From positions 1 through 54,554 of the IMG/VR virus record IMGVR_UViG_3300033998_000134: 54,554 bases of DNA; one strand, 5' to 3'. Source of the DNA: a virus. The notes beneath the pieces were generated by a model that made no database searches, had not been told where the DNA came from, and saw only the letters and a list, made by a program, of their open reading frames with translations. Made by a program: the position numbers and the translations under genes. This document shows positions 1-54,554 of this stretch, piece after piece (the stretch's first letter is position 1; each line of letters opens with the position of its first letter).

Positions 1-127
1 TGCCTACAGGAACGGAAGCGTTTTTGATCTGTTCGATCTTGGCATTTGGCATCGTTTTAAGCGCATCGCTATTATAGAGTATTAAACCATCCACTCTCGT
101 CCATTCATCCCGCAGCATCTCTTGTGT
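1..127. repeat. Left copy of 127-bp terminal direct repeat (circular junction)
   Basis: These 127 bases are identical to the last 127 bases of the window. The length equals a common maximum k-mer of short-read assemblers, so this is most simply the overlap left when a circular or circularly permuted genome was assembled, giving a unit length of 54,427 bp. The portal reading frame continues through the join without a break, which supports true circular closure. Confidence 0.95.
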
Positions 128-1372
128 GTAGTCATTGAGTAACTCTCTCGGCGCAACAAGAACGCCTTTGGCCGAGTTCCTGATGATAAAATCGTACAGC
201 ATCATATATCGGTTGATGAACCGCTGCTGGTCGATAAAATCACCCACGAACGGATATACCTTTCCGTTGTATTGCGGGTACAACTTAAACGAGAAAGGAT
301 GCGATTTGTGCCAGTATGGCGTTTCTCCTTCTTTCAAAACGTCTCCCATCGGAGATAAGAAGTAAAAATACCAGTAGTTGTCAACAAACCATCTTGTTTT
401 AATGAGCCTGTAGTCTTCTTCGGCTATTCCCTGCTGTTTGTATTTTGCAATTCGTCTCTGATTTTCCAGCCTTATGCGATCTACATCTTCGAGTTCGTAT
501 TTAAAATAGTCTCCACTCAGCGTATCCCAACATTCGATGCGCTCTTTGCTTTCTCTTCGCCACACTTCGATAACCCTGCACTGATTGTTTTCCGGAACAA
601 AGAAGTTAAGTTCGTTTCTCTTATCGGTATATCGTGAAGTAAATTCCTCGAAAACGCTCTTCATGCCGATGTGTCGGTAAATATCGAGTATCCTGTCTCT
701 TTCCTGCTCGTTTGTGGCAAATTTCCCCAACACATCATTGAGCCCCATGTCCCACAAAGCGCCGACAAGCCTGCAATCATAGCCTCGCGGATCCTTCATA
801 TTGTTATCCACGATAAACCTTTCCAAATCGATCGCATCTGTCCACACATCCCATCTGTCCTCTCTGCGACCCCATTCGCTTCGGAATGCCGATATTCCCG
901 AAATCAAAAGATTATACAGCGCCAAAGAATCAAGCCCCCACATCTTATTGTTCTGATATACGTATTGGATAGTGTTCGACATGACTTCGCCCATTTCCTG
1001 ATCGTCTCTTTCTCTGGCTATACATACCGGTTCGGTTTGGTTGTTTTGGAATTGGCCTACCACTGTTTTCAGGATATTTCTGATCCGGTTATTCTGAAGC
1101 GGGATGTTGCCCTGATTTAGAATGTTTGTCCTTTCCGTCATCGCAACGCCATCCTTCACGATCCTATCTCCCCACTGGTCTCCAAATACGTACCTCTCAT
1201 GCCGCCTCTCTTTCATTCGCAATTCTTCGAGAGAGTTCCATGCCGAAAAGGCATCTGCGAGTACGTCATGCCTTTCTTTGTATTCTTTTTTGGCATCACG
1301 CACCGTGTCTATTACTGCCTTTTTAGGGAAGTATTTTTTCGCCAATTTCTCGTTAACTATTCTTTGTGCCAT
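1..1372 (-). CDS. Portal protein, N-terminal part (gene spans the circular junction)
   Basis: This is the N-terminal 457 codons of a 653-aa portal protein; the rest is at the other end of the window (53838 to 54427), in the same frame. The portal dodecamer forms the DNA channel at the capsid vertex and docks terminase and tail. I read the frame open from the ATG at 1372 (starts MAQRIVNEKLAKKYFPKK) down to base 1. It contains the YVFGDQWGD segment near residue 75 and a later block with VYPFVGDFIDQQRFINRY and NSAKGVLVAP, both typical of portals of Bacteroidota phages, including crAss-like groups. A late-type promoter (1380 to 1425) lies immediately upstream, leaving only seven bases between its TTTG box and the ATG. 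Confidence 0.88.
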   Translation of the reverse strand, partial: MAQRIVNEKLAKKYFPKKAVIDTVRDAKKEYKERHDVLADAFSAWNSLEELRMKERRHERYVFGDQWGDRIVKDGVAMTERTNILNQGNIPLQNNRIRNILKTVVGQFQNNQTEPVCIARERDDQEMGEVMSNTIQYVYQNNKMWGLDSLALYNLLISGISAFRSEWGRREDRWDVWTDAIDLERFIVDNNMKDPRGYDCRLVGALWDMGLNDVLGKFATNEQERDRILDIYRHIGMKSVFEEFTSRYTDKRNELNFFVPENNQCRVIEVWRRESKERIECWDTLSGDYFKYELEDVDRIRLENQRRIAKYKQQGIAEEDYRLIKTRWFVDNYWYFYFLSPMGDVLKEGETPYWHKSHPFSFKLYPQYNGKVYPFVGDFIDQQRFINRYMMLYDFIIRNSAKGVLVAPRELLNDYTQEMLRDEWTRVDGLILYNSDALKTMPNAKIEQIKNASVPVG

Positions 1373-1379
1373 AACTATG

Positions 1380-1425
1380 CAAATGTGAGTATTATAATGT
1401 TCATCGACGTTTGTTAGAGTTAATT
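1380..1425 (-). promoter_or_regulatory. Putative phage late promoter A (portal)
   Basis: Minus strand reads AATTAACTCTAACAAAC (1425 to 1409), then exactly 25 bases, then TTTG (1383 to 1380). The same 17-nt element and 25-base spacing occur at three other minus-strand transcription starts (15294 to 15339, 37166 to 37211, 52126 to 52171). Twelve of 17 positions are invariant. The TTTG matches the distal half of the Bacteroidota -7 box, while the upstream element replaces the usual -33 box. The late-promoter function is inferred from position. Confidence 0.65.
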
Positions 1426-4400
1426 ACTGATTGCCGTTCAACTCTACAACTTCTTTTCTTAGATCAAAAATCATTTCTTCCGCCTGCTTCTGTTGCTGCG
1501 GATTCATCTCTTTCATTTCTCTTTCAATTCGTTTTATCTCTTTTATCCGATCATATATAGCGTTGATTTTAGGCATGTTTAGTTCACTCATCACGCGCGA
1601 GTATTCGTCAATACCCATCTCGCCTTGTTGGACCTTCTCCGTATATGCTTTTGCCCTCCTTCGCGATTCTATGACCTTATCGTATATATCGTAATACCTG
1701 CTTGAGATTCCGCTGGATTGTAACTGAAGATCGTTTTTATCTGCATAGAATGCGCGAAGCGGCGTCTCCCGGACTTTAATATCCAGCTCACCCGTTTTTG
1801 TAAAATTATATACCTCACTTGCTATGCCGACCCCTTGTTCGGCTATTGTATAGAGCCCTCCAAAATATCCCCTCAGCAGATGATTTGTTATATCCGGATT
1901 GAGACTTATCACTCCTTTTTTCACACCGTCTCCACCGGTGAGATGATCCAATATCATAAACCAGTCAACCATGAAATTGGGCGCATAATATTCGCCTTTC
2001 TTGTTGGTTCTTGCTTTCAGGTATCCGGGCATATTTTTGTTTGCCCATTCGTTATAGATGCGCGACCCCATAAAATTGGTGTTCCATTTAATCTGCGCAA
2101 GTGGACGAATAAAGTCTGGGGCTATTTCGGCAAAGCTTATTTCCGCTGCGCCAAGCGGGTTCATCGGAAGGAGGTCTGACACGGAAAACATCGTATCCAT
2201 CAACACCTGTAAGATGTCTTTCCTGCCGGTGTACGCCTGATAGATATTGTCTCCCATGCGGCTGAATATCCTTAGTTCTTGAGGAAGCGGTATTTTAAGG
2301 AAAGATCCGTTCGGGAGTAACACACACCAGTTATTTTGTCTTTCCCAATCAGATAGCTTCATATAACTATCTTCTCCATCATCGCCTCCAATCATCGCGG
2401 CCAACAGGGGTGATATAAACCCGATAAGCGCATACGATGAGAGGATGGCGGCCATCTTCACCGGATGTTTATTGGTTACTTTCACGATATTGCTAAGCGC
2501 CTGTATGGCTGCATTGGAAAACAAATAATATGGCCTTACATATCCGGCTAATGAGAATATAAATTTCTCGAAATTGTTTTTCCCTACGCTGGATCCTGCC
2601 CCCTTTTGGTTGAAGTTTACCGTGATGTTCTTCGCATCATTAATCGAATCGATGATGCTTTTGCCGTGTTCGCGAGAGGTAATATAAACAGATAACCTGG
2701 TCGTATTTTCTGCCACTTCGTTAAACATATCGATAACGTCTATGATCGCCCTTGCATGATCCGCAAAATTTTTCTTTCCGCCTTTTTGCGCTTCTCTCTC
2801 CAACGATTTTGCTACCCTGTCAAGCTCAAAGATATGGGAGAATCCTGTTTTACCTCCATTGATCATGTACTCGTAAAGATATTGATCGGATTTTTTATTC
2901 AGATCGACATTTCCTCTCTCATACCTTCTTAGTGCATTGGCGGCTGATGGCAGATTTCGCTGGAATTCAAGCATAAACTCCGGCGTTTCTTTCGCAAGCA
3001 ACATCGTAGTGGAATAAATGTAGTCTCGCGAGAAGTTTGTCATGACAAAAAGCGGGTTTCGGGTAGTGAAGTTGGCCGCCATGTTTCGGGTAGCATTAAG
3101 TATCCATGACATGTTTTTGGCTTTATCAACTCTGTTCGCTCCGTTGATTGCTTTTGCAATAGCCGGGTTTGCATTGATATAAACCGTATAACTTATGCCG
3201 TTCTGGTAAACTCGTATTTCATGCTGTTCTGCCTGTTTTGGTTTAATGAACAGATCGCCAATATCCAGCCTTGCTCTCCCCTGATAGGCCATACCCTCCT
3301 TTTTGAGCTGCTGCATCCTCTCCTCAAAAAGTTGCTGGTTTTGAAGATAGGTATCAAGGTCTTCGCTGTACGGTGCAGATTGTTGCTCCCATATCGGTTT
3401 TTCTTTTGTGCCTATGTTAACCTTCCACGTTTTGGTGGCAGACATCAACCCTCCGTTCTCCTTCTGTGCAAGCCTTAGGATAGACTGCTTAAGGGTGTTT
3501 TTATTGCCTTGCACTATGGCCGAGTGAGCCATCTGTTCAATAAAGGCAAACGGGCTTTCTGCTCTCGACCTTCGCCCTTTGGCTCTCACCAACGGAGCAG
3601 TAAAGAATGTTCCCATATCGGGTGTATAGTCCCATCTGTCCTCAGCCGTTTCCTTGTCGTGTCCCCGAAGTGGAACGTAATATCGGTATCGATTCATCAG
3701 ATCGTCATAAACCTCTTTGTTTATCATACCGGTCTGATACTGCTTGGTCAGCGTCCAGTGGGTTGCGTTATTGATCGCCGCCCACAATCTGTTGATATCC
3801 TCTTCTCCGGCCTTATTCTCAAAGCTGTCGATGAACATCTCTGCCGGTTGTCCCAACTCTTCTTCCAGTGCAGTGATACCCGCGTAATCATTCGGAAGCG
3901 ATTTGATGAATGCGGCTCTCTCGTCTTCCTCAGCCTCCGGATGATTGTTTTCCCATTCCTCTATGGCGGCATTGCGCATGTATTCATTGCGTTCGATACC
4001 GTGCTTTGCGAATACATAGTTTTCGATATCACGGTATTTAAACCCTTTATTTACGAGTGCGCTGACGGCAAGTGTGATCGGATGTTGGTAACTGTCTTTG
4101 AATATTTTCAGCTGCGAATCGTTTTTCCCCTGCAGGTGTGTTGCCTGCTTGTAGAAATCGTTGTATTCTGCTATCTCGACACCGTTTTTTCTTAAAAGAT
4201 CGAGAAAGTCTTTTACCGGCAAAAACGTGTCCTCCCACGCCTCGCGGAAACGGGTGAAAAACCGATCATATTTCACATCATACTCCTTGCGAAGATCTTC
4301 CGGCATTTTCGATCCTGTACGATCTGCGACATCCGACACGCTAAATAATGGTTGGTTAGGCAGCTCTCTCTGTTTGAAATACCAATCGCTTACTTCGCGT

Positions 4401-7400
4401 GAATAATCCTCCAGACTTTGCCCCTCTTTTTGCCGTGGCATCGGCGCATAAGCCGATTCCGCTATTCCTCCGACACCGGATACTCCTCCATAGCCTGGAA
4501 GAACAGTTCCGTCCTCCTGTTGTGGCTGATAGGAGACTTCTCCCGGCCGATTAATTCGTTCGCCCTTCGGTATGCCTCTCTGGTTATCTCGTAATGCATC
4601 CGCATCCGATTTTCTCCCGCTCCGTACTCGAGCACCACTTTGACTAAATTCTCCTTCTGTGACATAATCTAAATATTTTATGATTACCGGTAAAATGACA
4701 TCTGCTTCCTTTATTCTTGCAATATCTCTCCCCGTGAAAATTCTCCCTACGGCAAATGCAAGCAATTCGTTTACTTTTTCCTCTTTATCGAGCTTATGAT
4801 AGTACGCATGAAGATTTGCGTTCAGAAAATTATCGTCGAGGTTGTTTATCAAAGGTACTAATAATTCTTTTTTGTCCGATATCCACGCATGAAAATTCTC
4901 ATGCGCCCACACTTCTGCTACATTTTTCGCCTTATCGAGCGAAGACGAATTTAAGTATATTACACCATTAAAGAAAACTCCGTTAAGCTTGGCTTTGGTT
5001 TTCTCGGCCATGCTAAGCAATTCACTGTCGGCCCCCATCATCCGGAGGGATTCAAATACGTCTTTTTTTGTTGGGAGCACTACTGTGTCAACCGATTTCC
5101 TATACCTGCTCTCCAGCTCATCGACCATATCCGAAACGATTTTCGTCTTTTCCTGTGGCGTTTTTGCGGCGTTAAGAAGGGTGTCGATATCTTCACTCAT
5201 CTGCGCTATACTGAATAACGGCATCCCGTTTTCGGCATATCCGCGCATATCGTCCGTAACAGGAATAGACTGTTGCGCTCCTGTTTCCGGCAATTCGATG
5301 GTCTCTATATCTACGCCGAAAGGTTTGCTGATTTTTTTTACGACGCTCGGAACGATTTGGTCATAAAACGCCCTCATTCCTTCGCCGCCAACTTTCAAAT
5401 CATCGCCACGAAAATCGCCACCCCCTTCGTTGATCGCTTTTAAGGCAATTTCTTTCCCTACATAGTCGGAAAGGTTTTCTTTTGTCGCGGTTGCTATATT
5501 CTCAAGCTCTTGCCCCCCTTTTGGAACAGCCATAATGGAATACTGCCCGTTCTCTTCGTCTATAACGATTCGATCCACCTGCTTGCTCAGATTGTACCTA
5601 TCGGCCTGTTGCTCTCCCGTTGTCCATGCAATTCGGTCATAACCGTTCTCGGCTGCATATCGCATCATTCTGCGGAATGCAAGGGTTATCCATTGGTCGG
5701 TTTTTTTGAAAGGCATATCTGGCACCTTATATCTTTCGGAAATGATTGAAAGCTCTTTCATTTTCTCTAACACCTTGCTGTCCAATTCTACATCATCAAG
5801 CGCTTTCTGATAATCCGAATTTGCCTTGTCGTATTCCTTTTTTATTTCCTCCATTCTTTGCTGAATGGAATTATAATCCTTGTTATTTCTTACCTTTTCA
5901 AGCTCCCTGTTTAATTGAATATACTCTTTATTATTCCCCAATAACCATATTTCTGAACCAAACATCTTCTGTTCCGTAGATCCTGCCCCGACGGGTAGGC
6001 CTAATTCATGCCTTCTGTTAATAGCTTTTTCAAGATTTTTATTCGATTCTTCTAAGGCTTTTTCAGCCCTCAATACATCTTTATCCTTCCCTGTTTTAAA
6101 CCCGTGTCTCTTTCCTTGCTGCGCCCAGTCTGATTGTATCTCTTCCAGGAATAAAATTCTCTCACCGTTTGCTGTCCTTTCATCGAAACGGATGTGTGCA
6201 ACGATATTAGGTTCATCGAAATGGAGTGAACGGAATTTTTCATCGCTTATATCTACATCATCGTTTACCAAATCAGAAAATTCACGACGTTCTGATTCTG
6301 TCATTTTCTCTTTTGCTCTTAACTCTTCATATCTTCTCCTCTTTTCTGATATTTTATGCGGCATTGTCAACAACAATTCGTTGTATTTTTCGCCACCAGG
6401 AAGTACGTAATAGGAATATTTGGTGCTATCTTCTCTCGATCTATCTAACTCGCTAAGTTCTTCATAAACAAGATCCTCGTAGTATAAGTCCATCGCATCG
6501 AACATTTTCTTATAATCACTATATCCGTTTTTTGCAGCTATCTCGTTTAATATATCTTCATCAGCATCACCTTTATAATATTCATCCCATCGCTCGATCG
6601 GTTCGTCAATACCAAACTTTTCTCTCGTAGCTATATCGGCATTGATATAAATATCTTGTTCTCTTTGTATAATTTCCCCCTCAGTAAGTGGTTCATTTTT
6701 TTCTTTCCTTACTTCACTTATTTCGATCTTATTTTGGTTGATCCAGTCCTGTATCTCGGCTTTTGTTACCGATTTACCGGTGAAGGTTTCATCCCATCCC
6801 ATCCAGTCCAACTCGGCCTGTTTAGCCCCGTTTTTCAGCAGCATGGCTTTGAATTGTTCGGGTGTACCTTTCTCCTGTTTAATCTTCTCAAGCGCATCTT
6901 CAACGGTAGAATAATATCCGGCTTCATCAACTACATGGAACATTAATCCATTGTAAGTAGCACCCGGAACGTTTTCGGATTGACGCGGCTCATATCCGGC
7001 TTGTTCATCAGCAAGTAGCCCTAATTCATATAGACTTTCATAATTATTGATGATATCGTCATCTTGCTTTATCGTTATCACATCGAGGAGGTCGGCTCCG
7101 ACGATGTTTAATGCCTTTTTGATCCTCTTAAAGTCCAACTGAATGCCGTTCGTAGAAAGGATGACGTTCTCTCCGTGTCTCCCTACTTCTTCGAGTAGTA
7201 TTTTGTTTAGCTCATCTGTTGATACGTTGCCGTCGATAAGTACATACCTGTTGATATTATTCGCTCTGTCAATAATCAGGGCATGAATCTTATCTACCGT
7301 TCCGCGTTTTTGTTGGCTTAATAACCGGGCAACGTCAACCGAACTCTTTATTTTTTGTTTTTCCGAGAACGGGGTATATAGCATTTGCCTGTCAAATGAA

Positions 7401-10400
7401 TAAACATCAACCCGGACGGGTTCACCCTGAGCTGGACCTCTTGGCGTATCGATCGTTGTGCGCGACCATTCTGAAAATTTGGCATATTTCCCCGAATCAA
7501 GGTTGATAATAATTGACGGCATAACCGAGATGCCAAGTACCTCGCCAAGCTGTTCAAGGTTTCTATGCACTGAAATATCCTGAACTGATGGCTCAAGCTT
7601 TCCGGACGGATGGTTGTGTACCATCCACATCTTTGTTGCTCTGAAGTCTTTTGCGGCAGGAGCTATTAATTTAGTATCTACGATGCTCGATGTGGATGAT
7701 CCGGTAGTTAGATATAACACACGGTATTCGCCATTATCTTTCGCAAGGACAACAAACACATTTTCCGATTGAGCCCTTTCAAGATTTTTAAATAGAAAAG
7801 CAACGTCGTTGGCGTCTGTTATCTTAACGGGTCCCGTTAATGGATTTCCTACAAAATCCAGGTGGCCTCTGTTTATCAGAAGCCGCTCCATGTTGGTTAT
7901 TCTATTATCGATGGCCGGATCGTAACCCGCTTTCCGTTGTACGTCTCTTGTTTCGGGGTCAGCACCGAAGGCTTCATCTCTTTTTGCGGATACATCACCG
8001 TTTTCTTCGTCCCAGTTGATTTGGAGGTTGATTGCTTTTTGCTTTCTTTTTTCATTTGGTTTATTTTTTGCAAGAGTTGCACCTTTTTCGTTAACAACTA
8101 AATTATTATCACTTGGTCTTTCCCAATTTATTCCCTGCCTTTCGAGTAATCTTCTGGCGGCTTGTGTCGATTCATTGTCCGGATGTCCTTGTGCCGTTGC
8201 TATGAGTAATTCTGTTCTGGAGGGAGGACGTATCTCTCCCTTCGCTACTTTCTCGGCGTATTCCTTCCTTAATTTTTCTCTTCGCTCATTATTCTCTTTC
8301 ATGTCACCCATTACGCGGCCTATATTTTTTTTCTTGTTGGCATCGTCCTGAATGTTCATGTGTAGTGCCGGCTCTGATCCGGACATGAATGGCGCCCCAT
8401 TCATGGATAGGTATTCCTCTTCTGTTATTACCGGAATATTTCTCCTTTGTTGTTCCCCTCCAACAGTCTCTTGCGCTTTCTTGAGAATATCGATTGGCTC
8501 GTCCTTATTTTCTTTTTGTTCAACCGATTGTTTTTTAATGTTTTCTTTTTGATTAACCTTTAAAGGCTCTTCCTGTTCTTTTTGTTTCTGATTTACAGTC
8601 AGTTTATTCTCTTCATTTAATAAACCATGCTGTGATTTTTCACTTGAAGTTGTCTGTTTTGTATAACTTTCAGTATTAACCGTTTCATCAATGTTCGCCA
8701 TTTGCCCTTCCGTTTCATCTATCCATGCCACGCTATTAATCGGAACACGTGCAGAATACACATTTTTTCCGCCGGCATAATCTTCGGCCATCATTCTGGA
8801 TGGGGTAACAAACACTCCGTTTGCTATCGGGTAGGATGAATATACTGTAATCTGACCACTTTTTAAAGCCTCCGCCATATCGGCTGCCGTGAAGTCCGGT
8901 GAAGCTTCATCTCCGCTTTCAATTAATGGAGAGAACGCTTCCTCTGCCGTTAGGATTTCATCTGCCGATCTTATACCGGTATGGATATCGTCCTTCATCG
9001 GATTTGAGGCCTGAATGATGGCAAACTGTTTCTTCTTCAGCTCAGCATCAGTCTCTTTTATTCGTTGCTTAAGAGATTTTGCAGTACCCTCTTGCATGAT
9101 TCCAGCAACTCCCTCAGCGTTTTGGCCTCTTCCTCCCTGATCATTTTGCCCATATCCGATTGGGCTTGCAGATTCTTTTGGTGTCTCTGCTTCTCTCTCA
9201 TCAGCTCGATCAGTTCCTTCTGCGCCTTCGTTATCGACAGAGCTACCCGTATCTCGTCCTTCTCCATCGGCAGGGACGGATCCTTCTCCAGCATCCTGTT
9301 GATTATTTCCAACCTCTCCTGTCTCGTCATAATCATTATTATTTGCTACAAATTTATAAAAATATTCGTAAAACTCGTCTTGTGTTACCTGATTAACATA
9401 ATATTCCTCTATTTCATACGTTGATATCTCGTCGTCCTTTGCCTCTGATCTTAGTTCGAGAAGTATTTCGTTTTGCGATCTTTCGTTTGGATCGATATCC
9501 CATGCGCCGCTCATGGCTACTCCGGCCTGCATATCCAATTCGTTAAAAATCTGTTCAAGCCTGCTTTCGTTAATATCGGATATCATCTGACCTTTCGAGT
9601 AGTGAGTATAAAGCACATCCAGCACCTCATCCAAAACGCCCATAGTATCCACATTATGAAACCGGACACCTATTTCGTTTTCACCTCCTTTTGAGACAAC
9701 GTCCTCCCATACTTTGTGCGCAAAAGCTTCTGGCGTTAAAGCATTTGTTTTCGCTGAACCTAACAGCCCTATGTATTTTCTTCTTTCCTTCTCTTTTCCT
9801 TTCATCCCAAGATGACTTCCGAAACCTTTTGACGTAGGGGTATCGGACCATAGAATACGTTGCCCATTGATAAGCTCTCGCATGATATACTCGCGCAAGG
9901 ATTGCGGTTCTCCCCACCACTCCTCGCGCTGTTTTGGCGTCATTTTTTCAACCTCTTGCCGAATAGCTTCTTTTTGTTTTTCAATATCATTCAGAAAACG
10001 ATCAGCATCAGTCATGTTTTCGTCTATTGCGGCCTGTTCTTGTTGTTCTCCCTGTTGGATAACTTTGGCCTGGCGCTTTTCCTTCGGTTTTGTAGCTTGT
10101 TCGGGAACATCTGCTGGCGCTTTTGTTGTTACGGATTCTTTTACCGGTTCAATATTTGTGTTTTCGTCCGGTGCTGATTTTGCAACCTGCACATCTTCCC
10201 TTACCGGTGCTGCATTGCTTGTATAATCTTGATATATTTTTTGCTGCGCCAAAAGATTTTCTACAAGATCATTCTGTGCAATATTGAACGGATCGGCATC
10301 CAGCTTCGCCTGCTCCTTTTTAATCCTTTCTTTTAGGTTGTCAACCATCTTGGTGGCGGCACGTAATGCCTTGTCCGTACCGTATTGGTACTCAAAATAT

Positions 10401-13258
10401 TTGATATTCTGCTCCGGCGTCATCCGTGATTGATCTATTTGACCCTTATTTTCCCCCTCCAGAATGATCGGTAGTGATTGCATGAATGCCTGCTTTTCCG
10501 CCTCCACATCTTGTCCGGATGGTTGTTCCGTCTCCTCTGGTAATGCTATTTGTCCTTTTGTTTCTTCTTTTCCCGTTTCTGTGACATTTTGCTCTATCTG
10601 TTCGGCTGGCATACCCTCATTTTCGGGAGAAATTTCTGACATTCTGTCAACTTCTTCCTGTTTAGCTTGCTCTTCCCGATGTACTCCTATGACATTTACT
10701 GACGGTACTTCTTTCTCGTCGATAACGATAATACCGTTATTTCTCAGGCTCATATCATCCACCGTGCCGGTTACGATATTGCCTTTTTCATCGGTATAGT
10801 CCACTTGTACGCCGTTATCCACGCCCCGAAGATTATCCTCATCGATAATCATTCTCGGCTCAACGATAACAGGGGCGGGGATGCCATCAACCATAACTTG
10901 ATAATTACCAGCATCGTCAACCCCCTGTATCTGACCCATGAGCGAGATATTCCCATCTGAGGTGAATCTTATAATCTCTCCCTTATCATAAGGACGCACT
11001 TCATCGTTTGCCTGCCTGTTCACTACCTCAGCAGTTTTTGCTGCCGTAGCCTCTTCTATTGCCTGTTCAGCCGGAACATTTTCAATGATATCTACAAACT
11101 TCGGATCAATAACTTGCCTCTTTCCGTTGCTGTCAGTGTAATAAATTTCTCCCGATTTATGTGTGTCGATAGATCCGTCTTCATGCAAAACAATATTCCC
11201 TTGAACAAAAGTAGGCTCCTCTACGCCCGGTATCTTTGCGAGGATGATACTGTTTGTCTCCGGATTTATTGTCTGCTGTATTGTTTCTTGTGCTTCCTTT
11301 TGTACTTGTTGTATCTCTTCGCTTTTCCCTCTCTCGAGTCCGTTTTTTGCTAAATAGGCTAATGAATATTTTATTAAAGCGTCTGATTGTTTCTCGTCAA
11401 ATTCGTTCGATGTAGCGATTCCGCTTATTGCTTTGGATATCGTTTCGGTGTCCTGTCTGTTGTTATCTATGATTCCATTTACCAACGATATCACATCTTT
11501 GGCCTCATCTCCAAAAATTGATTGTATGTTTGTAAGATTATTTGTATAGGCCTGATTGATCGATCTCTTTTGCTTTTTGTCGTTGTGTTTCGCTGCGGCA
11601 TACCCTCCTGCATTTATTGCTGCATATGGAAGCTGAATAACACCGACCACCCCCGCCGTGATAAGCTGTTTGCGAGGATCAACAAGGTCTTTCCATTCAG
11701 CTTGTTCGTCTCCAAGCATTGCATGACCTGCAGTAGCAAATTGCTCTTCGAGAAATTCAACTCCAGCTCCCTGAATACCTGTTGCCTTCCGTATCTTCTG
11801 AATAGATGGAGGAAGATTCTTAAATTCCAAGCCCGGAATAAATTGTCCGACACGCTCTGATCCTACCTCGACAAGATTGGATGCAAAGGCGTTCGCATAG
11901 CTGTCGAGGAAACCGCCAGGATTCTCTGCGTTTTTTTCTATGGCAGTGGCCAGTGTGGATGGCATGATTGCTGTCTGCAGCAAGCTCTCAGATACCTCTT
12001 TTCCTGCGATCTTTAGCACTTTTTCAGTGCCTTTCGTTGCGGCCTGTTTGGCAGCCTGTCTTGCTCCTTCTCTTAACAATCCTTTGCCTATTGCACCCGC
12101 AGCACCCTTAGCAATTCCTCCTGCTCCTGCAAATTGCGCCATAAACTCAAGCGATCCCGTTGTCCCTTGTGCTATATCCTGCGCAATGGTTCTGTCATTC
12201 TGATGCAATGAGGCGTATTGCGATAAAATATCTTCTGATCTGCTTGCGATAGGGCCGCCTGTTTTTGGCGAAAGTCCTTCAATAACATCACCAATACCTA
12301 ATGTGCCGATATTGTACAATGATTCCGGAAGCCGTCTTCCGAATTCACGAAGAAATTGAGATACTGCATTTCTGTCCTTGTCTTTTACGGCCGCCTGCAA
12401 CATCTTTAATTCGTTCAGGTTTTTCATGGCAAGGTCAAGATCATCCTGCGTGGCTATCTTGTCGGCCTCTTCAACATCTTTCGCCTTAGCTGCGTCTATT
12501 TTTGCCCTCTCCTCACGCGGCAACCATGACGGATTAACGCCGTATCTTGTTCCCGGAACTCCACGCCCTATCAGCTTTTGTCTCGCTGATGATTTTTCCT
12601 TTATTTCCTTTTCCAGATTTGCTATCTCGGCATCGAGTTGTTTGTCGAGCTGCGCAAACGATTCTTTCCTTTTTTTGTCGTATTCCACAAAGCCGCGCCC
12701 GGATGGTGTGTTTGCAAGAAAGTCTTTCAGGCTCTCAAGCTCATCCGGCTTTTCCTGTTGCGGTTTTGCCGGCATACCTGCATATCCTACGGGGACGATT
12801 GGGGTCATTCCTTTTGGCCGGCTCTTTGCCTTTATCTGATCGTATTTTTTTTGCGCCAAATCGGTAAGCGGTACGTTTTCGGTATCCTCCCACCTGTCAC
12901 GGAACAACTCCGGATTATCCTTATATGCCCCGTATTTTGCCGAAAAACTGATCTCGGGATCATATCGATGCACATTTAGTACATCTTTGGCAACTTCGGG
13001 AATCGACGCATTTTCCGGGAGCGATACTGATCCGTGCAGGCCTGTTAAGTCCGGCTGACGCAGTTTGATTTCAGGTATTTTCGTCTTTCCTTCCTTTTCA
13101 CTACGCAGGGCTCTTTCTTCCTCTATTTGCCGTAGTGCTCGTTCATCCGCCTGTGTGGCATTCGGGAAGTATTGCTTAAAAATCTCAAGTTTGTCGTACG
13201 GAACTTGTCTTATTCGTCCGTTACCGTCATCGAAATATAATGTATCTGGCTGTGGCAT
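1424..13258 (-). CDS. Giant polyvalent virion protein (3944 aa): ART-like, JAB/RadC, zincin and LPD-type domains
   Basis: This one gene fills more than a fifth of the genome. Polyvalent proteins are multi-domain phage or plasmid proteins thought to be delivered with the DNA to counter host defences. Visible parts: hydrophobic segments near residues 370-400 and 530-560; long acidic low-complexity linkers around 850-1450; an ADP-ribosyltransferase-like segment near 1490 (GVFVTPSRMMAEDYA); a RadC/JAB-type metal-binding domain about 1790-1920 with HNHPSG near 1880; a conserved EEIQSDW domain about 2280-2660; a zincin metallopeptidase site HENFH near 2786; and a C-terminal region around 3550-3700 with membrane-like stretch AAILSSYALIGFISPLLAAM and DD-rich LPD38-like block. 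It is last in an operon behind two ejection-type genes (13268, 14635), so an internal virion role is likely. Domain limits are estimates; enzyme activities are untested. Confidence 0.8.
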   Translation of the reverse strand: MPQPDTLYFDDGNGRIRQVPYDKLEIFKQYFPNATQADERALRQIEEERALRSEKEGKTKIPEIKLRQPDLTGLHGSVSLPENASIPEVAKDVLNVHRYDPEISFSAKYGAYKDNPELFRDRWEDTENVPLTDLAQKKYDQIKAKSRPKGMTPIVPVGYAGMPAKPQQEKPDELESLKDFLANTPSGRGFVEYDKKRKESFAQLDKQLDAEIANLEKEIKEKSSARQKLIGRGVPGTRYGVNPSWLPREERAKIDAAKAKDVEEADKIATQDDLDLAMKNLNELKMLQAAVKDKDRNAVSQFLREFGRRLPESLYNIGTLGIGDVIEGLSPKTGGPIASRSEDILSQYASLHQNDRTIAQDIAQGTTGSLEFMAQFAGAGGIAKGAAGAIGKGLLREGARQAAKQAATKGTEKVLKIAGKEVSESLLQTAIMPSTLATAIEKNAENPGGFLDSYANAFASNLVEVGSERVGQFIPGLEFKNLPPSIQKIRKATGIQGAGVEFLEEQFATAGHAMLGDEQAEWKDLVDPRKQLITAGVVGVIQLPYAAINAGGYAAAKHNDKKQKRSINQAYTNNLTNIQSIFGDEAKDVISLVNGIIDNNRQDTETISKAISGIATSNEFDEKQSDALIKYSLAYLAKNGLERGKSEEIQQVQKEAQETIQQTINPETNSIILAKIPGVEEPTFVQGNIVLHEDGSIDTHKSGEIYYTDSNGKRQVIDPKFVDIIENVPAEQAIEEATAAKTAEVVNRQANDEVRPYDKGEIIRFTSDGNISLMGQIQGVDDAGNYQVMVDGIPAPVIVEPRMIIDEDNLRGVDNGVQVDYTDEKGNIVTGTVDDMSLRNNGIIVIDEKEVPSVNVIGVHREEQAKQEEVDRMSEISPENEGMPAEQIEQNVTETGKEETKGQIALPEETEQPSGQDVEAEKQAFMQSLPIILEGENKGQIDQSRMTPEQNIKYFEYQYGTDKALRAATKMVDNLKERIKKEQAKLDADPFNIAQNDLVENLLAQQKIYQDYTSNAAPVREDVQVAKSAPDENTNIEPVKESVTTKAPADVPEQATKPKEKRQAKVIQQGEQQEQAAIDENMTDADRFLNDIEKQKEAIRQEVEKMTPKQREEWWGEPQSLREYIMRELINGQRILWSDTPTSKGFGSHLGMKGKEKERRKYIGLLGSAKTNALTPEAFAHKVWEDVVSKGGENEIGVRFHNVDTMGVLDEVLDVLYTHYSKGQMISDINESRLEQIFNELDMQAGVAMSGAWDIDPNERSQNEILLELRSEAKDDEISTYEIEEYYVNQVTQDEFYEYFYKFVANNNDYDETGEVGNNQQDAGEGSVPADGEGRDTGSSVDNEGAEGTDRADEREAETPKESASPIGYGQNDQGGRGQNAEGVAGIMQEGTAKSLKQRIKETDAELKKKQFAIIQASNPMKDDIHTGIRSADEILTAEEAFSPLIESGDEASPDFTAADMAEALKSGQITVYSSYPIANGVFVTPSRMMAEDYAGGKNVYSARVPINSVAWIDETEGQMANIDETVNTESYTKQTTSSEKSQHGLLNEENKLTVNQKQKEQEEPLKVNQKENIKKQSVEQKENKDEPIDILKKAQETVGGEQQRRNIPVITEEEYLSMNGAPFMSGSEPALHMNIQDDANKKKNIGRVMGDMKENNERREKLRKEYAEKVAKGEIRPPSRTELLIATAQGHPDNESTQAARRLLERQGINWERPSDNNLVVNEKGATLAKNKPNEKRKQKAINLQINWDEENGDVSAKRDEAFGADPETRDVQRKAGYDPAIDNRITNMERLLINRGHLDFVGNPLTGPVKITDANDVAFLFKNLERAQSENVFVVLAKDNGEYRVLYLTTGSSTSSIVDTKLIAPAAKDFRATKMWMVHNHPSGKLEPSVQDISVHRNLEQLGEVLGISVMPSIIINLDSGKYAKFSEWSRTTIDTPRGPAQGEPVRVDVYSFDRQMLYTPFSEKQKIKSSVDVARLLSQQKRGTVDKIHALIIDRANNINRYVLIDGNVSTDELNKILLEEVGRHGENVILSTNGIQLDFKRIKKALNIVGADLLDVITIKQDDDIINNYESLYELGLLADEQAGYEPRQSENVPGATYNGLMFHVVDEAGYYSTVEDALEKIKQEKGTPEQFKAMLLKNGAKQAELDWMGWDETFTGKSVTKAEIQDWINQNKIEISEVRKEKNEPLTEGEIIQREQDIYINADIATREKFGIDEPIERWDEYYKGDADEDILNEIAAKNGYSDYKKMFDAMDLYYEDLVYEELSELDRSREDSTKYSYYVLPGGEKYNELLLTMPHKISEKRRRYEELRAKEKMTESERREFSDLVNDDVDISDEKFRSLHFDEPNIVAHIRFDERTANGERILFLEEIQSDWAQQGKRHGFKTGKDKDVLRAEKALEESNKNLEKAINRRHELGLPVGAGSTEQKMFGSEIWLLGNNKEYIQLNRELEKVRNNKDYNSIQQRMEEIKKEYDKANSDYQKALDDVELDSKVLEKMKELSIISERYKVPDMPFKKTDQWITLAFRRMMRYAAENGYDRIAWTTGEQQADRYNLSKQVDRIVIDEENGQYSIMAVPKGGQELENIATATKENLSDYVGKEIALKAINEGGGDFRGDDLKVGGEGMRAFYDQIVPSVVKKISKPFGVDIETIELPETGAQQSIPVTDDMRGYAENGMPLFSIAQMSEDIDTLLNAAKTPQEKTKIVSDMVDELESRYRKSVDTVVLPTKKDVFESLRMMGADSELLSMAEKTKAKLNGVFFNGVIYLNSSSLDKAKNVAEVWAHENFHAWISDKKELLVPLINNLDDNFLNANLHAYYHKLDKEEKVNELLAFAVGRIFTGRDIARIKEADVILPVIIKYLDYVTEGEFSQSGARVRSGRKSDADALRDNQRGIPKGERINRPGEVSYQPQQEDGTVLPGYGGVSGVGGIAESAYAPMPRQKEGQSLEDYSREVSDWYFKQRELPNQPLFSVSDVADRTGSKMPEDLRKEYDVKYDRFFTRFREAWEDTFLPVKDFLDLLRKNGVEIAEYNDFYKQATHLQGKNDSQLKIFKDSYQHPITLAVSALVNKGFKYRDIENYVFAKHGIERNEYMRNAAIEEWENNHPEAEEDERAAFIKSLPNDYAGITALEEELGQPAEMFIDSFENKAGEEDINRLWAAINNATHWTLTKQYQTGMINKEVYDDLMNRYRYYVPLRGHDKETAEDRWDYTPDMGTFFTAPLVRAKGRRSRAESPFAFIEQMAHSAIVQGNKNTLKQSILRLAQKENGGLMSATKTWKVNIGTKEKPIWEQQSAPYSEDLDTYLQNQQLFEERMQQLKKEGMAYQGRARLDIGDLFIKPKQAEQHEIRVYQNGISYTVYINANPAIAKAINGANRVDKAKNMSWILNATRNMAANFTTRNPLFVMTNFSRDYIYSTTMLLAKETPEFMLEFQRNLPSAANALRRYERGNVDLNKKSDQYLYEYMINGGKTGFSHIFELDRVAKSLEREAQKGGKKNFADHARAIIDVIDMFNEVAENTTRLSVYITSREHGKSIIDSINDAKNITVNFNQKGAGSSVGKNNFEKFIFSLAGYVRPYYLFSNAAIQALSNIVKVTNKHPVKMAAILSSYALIGFISPLLAAMIGGDDGEDSYMKLSDWERQNNWCVLLPNGSFLKIPLPQELRIFSRMGDNIYQAYTGRKDILQVLMDTMFSVSDLLPMNPLGAAEISFAEIAPDFIRPLAQIKWNTNFMGSRIYNEWANKNMPGYLKARTNKKGEYYAPNFMVDWFMILDHLTGGDGVKKGVISLNPDITNHLLRGYFGGLYTIAEQGVGIASEVYNFTKTGELDIKVRETPLRAFYADKNDLQLQSSGISSRYYDIYDKVIESRRRAKAYTEKVQQGEMGIDEYSRVMSELNMPKINAIYDRIKEIKRIEREMKEMNPQQQKQAEEMIFDLRKEVVELNGNQ

Positions 13259-13267
13259 AACTGATTA

Positions 13268-14629
13268 TTAATAGATGATTTGAAACATTTCGTCCAACTC
13301 TTCCTCATCGAGCTTTGGGCCGGTAGTGATCGGTTTTTCGGTGTTCTGCTTTGTCGAATTAACGGCAGGCACCTGTTTAGCATCCGGTGTCTGTCCGTAT
13401 AGCAACCCACCTGCTCTAACTGCCGGATTTATTGTTGGCTGCACGAATTGCTGGTTATACTTTTCCTGCAGATAGGCAGCCGCGATGTTTCTTTTCTCGT
13501 CGGCCGTGTACGATTGTCCTGAGGTTTTAAAAAATTCTGAATGGTTTCGCAAAAAATCTTCATCGCTGAGGGCCTGACGGGCATATAGATCTATTTCTCC
13601 AGAACTCACACCGAATCGTTTTATCCGATTTCCGAACTGATCGGTTTCTGCGGTCGGATCGTTTTCTGCTGCAGGGATCACAAGCTGATAATCCACTTTT
13701 TCACCGGCTGAATTTCTTTTGGATGATTTTAAATTCTCTATATATGCCTGTGTCCTGGCTGCTGATTGAGACGCTGTTTGCGCTGCTATATCTGTGCGTC
13801 GTTTACGGTCCCTTGCCTGCTCTTCCAAATTCTTTATATAGGCGTCCGTTCTCTTGCGTGTATCTTCGAGTCCTGCTTGCTTATAGGCGGCATCCTGCGC
13901 CTGTTTTGCAACCCCTATCCGATAATCGCGATAATCGCTCAAGGCTTTTGCTATATTTGCTTGCGTCTGCTTCCAATCCTGCATCCCTGCGAGATAGTCT
14001 TTCATCTGCGCATTGATGATGTTACTGCTATATCGATCCGCGTCTTTTATGTATCTGTCATACACTTCCTGCTGTTTTTTGCTAAGCTGCCCATAAGCTG
14101 ACTGGTCGAATGATCGTGGTTGGTTTATGGCGCCCTGCGATCCTGCTACAGCCTGCGATACAAGCCCCAGTACGTCACCTATTCCTGCAATGGCTCGCTG
14201 CCGTTTCATCGTCTTTTCATCAGGTGCTTTCGGCTGCGGGATATTATTCTTGATTAGCTGCGTGTAAATACCCTGTACAAGGTCATCCGGATTGGGTTGA
14301 GCAAGCGATTGCCGAATCTGATCGTCGGAATAGATTTGACGAATAGCTCTGTACTCGTCATCGCTCCATCCTGCCGGCTTGCGGCTGTAATCGATATTAT
14401 CTGATTGTTGCGCCGTCGCTTGCTGCTGTTGTGATTGTTGTATTTGCTGTTGCCTCTGCTGATTGAGGGAATTGATCTGGTTCGCCGTACGGCGTTCGAT
14501 AGCTCCCTGCGGAACTATTCCGCCACCATCTTGCGAAACGGCTTCTTCGGGCGTAGGAATGGGGGCTGTCTGCGCCTGTTTCTTTTTACGCTCAGCTTCT
14601 TGTAAAATGTAGTTAACCGATATTGACAT
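13268..14629 (-). CDS. Putative internal virion (ejection) protein, 453 aa
   Basis: I do not recognise a catalytic domain. The protein begins with a Gln-rich stretch (residues about 55-75, runs of Q) and is then dominated by long, charged, predicted helices rich in Ala, Gln and Lys (about 190-320), with a hydrophobic AIAGIGDVLGLVSQAVAG segment near residue 150. This composition is like internal core or ejection proteins of short-tailed phages. It sits between the 211-aa protein (ends 14635) and the giant polyvalent protein (starts 13258), with gaps of five and nine bases, as the middle gene of one operon from promoter 15294 to 15339. Role inferred from composition and position only. Confidence 0.6.
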   Translation of the reverse strand: MSISVNYILQEAERKKKQAQTAPIPTPEEAVSQDGGGIVPQGAIERRTANQINSLNQQRQQQIQQSQQQQATAQQSDNIDYSRKPAGWSDDEYRAIRQIYSDDQIRQSLAQPNPDDLVQGIYTQLIKNNIPQPKAPDEKTMKRQRAIAGIGDVLGLVSQAVAGSQGAINQPRSFDQSAYGQLSKKQQEVYDRYIKDADRYSSNIINAQMKDYLAGMQDWKQTQANIAKALSDYRDYRIGVAKQAQDAAYKQAGLEDTRKRTDAYIKNLEEQARDRKRRTDIAAQTASQSAARTQAYIENLKSSKRNSAGEKVDYQLVIPAAENDPTAETDQFGNRIKRFGVSSGEIDLYARQALSDEDFLRNHSEFFKTSGQSYTADEKRNIAAAYLQEKYNQQFVQPTINPAVRAGGLLYGQTPDAKQVPAVNSTKQNTEKPITTGPKLDEEELDEMFQIIY

Positions 14630-14634
14630 GGCTG

Positions 14635-15270
14635 TTACTTCTTGGCGTTCCAGGGCGCGTTATACTTGTCGGATATGATTCCGCTTACATTTTTGATCGG
14701 AGATGTGTTTACCGCAGTGCCTACACCGGCTATGTTTCCGGGTGCAGCTCCCGGAATATTTGCACTTGCTGTCGGTATAAGACTGCTCAATGCACCTGCT
14801 GATGTATTCAGTCCTGTTTGCATCAATCCTTCCCAACCCCTTGCAGATTGATCCAACAAGTTCATTCTCTGCGTCGATAGTTGATTTTTGCGGTTGAGGT
14901 AACGATCGGTCACTCGATCTTTAAATTGTGCTCCTACGGCCCCTAAATTGGCCATCGTGTCGGCGAGTGCACGATTAGCTGAATCTTTCATGGCTGCGGT
15001 TTGCTCAATCGTCCCGCCGGTTATGGCTTGCGTATTTGCTGCCCGCTTTGTCTGACGGTCCAACTGATTACGCATTTGGCGAAGAATATTCTGTGCGTCG
15101 GCTCTTTGCGTGTAATCACCGAGCGCTTGGGCGTTATAAATTGCCTTATTCTCGGCCTCAAGCTCATCGAGCTCATTTCTCATCTTTTTGCGCTCTTTGC
15201 CTGCCTTATATCCGCCAAACAAGCTGCTTGCAAGTCCTGCAGCTCCTAACCCTATTGTAATTGGATCCAT
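14635..15270 (-). CDS. Putative internal virion protein, 211 aa (gp14-like)
   Basis: Starts MDPITIGLGAAGLASSLFGG, a Gly/Ala-rich hydrophobic helix typical of small ejected proteins that enter membranes, followed by a charged coiled-coil (residues 25-85) and an Ala/Thr/Gly-rich tail. T7 gp14 and related podovirus inner-core proteins share this plan, though I cannot show homology. It is the first gene behind late promoter B and heads the operon that includes the 453-aa and 3944-aa proteins, which supports joint packaging and ejection with the genome. Confidence 0.6.
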   Translation of the reverse strand: MDPITIGLGAAGLASSLFGGYKAGKERKKMRNELDELEAENKAIYNAQALGDYTQRADAQNILRQMRNQLDRQTKRAANTQAITGGTIEQTAAMKDSANRALADTMANLGAVGAQFKDRVTDRYLNRKNQLSTQRMNLLDQSARGWEGLMQTGLNTSAGALSSLIPTASANIPGAAPGNIAGVGTAVNTSPIKNVSGIISDKYNAPWNAKK

Positions 15271-15293
15271 ATCGTAATGTTTTTAGTGAGGAA

Positions 15294-15339
15294 CAAATTA
15301 AGACATTCGATTTTAATATTATGTTTGTTAGAATTAAAT
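15294..15339 (-). promoter_or_regulatory. Putative phage late promoter B (ejection-protein operon)
   Basis: Minus strand ATTTAATTCTAACAAAC (15339 to 15323), 25 bases, TTTG (15297 to 15294). It matches the shared late element at 15 of 17 positions against the version at 1409 to 1425 and has the same spacing. The downstream ATG is at 15270, giving a short leader. Confidence 0.65.
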
Positions 15340-15341
15340 TG

Positions 15342-15397
15342 TTGATTGTAAGTTTGTAAATCAATCAATATTGATTAATCTCTGTATATCAATCAAT
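15342..15397. promoter_or_regulatory. Operator-like TTGATTG/CAATCAA repeat cluster
   Basis: The divergent intergenic region holds two perfect direct repeats ATCAATCAAT (15360-15369 and 15388-15397), a perfect palindrome AATCAATATTGATT (15363-15376), and an inverted TTGATTG at 15342-15348. They lie just upstream of the plus-strand gene at 15412. A dimeric regulator site is the likely explanation; the protein that binds is unknown. Confidence 0.45.
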
Positions 15398-15411
15398 TAT
15401 GTATTAAGACT

Positions 15412-15765
15412 ATGGATACTAAAAAGAAAATAGAGAAAGTGGGAGATGAAGCGCCTGTAAAAAAGCGTCGTGGTGCTCCGGCCGGGAACTGTAACAATCC
15501 GAAAGGAAGGCCTAAAGGAGCAAAGAATAAAGTCTCCTATGATGTTCGTAAAATGATCTGGGAAAAGGTATCAGATCCGACGTATATAAAGGGTATGTTT
15601 GATGATATCGAAAGCGTGGAAGATAACGACAAGCGTGCAAAATTGAAAATAGAGCTTGTGAAATTATTTGTTCCTCGACCTATGAATGAAGACGAGCAGA
15701 AGGACAAGGATATTAAGTCGGCTATATGGGAGAAGCTGTCCGGTGAGCGTAAAGAAGAAGAATAA
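15412..15765 (+). CDS. Small basic GRPKGAKN-motif protein (117 aa)
   Basis: The N-terminal half is very basic and contains KRRGAPAGNCNNPKGRPKGAKNK, resembling the GNxxxxGRPKG motifs of DUF5681-type and AT-hook-like DNA-binding proteins often found in phage genomes, sometimes beside terminase genes. The C-terminal half is acidic and helical (DIESVEDNDKRAKLKIEL). It could be a DNA-binding regulator or a small-terminase-like protein; the large terminase is far away (37206), so I do not call it TerS. It is a monocistronic unit: repeats upstream act as a possible operator and a hairpin terminator follows at 15794. Confidence 0.6.
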   Translation: MDTKKKIEKVGDEAPVKKRRGAPAGNCNNPKGRPKGAKNKVSYDVRKMIWEKVSDPTYIKGMFDDIESVEDNDKRAKLKIELVKLFVPRPMNEDEQKDKDIKSAIWEKLSGERKEEE

Positions 15766-15793
15766 TATATTCATTTAATAATTAAACATTTAT

Positions 15794-15824
15794 AAGCGGT
15801 TGAGCATAAAGTTCAGCCGCTTTT
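15794..15824 (+). terminator. Rho-independent terminator after the 117-aa gene
   Basis: AAGCGGTTGAGC (15794-15805) pairs with GTTCAGCCGCTT (15811-15822) as a 12-bp stem with two G-T pairs and a 5-base loop, running into a TTTT tract. Confidence 0.75.
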
Positions 15825-15834
15825 CTGTTTATAA

Positions 15835-15869
15835 CAATCATATATTTATTGATTGTTTCTATATGATTG
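15835..15869. repeat. 10-bp inverted repeat upstream of the 15888 promoter
   Basis: CAATCATATA (15835-15844) and TATATGATTG (15860-15869) are perfect inverted arms with a 15-base spacer that itself contains TTGATTG. The position just upstream of a promoter and the shared TTGATTG/CAATCA core with the 15342-15397 cluster suggest binding by the same regulator. Confidence 0.4.
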
Positions 15870-15887
15870 AAAATAGTTTTCAAAATG

Positions 15888-15919
15888 CTTGCATATATCG
15901 GAAAAAGCTGCCACCTTTG
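15888..15919 (+). promoter_or_regulatory. Bacteroidota-type promoter for the 15946 gene group
   Basis: CTTG at 15888-15891 serves as -33 box and CACCTTTG (15912-15919) as -7 box, against the TTTG / TAnnTTTG consensus of the Bacteroidota primary sigma factor, with about 20 bases between. Expected transcription start is near 15926, 20 bases before the ATG at 15946. Confidence 0.6.
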
Positions 15920-15945
15920 TGTTATAACATTAAAACAAGGCAAAT

Positions 15946-16206
15946 ATGACAAAGTATGACGCCATAACAAGAAAGTATAGAGAGGTTGAAATATCCGGCT
16001 CACACTACACGGAAAACGTACAACTACTATACTGGGTTGAAACGAAAGGAAAATCGGGAAGGATACTCGCGACAATATACTACATCTCAGATGGAAAAGA
16101 GTTGCCTGTGTACGGGATGGGAGGCGCAACGGGTCACGGATGGGGTGGTAGAATTATTGGATATGTCACAAAGGATGAAGCAAAAGCTAACAACATAAAA
16201 ATATAA
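15946..16206 (+). CDS. Hypothetical protein, 86 aa
   Basis: Not recognised. It is predicted mostly beta-stranded with many aromatic residues (YREVEISGSHYTENVQLLYW) and a Gly-rich C-terminal loop (YGMGGATGHGWGG, residues 55-68). It is the first gene behind the Bacteroidota-type promoter at 15888-15919 and is followed by a plus-strand 127-aa gene. An accessory or early role is possible, but nothing in the sequence fixes it. Confidence 0.6.
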   Translation: MTKYDAITRKYREVEISGSHYTENVQLLYWVETKGKSGRILATIYYISDGKELPVYGMGGATGHGWGGRIIGYVTKDEAKANNIKI

Positions 16207-16254
16207 ACTGAAAATAATTAGACCGGGGACAGGGGAAGCTGAACAAATAAAATT

Positions 16255-16638
16255 ATGACACATAACATTGAGATTAAAGTTGAGTGCAAAGGTAGTGCTG
16301 TTGGCACACTTGGCTGGTTTAATTCAATTCTCGAAAAGAGTGAATTTGTTATTAAGAATAACCAAACCGGCATACCTGCGCTGTTTCTGAGGATTAAGAA
16401 CGAAACAGGCGCAAGAGATCATTTCATTTGCAAAAACGAAGAGGGATATCATGAAAACTATCTTACTTCGCACGACGGGAAATACATTCATGTTGCTGCA
16501 ATTGAAAACGACTTTGTGTATGGGTTGTTTAATTTTTCATTAACACCCGCTTGTAGAAAGGCAGTGGAGGGGTTGATCGAAAAAGCAGTAGCTACCTTCG
16601 ATGAATGGTGGAAAAACGACGGCGTTATTACTGAATAG
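16255..16638 (+). CDS. Hypothetical protein, 127 aa
   Basis: Not recognised. It starts MTHNIEIKVECKGSAVGTLG, is a mixed alpha/beta soluble protein, and has no signal peptide or membrane segment. The final helix (KAVEGLIEKAVATFDEWWKN) is amphipathic. It follows the 86-aa gene by 48 bases in the same unit and ends seven bases before a strong hairpin terminator at 16645, so the two probably share one transcript. Confidence 0.6.
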   Translation: MTHNIEIKVECKGSAVGTLGWFNSILEKSEFVIKNNQTGIPALFLRIKNETGARDHFICKNEEGYHENYLTSHDGKYIHVAAIENDFVYGLFNFSLTPACRKAVEGLIEKAVATFDEWWKNDGVITE

Positions 16639-16644
16639 AATTTT

Positions 16645-16682
16645 ATCGGATAGGGAGGGTTTTGTCTCTCCTATCCGATTTT
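16645..16682 (+). terminator. Strong hairpin terminator after the 127-aa gene
   Basis: ATCGGATAG (16645-16653) pairs perfectly with CTATCCGAT (16671-16679), extended by a G-C and a G-T pair, and is followed by a T-rich tract (TTTTC). Confidence 0.75.
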
Positions 16683-16719
16683 CAGTTTACAGAAAGAATA
16701 ATAATTTAAAAATAAAGCG

Positions 16720-16914
16720 ATGGAAAAAGAAGAAGAATTATCTATTTCGATAAACAGAAAGATAGCAAAGCTTGCGCTATCTTTTATGGGCGATAATAAA
16801 AAATTTAATGATGTTGTATTTAGTAGGAATCTTTCCGAGAACGCAGCACTGTACGGATTTACTGAAGATGAAACAGAATACATAAAAAGAATAGAGGCCG
16901 ATATTAATCTATAA
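16720..16914 (+). CDS. Hypothetical protein, 64 aa
   Basis: Short, charged, mostly helical protein starting MEKEEELSISINRKIAKLA. I do not recognise a family. It begins after the 16645 terminator and ends seven bases before the 161-aa gene, so the two look co-transcribed. Size and charge would suit a small DNA- or protein-binding factor, but no motif is seen. Confidence 0.55.
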   Translation: MEKEEELSISINRKIAKLALSFMGDNKKFNDVVFSRNLSENAALYGFTEDETEYIKRIEADINL

Positions 16915-16921
16915 AAATGAT

Positions 16922-17407
16922 ATGAAACCAAAGAACGACAAAGCAATTAACACCCGCATCCCAACGGCAACGTGGGAGTGGTTGACTTCTTTCGGCACTG
17001 CCGGAGGAACGGTGAGTGTAATAATAAGAGAGGCCGAGATGGCAGCAAAAACGGGGATCAAACCCTGGAGGATCGCTCAATCTATTGCCGAGCTGCAGAT
17101 GATCAGAAAGAGATCGATGAGCGAGCTGAAGGGAGTATTCACTCCCAATGAGTGGTCATACATGGCTGACGCATTGAACGGGACAATAATAACACCGGAA
17201 TTCAGGTGCATACCCGGCGCTTTGATTGCGAGTGTTGAAGATTCAGATCGGTACGACGGGATTGGAGAGAAATGGAATGTTGACGTAAAAAAATTGATAT
17301 ACAAAATCGAGGACCTCACGGCAGCCCAAGTAGATGCCGTTTTTACGCGAATAGAAGAGTTCTGGGATAACGAGGAGAAGGACCTCGATAAATGGGCTGA
17401 TTGGTAG
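16922..17407 (+). CDS. Possible ribbon-helix-helix-like protein, 161 aa
   Basis: The first 45 residues (NTRIPTATWEWLTSF then GTVSVIIREAEMAAKTG) have the strand-helix-turn-helix spacing of ribbon-helix-helix DNA-binding proteins: a short basic strand followed by two helices. The rest is helical with no recognised domain. The gene ends at 17407, just before the terminator at 17431, and is the last of the plus-strand group starting at 15412. It is a candidate for the regulator of the repeats at 15342-15397 and 15835-15869; this link is inference only. Confidence 0.5.
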   Translation: MKPKNDKAINTRIPTATWEWLTSFGTAGGTVSVIIREAEMAAKTGIKPWRIAQSIAELQMIRKRSMSELKGVFTPNEWSYMADALNGTIITPEFRCIPGALIASVEDSDRYDGIGEKWNVDVKKLIYKIEDLTAAQVDAVFTRIEEFWDNEEKDLDKWADW

Positions 17408-17430
17408 CCTGCAAAAACAAACTTTAGAAG

Positions 17431-17454
17431 GCCCGGCGACACCGGGCTTTTTTT
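17431..17454 (+). terminator. Rho-independent terminator, end of plus-strand small-gene block
   Basis: GCCCGG (17431-17436) and CCGGGC (17442-17447) form a 6-bp GC stem with loop CGACA and a run of seven T. It faces the end of the minus-strand early operon (stop at 17453), so the two units converge here. Confidence 0.85.
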
Positions 17455-17650
17455 AGTCTTCAATAAATCCGATAACTTCTAAATTTTCAACACTGCATAA
17501 CGTAGGCCTAATCTCGTAAACATTCTTTTCGCCTGTTTCGAAATAAATAAGCACCCTGCCATTTATAGGCTTGTTTTTGTCGTAAGTGCGGCCTATTCTT
17601 CCGCTTCGTCGGTGCATTACTATTTTCCCGCTGTTGTGAAATTTGTCCAT
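17453..17650 (-). CDS. Hypothetical protein, 65 aa (end of early operon)
   Basis: Small basic protein beginning MDKFHNSGKIVMHRRSGRIGR and predicted mostly beta-stranded (GRVLIYFETGEKNVYEIRP). No family recognised. It is the last gene of the long minus-strand early operon and its stop codon lies inside the T tract of the converging terminator at 17431-17454. Confidence 0.55.
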   Translation of the reverse strand: MDKFHNSGKIVMHRRSGRIGRTYDKNKPINGRVLIYFETGEKNVYEIRPTLCSVENLEVIGFIED

Positions 17651-17684
17651 AATTTTTATTTTAAGCTATTATTTTTCTTCTTAG

Positions 17685-18008
17685 TTATTCCTTATCCACT
17701 CGAACGGCGATCTCGATCGCAGGTGCGTCTGTTTCATCCGTGATCGCATCTATTCTGCTTGTCATTTCATCCCAAATTTGTTTTGCTCTCGAATCATTCA
17801 CATCCAACAAACCTTCAAAGTGCCTCACGCCGGATATCACGGTTGAATGACTACGCCCCGCATTCCGGCCTATTTCGGTCCATCCCATTTTTAAATTTCT
17901 ACGCATAAACAGGTAAACCGCTTCGCGCTTATCTACTGCCTCTCGTTTTCTCGATCGGTTAAATACGTTTTCGCAAAACACGAGCTCAAATAATTTTGGT
18001 AAGTCCAT
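17685..18008 (-). CDS. Stand-alone DnaA domain-IV-like DNA-binding protein (107 aa)
   Basis: Residues about 20-70 match the C-terminal DNA-binding domain of DnaA: a first helix region (KREAVDKREAVYLFMRR), then GWTEIGRNAGRSHSTVISGV, which is the DnaA signature helix-turn-helix (DHSTVxxAxxK in host DnaA). There is no AAA+ ATPase domain, so this is a domain-IV-only protein. It may bind DnaA-box-like sites at the phage origin or compete with host DnaA. It lies in the early operon with the DnaC-like loader (18708) and DUF4373 initiator (19403), which points to replication control. Confidence 0.7.
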   Translation of the reverse strand: MDLPKLFELVFCENVFNRSRKREAVDKREAVYLFMRRNLKMGWTEIGRNAGRSHSTVISGVRHFEGLLDVNDSRAKQIWDEMTSRIDAITDETDAPAIEIAVRVDKE

Positions 18009-18021
18009 CGCTTCAATTATT

Positions 18022-18399
18022 TTATTTTATAATTTCGTTAAACTTTGTGTTTTCAACTCTATATATGGCATTTTGTGTTTTCAATGCATTCTTTAGATTA
18101 TCTGCGGTATTTGTTTCAAACAAAACGATTTTTCCGGTTCTTACGGCAACATCGTATTCAATTCCGGCCCCAACAGAATCAACCCAGTCGCCGAGCATGT
18201 AAATTGCTTCACACGGCAACAGTAGTTCGATATCCCTGACAATATGTTGCTGCCATGTGTGAGATTGGCTCAATCCGTTTTTTAAAGGACTTACAACCTC
18301 AAACCCAAACCCTTCAAGGAAATTCTGGGCCGATTGAAATTTGTGTTCGACTTCCCGGAATGGGAGGCCTGTTATTTTTCCGCTAATGTATATCCTCAT
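18022..18399 (-). CDS. DUF4406 family protein (nucleoside deoxyribosyltransferase-like), 125 aa
   Basis: Start taken at the ATG at 18399 (MRIYISGKITG); a TTG 18 bases upstream is also in frame but the family normally begins at this MxxYISGxITG strand. The N-terminal glycine loop, the AIYMLGDWVDSVGAGIEYDVA block (residues about 68-88) and overall length fit DUF4406, related to nucleoside 2-deoxyribosyltransferases. A role in nucleotide or base modification metabolism is possible; the exact substrate is unknown. It is flanked by the DnaA-like gene and a small membrane protein. Confidence 0.7.
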   Translation of the reverse strand: MRIYISGKITGLPFREVEHKFQSAQNFLEGFGFEVVSPLKNGLSQSHTWQQHIVRDIELLLPCEAIYMLGDWVDSVGAGIEYDVAVRTGKIVLFETNTADNLKNALKTQNAIYRVENTKFNEIIK

Positions 18400-18449
18400 A
18401 ATTACTATCAATTTCAAGTTATCAATATTTGTGTGTGCTGTTTTCTATG

Positions 18450-18671
18450 TCAATTTTTACAAAATATATCGTGCAAATTTTTCCTGCCGGAATCTCTTCG
18501 CAAGCAAAGCGTGCGTATATTTTCCATCAGCGATTCTTTTTCAGCCATCAATCGATTTATCCTTTTGTTTAATTTTTGGATTTCGATTTTTTGCCTTGTG
18601 TTTTGAACAACAAGCAATATCGTTGGCAAAAAGAATAGACTGATAAGCAAAACTGTTATAAAAGTTTCCAT
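18450..18671 (-). CDS. Small membrane protein with coiled coil, 73 aa
   Basis: One N-terminal transmembrane helix (FITVLLISLFFLPTILLVV, residues 4-22) followed by a charged coiled-coil (QKIEIQKLNKRINRLMAEKE). No lipobox. It lies in the early operon between the DUF4406 gene and the DnaC-like loader, so it is unlikely to be a lysis protein. Early small membrane proteins of phages often alter the host envelope or block superinfection, but nothing here proves that. Confidence 0.55.
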   Translation of the reverse strand: METFITVLLISLFFLPTILLVVQNTRQKIEIQKLNKRINRLMAEKESLMENIRTLCLRRDSGRKNLHDIFCKN

Positions 18672-18707
18672 AATTGTTTTTTTAAAAGTTTTTAATGCTG
18701 TCGTAAT

Positions 18708-19412
18708 CTAAATTTTACGCCTATCTGTCCCCCTTATTTCAAAGTAATTACACATTTCGTGTAGTCTGCTCGAAACCCTGTCCCCGTACCGGTCAATTAA
18801 TGTTTTATGATTCATTGGCAAATTGGACGTTATCAATGTGATCTGGTCGGTTCTATCGCCTCTATATTCGAGTATCTGCCTCATAACGTTAATCCGATTA
18901 CCCATATACATCGATTCCGGCGGCTCCGATCCCAAATCCTGAAACCCTACGATCGGAGCTTTTTTAAACCAATCAAATGTTCCCTTTTCCGTGTATTCGT
19001 CACAGATGACATCCGTTCTGAAATTCCTCCAATAAAGGCATCTTTGCGTGTCTCCAGTTACAATCTGTACGTTGTCTATGGTTGAATAGGCTGCCATTAT
19101 ATCCAATAACCAAGACTTTCCTGTTCCTGTATTCCCAGCGATATATATCCCTGCATGCAGCCGGCCTTGAATCGGTTTTCGGCTTTCCGGATCAATACAC
19201 TGAAACGTATTGTCTCCGTGAACCCATTTGATCATGTTTTCGTATGCAAACCTGTTTTGATCGTCGATCACAAACTTTCCTGATCTTTCCTTACCGATTG
19301 CCGTAACAATTTCCAGCGCAGCATTCATATCATACGGCACATAAGAAAACCGTTTTATCGTTTGAAAAAACCCGCGTTCCCTTATCTTTCCAATAATTGA
19401 GCTTATCTCCAT
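18708..19412 (-). CDS. DnaC-like replicative helicase loader ATPase, 234 aa
   Basis: AAA+ ATPase that would load the host DnaB helicase on the phage origin. Walker A is GNTGTGKS at residues 93-100; a degenerate Walker B is at VGFQDLG near 153; sensor-1 LITSNLP near 195 and a C-terminal arginine-containing SRLHEM near 213-218 match DnaC/IstB-type loaders. No phage helicase gene is visible, so use of host DnaB is likely. Its start overlaps the stop of the DUF4373 gene by 10 bases, a classic initiator-loader pair. Confidence 0.85.
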   Translation of the reverse strand: MEISSIIGKIRERGFFQTIKRFSYVPYDMNAALEIVTAIGKERSGKFVIDDQNRFAYENMIKWVHGDNTFQCIDPESRKPIQGRLHAGIYIAGNTGTGKSWLLDIMAAYSTIDNVQIVTGDTQRCLYWRNFRTDVICDEYTEKGTFDWFKKAPIVGFQDLGSEPPESMYMGNRINVMRQILEYRGDRTDQITLITSNLPMNHKTLIDRYGDRVSSRLHEMCNYFEIRGTDRRKI

Positions 19413-20188
19413 ATGTCGTTTACATTATTGGTTGGTTGTGTCTGTTTTTTAAATTCTCTGTTTCGCTTCTCCCACGTCACGACCGCCGCCCTCCAATCCT
19501 TCATCTTGTTTTTTCCTACAAACCAGTTTTTGGATTGATAAAAAGCAACGAACGATTCCGGATCAACCGAATAGTTTTTTTCGGAAACAAATTTTTTTAC
19601 TTCATCAATAGAGGGAGGGAGAAAGCGCTTTGCGATTTCTTTTCTTTTTTCTTTTTCTTTATTATTTACTTTATTTTCTTTTACTTTCTTTTGTGTAGTT
19701 TCTGTATCCTTTTGTGTAGTTTCTTCCGCCTTAAACGTCGTTTTTGTGTAGTTTCTTCCGCCGGAAACATGGGTTTCTTCCGCCGGAAACTCTTTTTTAT
19801 CTTTTACATCAAGTAGCCAAAATTGTAACTCATCATAATTAATAACCCTTTTTCTCGTTGCCTCCATCCACCTTTTTTGTATTCCTAAACTTGTTAATAT
19901 CCCAAGCGAGCAAAACATTGTTTCGTCAAAGAAACCCCATCGTGCCAACCCTGATATAACATCTCCTACGAGTGCGTGAGACGTGTTTGTTTGTTTTGCA
20001 ATTTTGAATTTAAAACTTTCCGAACACTCTATGAAATAACCATTCCGGTATATCGCACAGAGTACCCGTATCAAAATTATCTCACCTTTTATTCCAAACT
20101 CACTCGATATAGGAATAACCTTTTCGTCGTCGAAAATATCGACATCAAGAGGAAAGTATTCTAAACCTATTTTGACTGGTCGTGCCAT
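19403..20188 (-). CDS. DUF4373 replication initiator-like protein, 261 aa
   Basis: N-terminal residues 1-95 (ARPVKIGLEYFPLDVDIFDDEKV onward, ending WGFFDETMF) match the DUF4373 / Lin1244-Lin1753 winged-helix domain of phage DnaD-like initiators. A Lys/Glu-rich linker (about 140-185) leads to a C-terminal segment with SFVAFYQSKNWFVGKNKMKDWRAAVVTWEKR, the usual DnaD-like tail that contacts the loader. The next gene downstream is the DnaC-like loader, overlapping by 10 bases, so together they form the origin-opening module. Confidence 0.85.
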   Translation of the reverse strand: MARPVKIGLEYFPLDVDIFDDEKVIPISSEFGIKGEIILIRVLCAIYRNGYFIECSESFKFKIAKQTNTSHALVGDVISGLARWGFFDETMFCSLGILTSLGIQKRWMEATRKRVINYDELQFWLLDVKDKKEFPAEETHVSGGRNYTKTTFKAEETTQKDTETTQKKVKENKVNNKEKEKRKEIAKRFLPPSIDEVKKFVSEKNYSVDPESFVAFYQSKNWFVGKNKMKDWRAAVVTWEKRNREFKKQTQPTNNVNDIWR

Positions 20189-20194
20189 TTTATT

Positions 20195-20365
20195 TTATTT
20201 GCTTGTAGGTTGTTTTACCTCGTCCCATTCACTTTCGGTGATCACGTATCCGCACTTTTTGCAGATGTGCATGTAGGTATAAAACGGAAAAGTCTTTCTA
20301 ACTCTCGCGTTTTGTGTGTTACGGCATTGTGGACATCTTATCCCCGCATATCTTCCTGTTTTCAT
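20195..20365 (-). CDS. Small zinc-ribbon protein, about 56 aa
   Basis: Two CxxC pairs (IRCPQCRN and HICKKCGYV) spaced about 25 residues apart form a zinc ribbon. I place the start at the internal ATG at 20365 (MKTGRYAGIRCPQC), which avoids an overlap of 34 bases with the gene upstream and starts right before the first zinc knuckle. Likely a nucleic-acid-binding accessory protein in the early operon. Confidence 0.6.
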   Translation of the reverse strand: MKTGRYAGIRCPQCRNTQNARVRKTFPFYTYMHICKKCGYVITESEWDEVKQPTSK

Positions 20366-20379
20366 TTTTTTATCTTTTA

Positions 20380-20625
20380 TTATTCGCTCCATAAACCTTG
20401 TATATGCCCGCAATTATCACACTTAAATCCGCCAACCCAACATTCACCGCTTTCAACTTTGGCCTTTTCTTTTACGTCATTGTTGTATGGCTCATCATCC
20501 GGATCATAACAAAAAATGCCCGTGATTAAAGCTGTTCTACAACCACACTTTTCGCATTTTTGAGAATCATAGCCTTTACTACCATCATACAAATAATCAT
20601 TGTCTTTATCTTTAATTGTTTTCAT
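20380..20625 (-). CDS. Cys-rich zinc-binding small protein, 81 aa
   Basis: Contains two CxxC motifs (QKCEKCGC near residue 24 and FKCDNCGH near residue 70) flanking an acidic beta-rich middle, so it likely folds around one zinc ion. No family name recognised. It precedes another zinc-ribbon gene (20195) by 14 bases in the early operon; function unknown. Confidence 0.6.
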   Translation of the reverse strand: MKTIKDKDNDYLYDGSKGYDSQKCEKCGCRTALITGIFCYDPDDEPYNNDVKEKAKVESGECWVGGFKCDNCGHIQGLWSE

Positions 20626-20651
20626 ATTAGTAAGTTTTAAAAAATTATTTT

Positions 20652-20927
20652 TTATTTTATCAACGAAATCTTTCCGTTATTTTTAAGAATAAACCTCTTT
20701 TCTCCAGGCACATAACAATATCCTCGATATTTACAACATCCTTTTATCCCATTTCGCGGCTCATAATCTTCACATAACCTGCCACAAATCGTTTCTTCTT
20801 TCGTACCAACCTCTCCGGAAGCTTTACAAAAGAAGCAGTCCGCATCCAACTCTCTTATTGCTTCCGAAATATATATTTCGTTATCAGCAACCTTATGAAG
20901 CCGACAACTCAACACCTGTAAGGGCAT
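20652..20927 (-). CDS. Cys-rich early protein, 91 aa
   Basis: The frame is open much further upstream, but that part lies within the 145-aa gene in another frame, so I start at the ATG at 20927. The body holds DCFFCKASG, ICGRLCEDYEPRNGIKGCCKYR and CYVPGEK: six or more cysteines in the FCK...CG..C..Y.PRNG..G.C pattern seen in small Bacteroides phage proteins. Probably metal-binding. It overlaps the end of the 145-aa gene by 35 bases. Confidence 0.6.
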   Translation of the reverse strand: MPLQVLSCRLHKVADNEIYISEAIRELDADCFFCKASGEVGTKEETICGRLCEDYEPRNGIKGCCKYRGYCYVPGEKRFILKNNGKISLIK

Positions 20928-21330
20928 AATAAAGATTTTGAAACTGATGAACAAATTGCAAGTTTGCATCATCATATAATAGATTTGTGCAATTCCCAAA
21001 AACAATAAGACCAAATGATATATAACCGTGATCAAAACAAATATAATAATTGCTATTACCTCTGTCTTTTGGTTCGTAATAAATTTGGTCGCCATAATCA
21101 TCGGTTTTAACAAAACCCAATTTTTCTAACCATTCTCCAGATAATTCTATCGGATTGGCATAATCTGAATACTCTGTCATTGCATGGACTTCTTGTCCTT
21201 CAACAAACATTTTTTGACCGAATTTTGTATCAAAGCCATTTTCAACGTATTCAATAAAATCGACACGTAAAATTTTACCACCCCTGTCTTTTAGGTAGTT
21301 GCCAATTCTAATTTCTTTTCCTTGTATCAT
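20893..21330 (-). CDS. Conserved Bacteroides-phage hypothetical protein, 145 aa
   Basis: Starts MIQGKEIRIGNYLKD, a typical opening of a small-protein family frequent in Bacteroidales phages and prophages; function unknown. It is predicted beta-rich with a later WLEKLGF helix. It is the first gene after the hairpin element at 21377-21489 in the early operon and overlaps the 91-aa gene at its 3' end. Confidence 0.65.
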   Translation of the reverse strand: MIQGKEIRIGNYLKDRGGKILRVDFIEYVENGFDTKFGQKMFVEGQEVHAMTEYSDYANPIELSGEWLEKLGFVKTDDYGDQIYYEPKDRGNSNYYICFDHGYISFGLIVFGNCTNLLYDDANLQFVHQFQNLYYALTGVELSAS

Positions 21331-21376
21331 TGTTTATAATTTAATAATTCGACTGAAAGAAAGGCTGCTGATAACA

Positions 21377-21489
21377 TTGTATATAAAAAATGCGGGTTTT
21401 CGTGTTTGCATTTCGACTTGTTTTTTTAAACAAGTGCTTCTCCACTTCGGAAACCTCCGTTTCTTTACTCCCGCACTTCTTATATACAA
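21377..21489. repeat. Nested inverted-repeat element (attC- or MITE-like)
   Basis: Outer arms TTGTATATAAAAAATGCGGG (21377-21396) and CCCGCACTTCTTATATACAA (21470-21489) pair at 18 of 20 positions. Inside is a perfect 8-bp stem ACTTGTTT / AAACAAGT (21416-21423, 21428-21435) and a 4-bp CGGA/TCCG stem (21448-21459). The 113-base structure lies between two early genes, right at the stop of a 37-codon gene. A long imperfect hairpin following a stop codon is how integron attC sites are arranged, but the R-box consensus is not clear, so a small palindromic mobile element is equally possible. Confidence 0.5.
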
Positions 21490-21593
21490 GTACCGTTCAA
21501 TCCTCGCTCTTTCATCTCGGAAATCAAATACGTTTTTGGATATGCCATCTCTGCATTTATTTCGTTACTGAAGTATAATTTTTCTTTTTTCAT
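21480..21593 (-). CDS. Micro-gene or truncated gene, 37 aa
   Basis: Starts MKKEKLYFSNEINAEMAYPK at 21593; its ATG overlaps the stop of the 34-aa gene (ATGA), which argues for real, coupled translation. The reading frame ends on a TAA inside the left arm of the hairpin element at 21377-21489, as if the element entered the gene and supplied its stop. Downstream in another frame an open stretch continues to 21341, so a frameshifted or element-truncated ancestral gene is possible. Function unknown. Confidence 0.5.
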   Translation of the reverse strand: MKKEKLYFSNEINAEMAYPKTYLISEMKERGLNGTCI

Positions 21594-21694
21594 GACTTAA
21601 ATCTGTTTTTGCCGTGATTATTCCATCCGGCAACGATCATAAGAATAGACCATATAAACAAAAGAATTAAGACTACAATTTCAGCTGGTTTCAT
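21590..21694 (-). CDS. Single-span membrane micro-protein, 34 aa
   Basis: Starts MKPAEIVVLILLFIWSILMI at 21694; one transmembrane helix covers residues 5-23, followed by a short basic tail (NNHGKNRFKS). Both ends are translationally coupled: its ATG overlaps the stop of the 196-aa gene (ATGA) and its own stop overlaps the next ATG in the same way. That chain is the main evidence that it is a gene. Confidence 0.6.
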   Translation of the reverse strand: MKPAEIVVLILLFIWSILMIVAGWNNHGKNRFKS

Positions 21695-22281
21695 CCTTGT
21701 ATTTTGTTTAGATAATTTTCTAAGTCATCGATTTTCTCCTTAAGCGCACGAATAACCCTCGCTGCTGCAAAATCGTTTATCCATTTAGGATCATCTAAAA
21801 ATGTTAAGATAGTCGCTTCGTCTCTGTTCATATCGTAAAGCATTTCATCTACTGAAGCCTCTATGAAGTCTGTTAATTTAACAGATATAAGTTCTCCGTA
21901 ACTATCAATTACAATGTTTCCTTTTTCATATTCTTTGATTACTTTTTCTTTAATGCTGTCCATCTTACTATGAATTTTCCCAATAGCATCCTCATATCCT
22001 TTTCGATAACCTTTTTCCAATAATTCTTCTATAGAGCTATCACCGAACCCACACTTTTCCCAATCGTATTCTGCAACTTCTGTTTTTATCCACTCTTCCT
22101 TTTCTTTAGTGTCTATATTTAGATATGTTTGAGCGGACTGTTGTGCTCGAATGTTTTTCAACTCACAAACAACCAAATCAATAGCCATACCTATGGAAGT
22201 AGGTGTCTGCATTTCTATATCGGCGCCCTTTCGCCATTTGTTGTGCTGTTCAAGCACATTTATTGCCTCATCTATCGTCAT
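21691..22281 (-). CDS. Hypothetical early protein, 196 aa
   Basis: Start chosen at the ATG at 22281 (MTIDEAINVLEQHNKWRKG), because an in-frame ATG 48 bases upstream would overlap the 49-aa gene and small Bacteroides phage proteins often begin with this MTIxEAIxxLxxHNKWRxG. The rest is charged and helical, with a C-terminal coiled coil (ALKEKIDDLENYLNKI). No enzyme motif is seen. It is coupled (ATGA) to the 34-aa membrane micro-protein downstream. Confidence 0.65.
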   Translation of the reverse strand: MTIDEAINVLEQHNKWRKGADIEMQTPTSIGMAIDLVVCELKNIRAQQSAQTYLNIDTKEKEEWIKTEVAEYDWEKCGFGDSSIEELLEKGYRKGYEDAIGKIHSKMDSIKEKVIKEYEKGNIVIDSYGELISVKLTDFIEASVDEMLYDMNRDEATILTFLDDPKWINDFAAARVIRALKEKIDDLENYLNKIQG

Positions 22282-22286
22282 ATACT

Positions 22287-22436
22287 TTATTTTTTTAATT
22301 TCATTATTGTAATCGAAAAACATAGCCAAGAAAATTCTGTGCTTCTTTCAAACACATCGATTTCGATGGTTGGCACAACAAACCAACTGAAGTCGGGATG
22401 AAATTCTGCTATTACTTCAAACCTTGATATTTTCAT
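22287..22436 (-). CDS. Small hypothetical protein, 49 aa
   Basis: Starts MKISRFEVIAEFHPDFSWFV at 22436 and ends SITIMKLKK. It is predicted all-beta with alternating hydrophobic residues (FVVPTIEIDVF, WLCFSITI). It fills the gap between the methyltransferase gene and the 196-aa gene almost exactly, ending five bases before the latter's ATG. Function unknown. Confidence 0.6.
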   Translation of the reverse strand: MKISRFEVIAEFHPDFSWFVVPTIEIDVFERSTEFSWLCFSITIMKLKK

Positions 22437-22437
22437 A

Positions 22438-24375
22438 CTAAAAAAATGTTTTTTGCAGTAAATATGGTTCGATGTTTTTATTTGCGATATTGCAATATTC
22501 CTTGCTCATCTCGCTTCCGATAAATTTCCTATTAGAACGAATTGCGCATATAGCCGTAGTACCAATCCCCATGAATGGGTCGTATATCACACCTCCCTCA
22601 GGGCATCCTGCCAAAATGGGTATTTTAATCAAGTCTTCATTATAAGCCGCATAATGATTTGCGCTGGTTCCTTTGGTGGGTATATCCCAGAAGTCTGACA
22701 CATCACCCGGATTCGGCCCTTTTGTTTTGCTTAATTCTTCATTAAGTCGGTCATATCCTTTGTATTCTCTTTCCTTGCTTAGGTTATTGATTGACGAAGT
22801 AGAATATTCACCAGTGCTATACTTGTTATTATTACTGCCTCTCAATTTTCTTTTCACGCTTCCAATATTCACATTATTCCGTATTATATCCAGATCGAAA
22901 TAATACTTTTCTTTTTTTACCATGAAGAAAAAATATTCATGCTTCTTGCTAAACCGATCAGTCACAGATTCAGGCATGGCGTTACAATTATGGGTTAATA
23001 TGCCACTTGCTAATGCAAATAAATGTGACTCATCTTCAATTTCAATATCCCAAAATTTACGCCCATTACTCTTATTAATGGCAATAATTTCATTGTTGAA
23101 TTTATTATTAAGGTGTTTTGTTTTTTCAAACCTTATTTCTCCTCTATATCCATTAAATGATTTATCTCCATTTTTAAATATGCTTCTCTTAATACGAATA
23201 GATGTGTTTAATCTTGCGCAAATTGTTCTCAAATCATCAACAAAATATTTATTATCTGTAAATCCTAAACGATATCTATTATTTTTTTCATCATAATTTG
23301 CATCACCATCTAAATAAGATTTTAATACAATTTCTATGAATTTATTATCTCTTTGCCAGAATGATGTGGAAAAATGTTTACCTTTTGCTGTGTTACCAAC
23401 AATAAATTCATCAATTATGGCATTTAATATCTTACCACTCATATTGATAGTCATAGTATTACCTTTTAGATAATAATTATTACATTTGCCATTAAATAGT
23501 TTTGCAATTTTATTACAATTATCCAATCTTTCTTTTTCCTTACAATGAGAAGCTATTTGTATTATATTTCCACTACGACTACCCTCTGCCATATATAATC
23601 CAATAAACCATGGCACCAAATAATTATCTAAAATATCTTCTTCTCTATTGTTATCTGGCAATATTGTTGATTTTAAAATATCGCCAACTTTTAATTCACC
23701 GGCTCTCTTAAACCCATTTTGTGTCGGGAATATATGTTCTTGAGTACATGGAATTTTTTCTCCGCTTCTTAATACTATTTCTAATGGATTTTTAAAGTTT
23801 TTATTTTCATAAAAACATTTTACTTTGCTCCATTTTTCACCAGTCCATAATTCAACGTTTTTTAATCTTGCAAGGTCTTTAATAGTTTGAGGGAAAGTGC
23901 CCTTACTTGTTTTGGCGTATAATTTAAGTCCACCACCCAAACACTTAGCCCAGATGATATCATTTCTTACAATCCATCCTCTATCTTCGCACCCTATTGC
24001 AAAGCGATGCGGGATGAGAAGAAGGCATTTACCCGGCATTGATTTGCCTTTTACGAGGTTTCCACTTGTAATTCTGTGTGTTCCTCGAGAGATACCGAGA
24101 TTTGATCCGCTTTGCGTTGAGTAGGTATCCCCCAGATTTACCCATACAGTGCCGCTATCTTTTAACTTAGGATATATGGCATCCATAAGCGACCAAAGAT
24201 GCTCCAAATACTCCTGAAATGTAGGCTCTAACCCCCATTGTCCTTCGTATCCATAATCTCTCAATTGCCAATAAGGAGGGCTTGTTATTACGCAATCGAC
24301 ATAGTTGTCCGGTATTCGTGACAGCGTATCCAAGCAGGGCTCATTGTAAATCCTATTTTCTTCTATTGTTTTCAT
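22438..24375 (-). CDS. DNA methyltransferase (beta class, N4-cytosine/N6-adenine) interrupted by an intein
   Basis: The 645-aa precursor yields a 326-aa methyltransferase after removal of a 319-aa intein (residues 145-463). Start is the ATG at 24375, overlapping the stop of the RuvC-like gene (ATGA); the open frame upstream belongs to that gene's other frame. Catalytic motif IV is TSPPYW (residues 31-36); the AdoMet-binding motif I, DPFMGIGTT, is at the C-terminus (residues about 599-607), giving the IV-before-I order of beta-class enzymes. Joined exteins read IIWAK-CNAMPESV, the usual IIWxKxNxxPESV segment. No restriction enzyme gene is nearby, so this is an orphan phage methylase, probably protecting phage DNA. 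Confidence 0.9.
   Translation of the reverse strand: MKTIEENRIYNEPCLDTLSRIPDNYVDCVITSPPYWQLRDYGYEGQWGLEPTFQEYLEHLWSLMDAIYPKLKDSGTVWVNLGDTYSTQSGSNLGISRGTHRITSGNLVKGKSMPGKCLLLIPHRFAIGCEDRGWIVRNDIIWAKCLGGGLKLYAKTSKGTFPQTIKDLARLKNVELWTGEKWSKVKCFYENKNFKNPLEIVLRSGEKIPCTQEHIFPTQNGFKRAGELKVGDILKSTILPDNNREEDILDNYLVPWFIGLYMAEGSRSGNIIQIASHCKEKERLDNCNKIAKLFNGKCNNYYLKGNTMTINMSGKILNAIIDEFIVGNTAKGKHFSTSFWQRDNKFIEIVLKSYLDGDANYDEKNNRYRLGFTDNKYFVDDLRTICARLNTSIRIKRSIFKNGDKSFNGYRGEIRFEKTKHLNNKFNNEIIAINKSNGRKFWDIEIEDESHLFALASGILTHNCNAMPESVTDRFSKKHEYFFFMVKKEKYYFDLDIIRNNVNIGSVKRKLRGSNNNKYSTGEYSTSSINNLSKEREYKGYDRLNEELSKTKGPNPGDVSDFWDIPTKGTSANHYAAYNEDLIKIPILAGCPEGGVIYDPFMGIGTTAICAIRSNRKFIGSEMSKEYCNIANKNIEPYLLQKTFF
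22987..23943 (-). other. LAGLIDADG intein inside the DNA methyltransferase
   Basis: Starts at Cys145 (CLGGGLKLYA) and ends ...GILTHN before the +1 Cys464. Block B has CTQEH (TxxH), block F/G has LFALASGILTHN with the penultimate His and final Asn, and Cys follows as nucleophile: all splicing residues are present. The centre has two LAGLIDADG-type motifs, WFIGLYMAEGS and VLKSYLDGDANYD, so the homing endonuclease is probably intact. This insert is visibly more AT-rich than the flanking methylase. It lies in a conserved segment of the host protein, as inteins normally do. Confidence 0.9.
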
Positions 24376-24863
24376 ACTTTTACCTTGATTTTTAATTTTG
24401 CGTGAATAGCCACCAGCAGGACTGCATCTCTCACATCCTGATTGCACCGCTTGATCGGCGCCAGTCCGTTGTATTGAAGTATATAGTTCAGCTCTTCGTG
24501 CGTGATCTTCCCGTCGCGTCCTTTCCACCCCTTATTGAAAGGTTTCTGCTCTATAACCTCAAGCCCGTAATGCTTTGCCATCTCAACGATATGCCGCCCT
24601 GTTTGGTGGTTGCTGCCTACATTCTTTGCGATCTTCTGCGCTCTTACTCCCTTTGGGTCGTGATAGTTGCTCTTCTCGTTCAGCCATCCCGCCTCTACTA
24701 CTACCAGAACGTCGCCCGGGAGTGTTGCAAGCAAATACAGTTTCTCGAGTAGTTGGGGAAACGGAAGTGCTTCTGCCGAAAGTTCATGGTCTCGGTATAT
24801 ACATATACCGCTCTTTCCCGTGTCCGGATCGATACCGACAATGATTTTATTTGGTTTATCCAT
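24372..24863 (-). CDS. RuvC-like Holliday junction resolvase, 163 aa
   Basis: RNase H-fold nuclease that would cut recombination junctions or branched replicating DNA before packaging. Acidic residues are in place: D12 and D14 in GIDPDTGKSG, E57 in LVVVEAG, and a late acidic pair in NQDVRDAVLLVAIH (residues about 141-145). A conserved lysine/basic stretch KPFNKGWKGRDGK lies between. Length fits RuvC proteins. It is next to the methylase (4-base overlap) and in the same operon as RecT. Confidence 0.75.
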   Translation of the reverse strand: MDKPNKIIVGIDPDTGKSGICIYRDHELSAEALPFPQLLEKLYLLATLPGDVLVVVEAGWLNEKSNYHDPKGVRAQKIAKNVGSNHQTGRHIVEMAKHYGLEVIEQKPFNKGWKGRDGKITHEELNYILQYNGLAPIKRCNQDVRDAVLLVAIHAKLKIKVKV

Positions 24864-24893
24864 CTGTAATTTTGTTTTTCCCGTTCGGGTAGA

Positions 24894-25103
24894 TTAATGC
24901 TGATTGATAAAAATGCTTACGCTGTTAATTGTTTGTTTGAAGGATATTTTCCCCTCATTTTTGAGCCTTTTAAGCTCGTCTCTCAATTCCTGTTCCGGCA
25001 TGTCGCATAAACCCACAACATCCTCAAGCATCGCACAATGCGGAATCCTGCGTTCTTTTTTCTTCTCTTCGATCAGGTATCTTATTGCCTCCTCAACTGT
25101 CAT
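24894..25103 (-). CDS. Hypothetical small protein, possible winged helix, 69 aa
   Basis: Begins MTVEEAIRYLIEEKKKERRIPH and continues with an ELRDELKRLKNEGKISF segment followed by strands (SVSIFI), the helix-strand order of small winged-helix domains. No family recognised. It lies between the RuvC-like gene and the 130-aa coiled-coil gene in the recombination part of the early operon. Confidence 0.5.
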   Translation of the reverse strand: MTVEEAIRYLIEEKKKERRIPHCAMLEDVVGLCDMPEQELRDELKRLKNEGKISFKQTINSVSIFINQH

Positions 25104-25130
25104 ATTTTATCTTTGTTAATTGTTTATCTA

Positions 25131-25523
25131 TCAATAGCCGGTATTATTCGATCTCAACTGCTCCTTCTCATAACTCAAAATAGACCTTAATACGTCTTGT
25201 TGATGACTGCACGTCGCATTCACTCGCTCAAGCCAGTCAACGAGATATGCCTCGTCCTGCGCCGCGCTTTCAACAAGCGCATTCTGCGCCTTTGCCGACA
25301 AGTAGTTTTCTTTTGCAATAGCTACAATTATTTCCGATATTTCGTTTGCGCGTTTCTGTCTGTACATCTTTTTAGCCTCTGCAAGCATATATCCAGATCT
25401 GGCCTGATACACGTTGATCCTTTTCAGCCGCTCCAAAACTTCTTCCGGATTATCGGAACACTCTATTTCGAGATAGCTCTGCATTTCGCTCACCTCTTTC
25501 TCTATTTTTTCGTACCTGGTCAT
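25131..25523 (-). CDS. Hypothetical helical protein, 130 aa
   Basis: Almost entirely helical and charged (YEKIEKEVSEMQSYLEIE at the start, then repeated E/K/R/A-rich helices), without membrane segment or cysteine motif. Length and composition are like small phage single-strand-DNA accessory or recombination helper proteins, but nothing specific is seen. It sits two bases downstream of the MBL-fold gene (25525), suggesting the two are translated together. Confidence 0.55.
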   Translation of the reverse strand: MTRYEKIEKEVSEMQSYLEIECSDNPEEVLERLKRINVYQARSGYMLAEAKKMYRQKRANEISEIIVAIAKENYLSAKAQNALVESAAQDEAYLVDWLERVNATCSHQQDVLRSILSYEKEQLRSNNTGY

Positions 25524-25524
25524 G

Positions 25525-26253
25525 TTAATACGGGTTATTGGTTAGTTCAACTTTCATTCCCGGATCGGCTATCAATATGTTTTTGCCTGTTGCTTTTTCG
25601 AGTGTATCTATAAACTCTTTTCGGTCCGAATTGAACCTGCTCAAATGAAGCAGAATGATGTTATACATATTGATAAGATCGTGCGACAATATAAACTTTG
25701 AAGCTGTGCTCAATTCCATGTGCGTAGTCATAAGTCTGTTTCGCATCGACGGATGTGTATTGCCGTTAGCAATCGATTCTTCAAGTGCAGCATCGGAATA
25801 ATTACATTCTATCATCAAGTGATTTACCTCTTTAAACTTGTTTTCGGTCATGAAACTGTCGGTCAGAAAAAGCAAATAGCCCATGTCCGGATGGTGGATA
25901 TAGTAGCCCAACGTCGGCACGTCGTGAAAAGCATTAAATGGCAGGACCTTGAAATTACCTGCCCTGATTCCTTTTCCCGCAGTTGCCTCTATTGTCTGAC
26001 TTAGCTTCTTTGTTTCGATGACATGCCTGTTTGCATATACCGGGAACGTTCTCTCATATAACGATATGTACTTGCTATGATCGCCGTGTACATGAGTCAC
26101 AAAACACCCTTTCACCTTTTTCGTGTTGAACGAAAGCGCTTCTTTGACTTTCGACGGATGAACACCTGCTTCCAAGATGATGGCTTCATCCACGGACTGA
26201 AGTACATATCCGTTGCCTGATGATGAGGATCCTATAACAGTTAATTCGATCAT
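25525..26253 (-). CDS. Metallo-beta-lactamase-fold hydrolase, 242 aa
   Basis: Contains the MBL signature THVHGDHS with metal ligands H54, H56, D58 and H59, and later strands GYLLFLTDSF and LMTTHMELST that would supply further ligands. YycJ-type phage and host proteins of this fold include predicted exo/endonucleases, so a DNA-processing role is plausible. It is located between RecT (26429) and the RuvC-like gene. No lambda-type exonuclease is seen in the operon, and this protein is a candidate nuclease partner for RecT; that is inference. Confidence 0.75.
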   Translation of the reverse strand: MIELTVIGSSSSGNGYVLQSVDEAIILEAGVHPSKVKEALSFNTKKVKGCFVTHVHGDHSKYISLYERTFPVYANRHVIETKKLSQTIEATAGKGIRAGNFKVLPFNAFHDVPTLGYYIHHPDMGYLLFLTDSFMTENKFKEVNHLMIECNYSDAALEESIANGNTHPSMRNRLMTTHMELSTASKFILSHDLINMYNIILLHLSRFNSDRKEFIDTLEKATGKNILIADPGMKVELTNNPY

Positions 26254-26305
26254 AATTCTAAATTATAATGTCGGGTATTTTAAATCTGCAATCTCTCCTA
26301 AATTG

Positions 26306-26400
26306 CTGGGGGAATAGGAATCGAACCTATTACAAACTCTCCCTAAGTATTACTTATCGAGCAACACGTCTGCTGCTATTGCGTACAACCTGTACCCCCA
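26306..26400 (-). tRNA. tRNA-like gene with long variable arm, isotype uncertain
   Basis: The 3' half is convincing: T arm ATAGG-TTCGATT-CCTAT followed by the acceptor strand TCCCCCA (26313-26307), pairing with TGGGGG at the 5' end (26400). Total length about 95 nt suits a class II (Ser/Leu/Tyr) tRNA with G as discriminator. The middle part is hard to fold: an anticodon stem GTTGC/GTAAT with loop TCGATAA is possible, and CGA (Ser) is the alternative anticodon. It could be a divergent phage tRNA or a decaying one. It fills the gap between the MBL-fold and RecT genes. Confidence 0.45.
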
Positions 26401-26428
26401 TATAACCTTTGTTTCAATAATAATCAGA

Positions 26429-27301
26429 TTAATACGGTGGTTCTTCTTCTTGTTTCTCTACTTCCTTATTATCCTCAACAAATGCTTCTTCCATGCTCAC
26501 CTCTTCGGCGACTACATCCTGGATCGCATTGTCTCTTTCTGCGCGGATATCAGTTTCAATATCTTGAACGATTGCGCTTTGCATCTCTATTGACAGATAC
26601 CCATATTTTGAGAGAAGCTCTCTTAACACTGTTTTTATCGCCATATCGTCAAACGAATTTGTCCACCCTATGCCTGTAGGCTCTTTCCCTGCAAGTTTCG
26701 CGAGGCTTTCTACCGTGATATCTTTGGAGAATTTGAGGGTAGGAGCATACATCTTAGCGTGTTTGGCGATCTCCTCAACTGTCGAATAGAGTGTTTTTCT
26801 GAACCCGTTCAGAAGCTCTATGTGCGCAAAATATCCGATAACCTTATCGGATTTCTTTTGCCCGGTAAAATCGATCGAACCGGTCAGCTTATCCTTCCCG
26901 GCTATTTCACCTTCGTACACAACATCAGCATTAATATACCGGTATTGTCCTGTTCTCATCGCGAGTTGGATCAATCCTTTGTAACCGATAATGAATGTGG
27001 GTGTCGGCACTCCCTTGTTTTTAAATGGCAAGATATAGGCATATCCCAAAGCTCTATTGATCGGCAGCTTCAATACAGCCGCCTTCAGTGCCTCCATCAC
27101 CACCTGGCTGGGGTTGCATGTTTGCAGGGATTTATCCGTGTTATACAGATCGATTATTGAAGCAACGAATGAGTTTGAGTTGCTTCCTAAAGCGTTCTGG
27201 AATTGGCTTTGAACCGATGGTGCATTTAGTACGCTTTTCAGCACGTCAACCGGCTTTCTTTTCTCTACTTGTTGTTGGTTGTTGTTGGTTGTTGTTGTCA
27301 T
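26429..27301 (-). CDS. recT: RecT-family single-strand annealing protein, 290 aa
   Basis: RecT anneals complementary single strands in phage recombination. Features: an N/Q-rich start, then VLNAPSVQSQFQNALG, CNPSQVVMEALKAAVLKLPINRALGYAYILPFKN and TFIIGYKGLIQLAMRTGQYRYINADVVYEGE, the conserved RecT core with the GYKGLIQLAxR segment near residue 125. The acidic C-terminal tail (EEVSMEEAFVEDNKEVEKQEEEPPY) is typical. ATGA overlap with the SbcC-like gene upstream shows co-translation. Confidence 0.92.
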   Translation of the reverse strand: MTTTTNNNQQQVEKRKPVDVLKSVLNAPSVQSQFQNALGSNSNSFVASIIDLYNTDKSLQTCNPSQVVMEALKAAVLKLPINRALGYAYILPFKNKGVPTPTFIIGYKGLIQLAMRTGQYRYINADVVYEGEIAGKDKLTGSIDFTGQKKSDKVIGYFAHIELLNGFRKTLYSTVEEIAKHAKMYAPTLKFSKDITVESLAKLAGKEPTGIGWTNSFDDMAIKTVLRELLSKYGYLSIEMQSAIVQDIETDIRAERDNAIQDVVAEEVSMEEAFVEDNKEVEKQEEEPPY

Positions 27302-29232
27302 TGTATTGTAAGTGTTTCGTACGTCGGATCAACGTACAGGTTTATAATTTGTGATCTCATTTCGGGGATGACGGTAGTCGATTCCCTATTGTCGATAAAA
27401 ATAGGTGCAATAATGCCGTAGTGGTCACTTATTCCGTTGATGATGTCAAGACCTGCATAGATCTTTTCGGCATTGGAAAGTGTCGAGTAGTTCGTGCCGT
27501 TCATCGTTGCTTCGCAATCCGGCACAACTTGTCCATCAACTTGCTCTTTAAATAATCTGAATTGCACTTTTTCAAAAAGCATGTTGATTCTGCTTTCATA
27601 CTCCGAATTTTTAGCGAACTCGAATTCCTTGATGGTAGACTCCTGTTGCTCGAGCGTGGCAAGCTCCTGATTGAGTTTAGATTTCCTTTCGTTAATCTCG
27701 GCGAGTGATTTTTTTAGGTTATCGATGATTTCGCGGTTGTACAACCGTTTCTTTAATTCGTCAATTTCGGACCGCAAAACCCGTTTTCTGTCTTTCATCG
27801 CTCCGATCGACTCTTGTTCTTCGGGTGCATGTATCTTTGCTCTCAACTCACGTATCTTTGCTTCGTTGGCCTTATACAGGATAGATTCCATATACTGCGG
27901 CTTCTTTTCTTTTAGAGCCTGTATTTCGGCTTTCAGCTTCTCTATCCGTGCATTCTTTTCTGAAGTATCGGGCGCATCAGGAATATCGATACGATTGATT
28001 TCGTCCGAAATATTATCTACCATCTGCTTGATCTTCTTCCCATCCGCAAGGTTTGCTGCCAGTCGGTCCGCTTTTGACTTGTTGAACGCCTCTTCCATGT
28101 GTGTGCGCCTCTCTTCAATATCATGCTCTGGTAGAGATTGTTTGCAGGTAGGGCAGATGAGTTCATTCTCATTGAACTCCAACCGTTCAGAATTGATTTC
28201 CTTCCATTGGTTGCGTAAGTCCTCAAGTTTGTCTTTGTAATATTTCAGGTCTTTCTCGAGACTATCCTTGCGTGCTTTCTTTGTCTTGTAATCCCTTTCA
28301 TCGTCGCCGATCGAAAGAAGCAGCCTGCGTACTTCATTCTCTTTTCGCTCGATATCTTCGGCTATTTGCTGCTTCTCAATCCGCTCCAGCTTCATGTTGT
28401 CGGCCATATATGTATTGATCTGCTCTTGTATGGCCATGATCCGTTTCTGCTCTTCCTCGCTCTTTACTGCGGCATCTGTAAGGGCCGTATCGATGTCGTC
28501 GATTTCCTTCTGCAGGATGGCGATTTTATTTTCAATTTCCTTCCAGTCTTCAATAACCGGCATATTCCTGTTCGTCGTCTCGATCTCTGTCGGAATCTTT
28601 TCGAGCTGCTCTTTTATTTTCTTTTTACGTGAAATAAGCTCACGTTTGAAATTGTCGAACGAAACACCCGTGATCAATTTCAGCAGCTCCGAAAATTCGG
28701 GCCTCTGCGAAGCTATCTGATCATTGGTGATCTCCGGAATGAGAGAGAATAAAATTTCACGCTGCTGCTCTCTTTTTAATGAGGTGAAATAGTGCGGATT
28801 TGTGATTGTTTTCAGCAGTGTCTCGTCGCAAATCTCTGCAACTGCCTGATCATACTCCGACTTCTTCACGCCTACACCATTGATTGAGTAGTCGGTTGTG
28901 TTACCTTTAAAAACCTCCTCACTTTCGCTTCTCGGTTTCACCCAATCCTCGCGATAAACCCTTTTTAGCCTGGTCGGATTTCCGTTTACCAGTATTTCTG
29001 CCTCAACCTCCACGTTCACGCGGCTTGTTCCTTTCGGTTTCAATTCGTGATCTGCGCGTCCTTCATGGTCCTTTCCGAAAAGAAGCCACAGCCAGGCATC
29101 ATAAATTGTTGTTTTGCCTGACCCGTTCCGGCCATAGATATTCAAAATATCCGGAATGTCGGTCAGGTCAAATTTTTGCACTCCTCTGAAGTTACGGAGT
29201 GAGATCGATTTAATTTTTACTTCCTTTTTCAT
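27298..29232 (-). CDS. SbcC/Rad50-like ATPase, 644 aa
   Basis: SMC-type ATPase for DNA end processing. Walker A is GRNGSGKTT (residues 34-42). Two long coiled coils flank a zinc hook CPTCKQ near residue 360. The C-terminal lobe has a degenerate ABC signature (SNAEKIYAGLDI) and a Walker B-like IAPIFIDNREST near 610. It lacks an adjacent SbcD/Mre11 nuclease. Its stop overlaps the RecT start by four bases; the pair is common in Bacteroides phages and suggests joint use in recombination or repair. Confidence 0.88.
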   Translation of the reverse strand: MKKEVKIKSISLRNFRGVQKFDLTDIPDILNIYGRNGSGKTTIYDAWLWLLFGKDHEGRADHELKPKGTSRVNVEVEAEILVNGNPTRLKRVYREDWVKPRSESEEVFKGNTTDYSINGVGVKKSEYDQAVAEICDETLLKTITNPHYFTSLKREQQREILFSLIPEITNDQIASQRPEFSELLKLITGVSFDNFKRELISRKKKIKEQLEKIPTEIETTNRNMPVIEDWKEIENKIAILQKEIDDIDTALTDAAVKSEEEQKRIMAIQEQINTYMADNMKLERIEKQQIAEDIERKENEVRRLLLSIGDDERDYKTKKARKDSLEKDLKYYKDKLEDLRNQWKEINSERLEFNENELICPTCKQSLPEHDIEERRTHMEEAFNKSKADRLAANLADGKKIKQMVDNISDEINRIDIPDAPDTSEKNARIEKLKAEIQALKEKKPQYMESILYKANEAKIRELRAKIHAPEEQESIGAMKDRKRVLRSEIDELKKRLYNREIIDNLKKSLAEINERKSKLNQELATLEQQESTIKEFEFAKNSEYESRINMLFEKVQFRLFKEQVDGQVVPDCEATMNGTNYSTLSNAEKIYAGLDIINGISDHYGIIAPIFIDNRESTTVIPEMRSQIINLYVDPTYETLTIQ

Positions 29233-29266
29233 TGTTCTTGTATTTTTAAATCATTATGGTAGCAAC

Positions 29267-29749
29267 TTAAAACAACAGATATTCGGTCCAAAGCTTTTCG
29301 AATTGCTTTCCGAAGTATGTTGCAAGTTCCTCCGATTTACAGCATAGTCGAGAACCGATATCCGCATTCGCAAGCGAAGCCGTATGAATCGTATGCGAGC
29401 AACCGACGCCCGCAGCATCCCGGTTTACCCTGAACCAAGGAAACCATTTATATTCGCTACTATCTTTCCAATTAGGTTTCCAACCTTCATTCAAAGCACG
29501 TGCAATTATTGTAAGTTTATAAAAAGCGATTATTGAAGCCTGATCTTCAGGTTCGCAATTGTCTACTTCGGGCAAATCTTCAGGATCAAGACCAAGTTCA
29601 CGACAAGCATCTTCATAGGATTTAATTCGATCCTGAATGCTTTTGAAAAACTTCTTTCCGGAAGTATCTTCAAGCATGGCTTGAAATTCTGGGCTTGCAT
29701 TTTCATAAAGGCCTTTCGCCTTTTTTTCGTCAATCTGTAATGTTTTCAT
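29267..29749 (-). CDS. Conserved Bacteroides-phage hypothetical protein, 160 aa
   Basis: Contains EDLPEVDNCEPEDQASIIAFYKLTIIARALNEGWKPNW (residues about 57-95), followed by SSEYKWFPWF and a region with SRLCCKSEELATYFG. This arrangement is well known from small Bacteroides phage proteins without function. Soluble; no membrane segment. It precedes the SbcC-like gene in the early operon. Confidence 0.65.
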   Translation of the reverse strand: MKTLQIDEKKAKGLYENASPEFQAMLEDTSGKKFFKSIQDRIKSYEDACRELGLDPEDLPEVDNCEPEDQASIIAFYKLTIIARALNEGWKPNWKDSSEYKWFPWFRVNRDAAGVGCSHTIHTASLANADIGSRLCCKSEELATYFGKQFEKLWTEYLLF

Positions 29750-29788
29750 TTTTTAATTGTTTATAATTTTCTTAATTCAGTCTGGCTA

Positions 29789-29923
29789 TCAAGGGAAAAT
29801 GATATACCATTTGCTTATTATGCCTATCGCTATTCGCACCGAAAAGTATATTGTTGCCGCTGCAATCACAATCCAGCACGCAACATCGAGCGCCCGCTCT
29901 TTTTTCGTTTTCTCTTTTTCCAT
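29789..29923 (-). CDS. Single-span membrane micro-protein, 44 aa
   Basis: Starts MEKEKTKKERALDVACWIVI at 29923 and ends KWYIIFP. A charged N-terminus precedes a transmembrane helix (about residues 14-39). It fills the gap between the HTH gene and the 160-aa gene in the same direction, which supports its reality. Function unknown. Confidence 0.55.
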   Translation of the reverse strand: MEKEKTKKERALDVACWIVIAAATIYFSVRIAIGIISKWYIIFP

Positions 29924-29943
29924 TGTTGCTGATTTTTTATGGT

Positions 29944-30141
29944 TTACACCACCTTGTTTTTAAGGATTAATCTTTCAATGCTCGCAAGGTTATAGAAGTA
30001 CTTGCCTCCGATCCGGGAGAAGCTGATTGCCGCTTCGTCCCTTAATGTTTGCAGAAAATCGTCACTGCAGTCCAGATAGGCCTTAGCCTCTCTTGCCGAC
30101 AGCCATGTCTTGTGAACTGGTTCAACTTTTCCCTGCTTCAT
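29944..30141 (-). CDS. Small HTH/excisionase-like DNA-binding protein, 65 aa
   Basis: WLSAREAKAYLDCSDDFLQTLRDEAAISFSRIGGKYFYNLASIERLI has the winged-helix-turn-helix plan of excisionase and MerR-like proteins (a helix pair, then a wing with IGGKYFYNxxSI). In a temperate phage this could be an excisionase or early regulator. It overlaps the KilA-N gene by four bases and lies near the start of the early operon, about 3 kb from attP. Confidence 0.7.
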   Translation of the reverse strand: MKQGKVEPVHKTWLSAREAKAYLDCSDDFLQTLRDEAAISFSRIGGKYFYNLASIERLILKNKVV

Positions 30142-30803
30142 GATGCTGATAATTCTGCCGGTTGATTTCTATCTATCCAAATACGCCTGAGGTAGCCTAT
30201 AAGGTCGGCGTATGTCTTTATAAAACCCTCTCTGATCAGTTCAGTGACCTTGATCTGCATTTTCACGAGGTCTCTCATGCTCTGCTCCTCTGCCTCTTTG
30301 TTTCGGATCTCCCGTTGATGCTTCCCGTAAACGATGATGTTGATCGCCCTTGCAACATTTGTGATGTTGTGGGTTACGTCCTGTTTCCTGGATATTTTTG
30401 CAATCTCTGCTGCCATTTCACGGTATGTGTCTCCCGCTTCAATTCTGAATTGGATCAGCTGGTCGTAAACGAATTTCAGGACATCGTATTTAAATGAAGG
30501 ATTGATCCACATCGCAAAGTCAATGAAAAGGAGAGGGTGCATCCAGGTACCTGCATTATTGCCTCTCGATGCTCTTGATTTTACATATGGGGAATTCCCC
30601 CTATGTAAATTTTCCCTTTTAATTATGGTATCTATAAATTCCTTAGTGGACTGGTTAACGAAATAATCCTTCATCTCTTTTTTCATTCCGTTCAGCTCAT
30701 TCCACTGCTTCAATAATGCGGTAGCATTGAACATGCCGTCACTTGTCCGCTGGTAAACGGAGAAGTCGCCCATCTGTCTTGTTAGTGTTTGATTTGTTTT
30801 CAT
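30138..30803 (-). CDS. KilA-N domain protein, possible antirepressor, 221 aa
   Basis: The N-terminal 120 residues show the KilA-N plan: VYQRTSDGMFNATALLKQWN, then WMHPLLFIDFAMWINPSFKYDVLKFV (residues about 88-113). KilA-N proteins are DNA-binding and often act as phage antirepressors. The C-terminal part is helical with a long amphipathic region (RNKEAEEQSMRDLVKMQIK). Second gene of the early operon, next to the repressor region, which fits a regulatory role. Confidence 0.82.
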   Translation of the reverse strand: MKTNQTLTRQMGDFSVYQRTSDGMFNATALLKQWNELNGMKKEMKDYFVNQSTKEFIDTIIKRENLHRGNSPYVKSRASRGNNAGTWMHPLLFIDFAMWINPSFKYDVLKFVYDQLIQFRIEAGDTYREMAAEIAKISRKQDVTHNITNVARAINIIVYGKHQREIRNKEAEEQSMRDLVKMQIKVTELIREGFIKTYADLIGYLRRIWIDRNQPAELSAS

Positions 30804-31012
30804 TTCAATCTGGTTATTTGCGTTTTCCCGCCGATCTCGTCCACCGACACAAAGAATCGGCCTTCTTTTTTTTGCTTGGCCCTTGTGGCCGCTGTTTTTA
30901 TTGATCCGGTAGATAGTACCCGGAACGGTATTACAATGGTTTCACCTACACTCATCCCCAATAATGTGTCTCTTGGAGAAACTTTTTTGATGATTCTTGC
31001 CTTGGTTATCAT
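30800..31012 (-). CDS. Hypothetical first early protein, 70 aa
   Basis: Basic, beta-rich protein (KARIIKKVSPRDTLLGMSVGETIVIPFRVLSTGSIKTAATRAKQ) resembling small DNA-binding proteins. It is the first gene behind the early promoter at 31079-31086, opposite the repressor gene, the usual place of a cro-like or early control gene, but I see no clear HTH. Confidence 0.55.
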   Translation of the reverse strand: MITKARIIKKVSPRDTLLGMSVGETIVIPFRVLSTGSIKTAATRAKQKKEGRFFVSVDEIGGKTQITRLK

Positions 31013-31078
31013 ATTGTTATTATATTTGCTGTCTTATTCGTATTAGTTACATTGAACATTTGCTTAGTAACGACTTTG

Positions 31079-31086
31079 CAAATATA
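31079..31086 (-). promoter_or_regulatory. Putative early promoter (-7 box TATATTTG)
   Basis: Minus strand TATATTTG exactly matches the Bacteroidota TAnnTTTG consensus. Its expected start site near 31073 lies 60 bases before the first early ATG (31012). The operator-like repeat at 31090-31104 covers the zone just upstream of the box, where a bound repressor would block it. Confidence 0.6.
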
Positions 31087-31089
31087 CGT

Positions 31090-31133
31090 CGCAGCATCGA
31101 CATAAAAAAATATTTGGACGCAATATCGACATA
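31090..31133. promoter_or_regulatory. Repressor operator-like direct repeats
   Basis: CGCAGCATCGACATA (31090-31104) and CGCAATATCGACATA (31119-31133) match at 13 of 15 positions with starts 29 bp apart. They lie between the divergent early promoter and the repressor gene (ATG 31153), exactly where a CI-type operator is expected. Confidence 0.55.
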
Positions 31134-31152
31134 TTTAATATTATTTAACTAT

Positions 31153-31854
31153 ATGGTAAATAAAACAAATTATTCGGATTGGGAGCAAACAACTATTAAT
31201 GAGCGCATTAAGTACATTGTTGATTATTTTTTTAAGGGCAATACAACGCAGATGGCGAAAGCTGTTTTTGTAAAACAATCTACTCTTAGGGATATTGTTG
31301 GCGAGCGAAATAGCACTCCGTCTTTCGACACAATAAAGCAAATTGTCGATTCTGCGTCCCTTAATATTAATCCGGAATGGCTCCTTACAGGGAAGGGTGA
31401 AATATTAAAAGCAGGCAATTCTGTAAAGATATTTGTCCCCGAAGATCTGCCCAAGCAAGTCGGAAGGTTATACCGTGCTCCGATTTATGAATCATATCCG
31501 GTAAGCGCAGGCCTTCACGGATTGGCTGCAATCAGAGACGATAAGCCTGACGGATACGCATATACTACCATGCCTGGAGTTACTTTCTTTCCGGTTATCG
31601 GATGCAGCTTCGAGCCGATTATCTATGCAGGCGAATATATAGGTGCGGTCAAGCTGAACTCGTGGGACAGGGTGGATACCGAGAAGATCTATTTCATCAT
31701 CACCAAAGAGGAGAGGATGCTCAAGAGATTAAGGGTTGACAAAGACAGGGAGGATATATTGTGGTGCGTGTCTCCGAATTTTAGCGAGTTCAGCATTTTT
31801 AAATCGGATATCATCGAAATTAATCATGTATTCTTTTATGGTAAAATGATATGA
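31153..31854 (+). CDS. CI/LexA-like phage repressor with S24 peptidase domain, 233 aa
   Basis: The N-terminal region (residues about 15-75) is an HTH domain (TTQMAKAVFVKQSTLRDIVGERNSTPSFDTIKQIV, then INPEWLLTGKGE, the typical Bacteroidota CI ending). The C-terminal half is S24-like: GCSFEPIIYAGEYIG carries the nucleophile Ser, and a Lys in MLKRLRV completes the dyad, so self-cleavage after DNA damage is possible. Start at the ATG at 31153; an open frame extends upstream but would cover the operators. It would repress the divergent early operon and maintain lysogeny. Confidence 0.85.
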   Translation: MVNKTNYSDWEQTTINERIKYIVDYFFKGNTTQMAKAVFVKQSTLRDIVGERNSTPSFDTIKQIVDSASLNINPEWLLTGKGEILKAGNSVKIFVPEDLPKQVGRLYRAPIYESYPVSAGLHGLAAIRDDKPDGYAYTTMPGVTFFPVIGCSFEPIIYAGEYIGAVKLNSWDRVDTEKIYFIITKEERMLKRLRVDKDREDILWCVSPNFSEFSIFKSDIIEINHVFFYGKMI

Positions 31855-32252
31855 CTATGGATAAAATAAACACAGACCTTTATAAAATCATTGAATTTGA
31901 ACAGATGTTTCTAAAGGATAATTTGAGATTTACTCCGGTCAAGATGTTTGTTGAAATTCAATATGACGAAGTAATGCTAAAGGATCTATATGAATATTTT
32001 GATGCTGCATTATCAGTATTAAATAAATACAAACATCCTTTAAACAACAAAGCCATTAAATTGGCGTCTTCCGAATTGGATATAAGCTTAAATAAAGAAT
32101 GGGAGCACCCTCCTTTACTTTTTATTCAATATAGAATATTAAATCAAAGACTAAAAGACGTATTAGGGTTAGATATAGAAAAAAATAAATATTTTATACT
32201 ATCCGTATTCATTGTCACATTAATAAGCAGAGTAAAAGAGAAAAGATTATAG
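31851..32252 (+). CDS. Hypothetical protein coupled to the repressor, 133 aa
   Basis: Overlaps the repressor stop by four bases (ATGA), so it is made with it in the lysogen. The sequence is helical and charged, without a recognised motif or signal (FVEIQYDEVMLKDLYEYFDAALSVL). Lysogenic partners of CI genes often provide immunity, exclusion or toxin functions, but nothing in this sequence proves one. AT-rich compared with the late genes. Confidence 0.6.
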   Translation: MTMDKINTDLYKIIEFEQMFLKDNLRFTPVKMFVEIQYDEVMLKDLYEYFDAALSVLNKYKHPLNNKAIKLASSELDISLNKEWEHPPLLFIQYRILNQRLKDVLGLDIEKNKYFILSVFIVTLISRVKEKRL

Positions 32253-32312
32253 GAAGGCACTAATACTGTTTCTGCCTTTGTAGATAATGAATAAGTTGAA
32301 TAAAAAATAATT

Positions 32313-32528
32313 ATGGAAGAGCGTAAATTTTATCTGAAGAGTATCGAAAGGTTACTGGCCTTTACTGTCGCCGCTATTATCCTTTATCTCATTGCCTTAA
32401 ATGGTAGATATGTGGTGGTTGAAAATAGATTGGTACTTGATAAATGGAAAATGGAGGTGTACGATGCCGGGAGCGAGGAAATACCTATTATTGTAAATGG
32501 GAGGGATATATACAATGCTGCTCGTTGA
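32313..32528 (+). CDS. Small membrane protein, 71 aa
   Basis: One transmembrane helix (LLAFTVAAIILYLIALNG, residues 13-30) after a short basic N-terminus, then an outward-facing domain with acidic residues (DKWKMEVYDAGSEEIPI). It is expressed in the lysogenic direction behind the repressor genes and overlaps the next gene by 14 bases if that starts at 32515. A superinfection-exclusion-type role is possible but unproven. Confidence 0.55.
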   Translation: MEERKFYLKSIERLLAFTVAAIILYLIALNGRYVVVENRLVLDKWKMEVYDAGSEEIPIIVNGRDIYNAAR

Positions 32529-32727
32529 ATCAATAAAACAGTATGCCGGCAGGCTTAAAACCGACAAAGCATTGCTAAGCTATCTTGACACTGAAGATTT
32601 GGTTGCCAGGTATGATCCGTGCGTGACGGTGGATGGTGTTACGGATGAATGGCTTTCCGGGTTTAAAAGGTATGCGGGAGAAAAGCATGCAAGGAACGTG
32701 AGGAAGGTGTTGAATCAGCGAATGTAA
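32515..32727 (+). CDS. Hypothetical protein, about 70 aa
   Basis: Start taken at ATG 32515 (MLLVESIKQYAGRLK), which reduces the overlap with the 71-aa gene; an in-frame ATG at 32497 is the alternative. Helical, with a KHARNVRKVLNQRM end that is basic. Its 3' end overlaps the converging integrase gene (stop 32715) by 13 bases. No family recognised. Confidence 0.5.
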   Translation: MLLVESIKQYAGRLKTDKALLSYLDTEDLVARYDPCVTVDGVTDEWLSGFKRYAGEKHARNVRKVLNQRM

Positions 32728-33836
32728 TCCAGAACCTTCCTGTTCGCCTGATCAACTTTTTTCAGGTTGAAGTTCACGTACACCGATGTCACTCTCGATC
32801 CATACTCATGGCCCAGCGCTTCGGAGATAATATCCCTCGTGATGTCTATACCTGCGGCTATCGATGCCCATGTGTGTCGTGCATGGTAAGTTGTCAGGTC
32901 CTGGCAGATAATCCCTGCGTCGTCCTCTATCAGCTTCAACGCATAGTTTATACCCCTTTTAAAACCGTCGTAGTTTTTATACATCCTTAGGAAGGATACA
33001 AGCAATTCGTCATCCTGATATCTGTCGATGATTGCTTGTGCTTCCGGTTCAATCTTGACAGAATAATGCTTGCTTGTTTTCATCCTGGTATATTCCAACC
33101 GTCCGTTCTTGATGTTTGCTTTTTTTGCGTGTAGGAGATCCGTCAGATTAATGCCGATAAGGTAAAAGGATAACATGAAACAATCGCTGAACGGTTTCCA
33201 TTTGCCCTGATAGTCTCTCACGCGTCTCAAGTCCGCAACGGATAGATCCCGGTGCTTGGTTTTTTCTTTGAGTATTTTGAATTTCCTGAAAGGGTAGTTC
33301 CGGGTATATTCTCTGTCGATTGCGAAGTTGATCACTGCCCGGATGTTTCTCATGTGAATTGCTTTTGTATTTACGGCCAGATCCATTGAATCGTAAAATC
33401 GCTGCAACCATGTTACCGTGATATCGTCCAGGAGTGGATCATCCGTAATTTTTCTCATGGTCTCATCGTACAATCGCTTCGTATTCCCGCGTTTTGTATC
33501 GATAAATTCCCGGAATACGCTTCGTAAGGTGTGCGAAGGTAATACGTCATTGCTCAGATATGAACGGAGCTGGGCATCTGTTAGTGATGGTAGGACACCC
33601 TCCAGTTCGAGAGACAACAGAATCTTGTCTATTTGCGTCTTTTTGTTATTGATTGCCGCATTCTTCGCCCTGCTGTTTGCCCCCTTCGTGATTTGCCTTC
33701 CTTTCCATTCGGACGCAAGGCAGGAGATTCCGGTATTAATCATGAATCTTGATCGGTGGGTTATCATTATTTTAATTGGATATTCACCGTTATCTTTACG
33801 TCTTCTTTTGTCTAAATACAATATTGAATTTGCCAT
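32715..33836 (-). CDS. int: Tyrosine recombinase integrase, 373 aa
   Basis: Catalyses insertion at the tRNA-Pro site next to it. Start at the ATG at 33836 (MANSILYLDKRRRKDNGEYP), the usual opening of Bacteroidales phage integrases. C-terminal catalytic blocks: TTYHARHTWASIAAGI with the box II Arg, LGHEYGS, and the nucleophile in TSVYVNF. Box I reads LIGINLTDLL, with Asn where most family members have Arg. The SAM-like core-binding domain covers about residues 100-190. attP lies 140 bp upstream of the start, as usual for such modules. Confidence 0.92.
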   Translation of the reverse strand: MANSILYLDKRRRKDNGEYPIKIMITHRSRFMINTGISCLASEWKGRQITKGANSRAKNAAINNKKTQIDKILLSLELEGVLPSLTDAQLRSYLSNDVLPSHTLRSVFREFIDTKRGNTKRLYDETMRKITDDPLLDDITVTWLQRFYDSMDLAVNTKAIHMRNIRAVINFAIDREYTRNYPFRKFKILKEKTKHRDLSVADLRRVRDYQGKWKPFSDCFMLSFYLIGINLTDLLHAKKANIKNGRLEYTRMKTSKHYSVKIEPEAQAIIDRYQDDELLVSFLRMYKNYDGFKRGINYALKLIEDDAGIICQDLTTYHARHTWASIAAGIDITRDIISEALGHEYGSRVTSVYVNFNLKKVDQANRKVLDYIR

Positions 33837-33851
33837 ATAGTTATTTAATTT

Positions 33852-34100
33852 GACACAATATTCGACACACAAATTTGCATATAAAACGGCAAATAACGGT
33901 AAAAACCCGATATGTTATTCAACATACGGAACATAAAAAAAGCCCATGCATTGCTGCAAGAGCCTTATTTTCAATTGTCGGGATGACTGGATTCGAACCA
34001 GCGACCACACGCCCCCCAGACGCGTATTAATGTGGTTTAAAGAGTTGTTATACAATATATTTCGGTGTCCTCATTTTTCATTTGCACGATAAACGACACA
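33852..34100. promoter_or_regulatory. Integrase arm-site candidates around attP
   Basis: Short repeats GACACA occur at 33852-33857, 33864-33869 (in CGACACA) and 34095-34100 (in CGACACA), and an inverted GTGTC at about 34064-34070, on both sides of the attP core. A palindrome TATGTTATTCAACATA is also present near 33911-33926. These could be arm-type binding sites; the repeats are short, so this is tentative. Otherwise this 358-base gap between integrase and the 34195 gene holds only attP. Confidence 0.35.
33978..34025 (-). other. attP: attP core: 3' half of tRNA-Pro(GGG)
   Basis: On the minus strand this reads an anticodon stem CGCGT, loop CTGGGGG with anticodon GGG, variable loop, T arm with TTCGAAT and the acceptor strand CATCCCG plus discriminator A, that is, a tRNA-Pro gene from the anticodon stem to its 3' end and nothing 5' of that. 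This is the standard attP core of tRNA-targeting phages: on integration it restores the host tRNA gene. It cannot be a functional tRNA by itself. Confidence 0.85.
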
Positions 34101-34194
34101 TTTCGTCTTATCGCTCCGGCCTGATTATTTTAATATAAAACAACACAGATAATAATTTGTTGTCGTAATATTGTAGATAAAATGAGTACAAATA

Positions 34195-36738
34195 ATGGCA
34201 CGGATTAAAATTCCATTTAGAGGCATCACATCTCAATCAAACTATCAGGACGGTGAATGCAAAAATATTGTCAATCTTCGGCCAAAGAAAGGTGTGTACA
34301 AGCCGGTTACTCCTCGTAAGGTATTGCAGACTTTAAGCGATGATTACGATATTGTGTTTGTGCATCGTGGAAACGATTATGAGAATTGGATAGGAGTGAA
34401 GAAATTTACCGGTGTAACCCCGCATTCGGATGTATATTATAATATTAAAAGCCAAGCACCTATACTCTTAGGGGATATAGCCGGTATAGTTAATGGGGTT
34501 CAACAGATCGGAAACACATTATCATTCGTCTCATCCGATAACATTTACTATGCTATATTTATCGATGACTCTTACAAGTATCTGGGGTCGATGCCGGAGA
34601 TTCCGCCGATAAAGATGGGTGTAAACATCACAGACTGTTACGATAAACTTTATTACAAGGACGTGCTTGGATCGTTGTGGATGTATGCTGATCTGCCGAA
34701 AAAAGAAATACATTCAGCAGTTGTAAATAAAGCGCGGGAAAGAATCATAAATGGGCAATCTACATCGGGTGTATCATCGGGAATAAAATTATTTGATGCC
34801 CATCTTATTCGATATGCATTTAGGCTATATGATGGAAGTGTCACAAGGCATTCACCCCCAATTTTATTGATGCCTGGGTTGGACATTCTCTCAATGAACA
34901 GATATCTTGTAAGCTATCTTGTGGAAAATGGATCGAATGTAAAATATGACAACTCATATGTCCTTGCGCACGGATATGATTTTACCATTGAATATGACTT
35001 CACGGGCATTTCCGCGTGGAGCGACATCATTAAATCAGTTGATATTTTTATTTCTCCAGCCCTTGGACTCACCAGCTCAGAATATTTCAGGGATAATTTC
35101 CATACCGGTACTATTGAAATTAATTTGATAGATACATTGGCGCAAAAGCAGATAGATAACGTACTCAGCAACTCGTTGTTTTATCACTCGCACACAATTG
35201 ACTTAACACAGGGATCGCAATCATTTTGTGGTACAATCAATAAATCAATAACAAACGCAGATAATATCATCTATCAGGAATTAATGATTGATGATAGTTT
35301 TTCCCATCACCAATATGGAGCGAATGGATCATCATCGCTGAACAACAGGTTGAGGTTATCCGCGATAACAACAAAACTCTTTTCAGGATACAGTCTTAGA
35401 TTTTTTGAGTGGTGGTCAGATTATAACGGGCAATCCAGGTTGAGTATATCTGAAGCAACTTGGATTGTCCAAATCTACATTAAAACATCTGAAGGGACAT
35501 CTATTTTAGAAACTACGACCGATTCATCGTTTTTCTACAATTCATACATGGCCTACCCGGATCCTCGTGCATATAAAATAAATATTTATAGGAGGACAGG
35601 GATAGGTCCATACATGTTAGTATTCACGGCTAATCTAAAAAGTCACCCATCTATGAATATAAGTTATGTTGTCTCTGACAACTTAAAACCTTTCATAAGA
35701 TTTACCAGTTCAATAGATTCCGGGTATTCATTTAATTATGGAAAATTGTATTTCACAGAGTACAACAAAATCAAAGTATCTGAAGTAAACAATCCTTTCG
35801 TTTTCCCTAATGAAAATACATATCTTGTCGGCTCCGGTAAAATCCTCGCCGAATCATCGATTGTCATGAACGTGTCCGACCGAAATTACGGAATGTACCC
35901 TGTGTTCGTTTTTACCACCGATGGTGTATTCACAATGGCCGAGCAGGATGCCGATACGGTCCATGCTTCAATACAGTCCCCCACCTATCTGGAACCACCG
36001 ATCTCAAAGGTGATATGTGCCACTCCATACGGTGTTGTCTTCATAACCAATAGAGGGTTGATGCAGATCAGCAATTATAAAACTGATAGCTTGTCCGAAA
36101 TACTGAGAGAGGACGATGATGTGCTTAATATTGATCTCGCAGGGATTACTGATCCTGCGGCCGGTTATCCATCCGTATCGTTCCGCGAGTTTCTAAAAAC
36201 AGCCACATCGATCGTCTATAACCCGTATCATGATGAACTGATCATATCTGCTTCCGGATACCCGTATAACTACGTGTATGATTACGAGACAAAATCATTC
36301 TACCTGTCAACTAACCTAATAGGCCTTATGGTGCAAAATACATTCCCGGATGTGTACTACATCACCGATAGGAATATAATGGATATATCGCAGTCCGGAA
36401 GCGACGTGGCAAAGGTAGCGATTCTTACGCGTCCGCTGCGATTCCAATCGGAGGATATCAAAAAGCTGGAGAGAATATTTATGCGTATGGTCTTATACGG
36501 TGCGCAGGAGGTTAAAATTGTTGCGTATCATTCAATGGACGGAGTTAATTTTAGTCCGATCAAAGGATTCATCTTTGGGTCTGGTGGAAATTATAAGGAC
36601 TTCGATCTTGGCTTGTTGGCCAGGGAGACGTTCAGGCAGTATCTGCTTTTAATTACCGGAGAAGTTGACGAAAGGAGTGAGATCGATTACATTGACTGCG
36701 AGGTAAGACTTAACTATAACGATGAAAAGATGCGTTGA
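34195..36738 (+). CDS. Putative virion (tail/stabilisation) protein, 847 aa
   Basis: The N-terminus (ARIKIPFRGITSQSNYQDGECKNIVNLRPKKG) resembles openings of podovirus tail-associated or packaged-DNA-stabilisation proteins, where ENLRPKxG is followed by propeller-like beta repeats. The rest is beta-rich (many VYY, GSG turns; APYGVVFITNRGLMQISNY, about 600-615). It stands alone on the plus strand between attP and the minus-strand late operon, converging one base from the 136-aa gene at 36740. It needs its own promoter upstream; the isolated position could mean late acquisition or a host-range role. Function is inferred. Confidence 0.55.
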   Translation: MARIKIPFRGITSQSNYQDGECKNIVNLRPKKGVYKPVTPRKVLQTLSDDYDIVFVHRGNDYENWIGVKKFTGVTPHSDVYYNIKSQAPILLGDIAGIVNGVQQIGNTLSFVSSDNIYYAIFIDDSYKYLGSMPEIPPIKMGVNITDCYDKLYYKDVLGSLWMYADLPKKEIHSAVVNKARERIINGQSTSGVSSGIKLFDAHLIRYAFRLYDGSVTRHSPPILLMPGLDILSMNRYLVSYLVENGSNVKYDNSYVLAHGYDFTIEYDFTGISAWSDIIKSVDIFISPALGLTSSEYFRDNFHTGTIEINLIDTLAQKQIDNVLSNSLFYHSHTIDLTQGSQSFCGTINKSITNADNIIYQELMIDDSFSHHQYGANGSSSLNNRLRLSAITTKLFSGYSLRFFEWWSDYNGQSRLSISEATWIVQIYIKTSEGTSILETTTDSSFFYNSYMAYPDPRAYKINIYRRTGIGPYMLVFTANLKSHPSMNISYVVSDNLKPFIRFTSSIDSGYSFNYGKLYFTEYNKIKVSEVNNPFVFPNENTYLVGSGKILAESSIVMNVSDRNYGMYPVFVFTTDGVFTMAEQDADTVHASIQSPTYLEPPISKVICATPYGVVFITNRGLMQISNYKTDSLSEILREDDDVLNIDLAGITDPAAGYPSVSFREFLKTATSIVYNPYHDELIISASGYPYNYVYDYETKSFYLSTNLIGLMVQNTFPDVYYITDRNIMDISQSGSDVAKVAILTRPLRFQSEDIKKLERIFMRMVLYGAQEVKIVAYHSMDGVNFSPIKGFIFGSGGNYKDFDLGLLARETFRQYLLLITGEVDERSEIDYIDCEVRLNYNDEKMR

Positions 36739-36739
36739 G

Positions 36740-37150
36740 CTATTTATTCTCCTTTGCAAAAGGACGTTTCACCCGTTGTACCCTTCTCATCATCTTCGAG
36801 TAGTTGGCGTATTGGCGTATGGCTTTTTTCTTTTCGTCTTTGGCTACTTTATTGTTTTTATTCAAAGGTGTGGCATAAAAACACTTTTGCTCGAGTTCAA
36901 GCGTGGTCATTCGTTTTGGCATCCACCCTCTTCGTTTGTAGCTGTCAAACATGTACTTGTCAAAGATTTTCAGTCTTTCCCCTCCCGGTTTTTCGATAAC
37001 GGAAACGAAAAACCTGCGGTTATGCACCTTTTGCAGCATGTTGCTCATAAAGATGAGCAATCTGATCTTGATGCTCGATACAATAACCGTGTAGGTATCT
37101 CCCAGATACTCATGAATTTCTTTTATGTCCTTAATTAATTGGTTAGCCAT
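36740..37150 (-). CDS. Hypothetical late protein, 136 aa
   Basis: Basic, helical protein, starting MANQLIKDIKEIHEYLGDTY, with a Lys/Arg-rich end (KMMRRVQRVKRPFAKENK). It is a single late gene behind its own promoter C (37166-37211) and follows the terminase gene. Some small genes near terL encode head or packaging proteins, but no motif supports a name. Confidence 0.6.
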   Translation of the reverse strand: MANQLIKDIKEIHEYLGDTYTVIVSSIKIRLLIFMSNMLQKVHNRRFFVSVIEKPGGERLKIFDKYMFDSYKRRGWMPKRMTTLELEQKCFYATPLNKNNKVAKDEKKKAIRQYANYSKMMRRVQRVKRPFAKENK

Positions 37151-37165
37151 AATAAACTTTTTTTA

Positions 37166-37211
37166 CAAAAATAAACTCAAGATGGTAGTCATTCGTGTGT
37201 TAGAGTTAAAT
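37166..37211 (-). promoter_or_regulatory. Putative phage late promoter C (136-aa gene)
   Basis: Minus strand ATTTAACTCTAACACAC (37211 to 37195), 25 bases, TTTG (37169 to 37166), preceded by TATT so that the -7 box is TATTTTTG, a full match to the Bacteroidota consensus. The element overlaps the terminase stop codon. Same element and spacing as promoters A, B and D. Confidence 0.7.
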
Positions 37212-39311
37212 ATCGCTCATCCCGGCTGCAACTTTCCTGTTTACCATAGGTTCGGCATTCTCCTCCACAATTACAGGCATTGGCATCGCGTAGGCAACGT
37301 ACATCCCGATCATTCTTGTCATGAGAATATCGTCGTGATGTCCTTCTTTCGCTCCATAGCTTCCATTTTCTTTTTGCTCATACATCCGTGCTTCGTTCAG
37401 CGCCTCTTCGTCACGTTCAACGTAACCACCTTCACGAATCACCGAGATGAAGTTTGAGATGATCATCGGCTTTGTAGATCGGTTGGTATTGAATCCCCAC
37501 TTTATCGGATATCCTTCTCTTACCTTATCGGCCGACGTGCGTGTATAAAGGTTGGCATAATGCGCTTTTATGGTCTCGAAGATTAACTCTGCGTCATCAT
37601 CTTTTACGTCACTGTCGTATGTATTGCTCTCAACCACAAGTAGTGCGTCGTTATAAAACTTTGCTACCTGAGCCGCAATCCATATCGATATATCCTTGTC
37701 GATATGTCCCCGAAATTGAGCAACGATCTCCGGCTTTTCTCCGTCTATCAAAGGGAGGCGGTCAATTACGGTTATAACGCCCCAGTCCGCTTTATCACTG
37801 ATTCCTTTTTGCGGATCGAATATAACCACATAACGGTGTCTGACGTTCAATGATGAGGGGTGCCTCCAAACCATGAGCTTGTTCTGGGTTTTTCTGAGCC
37901 TAAGTTTCACGTCACTGCTCCCGTATGCCTCCATCGCTTCCGGATCATTGACGAAGTGAATGTTGCTCATAATTCCCTTGCGTTTGCTCGGCTCAATGTT
38001 TGCGATCTGCGGCATCTCGTCTGCTACCAGCGTCCCGATGGCCATCGGCGGACGACAATCACTTCTTAGAGCCTCTATGTCCTCCGAGCGGAACACGGGC
38101 TTGCCGGAATCCTGGAACGCTTCTATATCGTCCGATGGGAACTCTTGCCTCATCTCGCTTATGGATGACATTTCGCCCGCCTTGGCCCGATACCAGTTTA
38201 TTTTTTCGAGTGTTACCTCTTCGTTGTTCTCGAACAATGACAACTCGTACTCGCTGAGAGAAGAAACGAATTTACGGATATCCCCCTTTTTCTTCTTTCC
38301 GTTGAATCCGTAATAATCGGTAGTGATAGGTTCGCTGTAATTCGGGTTGTAAAACCAGGGAAGAAAAATAGGGGTATAGGCACTTTCACCTCTCTTTGCC
38401 CTACTGTATTCGGTCTCGAAGTAATCGCCAAGCCCGTTGGCTGTGCTCTCGTAAAATACTGCAGTCCACGGCACCAGCTTCATAGTGCCAATGATGGATG
38501 AGAGCAGGGCGCTCGTTTTCTTCATATCCGTGTCAGGATAAAAGGCCACCTCCGAGAAGTGGGCCAGTTTTGGGTTTTGCGATCGTACACTATCCGGCTT
38601 TTCTGCCGATCCTACCGTAATACGGCAGCCCCTCTCTTTGATCTCCTTTATATTTAAAGTTTGATCAAAATTGCTTATTTCGTAGCGTACACCACCTATG
38701 GGCATCATCGTCTCCATACTTCTTGTGTACATGCTTCTGATATTCTTTGCTGCATCGTTCACGTGAGCGCAAACAACACTGTTCCATCTTTTCTTTTTCA
38801 CTTTCTGTATCCAGGAGAACAGCATCTGTATGTACGTCGATATGCCGTGTTGGCGGGCTTTCAATGTGATGATGCGGACAGGCTTTTCGTTCTCGATGTC
38901 GGCCATCACTATTGCGTGAAATTTCCTTTGGGCGCGGTTCATGACGAACGGGATCAGCTCTCCGGTCAGGGCATCTTCTATTGTTTCGTACATGCGGAAG
39001 TAATACTCCGGATCATACGATATCCTGATCTCGCAAATATCGATCCAGCACTTCTGCAGCTCCTCTCGGTCAAATGGCACTTTGTTGGCCCTGTATAGTT
39101 TTTCGATCGATTTATGTTTTGCGACCTGCCTGATTATGGGGTTGTTTAGCATCTGGCGCGGGATGTATATCAAAGGATAAGGTGCGTCTGTTATTGTCAG
39201 AGGCACCCTATCTCCATAACATCCTACGCCAATAATAGGATCATAAGGTTCGTTTATTTTGATTGTTCTATTGGCATTTTCAGTTAATATATGCTCAACA
39301 TCCTTATCCAC
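37206..39311 (-). CDS. terL: Terminase large subunit (TerL), 701 aa
   Basis: ATPase-nuclease motor for DNA packaging. The ATPase domain has a Walker A-like LKARQHGISTY (about residues 152-162), as in crAss-like and T4-type TerL without GKS, and a Walker B region LAHFSEVAF near 250. The C-terminal RNase H-like nuclease shows VIFDPQKGISDKADWG (first Asp), VVESNTYDSD and HHDDILMTRMIG. Length is large for TerL but within range for this group. It is the last gene of the long late operon after the lysis cassette. Confidence 0.9.
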   Translation of the reverse strand: MDKDVEHILTENANRTIKINEPYDPIIGVGCYGDRVPLTITDAPYPLIYIPRQMLNNPIIRQVAKHKSIEKLYRANKVPFDREELQKCWIDICEIRISYDPEYYFRMYETIEDALTGELIPFVMNRAQRKFHAIVMADIENEKPVRIITLKARQHGISTYIQMLFSWIQKVKKKRWNSVVCAHVNDAAKNIRSMYTRSMETMMPIGGVRYEISNFDQTLNIKEIKERGCRITVGSAEKPDSVRSQNPKLAHFSEVAFYPDTDMKKTSALLSSIIGTMKLVPWTAVFYESTANGLGDYFETEYSRAKRGESAYTPIFLPWFYNPNYSEPITTDYYGFNGKKKKGDIRKFVSSLSEYELSLFENNEEVTLEKINWYRAKAGEMSSISEMRQEFPSDDIEAFQDSGKPVFRSEDIEALRSDCRPPMAIGTLVADEMPQIANIEPSKRKGIMSNIHFVNDPEAMEAYGSSDVKLRLRKTQNKLMVWRHPSSLNVRHRYVVIFDPQKGISDKADWGVITVIDRLPLIDGEKPEIVAQFRGHIDKDISIWIAAQVAKFYNDALLVVESNTYDSDVKDDDAELIFETIKAHYANLYTRTSADKVREGYPIKWGFNTNRSTKPMIISNFISVIREGGYVERDEEALNEARMYEQKENGSYGAKEGHHDDILMTRMIGMYVAYAMPMPVIVEENAEPMVNRKVAAGMSDI

Positions 39312-39350
39312 GTTCTTTTCCGCTTTTTGTTTACATTATTTTCGCTCTTT

Positions 39351-39899
39351 TTAAATCATTCTGATGTAAATAATTAGCGCGATTCCGACAAGCACTCCAA
39401 AAAAGAACAGCCGGAAATTAAATCCTGTCGTCGGCGTTATTTCCTTTTTGATGTTTTTGTTTTCTTCTCTGAGTGATTCAATAGTCGTCTTTAGATTTTT
39501 GTTTTCCAGCTCGAGAGTATTCACCTCGCTGATATATTCCTTTTTTATTGCCTCCATCTCTTTGATGGTTTTATCAAGTAGGGTTTTGCTTTGAGTGATC
39601 GTCTCACTCTGCTTTGGATATTGCCCGTCAGAATTCAATGGAGCGGTTGTGTCGTAGTTTATCGTATGCGTCGATGACTCGCTCTCTAATCGGCTTACCT
39701 CCTCTTTCGTGCGCGCTAAATCGGTTTTCAGCGCTTCAATTTCAATGGTTTTTCTCTTAAGCTCCTCGTTTAATGCGAGAACTTCAGTACTGTCAAACTT
39801 GGTAATAACCCTCTCTTGGATGATCTGCTTCGGCTTACATCCAGAAAAGACGGTTAATCCAACGATTAAAGCGATCAAGTATTTCGTATTTTTTATCAT
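39351..39899 (-). CDS. Unimolecular spanin (u-spanin) candidate, 182 aa
   Basis: The N-terminus is a lipoprotein signal with lipobox VFSGC (Cys21), so the protein would be anchored in the outer membrane. A long coiled-coil rich in E/K (residues 30-155) follows, and the C-terminus is a transmembrane helix (LFFFGVLVGIALIIYI, about 163-178) in the inner membrane. This outer-membrane lipid plus inner-membrane helix on one chain is the u-spanin plan known from phage T1 gp11. It lies directly after the muramidase and holin genes, which fits fusion of the two membranes as the last lysis step. Confidence 0.75.
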   Translation of the reverse strand: MIKNTKYLIALIVGLTVFSGCKPKQIIQERVITKFDSTEVLALNEELKRKTIEIEALKTDLARTKEEVSRLESESSTHTINYDTTAPLNSDGQYPKQSETITQSKTLLDKTIKEMEAIKKEYISEVNTLELENKNLKTTIESLREENKNIKKEITPTTGFNFRLFFFGVLVGIALIIYIRMI

Positions 39900-39940
39900 A
39901 GTAGTTAATCCTGTATTTCAACCAATTCATTTTGCTGCAT

Positions 39941-40513
39941 TTAAATTCCATCTCTCATATACTTATCGTAAGCCTTTTGCATAGAAATGTTGTAGGGTTC
40001 TCTGCCCCACTTTTTAGCCATTTCTTTATACTTCGCTCCGTTATATCTGACTGCTACTGTATGCCAGTCTTTGCGCTTTAGAGCATCATACAATATCCGG
40101 TCCGTGTTGATAAACTCTGCCATCTGGAAGATCTGCCTGTCTTCTCCTTTCTTTGCATCGTTCCACATCTCTCCGACATTTGAGTATCCGAGTCTTTTGT
40201 AGTGATAACCCATTACTTGTCCCAAGCCTATACTCGTGCTTTTCATTGCAGATTCCGGGTTAATGGCAAATGCATCATTAAATGCAAGCCATTCCTTCGA
40301 CTGCACGTCAACTTTGTTGACGCTCCATTTGCCGGAAGGTGCATAAGGCTCGTGTTTACGAAACCAGCTCGGTTCAAATTGTATAATAAGCTTGCCGTCA
40401 TCATTAAAACCTTTTCCTCCAGACTCTACGTCTATGAATGCCGCAAGAGCTTCGGGTTCAACGTCTATTCTGCATGCTTCATATTTTATCGATATTTGTT
40501 TGATCTTGTCCAT
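39941..40513 (-). CDS. N-acetylmuramidase endolysin, 190 aa
   Basis: Start set at ATG 40513 (MDKIKQISIKYEACRIDV); an open frame upstream overlaps the holin gene. The region EALAAFIDVESGGKGFNDDGKLIIQFEPSWF (about 23-53) matches the DUF3380 muramidase family: catalytic Glu in VESGG and the LIIQFE strand. Later SIGLGQVMGYHYKRLGY and the C-terminal VRYNGAKYKEMA support the call. It degrades peptidoglycan at lysis and lies between holin and spanin candidates. Confidence 0.8.
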   Translation of the reverse strand: MDKIKQISIKYEACRIDVEPEALAAFIDVESGGKGFNDDGKLIIQFEPSWFRKHEPYAPSGKWSVNKVDVQSKEWLAFNDAFAINPESAMKSTSIGLGQVMGYHYKRLGYSNVGEMWNDAKKGEDRQIFQMAEFINTDRILYDALKRKDWHTVAVRYNGAKYKEMAKKWGREPYNISMQKAYDKYMRDGI

Positions 40514-41021
40514 TGTTTTCTTCCTCTTCTTTCTTCTTGTCCGATTCTTTGAGTATCTGCTCGATGTCAATATTCTTGCCAACTTTTGACTGAATCTCTC
40601 CAATCAGTTGTTTTCTGAATAACTTTAGAAACGGAGTGTTTGGTCGAACAATCAGCATTGAAGCGCTCATACTCCAAAGCTCACATACTGCCGCAAACAT
40701 GCCTATTGTTTTTACAAGCACGAACGGCGCATTTTCATGTACTACCATTTCGATCGACATTACTCCCAGCAATGTAAAAGAATAGATTGCGATTTTTTTA
40801 ATAGTCTCCCGTAATGCGTTTGATAATATAAACTTCTTTAGCTTTATTGCAGCCAAAATTCCCCATATAAAGTCAGCCATTACCGCCATTCCAACTACTA
40901 TAAATGTCCACATCTCCGGTTGTATAAATGTTATTGATGCCGTTAATAATGCAATAAACCATCCATAGGCCGTGCTAAGCGCATTGCCTATATGTGTCAT
41001 AAATCTCTCAAACCAATTCAT
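40479..41021 (-). CDS. Holin-like membrane protein, 180 aa
   Basis: At least three hydrophobic helices (STAYGWFIALLTASITFI, MWTFIVVGMAVMADFIWGILAAI, IAIYSFTLLGVMSIEMV) followed by a charged, cytoplasmic C-terminus with runs of E, as in Bacteroidales phage holins of the phage_holin_4 type. It would permit endolysin release at lysis time. The start of the endolysin overlaps its 3' end by 35 bases, so the two are coupled. Confidence 0.75.
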   Translation of the reverse strand: MNWFERFMTHIGNALSTAYGWFIALLTASITFIQPEMWTFIVVGMAVMADFIWGILAAIKLKKFILSNALRETIKKIAIYSFTLLGVMSIEMVVHENAPFVLVKTIGMFAAVCELWSMSASMLIVRPNTPFLKLFRKQLIGEIQSKVGKNIDIEQILKESDKKKEEEENNGQDQTNIDKI

Positions 41022-41042
41022 TGCCTGTATTTTATTTTGTTT

Positions 41043-41099
41043 TTAATTAATAGTTACTTTTCCCGGAAACGGGATGAACTTATTTCTGATGATTTTCAA
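41043..41099 (-). CDS. Possible 18-aa micro-ORF (TTG start)
   Basis: From a TTG at 41099 the frame reads MKIIRNKFIPFPGKVTIN. The MKIIRNKFIPFxG start resembles very small proteins encoded near lysis genes of Bacteroides phages, which are usually longer, so this may be a cut-down copy. No other evidence. Confidence 0.3.
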   Translation of the reverse strand: MKIIRNKFIPFPGKVTIN

Positions 41100-41102
41100 T
41101 AA

Positions 41103-42101
41103 TTATTGATCGTATGGTCTGCATTTATATCTCCTAATAATATCCCAACTATGAAAAACGCCGCCATAGCAGATACACACCATTTCTATAGCATCACCTT
41201 TATTTAATTGAATTTCATTTAGTAATATACCATTCTCATAAAATCCGTTATACTCTTCAGGCCGCATAGTAATGCCTTTTTGAAGTGCATGTATTCTAAA
41301 TACCTGCCCATTCAATAGAGTATTACATGGTATAATTCTAATAGGAAGAGAAAGGAAAATGCTATTCTCGAAAAAATTATTTGCCCAACTTGTTATCTCA
41401 TCCTCCCAAAATTGCGTTATAGTTGCATTCGAAACATCTACAAACGGCGATTTAAATCCTCCAAGAAATTCAATATTACCATTACTGTTCCATTGTATAT
41501 TTCCATCAGCGATAAATCCACTTCCGTCAAATTTGAATTTTACTTTTCCGCCTGCGGCAGTAATTTCTCCTGTCTTTCCGTCAATGATAATATTCGGAAC
41601 GAAGTTTGCCTGCCCAGAATAATCCACAGCAACACCATCCACCGTTCCTCTTAACGAAATCAGTTTATCGTCCTTGAAAATCAGGTTAGCAAGGTTGGCC
41701 TCTTCCCCAATCAGAACCTTTGCGGCCAATTCTTTTAGCCATGGTATTTCATCATAATAAGTCGATAAGGTCGATTCGGACGGGTATGTTTCATCGCTTG
41801 GTACTTCACGAACGACGTAATCGTTTTTCAGTTTATACCACTTCCTGTTATCGGGGAGAGGAGCACGAACATAGATGTAATCAACGATGTTGGTATCGTT
41901 TCTGTGCGTATCGCCGGCTTTCCATTCTTTTTGTACCGGTATTTGGCCCGGCATGCCGGGAACACCTTTTGCGCTAACCCCTGTATCAACGTAATCGTTC
42001 ACGGCGTCATTCCACTGCCACCAGTTCCCATTCTCCCCAATGTAGGGAGAATGACCGTCCGAGGCCATCCAGCGCACAACTCCTGCTCCACGTATTTGCA
42101 T
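41103..42101 (-). CDS. Tail-fibre-like protein, 332 aa
   Basis: Start at the ATG at 42101 (MQIRGAGVVRWMASDGHSPY); an upstream frame covers the 128-aa gene. A short collagen-like GVPGMPGQIP precedes WKAGDTHRNDTNIVDYIYVRAP, a block seen in phage fibre and chaperone-containing adhesins. The later part is beta-rich with repeated G-D-x turns, consistent with a trimeric fibre. It lies after the DGR reverse transcriptase and before the lysis genes in the late operon. Probably a receptor-binding or baseplate-side fibre. Confidence 0.6.
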   Translation of the reverse strand: MQIRGAGVVRWMASDGHSPYIGENGNWWQWNDAVNDYVDTGVSAKGVPGMPGQIPVQKEWKAGDTHRNDTNIVDYIYVRAPLPDNRKWYKLKNDYVVREVPSDETYPSESTLSTYYDEIPWLKELAAKVLIGEEANLANLIFKDDKLISLRGTVDGVAVDYSGQANFVPNIIIDGKTGEITAAGGKVKFKFDGSGFIADGNIQWNSNGNIEFLGGFKSPFVDVSNATITQFWEDEITSWANNFFENSIFLSLPIRIIPCNTLLNGQVFRIHALQKGITMRPEEYNGFYENGILLNEIQLNKGDAIEMVCICYGGVFHSWDIIRRYKCRPYDQ

Positions 42102-42112
42102 AACGGCAATGT

Positions 42113-42499
42113 TTACTTTTTCATATCGATCAGTTGATGTGCTGCATCTGCAGCTATCTCTCTCCATTCTTCAAACTCCATGAAGGCAGTTATATCTTCT
42201 TCGATGGACGGATCCGTAATGCCTGCTCTCTCCTTCAGTAAGGCGGCAACGGCATTGTTTAGGATGGCAAATTCTTCTTTGGGAGGGTAAACATACTCTA
42301 TGATCTGACTTTTTATGTGTCCATAGTCGATATGACCGGTGAGAGGTATATTGTAACCCATATACACAACCTTGTCCTCACCGTCCTCATCCTGCTTGAT
42401 GCGTTCTGTGAACCCAAAGCGAATAACCTTTCCTACTGTATCGTACAGCGAGGGTATTTGATCATACTCGCTTGTCTTGAATTGTTCATACTTTTTCAT
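42113..42499 (-). CDS. DGR-linked hypothetical protein, 128 aa
   Basis: Overlaps the reverse transcriptase stop by four bases (ATGA), so it is made together with it. The sequence (YDTVGKVIRFGFTERIKQDEDGEDKVVYMGYN, then EEFAILNNAVAALLKERAG) is mixed alpha/beta and does not look like the four-helix Avd accessory protein of other DGRs. No Avd gene is present between template and RT, so this is the only candidate RT partner here; alternatively it is a tail accessory gene. Not recognised. Confidence 0.55.
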   Translation of the reverse strand: MKKYEQFKTSEYDQIPSLYDTVGKVIRFGFTERIKQDEDGEDKVVYMGYNIPLTGHIDYGHIKSQIIEYVYPPKEEFAILNNAVAALLKERAGITDPSIEEDITAFMEFEEWREIAADAAHQLIDMKK

Positions 42500-43905
42500 A
42501 ATTGTTGTTCTTTATCTTTGTGAATTATTTCTCCATCTTTCTCGTAAACGTCGCTACCGGATATGCTCAATATTGATGTTCGGTCATAGTCAAAATCATA
42601 ATGCTTGTTGCCTGACCTGTCTGTCATTACGGTCCTGAAAGATGTTACGTTATGCTCTTCCAGCGTCTCGATAAAGTTTTTAATTCTTATCGAGTTTATG
42701 ATCAATCGGTATTCCTTTTCATGGAACCTGATCAATAAGACCCATCTCCCGGATCCTTGCGATGTACGAATGTCTTTCTCCCATTCCAGTATGTCGATAA
42801 CATCATTTATCACCACTGACGCACCTATCCTCGGAACATCGAAAAATTTCTTGCCGTCCCTTCCTGTTACACTGTTGTTCGCTTTTATTCCTAATCGCTT
42901 TATATCTACTCCTGTCATCTTATAATATAATCTTTTGCAGTGCTTATTCCCATGTTTTAACATGCCCCAAGCTGCTGCGTCAATCTCTTTTAATCGCTTC
43001 TTATTGGTTGCGCGGCTTCTTCTTTTTAGCCAGGCCGATTTGTTTCTCTTCCTCCAGTATAAATCTCCACCCGGGTAAATCATGAATCCGAGATAACTTA
43101 ATCCAAACGACACTCTGTGGATTTTCGGAACATGGGTTTTAAACCCCATTTCGGCCAGCCTTTCATTTGCCTTCTTCATGAATCTTTTAACCTCTCCCTT
43201 TGTCTTTCCTAAAACTACATAATCATCCATATATCGGATATAGAACTTCATTCCCATTTCCTCTTTCGCCCAATGATCAAAAGACGAAAGGATCAGATTT
43301 CCTATTATCTGGCTTGGCCTTATACCCAATGGGATTCCTATATCCCCAAATCTGTTTATCGGCTCCATCATCGCATCGATATAGCTCTGATCCTTGTAGA
43401 TCGATTCTAATGTGCGTCTTAACAGGTCGTGCGGGATACTTTGATAAAACTTACGGATATCTCCCTGTCCATACCATACCGTTTCCTCAGGGTATTCTCT
43501 CAACCATCGTTGCACTCTTAATGCTCCAGCTATCTGTCCTTTTCCTTTCCGGCTGGCATAGGTATCATAGATGAGATTTTTCTCTACCCTCTTTTCGCCG
43601 GCGGTGACCAACGATTGATGGTAAATGTGGTTCGGATGAAAGTTAAGTTTTGATATTTTACGCACCTTTCCTTGTACGCTTGTCATATCCTTATGCTTGT
43701 ATTCATCCGTACGTATTGTTTTATCAATAAGTCCGCTCTGTATCTCACACAGATTCCTAATCCTGTTATGCAGATGCGATTTTACATAATGTCGTTTTAG
43801 CTTGCCTTTGGTAGCCGACTCTTCGGCTTTCGTCAAATTATCCCAATTATACGTCTTTCTGTACGTGTATCCTTCTCTTTTCATTATTTTCGTTGCTTGC
43901 TTCAT
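42496..43905 (-). CDS. Diversity-generating retroelement reverse transcriptase, 469 aa
   Basis: Copies the TR RNA (44085-44188) into mutated cDNA for the VR of the 448-aa gene. RT motifs: first Asp in YGQGDIRKFYQS (D149), IPLGIRPSQ (191-199) in place of the usual QGxxxSP, and the catalytic RYMDDYVVL (YMDD at 225-228). A YDTYASRKGKG block precedes them, as in DGR and related RTs. It has a C-terminal extension of about 200 residues. In-frame ATG at 43884 is an alternative start. TR, VR and target gene all lie immediately upstream, which defines the DGR. Confidence 0.9.
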   Translation of the reverse strand: MKQATKIMKREGYTYRKTYNWDNLTKAEESATKGKLKRHYVKSHLHNRIRNLCEIQSGLIDKTIRTDEYKHKDMTSVQGKVRKISKLNFHPNHIYHQSLVTAGEKRVEKNLIYDTYASRKGKGQIAGALRVQRWLREYPEETVWYGQGDIRKFYQSIPHDLLRRTLESIYKDQSYIDAMMEPINRFGDIGIPLGIRPSQIIGNLILSSFDHWAKEEMGMKFYIRYMDDYVVLGKTKGEVKRFMKKANERLAEMGFKTHVPKIHRVSFGLSYLGFMIYPGGDLYWRKRNKSAWLKRRSRATNKKRLKEIDAAAWGMLKHGNKHCKRLYYKMTGVDIKRLGIKANNSVTGRDGKKFFDVPRIGASVVINDVIDILEWEKDIRTSQGSGRWVLLIRFHEKEYRLIINSIRIKNFIETLEEHNVTSFRTVMTDRSGNKHYDFDYDRTSILSISGSDVYEKDGEIIHKDKEQQL

Positions 43906-44084
43906 TCTCTACGGAGCGTTCAACATCTAAGTTACTAACACCGTAATGGTGATGCCCTGAGGCTATTCACGCAAGGTTATTTTGTTTCTTCTGCATGTAG
44001 CATACGGCTACACCGATGAGGCTTTGACTGGTCGGATGCTTTCGTATGACGCACTAATCACATCCTGATAATTATTTGAAGTAT

Positions 44085-44188
44085 GGCGGGCTCCGATGTT
44101 CGACCACGAGTTCGTCCAGGCGTTGTTCGAGTTCGAGCAGGCGAGACCGCAATTCGCACCGTTCTCAGCGTTGCCGCCCCAGAGCCAC
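44085..44188 (-). repeat. DGR template repeat (TR), 104 nt
   Basis: 104 bases matched to VR 44330-44433. In the coding sense TR is rich in AAC codons (seven). It differs from VR at 10 positions, nine of them TR adenines (on the minus strand), out of about 20 adenines, and only one of 84 other bases. This is the adenine-specific signature of DGR mutagenesis. It is located between the target gene stop and the RT start (180 bases from the latter). Confidence 0.92.
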
Positions 44189-44244
44189 TTTCCAATCATA
44201 TGCCTGCCACCCGGATCAGGTGGACTTTTATCTGTATCAATCCA

Positions 44245-44266
44245 GCAGGGGGACGCTTCCCCCTGC
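44245..44266. other. GC-rich hairpin between VR and TR (cruciform or terminator)
   Basis: GCAGGGGG (44245-44252) and CCCCCTGC (44259-44266) form a perfect 8-bp stem with a 6-base loop, starting 11 bases after the target gene stop. DGRs need a hairpin/cruciform just downstream of VR for efficient retrohoming; this one has the right stem length but a longer loop and stands 63 bases from VR. It may also end transcription of the target gene. Confidence 0.55.
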
Positions 44267-44276
44267 ACCCCCTAAT

Positions 44277-45623
44277 TTACGCGAGCATATCGCCTCCGCT
44301 GATTTCATTCACATCCCCAAAATAAGCAAGGCGGGCTCCGATGTTCGACCACGAGTACGTCCAGGCGTTGAACGAGAGCGAGCAGGCGAGACCGCACTTC
44401 GCACCGTACGCAGCGGCGCCGCCCCAGAGCCACACCTGACCTGCAATATTGTAATAGAAGTAGTCGTTATATGATACGCCGGCTTGCACTGCATATGGAA
44501 ACATAAACGCAGCCTGCTCTCCCATCGCTATTAAATTCATTTTATGTGCAGTGGTTGCTGTATTTGAAATGGCTGCACTATGGCGATGTGCGACGAAAGT
44601 TTTGATCTTTTCAAAATCTGCCATAGTGGGGGCCGATGTGGCCGGCATAAAATTGTCTCTCCATACCACTACATCGTTATTGATCGAACACATGTGTCCG
44701 TCAAATTCCCAAAACTGTCCCCACGGGTTTTCAAAGGAGAGAACCTTTACGGAGTTGCAGGTAGCCCCTGCCGAATCGAGCACCGATGATTTCCCGTCCG
44801 CTGTACCGAGACTGAGTGTTTGACCGGTAACGATAGTATATTGGTTTGTTGCTACCGCACTTCCCGTACCGTCAAGACCTGGACCCCATACCTTCGTAGC
44901 ATCAGCTAGCTCACACTCCTGGCTACCTCTTTGTCCATAAGCGGCCATCATATACCATAACAGCATGTTTCTGAAATGCACTCCTGCCAGCCCGTAGCTT
45001 TTACCGTATAATTGTGCGCTATCCCAAAATTGTTTTACTGTTTTCGATCGGGTTGGTACGACATTGGGAACCGATCGTAGCCGTCCGCTTCCATCAACCC
45101 ATCCCTTGAACATGCCAACATACTGAGCGGGCTCTGTCCACCCCGGTAGATCCAAAAGTGACAACCATAACCGTTGTATCGTTTTGCCGGCTATCTCAAC
45201 CGTCTGAATATAGCATCCGGTTCTGGGAATCTTACCCATGAAGTTGGCGTTGGCCAAAGCTGCTACCGCACTTCCGGTCACAGGGTCAACGGCCGGTGAT
45301 CCATCAGCGAAATACCGGTTATCCTCTCTTGACAGCTCGGCGAAGTTTCCCGTTTGATCCATTACTCCTGCTTTCCACTCTCTTACCCATAGATTGAACA
45401 TCTCCCTGTTGCCACCTACGTTCACTTTTAGCGGAGTTGATGCCGGTTCGTTTACGTCAATGTAAAAAGCTACCTGGTTCAGATAAAGGTCATTATTTTT
45501 GATAATGCCTTCTTTTAGGTCTTTCATGGTTGTGCGGCCGACTGTATTTCCGAAAACACCTAAGATCTGATCCTGATCCGTAAAGTCGGTGACCAACTGC
45601 GCTTGTCTTAATTCTTTATTCAT
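44277..45623 (-). CDS. DGR-diversified variable protein (putative lectin-fold adhesin), 448 aa
   Basis: The C-terminal region (residues about 397-432) is encoded by the VR and reads WLWGGAAAYGAKCGLACSLSF followed by NAW, a YSWSNIGAR end and 17 more residues. The WxWGG...CG...GAR frame is typical of DGR targets with a C-type lectin-like fold, in which the varied residues line a binding face. The N-terminal part is beta-rich, probably a virion attachment region. It is preceded by a 348-aa structural gene, so it is likely a tail-tip or fibre protein for host binding. Confidence 0.85.
   Translation of the reverse strand: MNKELRQAQLVTDFTDQDQILGVFGNTVGRTTMKDLKEGIIKNNDLYLNQVAFYIDVNEPASTPLKVNVGGNREMFNLWVREWKAGVMDQTGNFAELSREDNRYFADGSPAVDPVTGSAVAALANANFMGKIPRTGCYIQTVEIAGKTIQRLWLSLLDLPGWTEPAQYVGMFKGWVDGSGRLRSVPNVVPTRSKTVKQFWDSAQLYGKSYGLAGVHFRNMLLWYMMAAYGQRGSQECELADATKVWGPGLDGTGSAVATNQYTIVTGQTLSLGTADGKSSVLDSAGATCNSVKVLSFENPWGQFWEFDGHMCSINNDVVVWRDNFMPATSAPTMADFEKIKTFVAHRHSAAISNTATTAHKMNLIAMGEQAAFMFPYAVQAGVSYNDYFYYNIAGQVWLWGGAAAYGAKCGLACSLSFNAWTYSWSNIGARLAYFGDVNEISGGDMLA
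44330..44433 (-). repeat. DGR variable repeat (VR), 104 nt
   Basis: 3' part of the 448-aa gene. Varied codons compared with TR: AAC to GCC, GAG to GCG, AAC to TAC, AAC to CTC, AAC to TTC, AAC to TAC, and one non-adenine change (AAT to AAG). The 27 bases at its 3' end (44330-44356) are unchanged including adenines, the position expected for the initiation-of-mutagenic-homology (IMH) site. Confidence 0.92.
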
Positions 45624-45676
45624 ACTTATATACTTTTTGTCTAAAACTACCGGCTTTGGCCGAGTAGTGGTTTATG

Positions 45677-46723
45677 TTATATAATTGTTACTGTTCCTAC
45701 ATAGTTGGCATCCGAATAATATTCGGGGCCTCCACCGATAGGGGTGTTCTTACAATCAGCGGCAGTGACGGTTACGGATTTCCCTGTGCCGCTTTTGGTT
45801 ACAACGCCTAATGCATTGTAAATATCCCATGTCCAATCTGTATCGAGTGTAGGAAGGGTGACATTATTCTTCATAAGATAAAATTCAAATTGGCCGTTTG
45901 TTGTCTGGCTAACAAAATCGACTATCCTGTGCACCCTCACCTGGTATTCATCGGCAATATCACTGATATGTTGACCATCCTGCGCAACGGGCACCCCATT
46001 AAGAAGTAATATGGCTACATACATGCTCGCGCCCGATACATCATCCCTGGTTACCGTAATCGACGCCGTTGTATCCGGCATTTTCACCTTGTCTTTATAC
46101 CACTCAACAGTATAGCCATCTTCTCCGATCGTTATGTTTTTCACGCCATAATTTGCCTGCAAGGAGAGTACAGTAGATGGGTTTAATGCATCCAGAACGA
46201 TTCTTGGTGTAGTGATAACTACATAATGAGAGTCGCTTCCTGCCTGCTGGATAACAATATCCATGCTGCCAACGTAAGAGTTGATCATTCCGTTGGAAAT
46301 GTAAGTAAGGCTGTATCCTATCTGCTTATTGGCTACCTGTGTCGGTGATGCGATATTGTTGATGATCTTGAAAAATACTTTTCCGTCAAACTGCATCATC
46401 TTAAACTTGTTATCCGTTGAGGTTCTCCATCCTGTTTCGTCTGCAGAAGAAAATACTATCTGAGAACCATCGTAGGTGAATACGGCCTCAATAATACTCA
46501 CTGGATATCCAACCGCGCTTTTCGCGCTAAACTCACATATCGGCTGCTGGTTCGGATCTGTCCAGTCAACAGACAATGCCCCCGAAACAATATCGACGGC
46601 CTGAAACAATGCCGCTCCTTTTCTAACGCCATTGTCTATCCTGTATATCTCTCTTGTGATATACACATCATCTCCTATTTTTAAGAAGCGTACGGTGAAC
46701 GCTCCTTTTACTTGTTCTGCCAT
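45677..46723 (-). CDS. Virion surface/adhesin-like structural protein, 348 aa
   Basis: Beta-rich protein with several Ig-like or fibre-like segments (SVTVTAADC, TVEWYKDKVKMPDTTASITVTRDDVSG). No enzyme motif. Second to last structural gene before the DGR target; its start overlaps the end of the 72-aa gene by 16 bases. It is probably part of the tail fibre or a partner holding the 448-aa variable protein. Inferred from position and beta content. Confidence 0.6.
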   Translation of the reverse strand: MAEQVKGAFTVRFLKIGDDVYITREIYRIDNGVRKGAALFQAVDIVSGALSVDWTDPNQQPICEFSAKSAVGYPVSIIEAVFTYDGSQIVFSSADETGWRTSTDNKFKMMQFDGKVFFKIINNIASPTQVANKQIGYSLTYISNGMINSYVGSMDIVIQQAGSDSHYVVITTPRIVLDALNPSTVLSLQANYGVKNITIGEDGYTVEWYKDKVKMPDTTASITVTRDDVSGASMYVAILLLNGVPVAQDGQHISDIADEYQVRVHRIVDFVSQTTNGQFEFYLMKNNVTLPTLDTDWTWDIYNALGVVTKSGTGKSVTVTAADCKNTPIGGGPEYYSDANYVGTVTII

Positions 46724-46926
46724 ACTTCGCTATTGATTAAATTGTTTAGTTCTGCTCTGCTTACAAGCTTCCCGCCGAGATTTACCGCCCATACATCCGG
46801 ATCGCCAAGATGTCTTAACTCATTCTCATTCACTATCATCTTTGTCTTTGAAGGGTTAAGACGATGTAAATGAATCCTGATCCCGTAGGACTCTGCTCTT
46901 TTCTTATTTACTATTGCGTATTTCAT
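46708..46926 (-). CDS. Small hypothetical protein, 72 aa
   Basis: Starts MKYAIVNKKRAESYGIRIHL and contains ELRHLGDPDVWAVNLGGKLVSRAELN. Overlaps its neighbours at both ends (4 and 16 bases), so it is translated with the tail genes. Not recognised; may be a small assembly factor. Confidence 0.55.
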   Translation of the reverse strand: MKYAIVNKKRAESYGIRIHLHRLNPSKTKMIVNENELRHLGDPDVWAVNLGGKLVSRAELNNLINSEVWQNK

Positions 46927-48167
46927 ATCATATAATAATTTCCAGATTCGTCTGTATATACGTCTCCCGCCTCATCCGTTGCCAGAGAACTTGCTCCATG
47001 TGGATCAACATCAAAGCCAACAGAGAAGTAGTTGTCGTTCTTGGTCACCCCTACGCCTGTGTCCGATAGGGGAATCTCGAGAGAGGCGCCAATATTGTGT
47101 TTTACTTCTCCCGCACTGATCCAGCTACCAAGCACATTGTCATAAGTTCGTGCCTCTGTGAACCACGTGATTTTGTAGTATAATTCCGGATATGCTATCG
47201 TTCCGTTTTTTAAGTTTACAATTGCCTTGTTGTAATACATTTTCTGATGTGGCGAGACATCCGATCCGAATGCAGGAAAACACTCGTACACTTTTTCTTC
47301 TTCTCTCCTTATAGAGAATGCTGCTTTGGCGAGCTGCTTTGTATTGCGGTATATCCTTACTTCATATTCCTTTTTGCTTATCAGCCTCAGGTCGAAGTTT
47401 ATCAACGGAAACTCGATAGATATTACTTCCGGATTTTTGTCGCTACCGGGTATAATAGCCGTTGGTGATCCTATCTCATAAAGCTGAAGTGTTATTCCGG
47501 CAGGTAATGAGGTTATATTATGGCTTCCGCTGTTAAGGACAAGGGAAACGGACTTCTCAAAACTTCGCTCATCCTTGTAGGCGTTACGATCTCCTGCCGG
47601 TATAAGATTATTGGCAAGCATGTAATCATACAGCAATAGGTTGTCTAAAACAGGATTGTAAACAATATGAGGAATATCAACACTAATTCGGTACAGATCT
47701 TCCCCCAGATCGGTGGTGGACATTGACAGTTCGTTGCTATGCACTGTCTCTATTTTGGGTCTTCTCCAGTCCTCGAACTGTGCCTCAAATGATATGATCC
47801 ATGTTTCTGTTACTGGCGTATTCCTGAATATCTTTAATGAGCCTTTTAATTCATTGTCTGCGGTAATAATCTCATACTTTCCGGTAAATTCAGGAATATC
47901 TTTTATATCAACTCCATTAAAGAGCCATTTGATTGTTTGAGACGATAGTCTCGCATTTGCATTTCCATCGGGAAATATACCGTCCTTATCTTTCACCATC
48001 ACATAAGGACGTATAATGCATGGCGATACTGATCGGTCAGGCTCGTATTCATCCAGCAATGCATTAGATACTTGCACCAATGGCGAAAATGGAGTCGTAC
48101 ACTCGATAGAGCAGCTTATGTTTAACGGCTCAAAATCAAGTCTTGTATTTTTTACTGTACTTCTCAT
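46923..48167 (-). CDS. Structural protein of tail/fibre region, 414 aa
   Basis: Beta-rich, with no known motif; repeated aromatic-Gly turns (YYNKAIVNLKNGTIAYPELYYKITWF) suggest a virion protein. Coupled at both ends by 4-base overlaps. Being between the 181-aa and 72-aa genes and upstream of the adhesin genes, it is likely a tail component. Function inferred from context. Confidence 0.55.
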   Translation of the reverse strand: MRSTVKNTRLDFEPLNISCSIECTTPFSPLVQVSNALLDEYEPDRSVSPCIIRPYVMVKDKDGIFPDGNANARLSSQTIKWLFNGVDIKDIPEFTGKYEIITADNELKGSLKIFRNTPVTETWIISFEAQFEDWRRPKIETVHSNELSMSTTDLGEDLYRISVDIPHIVYNPVLDNLLLYDYMLANNLIPAGDRNAYKDERSFEKSVSLVLNSGSHNITSLPAGITLQLYEIGSPTAIIPGSDKNPEVISIEFPLINFDLRLISKKEYEVRIYRNTKQLAKAAFSIRREEEKVYECFPAFGSDVSPHQKMYYNKAIVNLKNGTIAYPELYYKITWFTEARTYDNVLGSWISAGEVKHNIGASLEIPLSDTGVGVTKNDNYFSVGFDVDPHGASSLATDEAGDVYTDESGNYYMI

Positions 48168-48709
48168 CTTATTTTGATATATGACATGATACTGCTTGCG
48201 TCACGGGTTGCTATTAGCGTGAACATCGTACCGGTTGATCCTTCCCTGAAATTGAGATCGTCAAAGGTGATCGTAAACTCAAACCCCTTGTTCATCCCAT
48301 GAACCTGATCCCATAACTGATCGCTGTAATAGTCTCCGCTATCTCTTTTTACATCAAGTTGTCCGTATTGCGATGTGATGGCTCTGTTATATCCATCATA
48401 TATAGTGCATTTTATAGTCTGTATATCGGCAGGCCCCATAGCGTATAACTCCTGATCAATCTGCATGTAACGTATCAGATTCACATTTTCACTGCCAAGA
48501 TTCAGCAGTGCCCATTCCTGCGTATCTGGATCCCAATAAACGAAACTCTTTAAGGAATAAACAAAAGCAAACCAACCATATTCACCGCCTGATGGATATC
48601 TCGCATAAAGCTCTTCCTTATAGATGGCTGGCTCTTTCAGATACTTCAGTATAGGAATCCGATCCAATCCGGGTATCTCGATCGTCTGTGATGGGATGTA
48701 TATTGCCAT
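48164..48709 (-). CDS. Structural protein, 181 aa
   Basis: Begins AIYIPSQTIEIPGLDRIPILK and is a beta-rich protein with an EEGSTGTMFTLIATRD-like end (FREGSTGTMFTLIATRD near 163). Unrecognised. It follows the connector-like 233-aa gene by seven bases in the late operon; a tail tube or tail-adaptor role is plausible. Confidence 0.55.
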   Translation of the reverse strand: MAIYIPSQTIEIPGLDRIPILKYLKEPAIYKEELYARYPSGGEYGWFAFVYSLKSFVYWDPDTQEWALLNLGSENVNLIRYMQIDQELYAMGPADIQTIKCTIYDGYNRAITSQYGQLDVKRDSGDYYSDQLWDQVHGMNKGFEFTITFDDLNFREGSTGTMFTLIATRDASSIMSYIKIR

Positions 48710-48716
48710 TCATCTA

Positions 48717-49418
48717 TTACTGTTTTACCGTTGTTACTCCATTTTTTACGCTCTGTAAGCCGGGAAACATTTCTACGGCTCTTGCATCAAGCGCCTGCGC
48801 TATATTGTTCTTCTCGTGCATTGTAAATACTGTGCTGGCGGTGATATAGGCAAGCGGCTCTATTACCTGATCGCTCAACCCCAGCTCTGCGGTCGTTTCA
48901 ATATCTCCTAACGGCGTTACTACCGGTACATAAATAGCCTGCTCTATAACGTGAGATGTAAGATTCTTGCTAAGGGAGTAATATCTCAAAACATGCTTTA
49001 CTGTTCCGGATACCTCTTCTAAATCAATAACGCAAACAGGTCTTATCTCTGATCCCCTTGTATAATCGTTAGACTGTATGGATGATACAAGCTCATTTGC
49101 CATAGATGCCTCCTTCACCGCTTTCTGCCACCCCTGCATTTTGAATGAACTTAATAGGTAAAAGTCGCTGGGTAGCTCTACGTATCCTGTTCCTTGTGCA
49201 AGGTTAGGGAAAAGTCCTGCGCTCTTAAACGAATTATTCTTGAACCATGAGCGAGGCATCACCTTTACACACCTACGCCAGGCATCCACGTATGAACCCT
49301 CTATCTGCCTATCCAGCTGAGCGGTATCCGCACCGATGAACATCGTGCCTGCCGGATCTGCCATCGAGGCTTCATTCATGATTAGCAGCACCCTGTTTAT
49401 AAACTCTTGTTTTGTCAT
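48717..49418 (-). CDS. Head-tail connector (tail tubular A-like) protein, 233 aa
   Basis: Helical protein with a pattern typical of podovirus adaptor proteins: an N-terminal helix pair TKQEFINRVLLIMNEASMADP, then a conserved WRRCVKVMPRSWFKNNSF region, LPSDFYLLSSFKM, and a C-terminal region with APYITASTVF-like (LAYITASTVFTMHEKNN) and GLQSVKNG. It comes right after the 127-aa and capsid genes, the usual position of a connector. Homology by motif only. Confidence 0.65.
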   Translation of the reverse strand: MTKQEFINRVLLIMNEASMADPAGTMFIGADTAQLDRQIEGSYVDAWRRCVKVMPRSWFKNNSFKSAGLFPNLAQGTGYVELPSDFYLLSSFKMQGWQKAVKEASMANELVSSIQSNDYTRGSEIRPVCVIDLEEVSGTVKHVLRYYSLSKNLTSHVIEQAIYVPVVTPLGDIETTAELGLSDQVIEPLAYITASTVFTMHEKNNIAQALDARAVEMFPGLQSVKNGVTTVKQ

Positions 49419-49437
49419 CTCGATCTTTTATGAATAA

Positions 49438-49472
49438 AGGCTGTCAGCAGCATCACTGACTACTAACAGCCT
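49438..49472. terminator. Hairpin between connector and capsid-side genes
   Basis: AGGCTGT (49438-49444) pairs with ACAGCCT (49466-49472) in a 7-bp stem. On the minus strand TTATT follows. A partial terminator or processing site that would lower expression of downstream genes compared with the capsid gene. Confidence 0.45.
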
Positions 49473-49496
49473 CATTAATTTAAAAGTGTATGAACG

Positions 49497-49880
49497 TTAC
49501 TTATAATTCGGAAAGATAACGCCAAGTTCTTCGGCCTTGGCCAACACTTGCGCCTTCCTTCCGATATCAGATTCGTTTACGCCATACTTGGTTGTAAGCA
49601 CTTCGATAGCGTCAATCATATTCTTTACCTCAGGAAACTCATCTCCTATTCTTTCTGCGGCTTTATTTTCATCTATAGAATCTCCCACTACGCTTACAAG
49701 GACAATCTTTCTTTTCTTAAATAAATCGCTTTCCTCAATCGCTTCCGCCAGCTTCGGATCTTCAACGAACGCGACTGCTCCTGGCCCGCTGAATGATACG
49801 AACTCTTCTTTGCCGTCAACACCGACGTAGAAGTTATACTCTACGCCGGTAGTTGATTTATATATCCTGTATGATGTCAT
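49497..49880 (-). CDS. Hypothetical head-region protein, 127 aa
   Basis: Sequence starts MTSYRIYKSTTGVEYNFYVG and has a long helix-rich C-terminus (NESDIGRKAQVLAKAEELGVIFPNYK). It follows the capsid gene by 12 bases, where many phages carry decoration or head-completion genes. Not recognised; presumably a head protein. Confidence 0.55.
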   Translation of the reverse strand: MTSYRIYKSTTGVEYNFYVGVDGKEEFVSFSGPGAVAFVEDPKLAEAIEESDLFKKRKIVLVSVVGDSIDENKAAERIGDEFPEVKNMIDAIEVLTTKYGVNESDIGRKAQVLAKAEELGVIFPNYK

Positions 49881-49892
49881 ACCCTTGTTTGT

Positions 49893-51278
49893 TTATGCCT
49901 TAGTAACTCTAACGTGTGCTTTCGGATTCTTCAGAACAAGTCCGCAAATCTCCATCAAACCGCGCGCATCACTGTCGGCCTGCGCCGATTTTCTCAAGTC
50001 AAAGTTGGTCACTCTCCATCCCATTGTCCATTTTCTCAGGAAGTCGGGGTCAAGAATAAATCCGCTGTTAGACATACCCAAGTCATCAAGTGACTGATCA
50101 TGCGTAACCATCAGTACGCCAAACTTGCTGATATACTCAGTGAATTCAATGCCGTAAACCTGTTTGCGCGTGCCTACCGATACGTTGGCTACATATCCGT
50201 TGGTCGAGCCCTGCAGATACAGATTCTCCATGTCTTTCAGTAAGCCGCTTCCAACGATCAATAGTTTACGTTTTCCGGAGTTTGTTCCGGTAAAGGCTGT
50301 CATCATGAGGTCGGTCATCTTTGCAGCGGTTACAGCGCCTCCAAAAGAAAAGTCTTTTCCTGCCTGAGTCCAGATTCCTTCAGTCCAGAACACGTCTTCG
50401 GCCTTCGTGGTATGTGCATTTTTCACTTTCTTACGCCCTTTAACCCCTTTCCATAACGAGAAATTTTGGGTACGCTTCATATCGAAAATGGCTTCCTCTT
50501 CTGCATCGCTAAAGTTCCATTCCACTTCCTTATCTGCTTTGTTGAAGATGTCGGTGATTTCAACTTGGGCGATAAACTTTTGTAAATGTTGCTCAAAGTC
50601 GGTTGGTACACCGCTGTAAGCATCGGTAGATATCTGACTTTCTGCGGCAGCACGTCCAAAACGCGTTAGCACCGTGTTAATGGGAATAGCCGGGATGACG
50701 TCTCTGCCTGGTCCGGTTCCGTTATAAGTAACAACCAGCGGATTGCCTGCGGCAGATTTTCCTACAACATATAACTGCAAATTGTGTTCTGTATCAACGG
50801 TAGATCCGTCAGCTAAATAGCCTGGCACGCCGTTTACGTTTATCGTCTGTTCCGATGCGAATATGTCCTTGTTAGATGTAACGAGCTCTACCTGTGTGCT
50901 GCCTGCTGTAACGGCAGTGGTAACGGTAGCCGTAGTGTCGATGGTATCGATGGCATAATGCCTTACTACCTGTCCGGTACTCGTCTTTACGTCTTTAATA
51001 TTCCTCGCAATCGTGTCAAGCACCACATCGTAGGGTCTGATCTTGGTAACCTTTTTATCAATCTGATCCAGAATCAGATTAACCGATTCCTCATCACTCA
51101 TGGTGCGGGATACAGAACTATTCTCATCAACTAACACAGCCCCACCTCCGGCAGGATTAACCACATCGGATGTTACAACACCTGCGTCTGCAATACCAAA
51201 TACGGCAAGTAACGCTACAAGCAGGAACATCAATATCCCGCTTTCTTCCATTTTGGATAAAATCTTATTCATTTTCAT
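49893..51278 (-). CDS. Major capsid protein (DUF5309-like), 461 aa
   Basis: Start set at ATG 51278 (MKMNKILSKMEESG), with an AT-rich leader; an ATG further upstream is in frame but close to the preceding stop. Bacteroidota phage capsids of this type begin with a hydrophobic stretch (ILMFLLVALLAVFGIADAG) followed by VVTSDVVNP, as here. The body matches HK97-type families: ITKIRPYDVVLDTIAR-like (VTKIRPYDVVLDTIARNI), PTDFEQHLQKFIAQVEI, TFWTEGIWTQ and DLGMSNSGFILDPDFLRKW. Between scaffold and connector genes, in the expected place. The hydrophobic N-terminus is unusual for a capsid and may be removed. Confidence 0.85.
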   Translation of the reverse strand: MKMNKILSKMEESGILMFLLVALLAVFGIADAGVVTSDVVNPAGGGAVLVDENSSVSRTMSDEESVNLILDQIDKKVTKIRPYDVVLDTIARNIKDVKTSTGQVVRHYAIDTIDTTATVTTAVTAGSTQVELVTSNKDIFASEQTINVNGVPGYLADGSTVDTEHNLQLYVVGKSAAGNPLVVTYNGTGPGRDVIPAIPINTVLTRFGRAAAESQISTDAYSGVPTDFEQHLQKFIAQVEITDIFNKADKEVEWNFSDAEEEAIFDMKRTQNFSLWKGVKGRKKVKNAHTTKAEDVFWTEGIWTQAGKDFSFGGAVTAAKMTDLMMTAFTGTNSGKRKLLIVGSGLLKDMENLYLQGSTNGYVANVSVGTRKQVYGIEFTEYISKFGVLMVTHDQSLDDLGMSNSGFILDPDFLRKWTMGWRVTNFDLRKSAQADSDARGLMEICGLVLKNPKAHVRVTKA

Positions 51279-51297
51279 GTTCAAAAAAATTATGTTA

Positions 51298-52086
51298 TTA
51301 TTCAACTGTTTCCATTTCGTCAAAGAACGACTTCTTTGCGATTTGTTTTGTTTTTGGTTTTACGGGGTTCCGCGTAACGGTCCCCATTGCCGGCATATCG
51401 CCTTCGATTTTGCCAAATTTCATTTCCACTTTTTCGTTTTTGCCTTCTACGTAGCCGGTGTTGGCAGCTTCCTGAACATCGGCATCATAAGTAATTCCTT
51501 TCGCCACCGTCTCGATGATTTGATCCGAGAAATTACCCATCAACATATCCTCTGCCGCCTGTACCAATTGATACCGCAATCTCTCGGTATTCTCTTCGGA
51601 TAGACCGTTTGCCTTAGCATACTCATCCACCCTTTTCATTGATTTCAGGAAATTTTCTTGCGCCAGCTTACCTTCTGCCTCCGTTTTCTTTGTCTGTTCC
51701 AGGTATTCGGCGTAGCCTTTTTCCATATCGTTTAGTGCATCCTCATCCTGTAGAAAATCTTTTCCGTACAATTTTGCAATCACGTATGCCGGATTCCTCC
51801 GATTACCGTTTTCATCAGTCCCCATGATTCCGGCAATGAGCGCCCCTAAACGCGGATCTTCCGCAATACGCTTTGCGAGTGCAGAATTTACTTCGTTTTG
51901 CTTGTCATATCTACTTTTGTAGCTATCGGCCTCAGATAAGACGTAATCATACAGGTCATCATCCGCAGGCTCTCCCTCGTAATCAGGATTTGATTCTCGC
52001 CAGCGGTTCATGACTGCATTCCTTCCTCTTGGCGGCTGCTCCTGTACCGGTTTTTCCTGCAGAATTGTTTGTAAATCTTTCTCCAT
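51298..52086 (-). CDS. Scaffolding-like protein, 262 aa
   Basis: Acidic, Gln/Glu/Lys-rich helical protein directly before the capsid gene: QEKPVQEQPPRGRNAVMNRWRESNPDYEGEPADDDLYDYVLSEADSYKSRYDKQNEVN, then coiled-coil-like stretches and a basic C-terminal tail (KPKTKQIAKKSFFDEM). That composition and position are standard for capsid scaffolds. First gene behind late promoter D. Confidence 0.75.
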   Translation of the reverse strand: MEKDLQTILQEKPVQEQPPRGRNAVMNRWRESNPDYEGEPADDDLYDYVLSEADSYKSRYDKQNEVNSALAKRIAEDPRLGALIAGIMGTDENGNRRNPAYVIAKLYGKDFLQDEDALNDMEKGYAEYLEQTKKTEAEGKLAQENFLKSMKRVDEYAKANGLSEENTERLRYQLVQAAEDMLMGNFSDQIIETVAKGITYDADVQEAANTGYVEGKNEKVEMKFGKIEGDMPAMGTVTRNPVKPKTKQIAKKSFFDEMETVE

Positions 52087-52125
52087 TTTTTATACAGATT
52101 AATTGTTATCTGACAATATCAGACA

Positions 52126-52171
52126 CAAATATGCAGTTTTGAAGTTTGCCGAGTGTGTGTTAAAGTAAATT
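52126..52171 (-). promoter_or_regulatory. Putative phage late promoter D (scaffold-capsid operon)
   Basis: Minus strand AATTTACTTTAACACAC (52171 to 52155), 25 bases, TTTG (52129 to 52126) within CATATTTG. Same element and spacing as sites A, B and C. It restarts late transcription after the plus-strand cassette and would drive the long unit down to terL. Confidence 0.65.
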
Positions 52172-52268
52172 TAAAATCAGATTGTTGATACATTTATTGC
52201 CTTTTTATTTTATATTTTGGTAATGTTTTGTTTCTTTGGCGTATATCACTATTAAATAGATAACCGCT

Positions 52269-52664
52269 ATGGCGAAACTTTACATGAAGCTGGAAAAGAA
52301 CAGGGAGTTCTATCGAGCATGTGAGAAGATAAGGCGAGAAGAGAAAGAATATCTCTCAACAAAGGACATAGCCGAGAGGGCCGAGAACACTAAATGCTCT
52401 TCATTTTTTATGAGCGAGTACTATATTAAGCGCCTCCTGTGGGAGATCAACACGGACCGACACAAGTTGTCAAAATTTCAGCACATCCGCGACAAACACG
52501 AAGAAATCTATGCCAGATACAAAGCTCTTCTATCTGCCAAAGACGGCAAGCCGCTTTCATGGTATGCAAGACAGATAAGCATGCAGCCAGCGCCTCGATT
52601 CTATATCGATAAAGATTATGCAACAATTTTGTATTACAAATTAATTCACAGTAATAAATATTAA
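52269..52664 (+). CDS. Hypothetical moron-cassette protein, 131 aa
   Basis: Basic helical protein (AKLYMKLEKNREFYRACEKIRREEKEYLST), with TKCSSFFMSEYYIKRLLWEI and QISMQPAPRFYIDKDYAT, a pattern known from conserved Bacteroidales proteins without known function. It is the first of three plus-strand genes placed between the late operon's scaffold and the portal side, behind an AT-rich, promoter-like region (about 52200-52268). Confidence 0.55.
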   Translation: MAKLYMKLEKNREFYRACEKIRREEKEYLSTKDIAERAENTKCSSFFMSEYYIKRLLWEINTDRHKLSKFQHIRDKHEEIYARYKALLSAKDGKPLSWYARQISMQPAPRFYIDKDYATILYYKLIHSNKY

Positions 52665-52670
52665 AAAACT

Positions 52671-52814
52671 ATGAGTAAACTGTTTCGTAAGATTGCAGAA
52701 AGACTGCTTGGCAGAAAAAGTGAAAAAGAAAATAACGATACGGAGAGGATTGTCAAGGAATCCATCCCGCTTTCAGAGGCACTAAAACAATGGAGAAAAG
52801 AAAATGGTTCTTAA
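52671..52814 (+). CDS. Small basic protein, 47 aa
   Basis: Starts MSKLFRKIAERLLGRKSEKE at 52671; an amphipathic basic helix (residues 1-17) is followed by an acidic part (NNDTERIVKESIPLSEALKQ). It overlaps the rhomboid gene by 11 bases and follows the 131-aa gene closely. Likely co-translated; it may bind membranes or be a substrate or partner of the rhomboid. Not in any family I know. Confidence 0.6.
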   Translation: MSKLFRKIAERLLGRKSEKENNDTERIVKESIPLSEALKQWRKENGS

Positions 52815-53319
52815 ATATATCGTCGCAGCTCTTTTCGTGGCGGTGTACTTCATCTATGGGCGTGAGCTGGGATTTACTTCCGTATCTCCATTCTATACTC
52901 ACCTTACGTTCTCCTTTCAGCACGGAAGTATCATCCACCTTGCATTGAATACCCTTGTTTTTATTTCCACGTTCCGGGTGATGGAGCGATTCGTCAAGCC
53001 GTTCGTTCTGTTTCTTGCGATATATATCATTGCAGTGATGGCTTCTTTTTCTTCCGTTACGGATATCCCAACCGTTGGATCGTCCGGCATGATCTATGCA
53101 ATGTTCGGCATGGAGACGGTGATCGTTATATACAATAAAGCGACCGGAAAACAGAAGAGGTTATTCTTCTTCGGTATCATCGTGATGCTTGCGGCGTCCT
53201 TTTTCAATGCCGGCAGTTCGTTTATGGTGCATATAACCTCCTGCACATTCGGGGCAATGTTCTATATGGTAAAAAGATGGAGACATCTTCGCAGACATCT
53301 CCATCCATCAAAAAACTAA
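52804..53319 (+). CDS. Rhomboid-family intramembrane serine protease, 171 aa
   Basis: Cuts transmembrane helices in the lipid phase. All core motifs are present: HGSIIHLALN (H40, H45, N49; the HxxxxHxxxN of helix 2), GSSG at residues 92-95 with Ser94 as nucleophile, and a helix-6 histidine in MVHITSCTFG (H143). About six hydrophobic segments are visible, matching the minimal 6-helix bacterial core. Last gene of a plus-strand three-gene cassette inside the minus-strand late region, so probably made in the lysogen. Target unknown. Confidence 0.85.
   Translation: MVLKYIVAALFVAVYFIYGRELGFTSVSPFYTHLTFSFQHGSIIHLALNTLVFISTFRVMERFVKPFVLFLAIYIIAVMASFSSVTDIPTVGSSGMIYAMFGMETVIVIYNKATGKQKRLFFFGIIVMLAASFFNAGSSFMVHITSCTFGAMFYMVKRWRHLRRHLHPSKN
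53271..53305 (-). terminator. Terminator of the portal-side transcript
   Basis: GATGGAGA (53276-53283) pairs with TCTCCATC (53298-53305) in a perfect 8-bp stem with a 14-base loop; on the minus strand TTTTT (53275-53271) follows. It would stop transcripts coming from the portal and the 168-aa gene before they enter the rhomboid cassette. It overlaps the rhomboid gene's C-terminal codons. Confidence 0.65.
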
Positions 53320-53334
53320 CTAACCATCATTTCA

Positions 53335-53841
53335 TCAAAAAAAGTTGCCGCCCGTTCTCGACCGTGCTATTCGTTTTTCCAGATATGCACGGCCGTCCAT
53401 AAGTGCATTGTCAGCCCTTGCTTTGTAAAGTGCTGCATCTTGTGCATCCTTCGTCTCCAGCCATCGGTACATAATGTAAGACACAAGGAATTCTCTTGTT
53501 TTTATACTCACCTGTTTGTTGTAAAACTGATTATAATCATCGGGCATCAAAAGCGAGAAACTAAAATCCCGATCAATCGAGAAGTTGGACTCCTCAAAGA
53601 AATACTGCTCGTCCGTCTCAGGTGCATACTGCATGTATGCTCCGTATCTGTCCATCACCTTTGCCTGTGCATCAAAAAACAACTCCCTGAACTTGCGAAA
53701 ATATTCTTCGTCAAATACAAACTGCTCGAAGAGACTCTGTCCGTCACCTGCAATCTTCCTTTCGGCATACAGTGACGATTCCTGTTTAACTGCTTCGAGA
53801 ATATGATCGTGCGAAAATATGTAAGGTACTATTATACTCAT
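53335..53841 (-). CDS. Hypothetical protein downstream of portal, 168 aa
   Basis: Overlaps the portal stop by four bases (ATGA), so it is co-translated. Helical and acidic in the middle (FEQFVFDEEYFRKFRELFFDAQAKVMDRYG), with EFLVSYIMYRWLETKDAQDAALYKARAD and a basic end (KRIARSRTGGNFF). No family recognised; a head or portal assembly role is suggested only by position. Confidence 0.6.
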   Translation of the reverse strand: MSIIVPYIFSHDHILEAVKQESSLYAERKIAGDGQSLFEQFVFDEEYFRKFRELFFDAQAKVMDRYGAYMQYAPETDEQYFFEESNFSIDRDFSFSLLMPDDYNQFYNKQVSIKTREFLVSYIMYRWLETKDAQDAALYKARADNALMDGRAYLEKRIARSRTGGNFF

Positions 53842-54554
53842 TGCCGTAACCCTTTATTGATTATTTCCATTGCCTGCGGGTTTGCCTGTGAATAGATCTG
53901 CTCTGCCACTTCTGGATTGATACCTTGCTGCATTGCCTGATTTTGCGCTTCCGTTTGATCTGCTTCTATCGATTGCAGCAGCTTGTCGGCAAACGGGAAT
54001 GCACCGTTCTCGAGCATCTGCTTCAAATTAATTGCTCCTGCCTGCCAGAACTGCAATAGCATATCGTTGATAATTTGACGGTACGATGCCGTCGACGTGC
54101 TCTCCGTAATGCTCAAATCAAACGATACGTCTCTCACAAGCTCAGGGTTGTACGTTATGGACTTGATTCGATTGCTGCTTCCGTTTATGTTTATGATACG
54201 TTTTTCGGTGTAGTACTGCTGTACGAGTTTCAGGTTCTTTAAATCCCTCGACTCCCTTAATTCGCGGAATGATTCAAATATCTCCATAAGTGAAGAGGAT
54301 GAGTTCTGCGTCTGTTGTAAATAAAGCGATGACGGCGTCCCCGATTTAGGTGCCTGTCCCTGCAGTGCTCCGGATACGCCGGACACTTCTTCCATCATTT
54401 TGATTTGAAGTGCAATCATATCCGTAATGCCTACAGGAACGGAAGCGTTTTTGATCTGTTCGATCTTGGCATTTGGCATCGTTTTAAGCGCATCGCTATT
54501 ATAGAGTATTAAACCATCCACTCTCGTCCATTCATCCCGCAGCATCTCTTGTGT
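53838..54554 (-). CDS. Portal protein, C-terminal part (continues at position 1)
   Basis: C-terminal part of the 653-aa portal gene. The frame from 54554 is the same as that at 127 to 1, giving ...MLRDEWTRVDGLILYNSDAL across the repeat, then IKMMEEVSGVSGALQGQAPKSGTPSSLYLQQTQNSSSSL, a segment common in portal proteins of this group. The C-terminal end is Gln/Ala-rich (EQIYSQANPQAMEII), likely in the barrel. Unique part is 53838 to 54427. The next gene (168 aa) is coupled by a 4-base overlap. Confidence 0.88.
   Translation of the reverse strand, partial: TQEMLRDEWTRVDGLILYNSDALKTMPNAKIEQIKNASVPVGITDMIALQIKMMEEVSGVSGALQGQAPKSGTPSSLYLQQTQNSSSSLMEIFESFRELRESRDLKNLKLVQQYYTEKRIININGSSNRIKSITYNPELVRDVSFDLSITESTSTASYRQIINDMLLQFWQAGAINLKQMLENGAFPFADKLLQSIEADQTEAQNQAMQQGINPEVAEQIYSQANPQAMEIINKGLRQ
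54428..54554. repeat. Right copy of 127-bp terminal direct repeat
   Basis: Identical to bases 1-127. See the left copy: this marks the closing overlap of a circular map and should be counted once. Confidence 0.95.

Follow-up and report, generated by a model that had tools for sequence, protein, structure and literature searches.

Positions 42496-45623 of the window, a 54,554-base stretch of DNA that comprises an entire IMG/VR virus record, very probably constitute a diversity-generating retroelement (DGR) of a temperate phage. The reverse transcriptase (RT) of this element carries a C-terminal domain of about 95 residues with a putative OB-like fold, and we slightly favor the view that this domain is an unrecognised DGR accessory module, which replaces Avd in a large branch of mostly Bacteroidota phages and exists in separate and fused forms, with some RTs of the branch split into palm and thumb. 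Since the window contains integrase and repressor genes, the phage hosting the DGR is probably temperate, as judged from its gene content; it is labelled gut-type. All of the DGR genes are on the minus strand and lie within the late/tail module (Table 1). The neighboring tail and lysis genes support the proposal of the sequence-only reading that the DGR sits in a late operon, and the ORF positions uphold the classic cassette order, TP(VR)-TR-RT, since the target gene, the VR, the TR and the RT follow each other in this order when read along the minus strand.

Table 1 Features of the DGR and its surroundings in the window.
Feature	Position	Strand	Remarks
Terminase	37206-39311	-	late cluster
Muramidase	39941-40603	-	lysis gene, late cluster
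Holin-like	40479-41021	-	lysis gene, late cluster
DGR RT	42496-43905	-	469 aa, intact frame
RT C-terminal domain	42586-42873	-	residues about 345-440, ~95 aa; PHROG 19665
YMDD catalytic motif	43222-43233	-	RT residues 225-228
TR-RT spacer	43906-44078	-	expected 3' part of template RNA; basis position only
TR	44079-44188	-	110 nt; unchanged in L003 and L004 apart from codon 44104-44106
TR codon AAC>TGG	44104-44106	-	window only; TGG likewise at VR 44349-44351
TR codon AAT	44152-44154	-	VR counterpart 44397-44399 is AAG (Lys) in 3/3 VRs
Hairpin	44245-44266	-	between VR and TR; 8-bp stem GCAGGGGG/CCCCCTGC, 6-nt loop, 22 nt
TP (target protein)	44277-45623	-	448 aa, tail/adhesin-type; VR near 3' end
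VR	44324-44433	-	110 nt; 89% identical to TR; hypervariable among close relatives
Probable IMH	44327-44341	-	core constant in three VRs, plus VR-specific TTGC versus TR's ATAC
Portal	53838-54545	-	late cluster, then tail-like proteins

The TR and the VR differ almost exclusively at TR adenines. The 104-base repeat originally described (TR 44085-44188 and VR 44330-44433) indeed contains 10 differences, nine at the 20 TR adenines and one at the 84 other bases (Fisher P = 5e-7), the single non-adenine difference being T>G. The adenine-specific repeat runs six bases further, to TR 44079 and VR 44324, adding two adenine differences, so that 11 of 22 adenines versus one of 88 other bases are changed over 110 nt (P = 1.8e-8). 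The TR/VR pairs of two close relatives, the IMG/VR contigs L003 and L004, showed the same bias (15/24 adenines versus 1/86 other bases in L003, 14/24 versus 1/86 in L004), with P values from 2e-8 to 2e-11 across the three phages. The whole 54,554-base record contains no third copy of the repeat and no second VR, and a search of bacterial genomes found no prophage copy of the window TR.

The RT is an intact 469-aa ORF and, as the sequence-only reading had stated, has YMDD at residues 225-228. It matched PF00078 (E 9e-18) and PHROG 1423 (E 5e-65), its top PDB match was BPP-1 bRT, and Y225, D227 and D228 were invariant in an alignment of 58 RTs. Its AlphaFold model (mean pLDDT 85.6) superposed on the BPP-1 DGR RT, 8ub7, with a TM score of 0.90 over the target and an rmsd of 2.5. 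Inactivity of the RT by motif analysis had been named in advance as evidence against the proposal, and the motifs are intact. An ORF located 3' of the RT (42113-42499) was considered as Avd and rejected, as it matched no Avd profile; it is weakly similar to the ORF behind the LoVEphage RT, and ORFs at its position in related phages are annotated as DUF4376.

The C-terminal domain of the RT belongs to PHROG 19665, a 105-residue phage family whose function is given as unknown in the annotation. No tested member had a significant match in Pfam/NCBIfam, and the domain matched no solved structure by sequence. The topology predicted from the AlphaFold model is beta-beta-beta-alpha-beta-beta, which is OB-like. 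A Foldseek search against the PDB returned nothing at E<0.001, its weak top matches including several OB-fold proteins at TM 0.3-0.4, and against viral models the best matches were other viral RTs (E 1e-6); a phage 'SsDNA binding protein' scored E 0.013. Because these structure searches gave weak matches, the OB-like fold remains a suggestion from the model.

Searches for Avd with the PF22296 and PF05635 profiles were negative both for the window and for 50 related viral records, and PF22296 likewise had no match in hankyphage and LoVEphage, although it detected Avd in the positive controls, BPP-1 and ACA1. A profile built from the fused domains, in turn, identified a separate 98-aa gene directly 3' of the RT in a related locus, L005 (E 6e-7). 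We then surveyed 172 RT loci, gathered mostly from two database scans with the RT alignment and supplemented with phages; an adenine-type TR/VR pair was present in 126 of them. The domain was fused to the RT in 88 loci, encoded by an ORF after the RT in 40, encoded in nine by an ORF at the place of avd in BPP-1, either between the VR and TR or immediately 5' of the RT, and absent from 35. Avd was found in none of the 137 loci with the domain, and four loci had Avd without the domain. This mutual exclusion (P = 0.0015) was computed without correction for phylogeny on a sample drawn with the same RT family as that of the window, so that the proportions differ from those of all DGRs and the test is biased and weak. 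Four bacterial genomes each gave as many domain matches as DGR RT loci had been fetched from them; in 60 Bacteroides genomes, seven of the 10 domain matches lay in frames of the size of an RT (434-466 aa), and the other three, read individually, were all at DGR RTs. Small ORFs after crAss-like RTs were considered as a separate form of the domain, and were rejected by the domain profile.

The strongest argument that the domain replaces Avd is its occurrence as a separate gene in the position of avd, together with the exclusion of Avd in the sample, and we consider it somewhat probable that the domain takes over the helper role of Avd in the lineage of the window. Alternatively, and with a lower but appreciable probability, the domain may be a structural extension of the RT or an aid in binding cDNA or RNA, with the Avd function being dispensable or supplied by the host. 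This alternative opposes one step of our explanation and is compatible with the rest. In line with it, about 30 related loci lack both Avd and the domain by the profiles used here, and an avd-less crAss-like DGR has been published (PMC7290462). The suggested fold would also accord with such a role, single-stranded nucleic acids being common ligands of OB-like folds. Avd may also act in trans from elsewhere, or have diverged beyond detection. A passive extension, on the other hand, is at odds with the separate gene found in 49 loci, in nine of which it occupies the avd position, and with the RT tree, on which the fused state requires at least four changes, although the long branch of the window RT makes its exact placement on the tree unsure. 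The separate genes and the repeated changes in fusion point to a trans-acting module. If the domain does replace Avd, an RT and its helper in one protein would make a simpler engine for targeted mutagenesis, and the domain offers a concrete, testable answer to how Avd-less DGRs start and complete mutagenic copying. Besides Avd, PMC10053308 lists HRDC and MSL alone. We found no description of the domain, or of the split DGR RTs presented below, in the literature searched, a coverage outside which lie Wu et al. 2018, MyDGR and the BMC Genomics 2024 survey.

Six LoVEphage records and one prophage (L188) encode the RT in three overlapping ORFs, with the catalytic YCDD in the middle ORF, and the thumb and the domain in the third. 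The LoVEphage VRs are diversified, as 70 of 115 TR adenines versus one of 375 other bases were changed (P = 1e-52) in the five of the six VRs that could be compared without gaps. L189, with 79% nucleotide identity to LoVEphage in the region, retains the same three ORFs, and the in-frame ATGs of its second and third RT ORFs are at matching places. The dN/dS ratios of the three ORFs between LoVEphage and L189 were 0.07, 0.02 and 0.06, bearing in mind that overlapping frames distort such ratios. Three other phages (L192-L194) have a single break in the RT, at the palm/thumb border; in these, too, an ATG is conserved, dN/dS is low and the TR/VR pairs are of the adenine type. The conserved ORFs and ATGs and the low dN/dS ratios speak against decay or sequencing error; as judged from these comparisons, the split RTs of LoVEphage and L192-L194, encoded in overlapping ORFs, are under purifying selection, beside diversified VRs, which argues for separate translation or frameshifting. 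The thumb travels with the PHROG 19665 domain in the split RTs.

We compared the window with L003 and L004, the only two close relatives in the collections searched, whose RTs are 100% identical to that of the window. Their VRs are distinct, with 19 differences between the window and L003, 13 between the window and L004, and 16 between L003 and L004. All of the VR differences between the window and either relative are at TR adenines, except for one base in a TR codon altered in the window; the enrichment at TR adenines that the sequence-only reading had proposed to look for among relatives was thus observed. Over 8,499 bases, L003 and the window share 99.5% identity, and about half of the 39 differences (19 listed) fall within the 110-nt VR, with three in the TR; this density in the VR is far beyond expectation (P = 2e-25, computed with 18 VR differences). 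The TR is constant among the three phages apart from one codon, while the VRs vary.

This one codon provides a natural experiment, in which a change in the template recurs in the target repeat. The codon at TR 44106-44104 is TGG in the window, AAC in L003 and L004, and AAT in LoVEphage, so that AAY is ancestral and TGG derived. Since C>G is impossible by adenine mutagenesis, the change in the VR is most simply explained by copying of the altered template, and the AAC>TGG change common to the TR and the VR of the window would fit a footprint of TR-to-VR transfer. The AAT codon of the TR is the site of the sole non-adenine TR/VR difference: its AAG counterpart in the three VRs is unaccounted for by adenine mutagenesis, although neighboring adenines, both before and after it, were rewritten independently. 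The equivalent codon varies freely in the LoVEphage VRs (TCT, TAT, GAT, AAT). As a guess, selection for lysine combined with patchy conversion might lie behind the fixed AAG.

We infer that the DGR of the window is currently active. That it is instead dead, the TR/VR differences being frozen traces of past activity, is quite improbable; the fixed non-adenine difference and the loss of two mutable adenines in the TGG codon of the TR would agree with decay, but the RT frame is intact and 100% identical in the three phages, three distinct VRs stand on nearly identical backgrounds, and the recent TR change is already in the window VR. Less probable still is that ordinary homologous recombination swaps tail-tip alleles between phages and that the repeat is incidental, since imported alleles should differ at every base type, whereas 16/16 of the differences between the L003 and L004 VRs are at TR adenines, even though the L004 flanks are mosaic, with identical segments alternating with diverged ones.

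The VR lies near the end of the TP gene, with the IMH at the VR 3' end and a differing IMH* in the TR. The last 27 VR bases, originally taken as invariant and as the IMH, are invariant within the window, but the adenines at positions 82-91 vary in the relatives, and the part that is never rewritten in the window, L003 and L004 shrinks to about 12 nt (VR 44330-44341). Beyond this core, the bases at 44329 and 44327 are fixed and VR-specific, the TR having A at both; from this pattern, the core followed by the VR-specific bases is the probable boundary of IMH versus IMH*. A CTTGC-type VR end also occurs in LoVEphage and in another related locus, L029. About 57 nt beyond the VR is the hairpin, a candidate target-site stem-loop or terminator, the sequence of which was found just in the two close relatives; a sub-threshold match to Rfam RF02937 covers 44199-44280. 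The TR-RT spacer had no Rfam match at E<=1, and the predicted folding of the TR region was not more stable than expected (z -0.02).

The placement of the VR at the end of an adhesin-like gene was supported by the ORF and by the match of the TP to PHROG 5302, 'tail protein' (E 6e-22). The TP had no match among Pfam and PDB sequences, and aligns along its entire length, at 29% identity, with the tail protein of LoVEphage, another VR-bearing protein; the TP would presumably bind a receptor. We propose the following mechanism. The RT would use RNA covering the TR and the 3' spacer as its template and make errors at adenines, and the mutated cDNA would then replace the VR at the end of the tail-tip gene, beginning from the IMH, with the result that the AAY-encoded tail-tip residues would differ among phage particles. 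The helper role of Avd in BPP-1 would most likely be played by the ~95-aa domain on the RT C-terminus.

The DGR of BPP-1 shares with that of the window the TP(VR)-TR-RT order on one strand, the adenine-specific differences, the IMH/IMH* ends and the RT fold. Avd is essential in BPP-1, where avd lies between the VR and the TR, whereas none was detected in the window. Furthermore, the BPP-1 RT has 328 aa without the C-terminal domain, in contrast to 469 aa with the domain in the window, and the RNA in the BPP-1 spacer belongs to Rfam Phage_DGR, RF03022. The BPP-1 DGR has been reconstituted in laboratory E. coli (PMC12875486). Published DGRs already include those of Bacteroides phages and an avd-less crAss-like one (PMC6199706, PMC7290462, PMC12629997). 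The crAss-like DGRs (PMC7290462) resemble that of the window in the TG-VR-TR-RT order, the absence of avd and a tail-collar-type target; however, the C-terminal domain was undetected in the crAss-like RT loci L020, L023, L024 and L027. LoVEphage / BI-TP1 has a TR 78% identical to that of the window, a homologous VR-bearing tail target and the C-terminal domain, but its RT is in three overlapping ORFs rather than a single frame. The hankyphage p00 of Bacteroides (PMC6199706), in which a small ORF near the RT was proposed in 2018 to be avd-like by its size and pI, has in common with the window an undetected Avd, a domain-bearing RT and the VR-TR-RT order. Its RT (434 aa) is 27% identical to the window RT, and its target is a very large protein, unlike the window TP. 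The hankyphage spacer, like those of five of the seven relatives tested, contains the Rfam RT-3 RNA, which was undetected in the window. By its domain fused to the RT C-terminus, the window DGR would, on sequence grounds, fall within the hankyphage-type Avd-less group, and it is a new member of this little-described DGR variant.

The DGR reverse transcriptase (RT) of LoVEphage (MW660583) is encoded by three overlapping ORFs, and the same layout is also present in L008, L015-L018, L188 (a prophage) and L189 (a relative). The three RT ORFs are kept in seven LoVEphage records and one relative (79% nucleotide identity), with dN/dS of 0.02-0.07, and the adjoining variable repeats (VRs) are diversified almost exclusively at adenines of the template repeat (TR). 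The LoVEphage-type RT appears to be split or frameshifted by nature. A second phage group (L192-L194), in which adenine-type TR/VR pairs were found, has a single RT break at the palm/thumb border, where the overlap and the ATG are both conserved; part 2 comprises the thumb and the C-terminal domain.

Features in the window and in related DGR loci
Feature	Location	Strand	Detail
Three-ORF RT, LoVEphage	L009:6178-7733		275, 111, 199 aa
Singly split RT	L192:2947-4348		
Singly split RT	L193:508-1921		
Singly split RT	L194:2959-4351		
AAC>TGG	TR 44104-44106, VR 44349-44351		window only
VR AAG (Lys) vs TR AAT	VR 44397-44399, TR 44152-44154		window
RT-3 RNA (RF03068)	L014:4809-4958		TR-to-RT spacer
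RT-3 RNA (RF03068)	L163:4828-4977		TR-to-RT spacer
RT-3 RNA (RF03068)	L055:4827-4977		TR-to-RT spacer
RT-3 RNA (RF03068)	L089:4821-4965		TR-to-RT spacer
RT-3 RNA (RF03068)	L151:4809-4978		TR-to-RT spacer
RT-3 RNA (RF03068)	L174:4838-4990		TR-to-RT spacer
RT-17 RNA	L186:4926-5009		TR-to-RT spacer
RF02937 Clostridiales-2 RNA, sub-threshold	window 44199-44280	minus	26.4 bits (gathering 58.6)
N6/N4 DNA methyltransferase, apparent in-frame intein	window 22438-24528	minus	
Polyvalent protein	window 1424-13258	minus	3,944 aa

At the codon where the window TR and VR share TGG, which has lost two mutable adenines, the TRs of relatives carry AAC or AAT, and the common change reads as a trace of TR-to-VR transfer. 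The sole non-adenine TR/VR difference is the VR lysine codon, AAG in all three phages as against AAT in the TR; the matching LoVEphage codon varies freely.

Elsewhere in the window, the apparent methyltransferase intein (PF14890, E 1e-7, under the curated cut-off) ends in THN followed by Cys, and the polyvalent protein carries a RadC-like JAB domain and LPD38.

The sub-threshold Rfam match to RF02937 lies over the window hairpin between VR and TR. The tabulated DGRs with Rfam RT-3 or RT-17 RNAs in the spacer are Avd-less (Avd is a helper protein), and these RNAs are probably DGR template-RNA spacers. In BPP-1 the Phage_DGR RNA (RF03022) occupies the position where the Avd-less relatives have RT-3 or RT-17.
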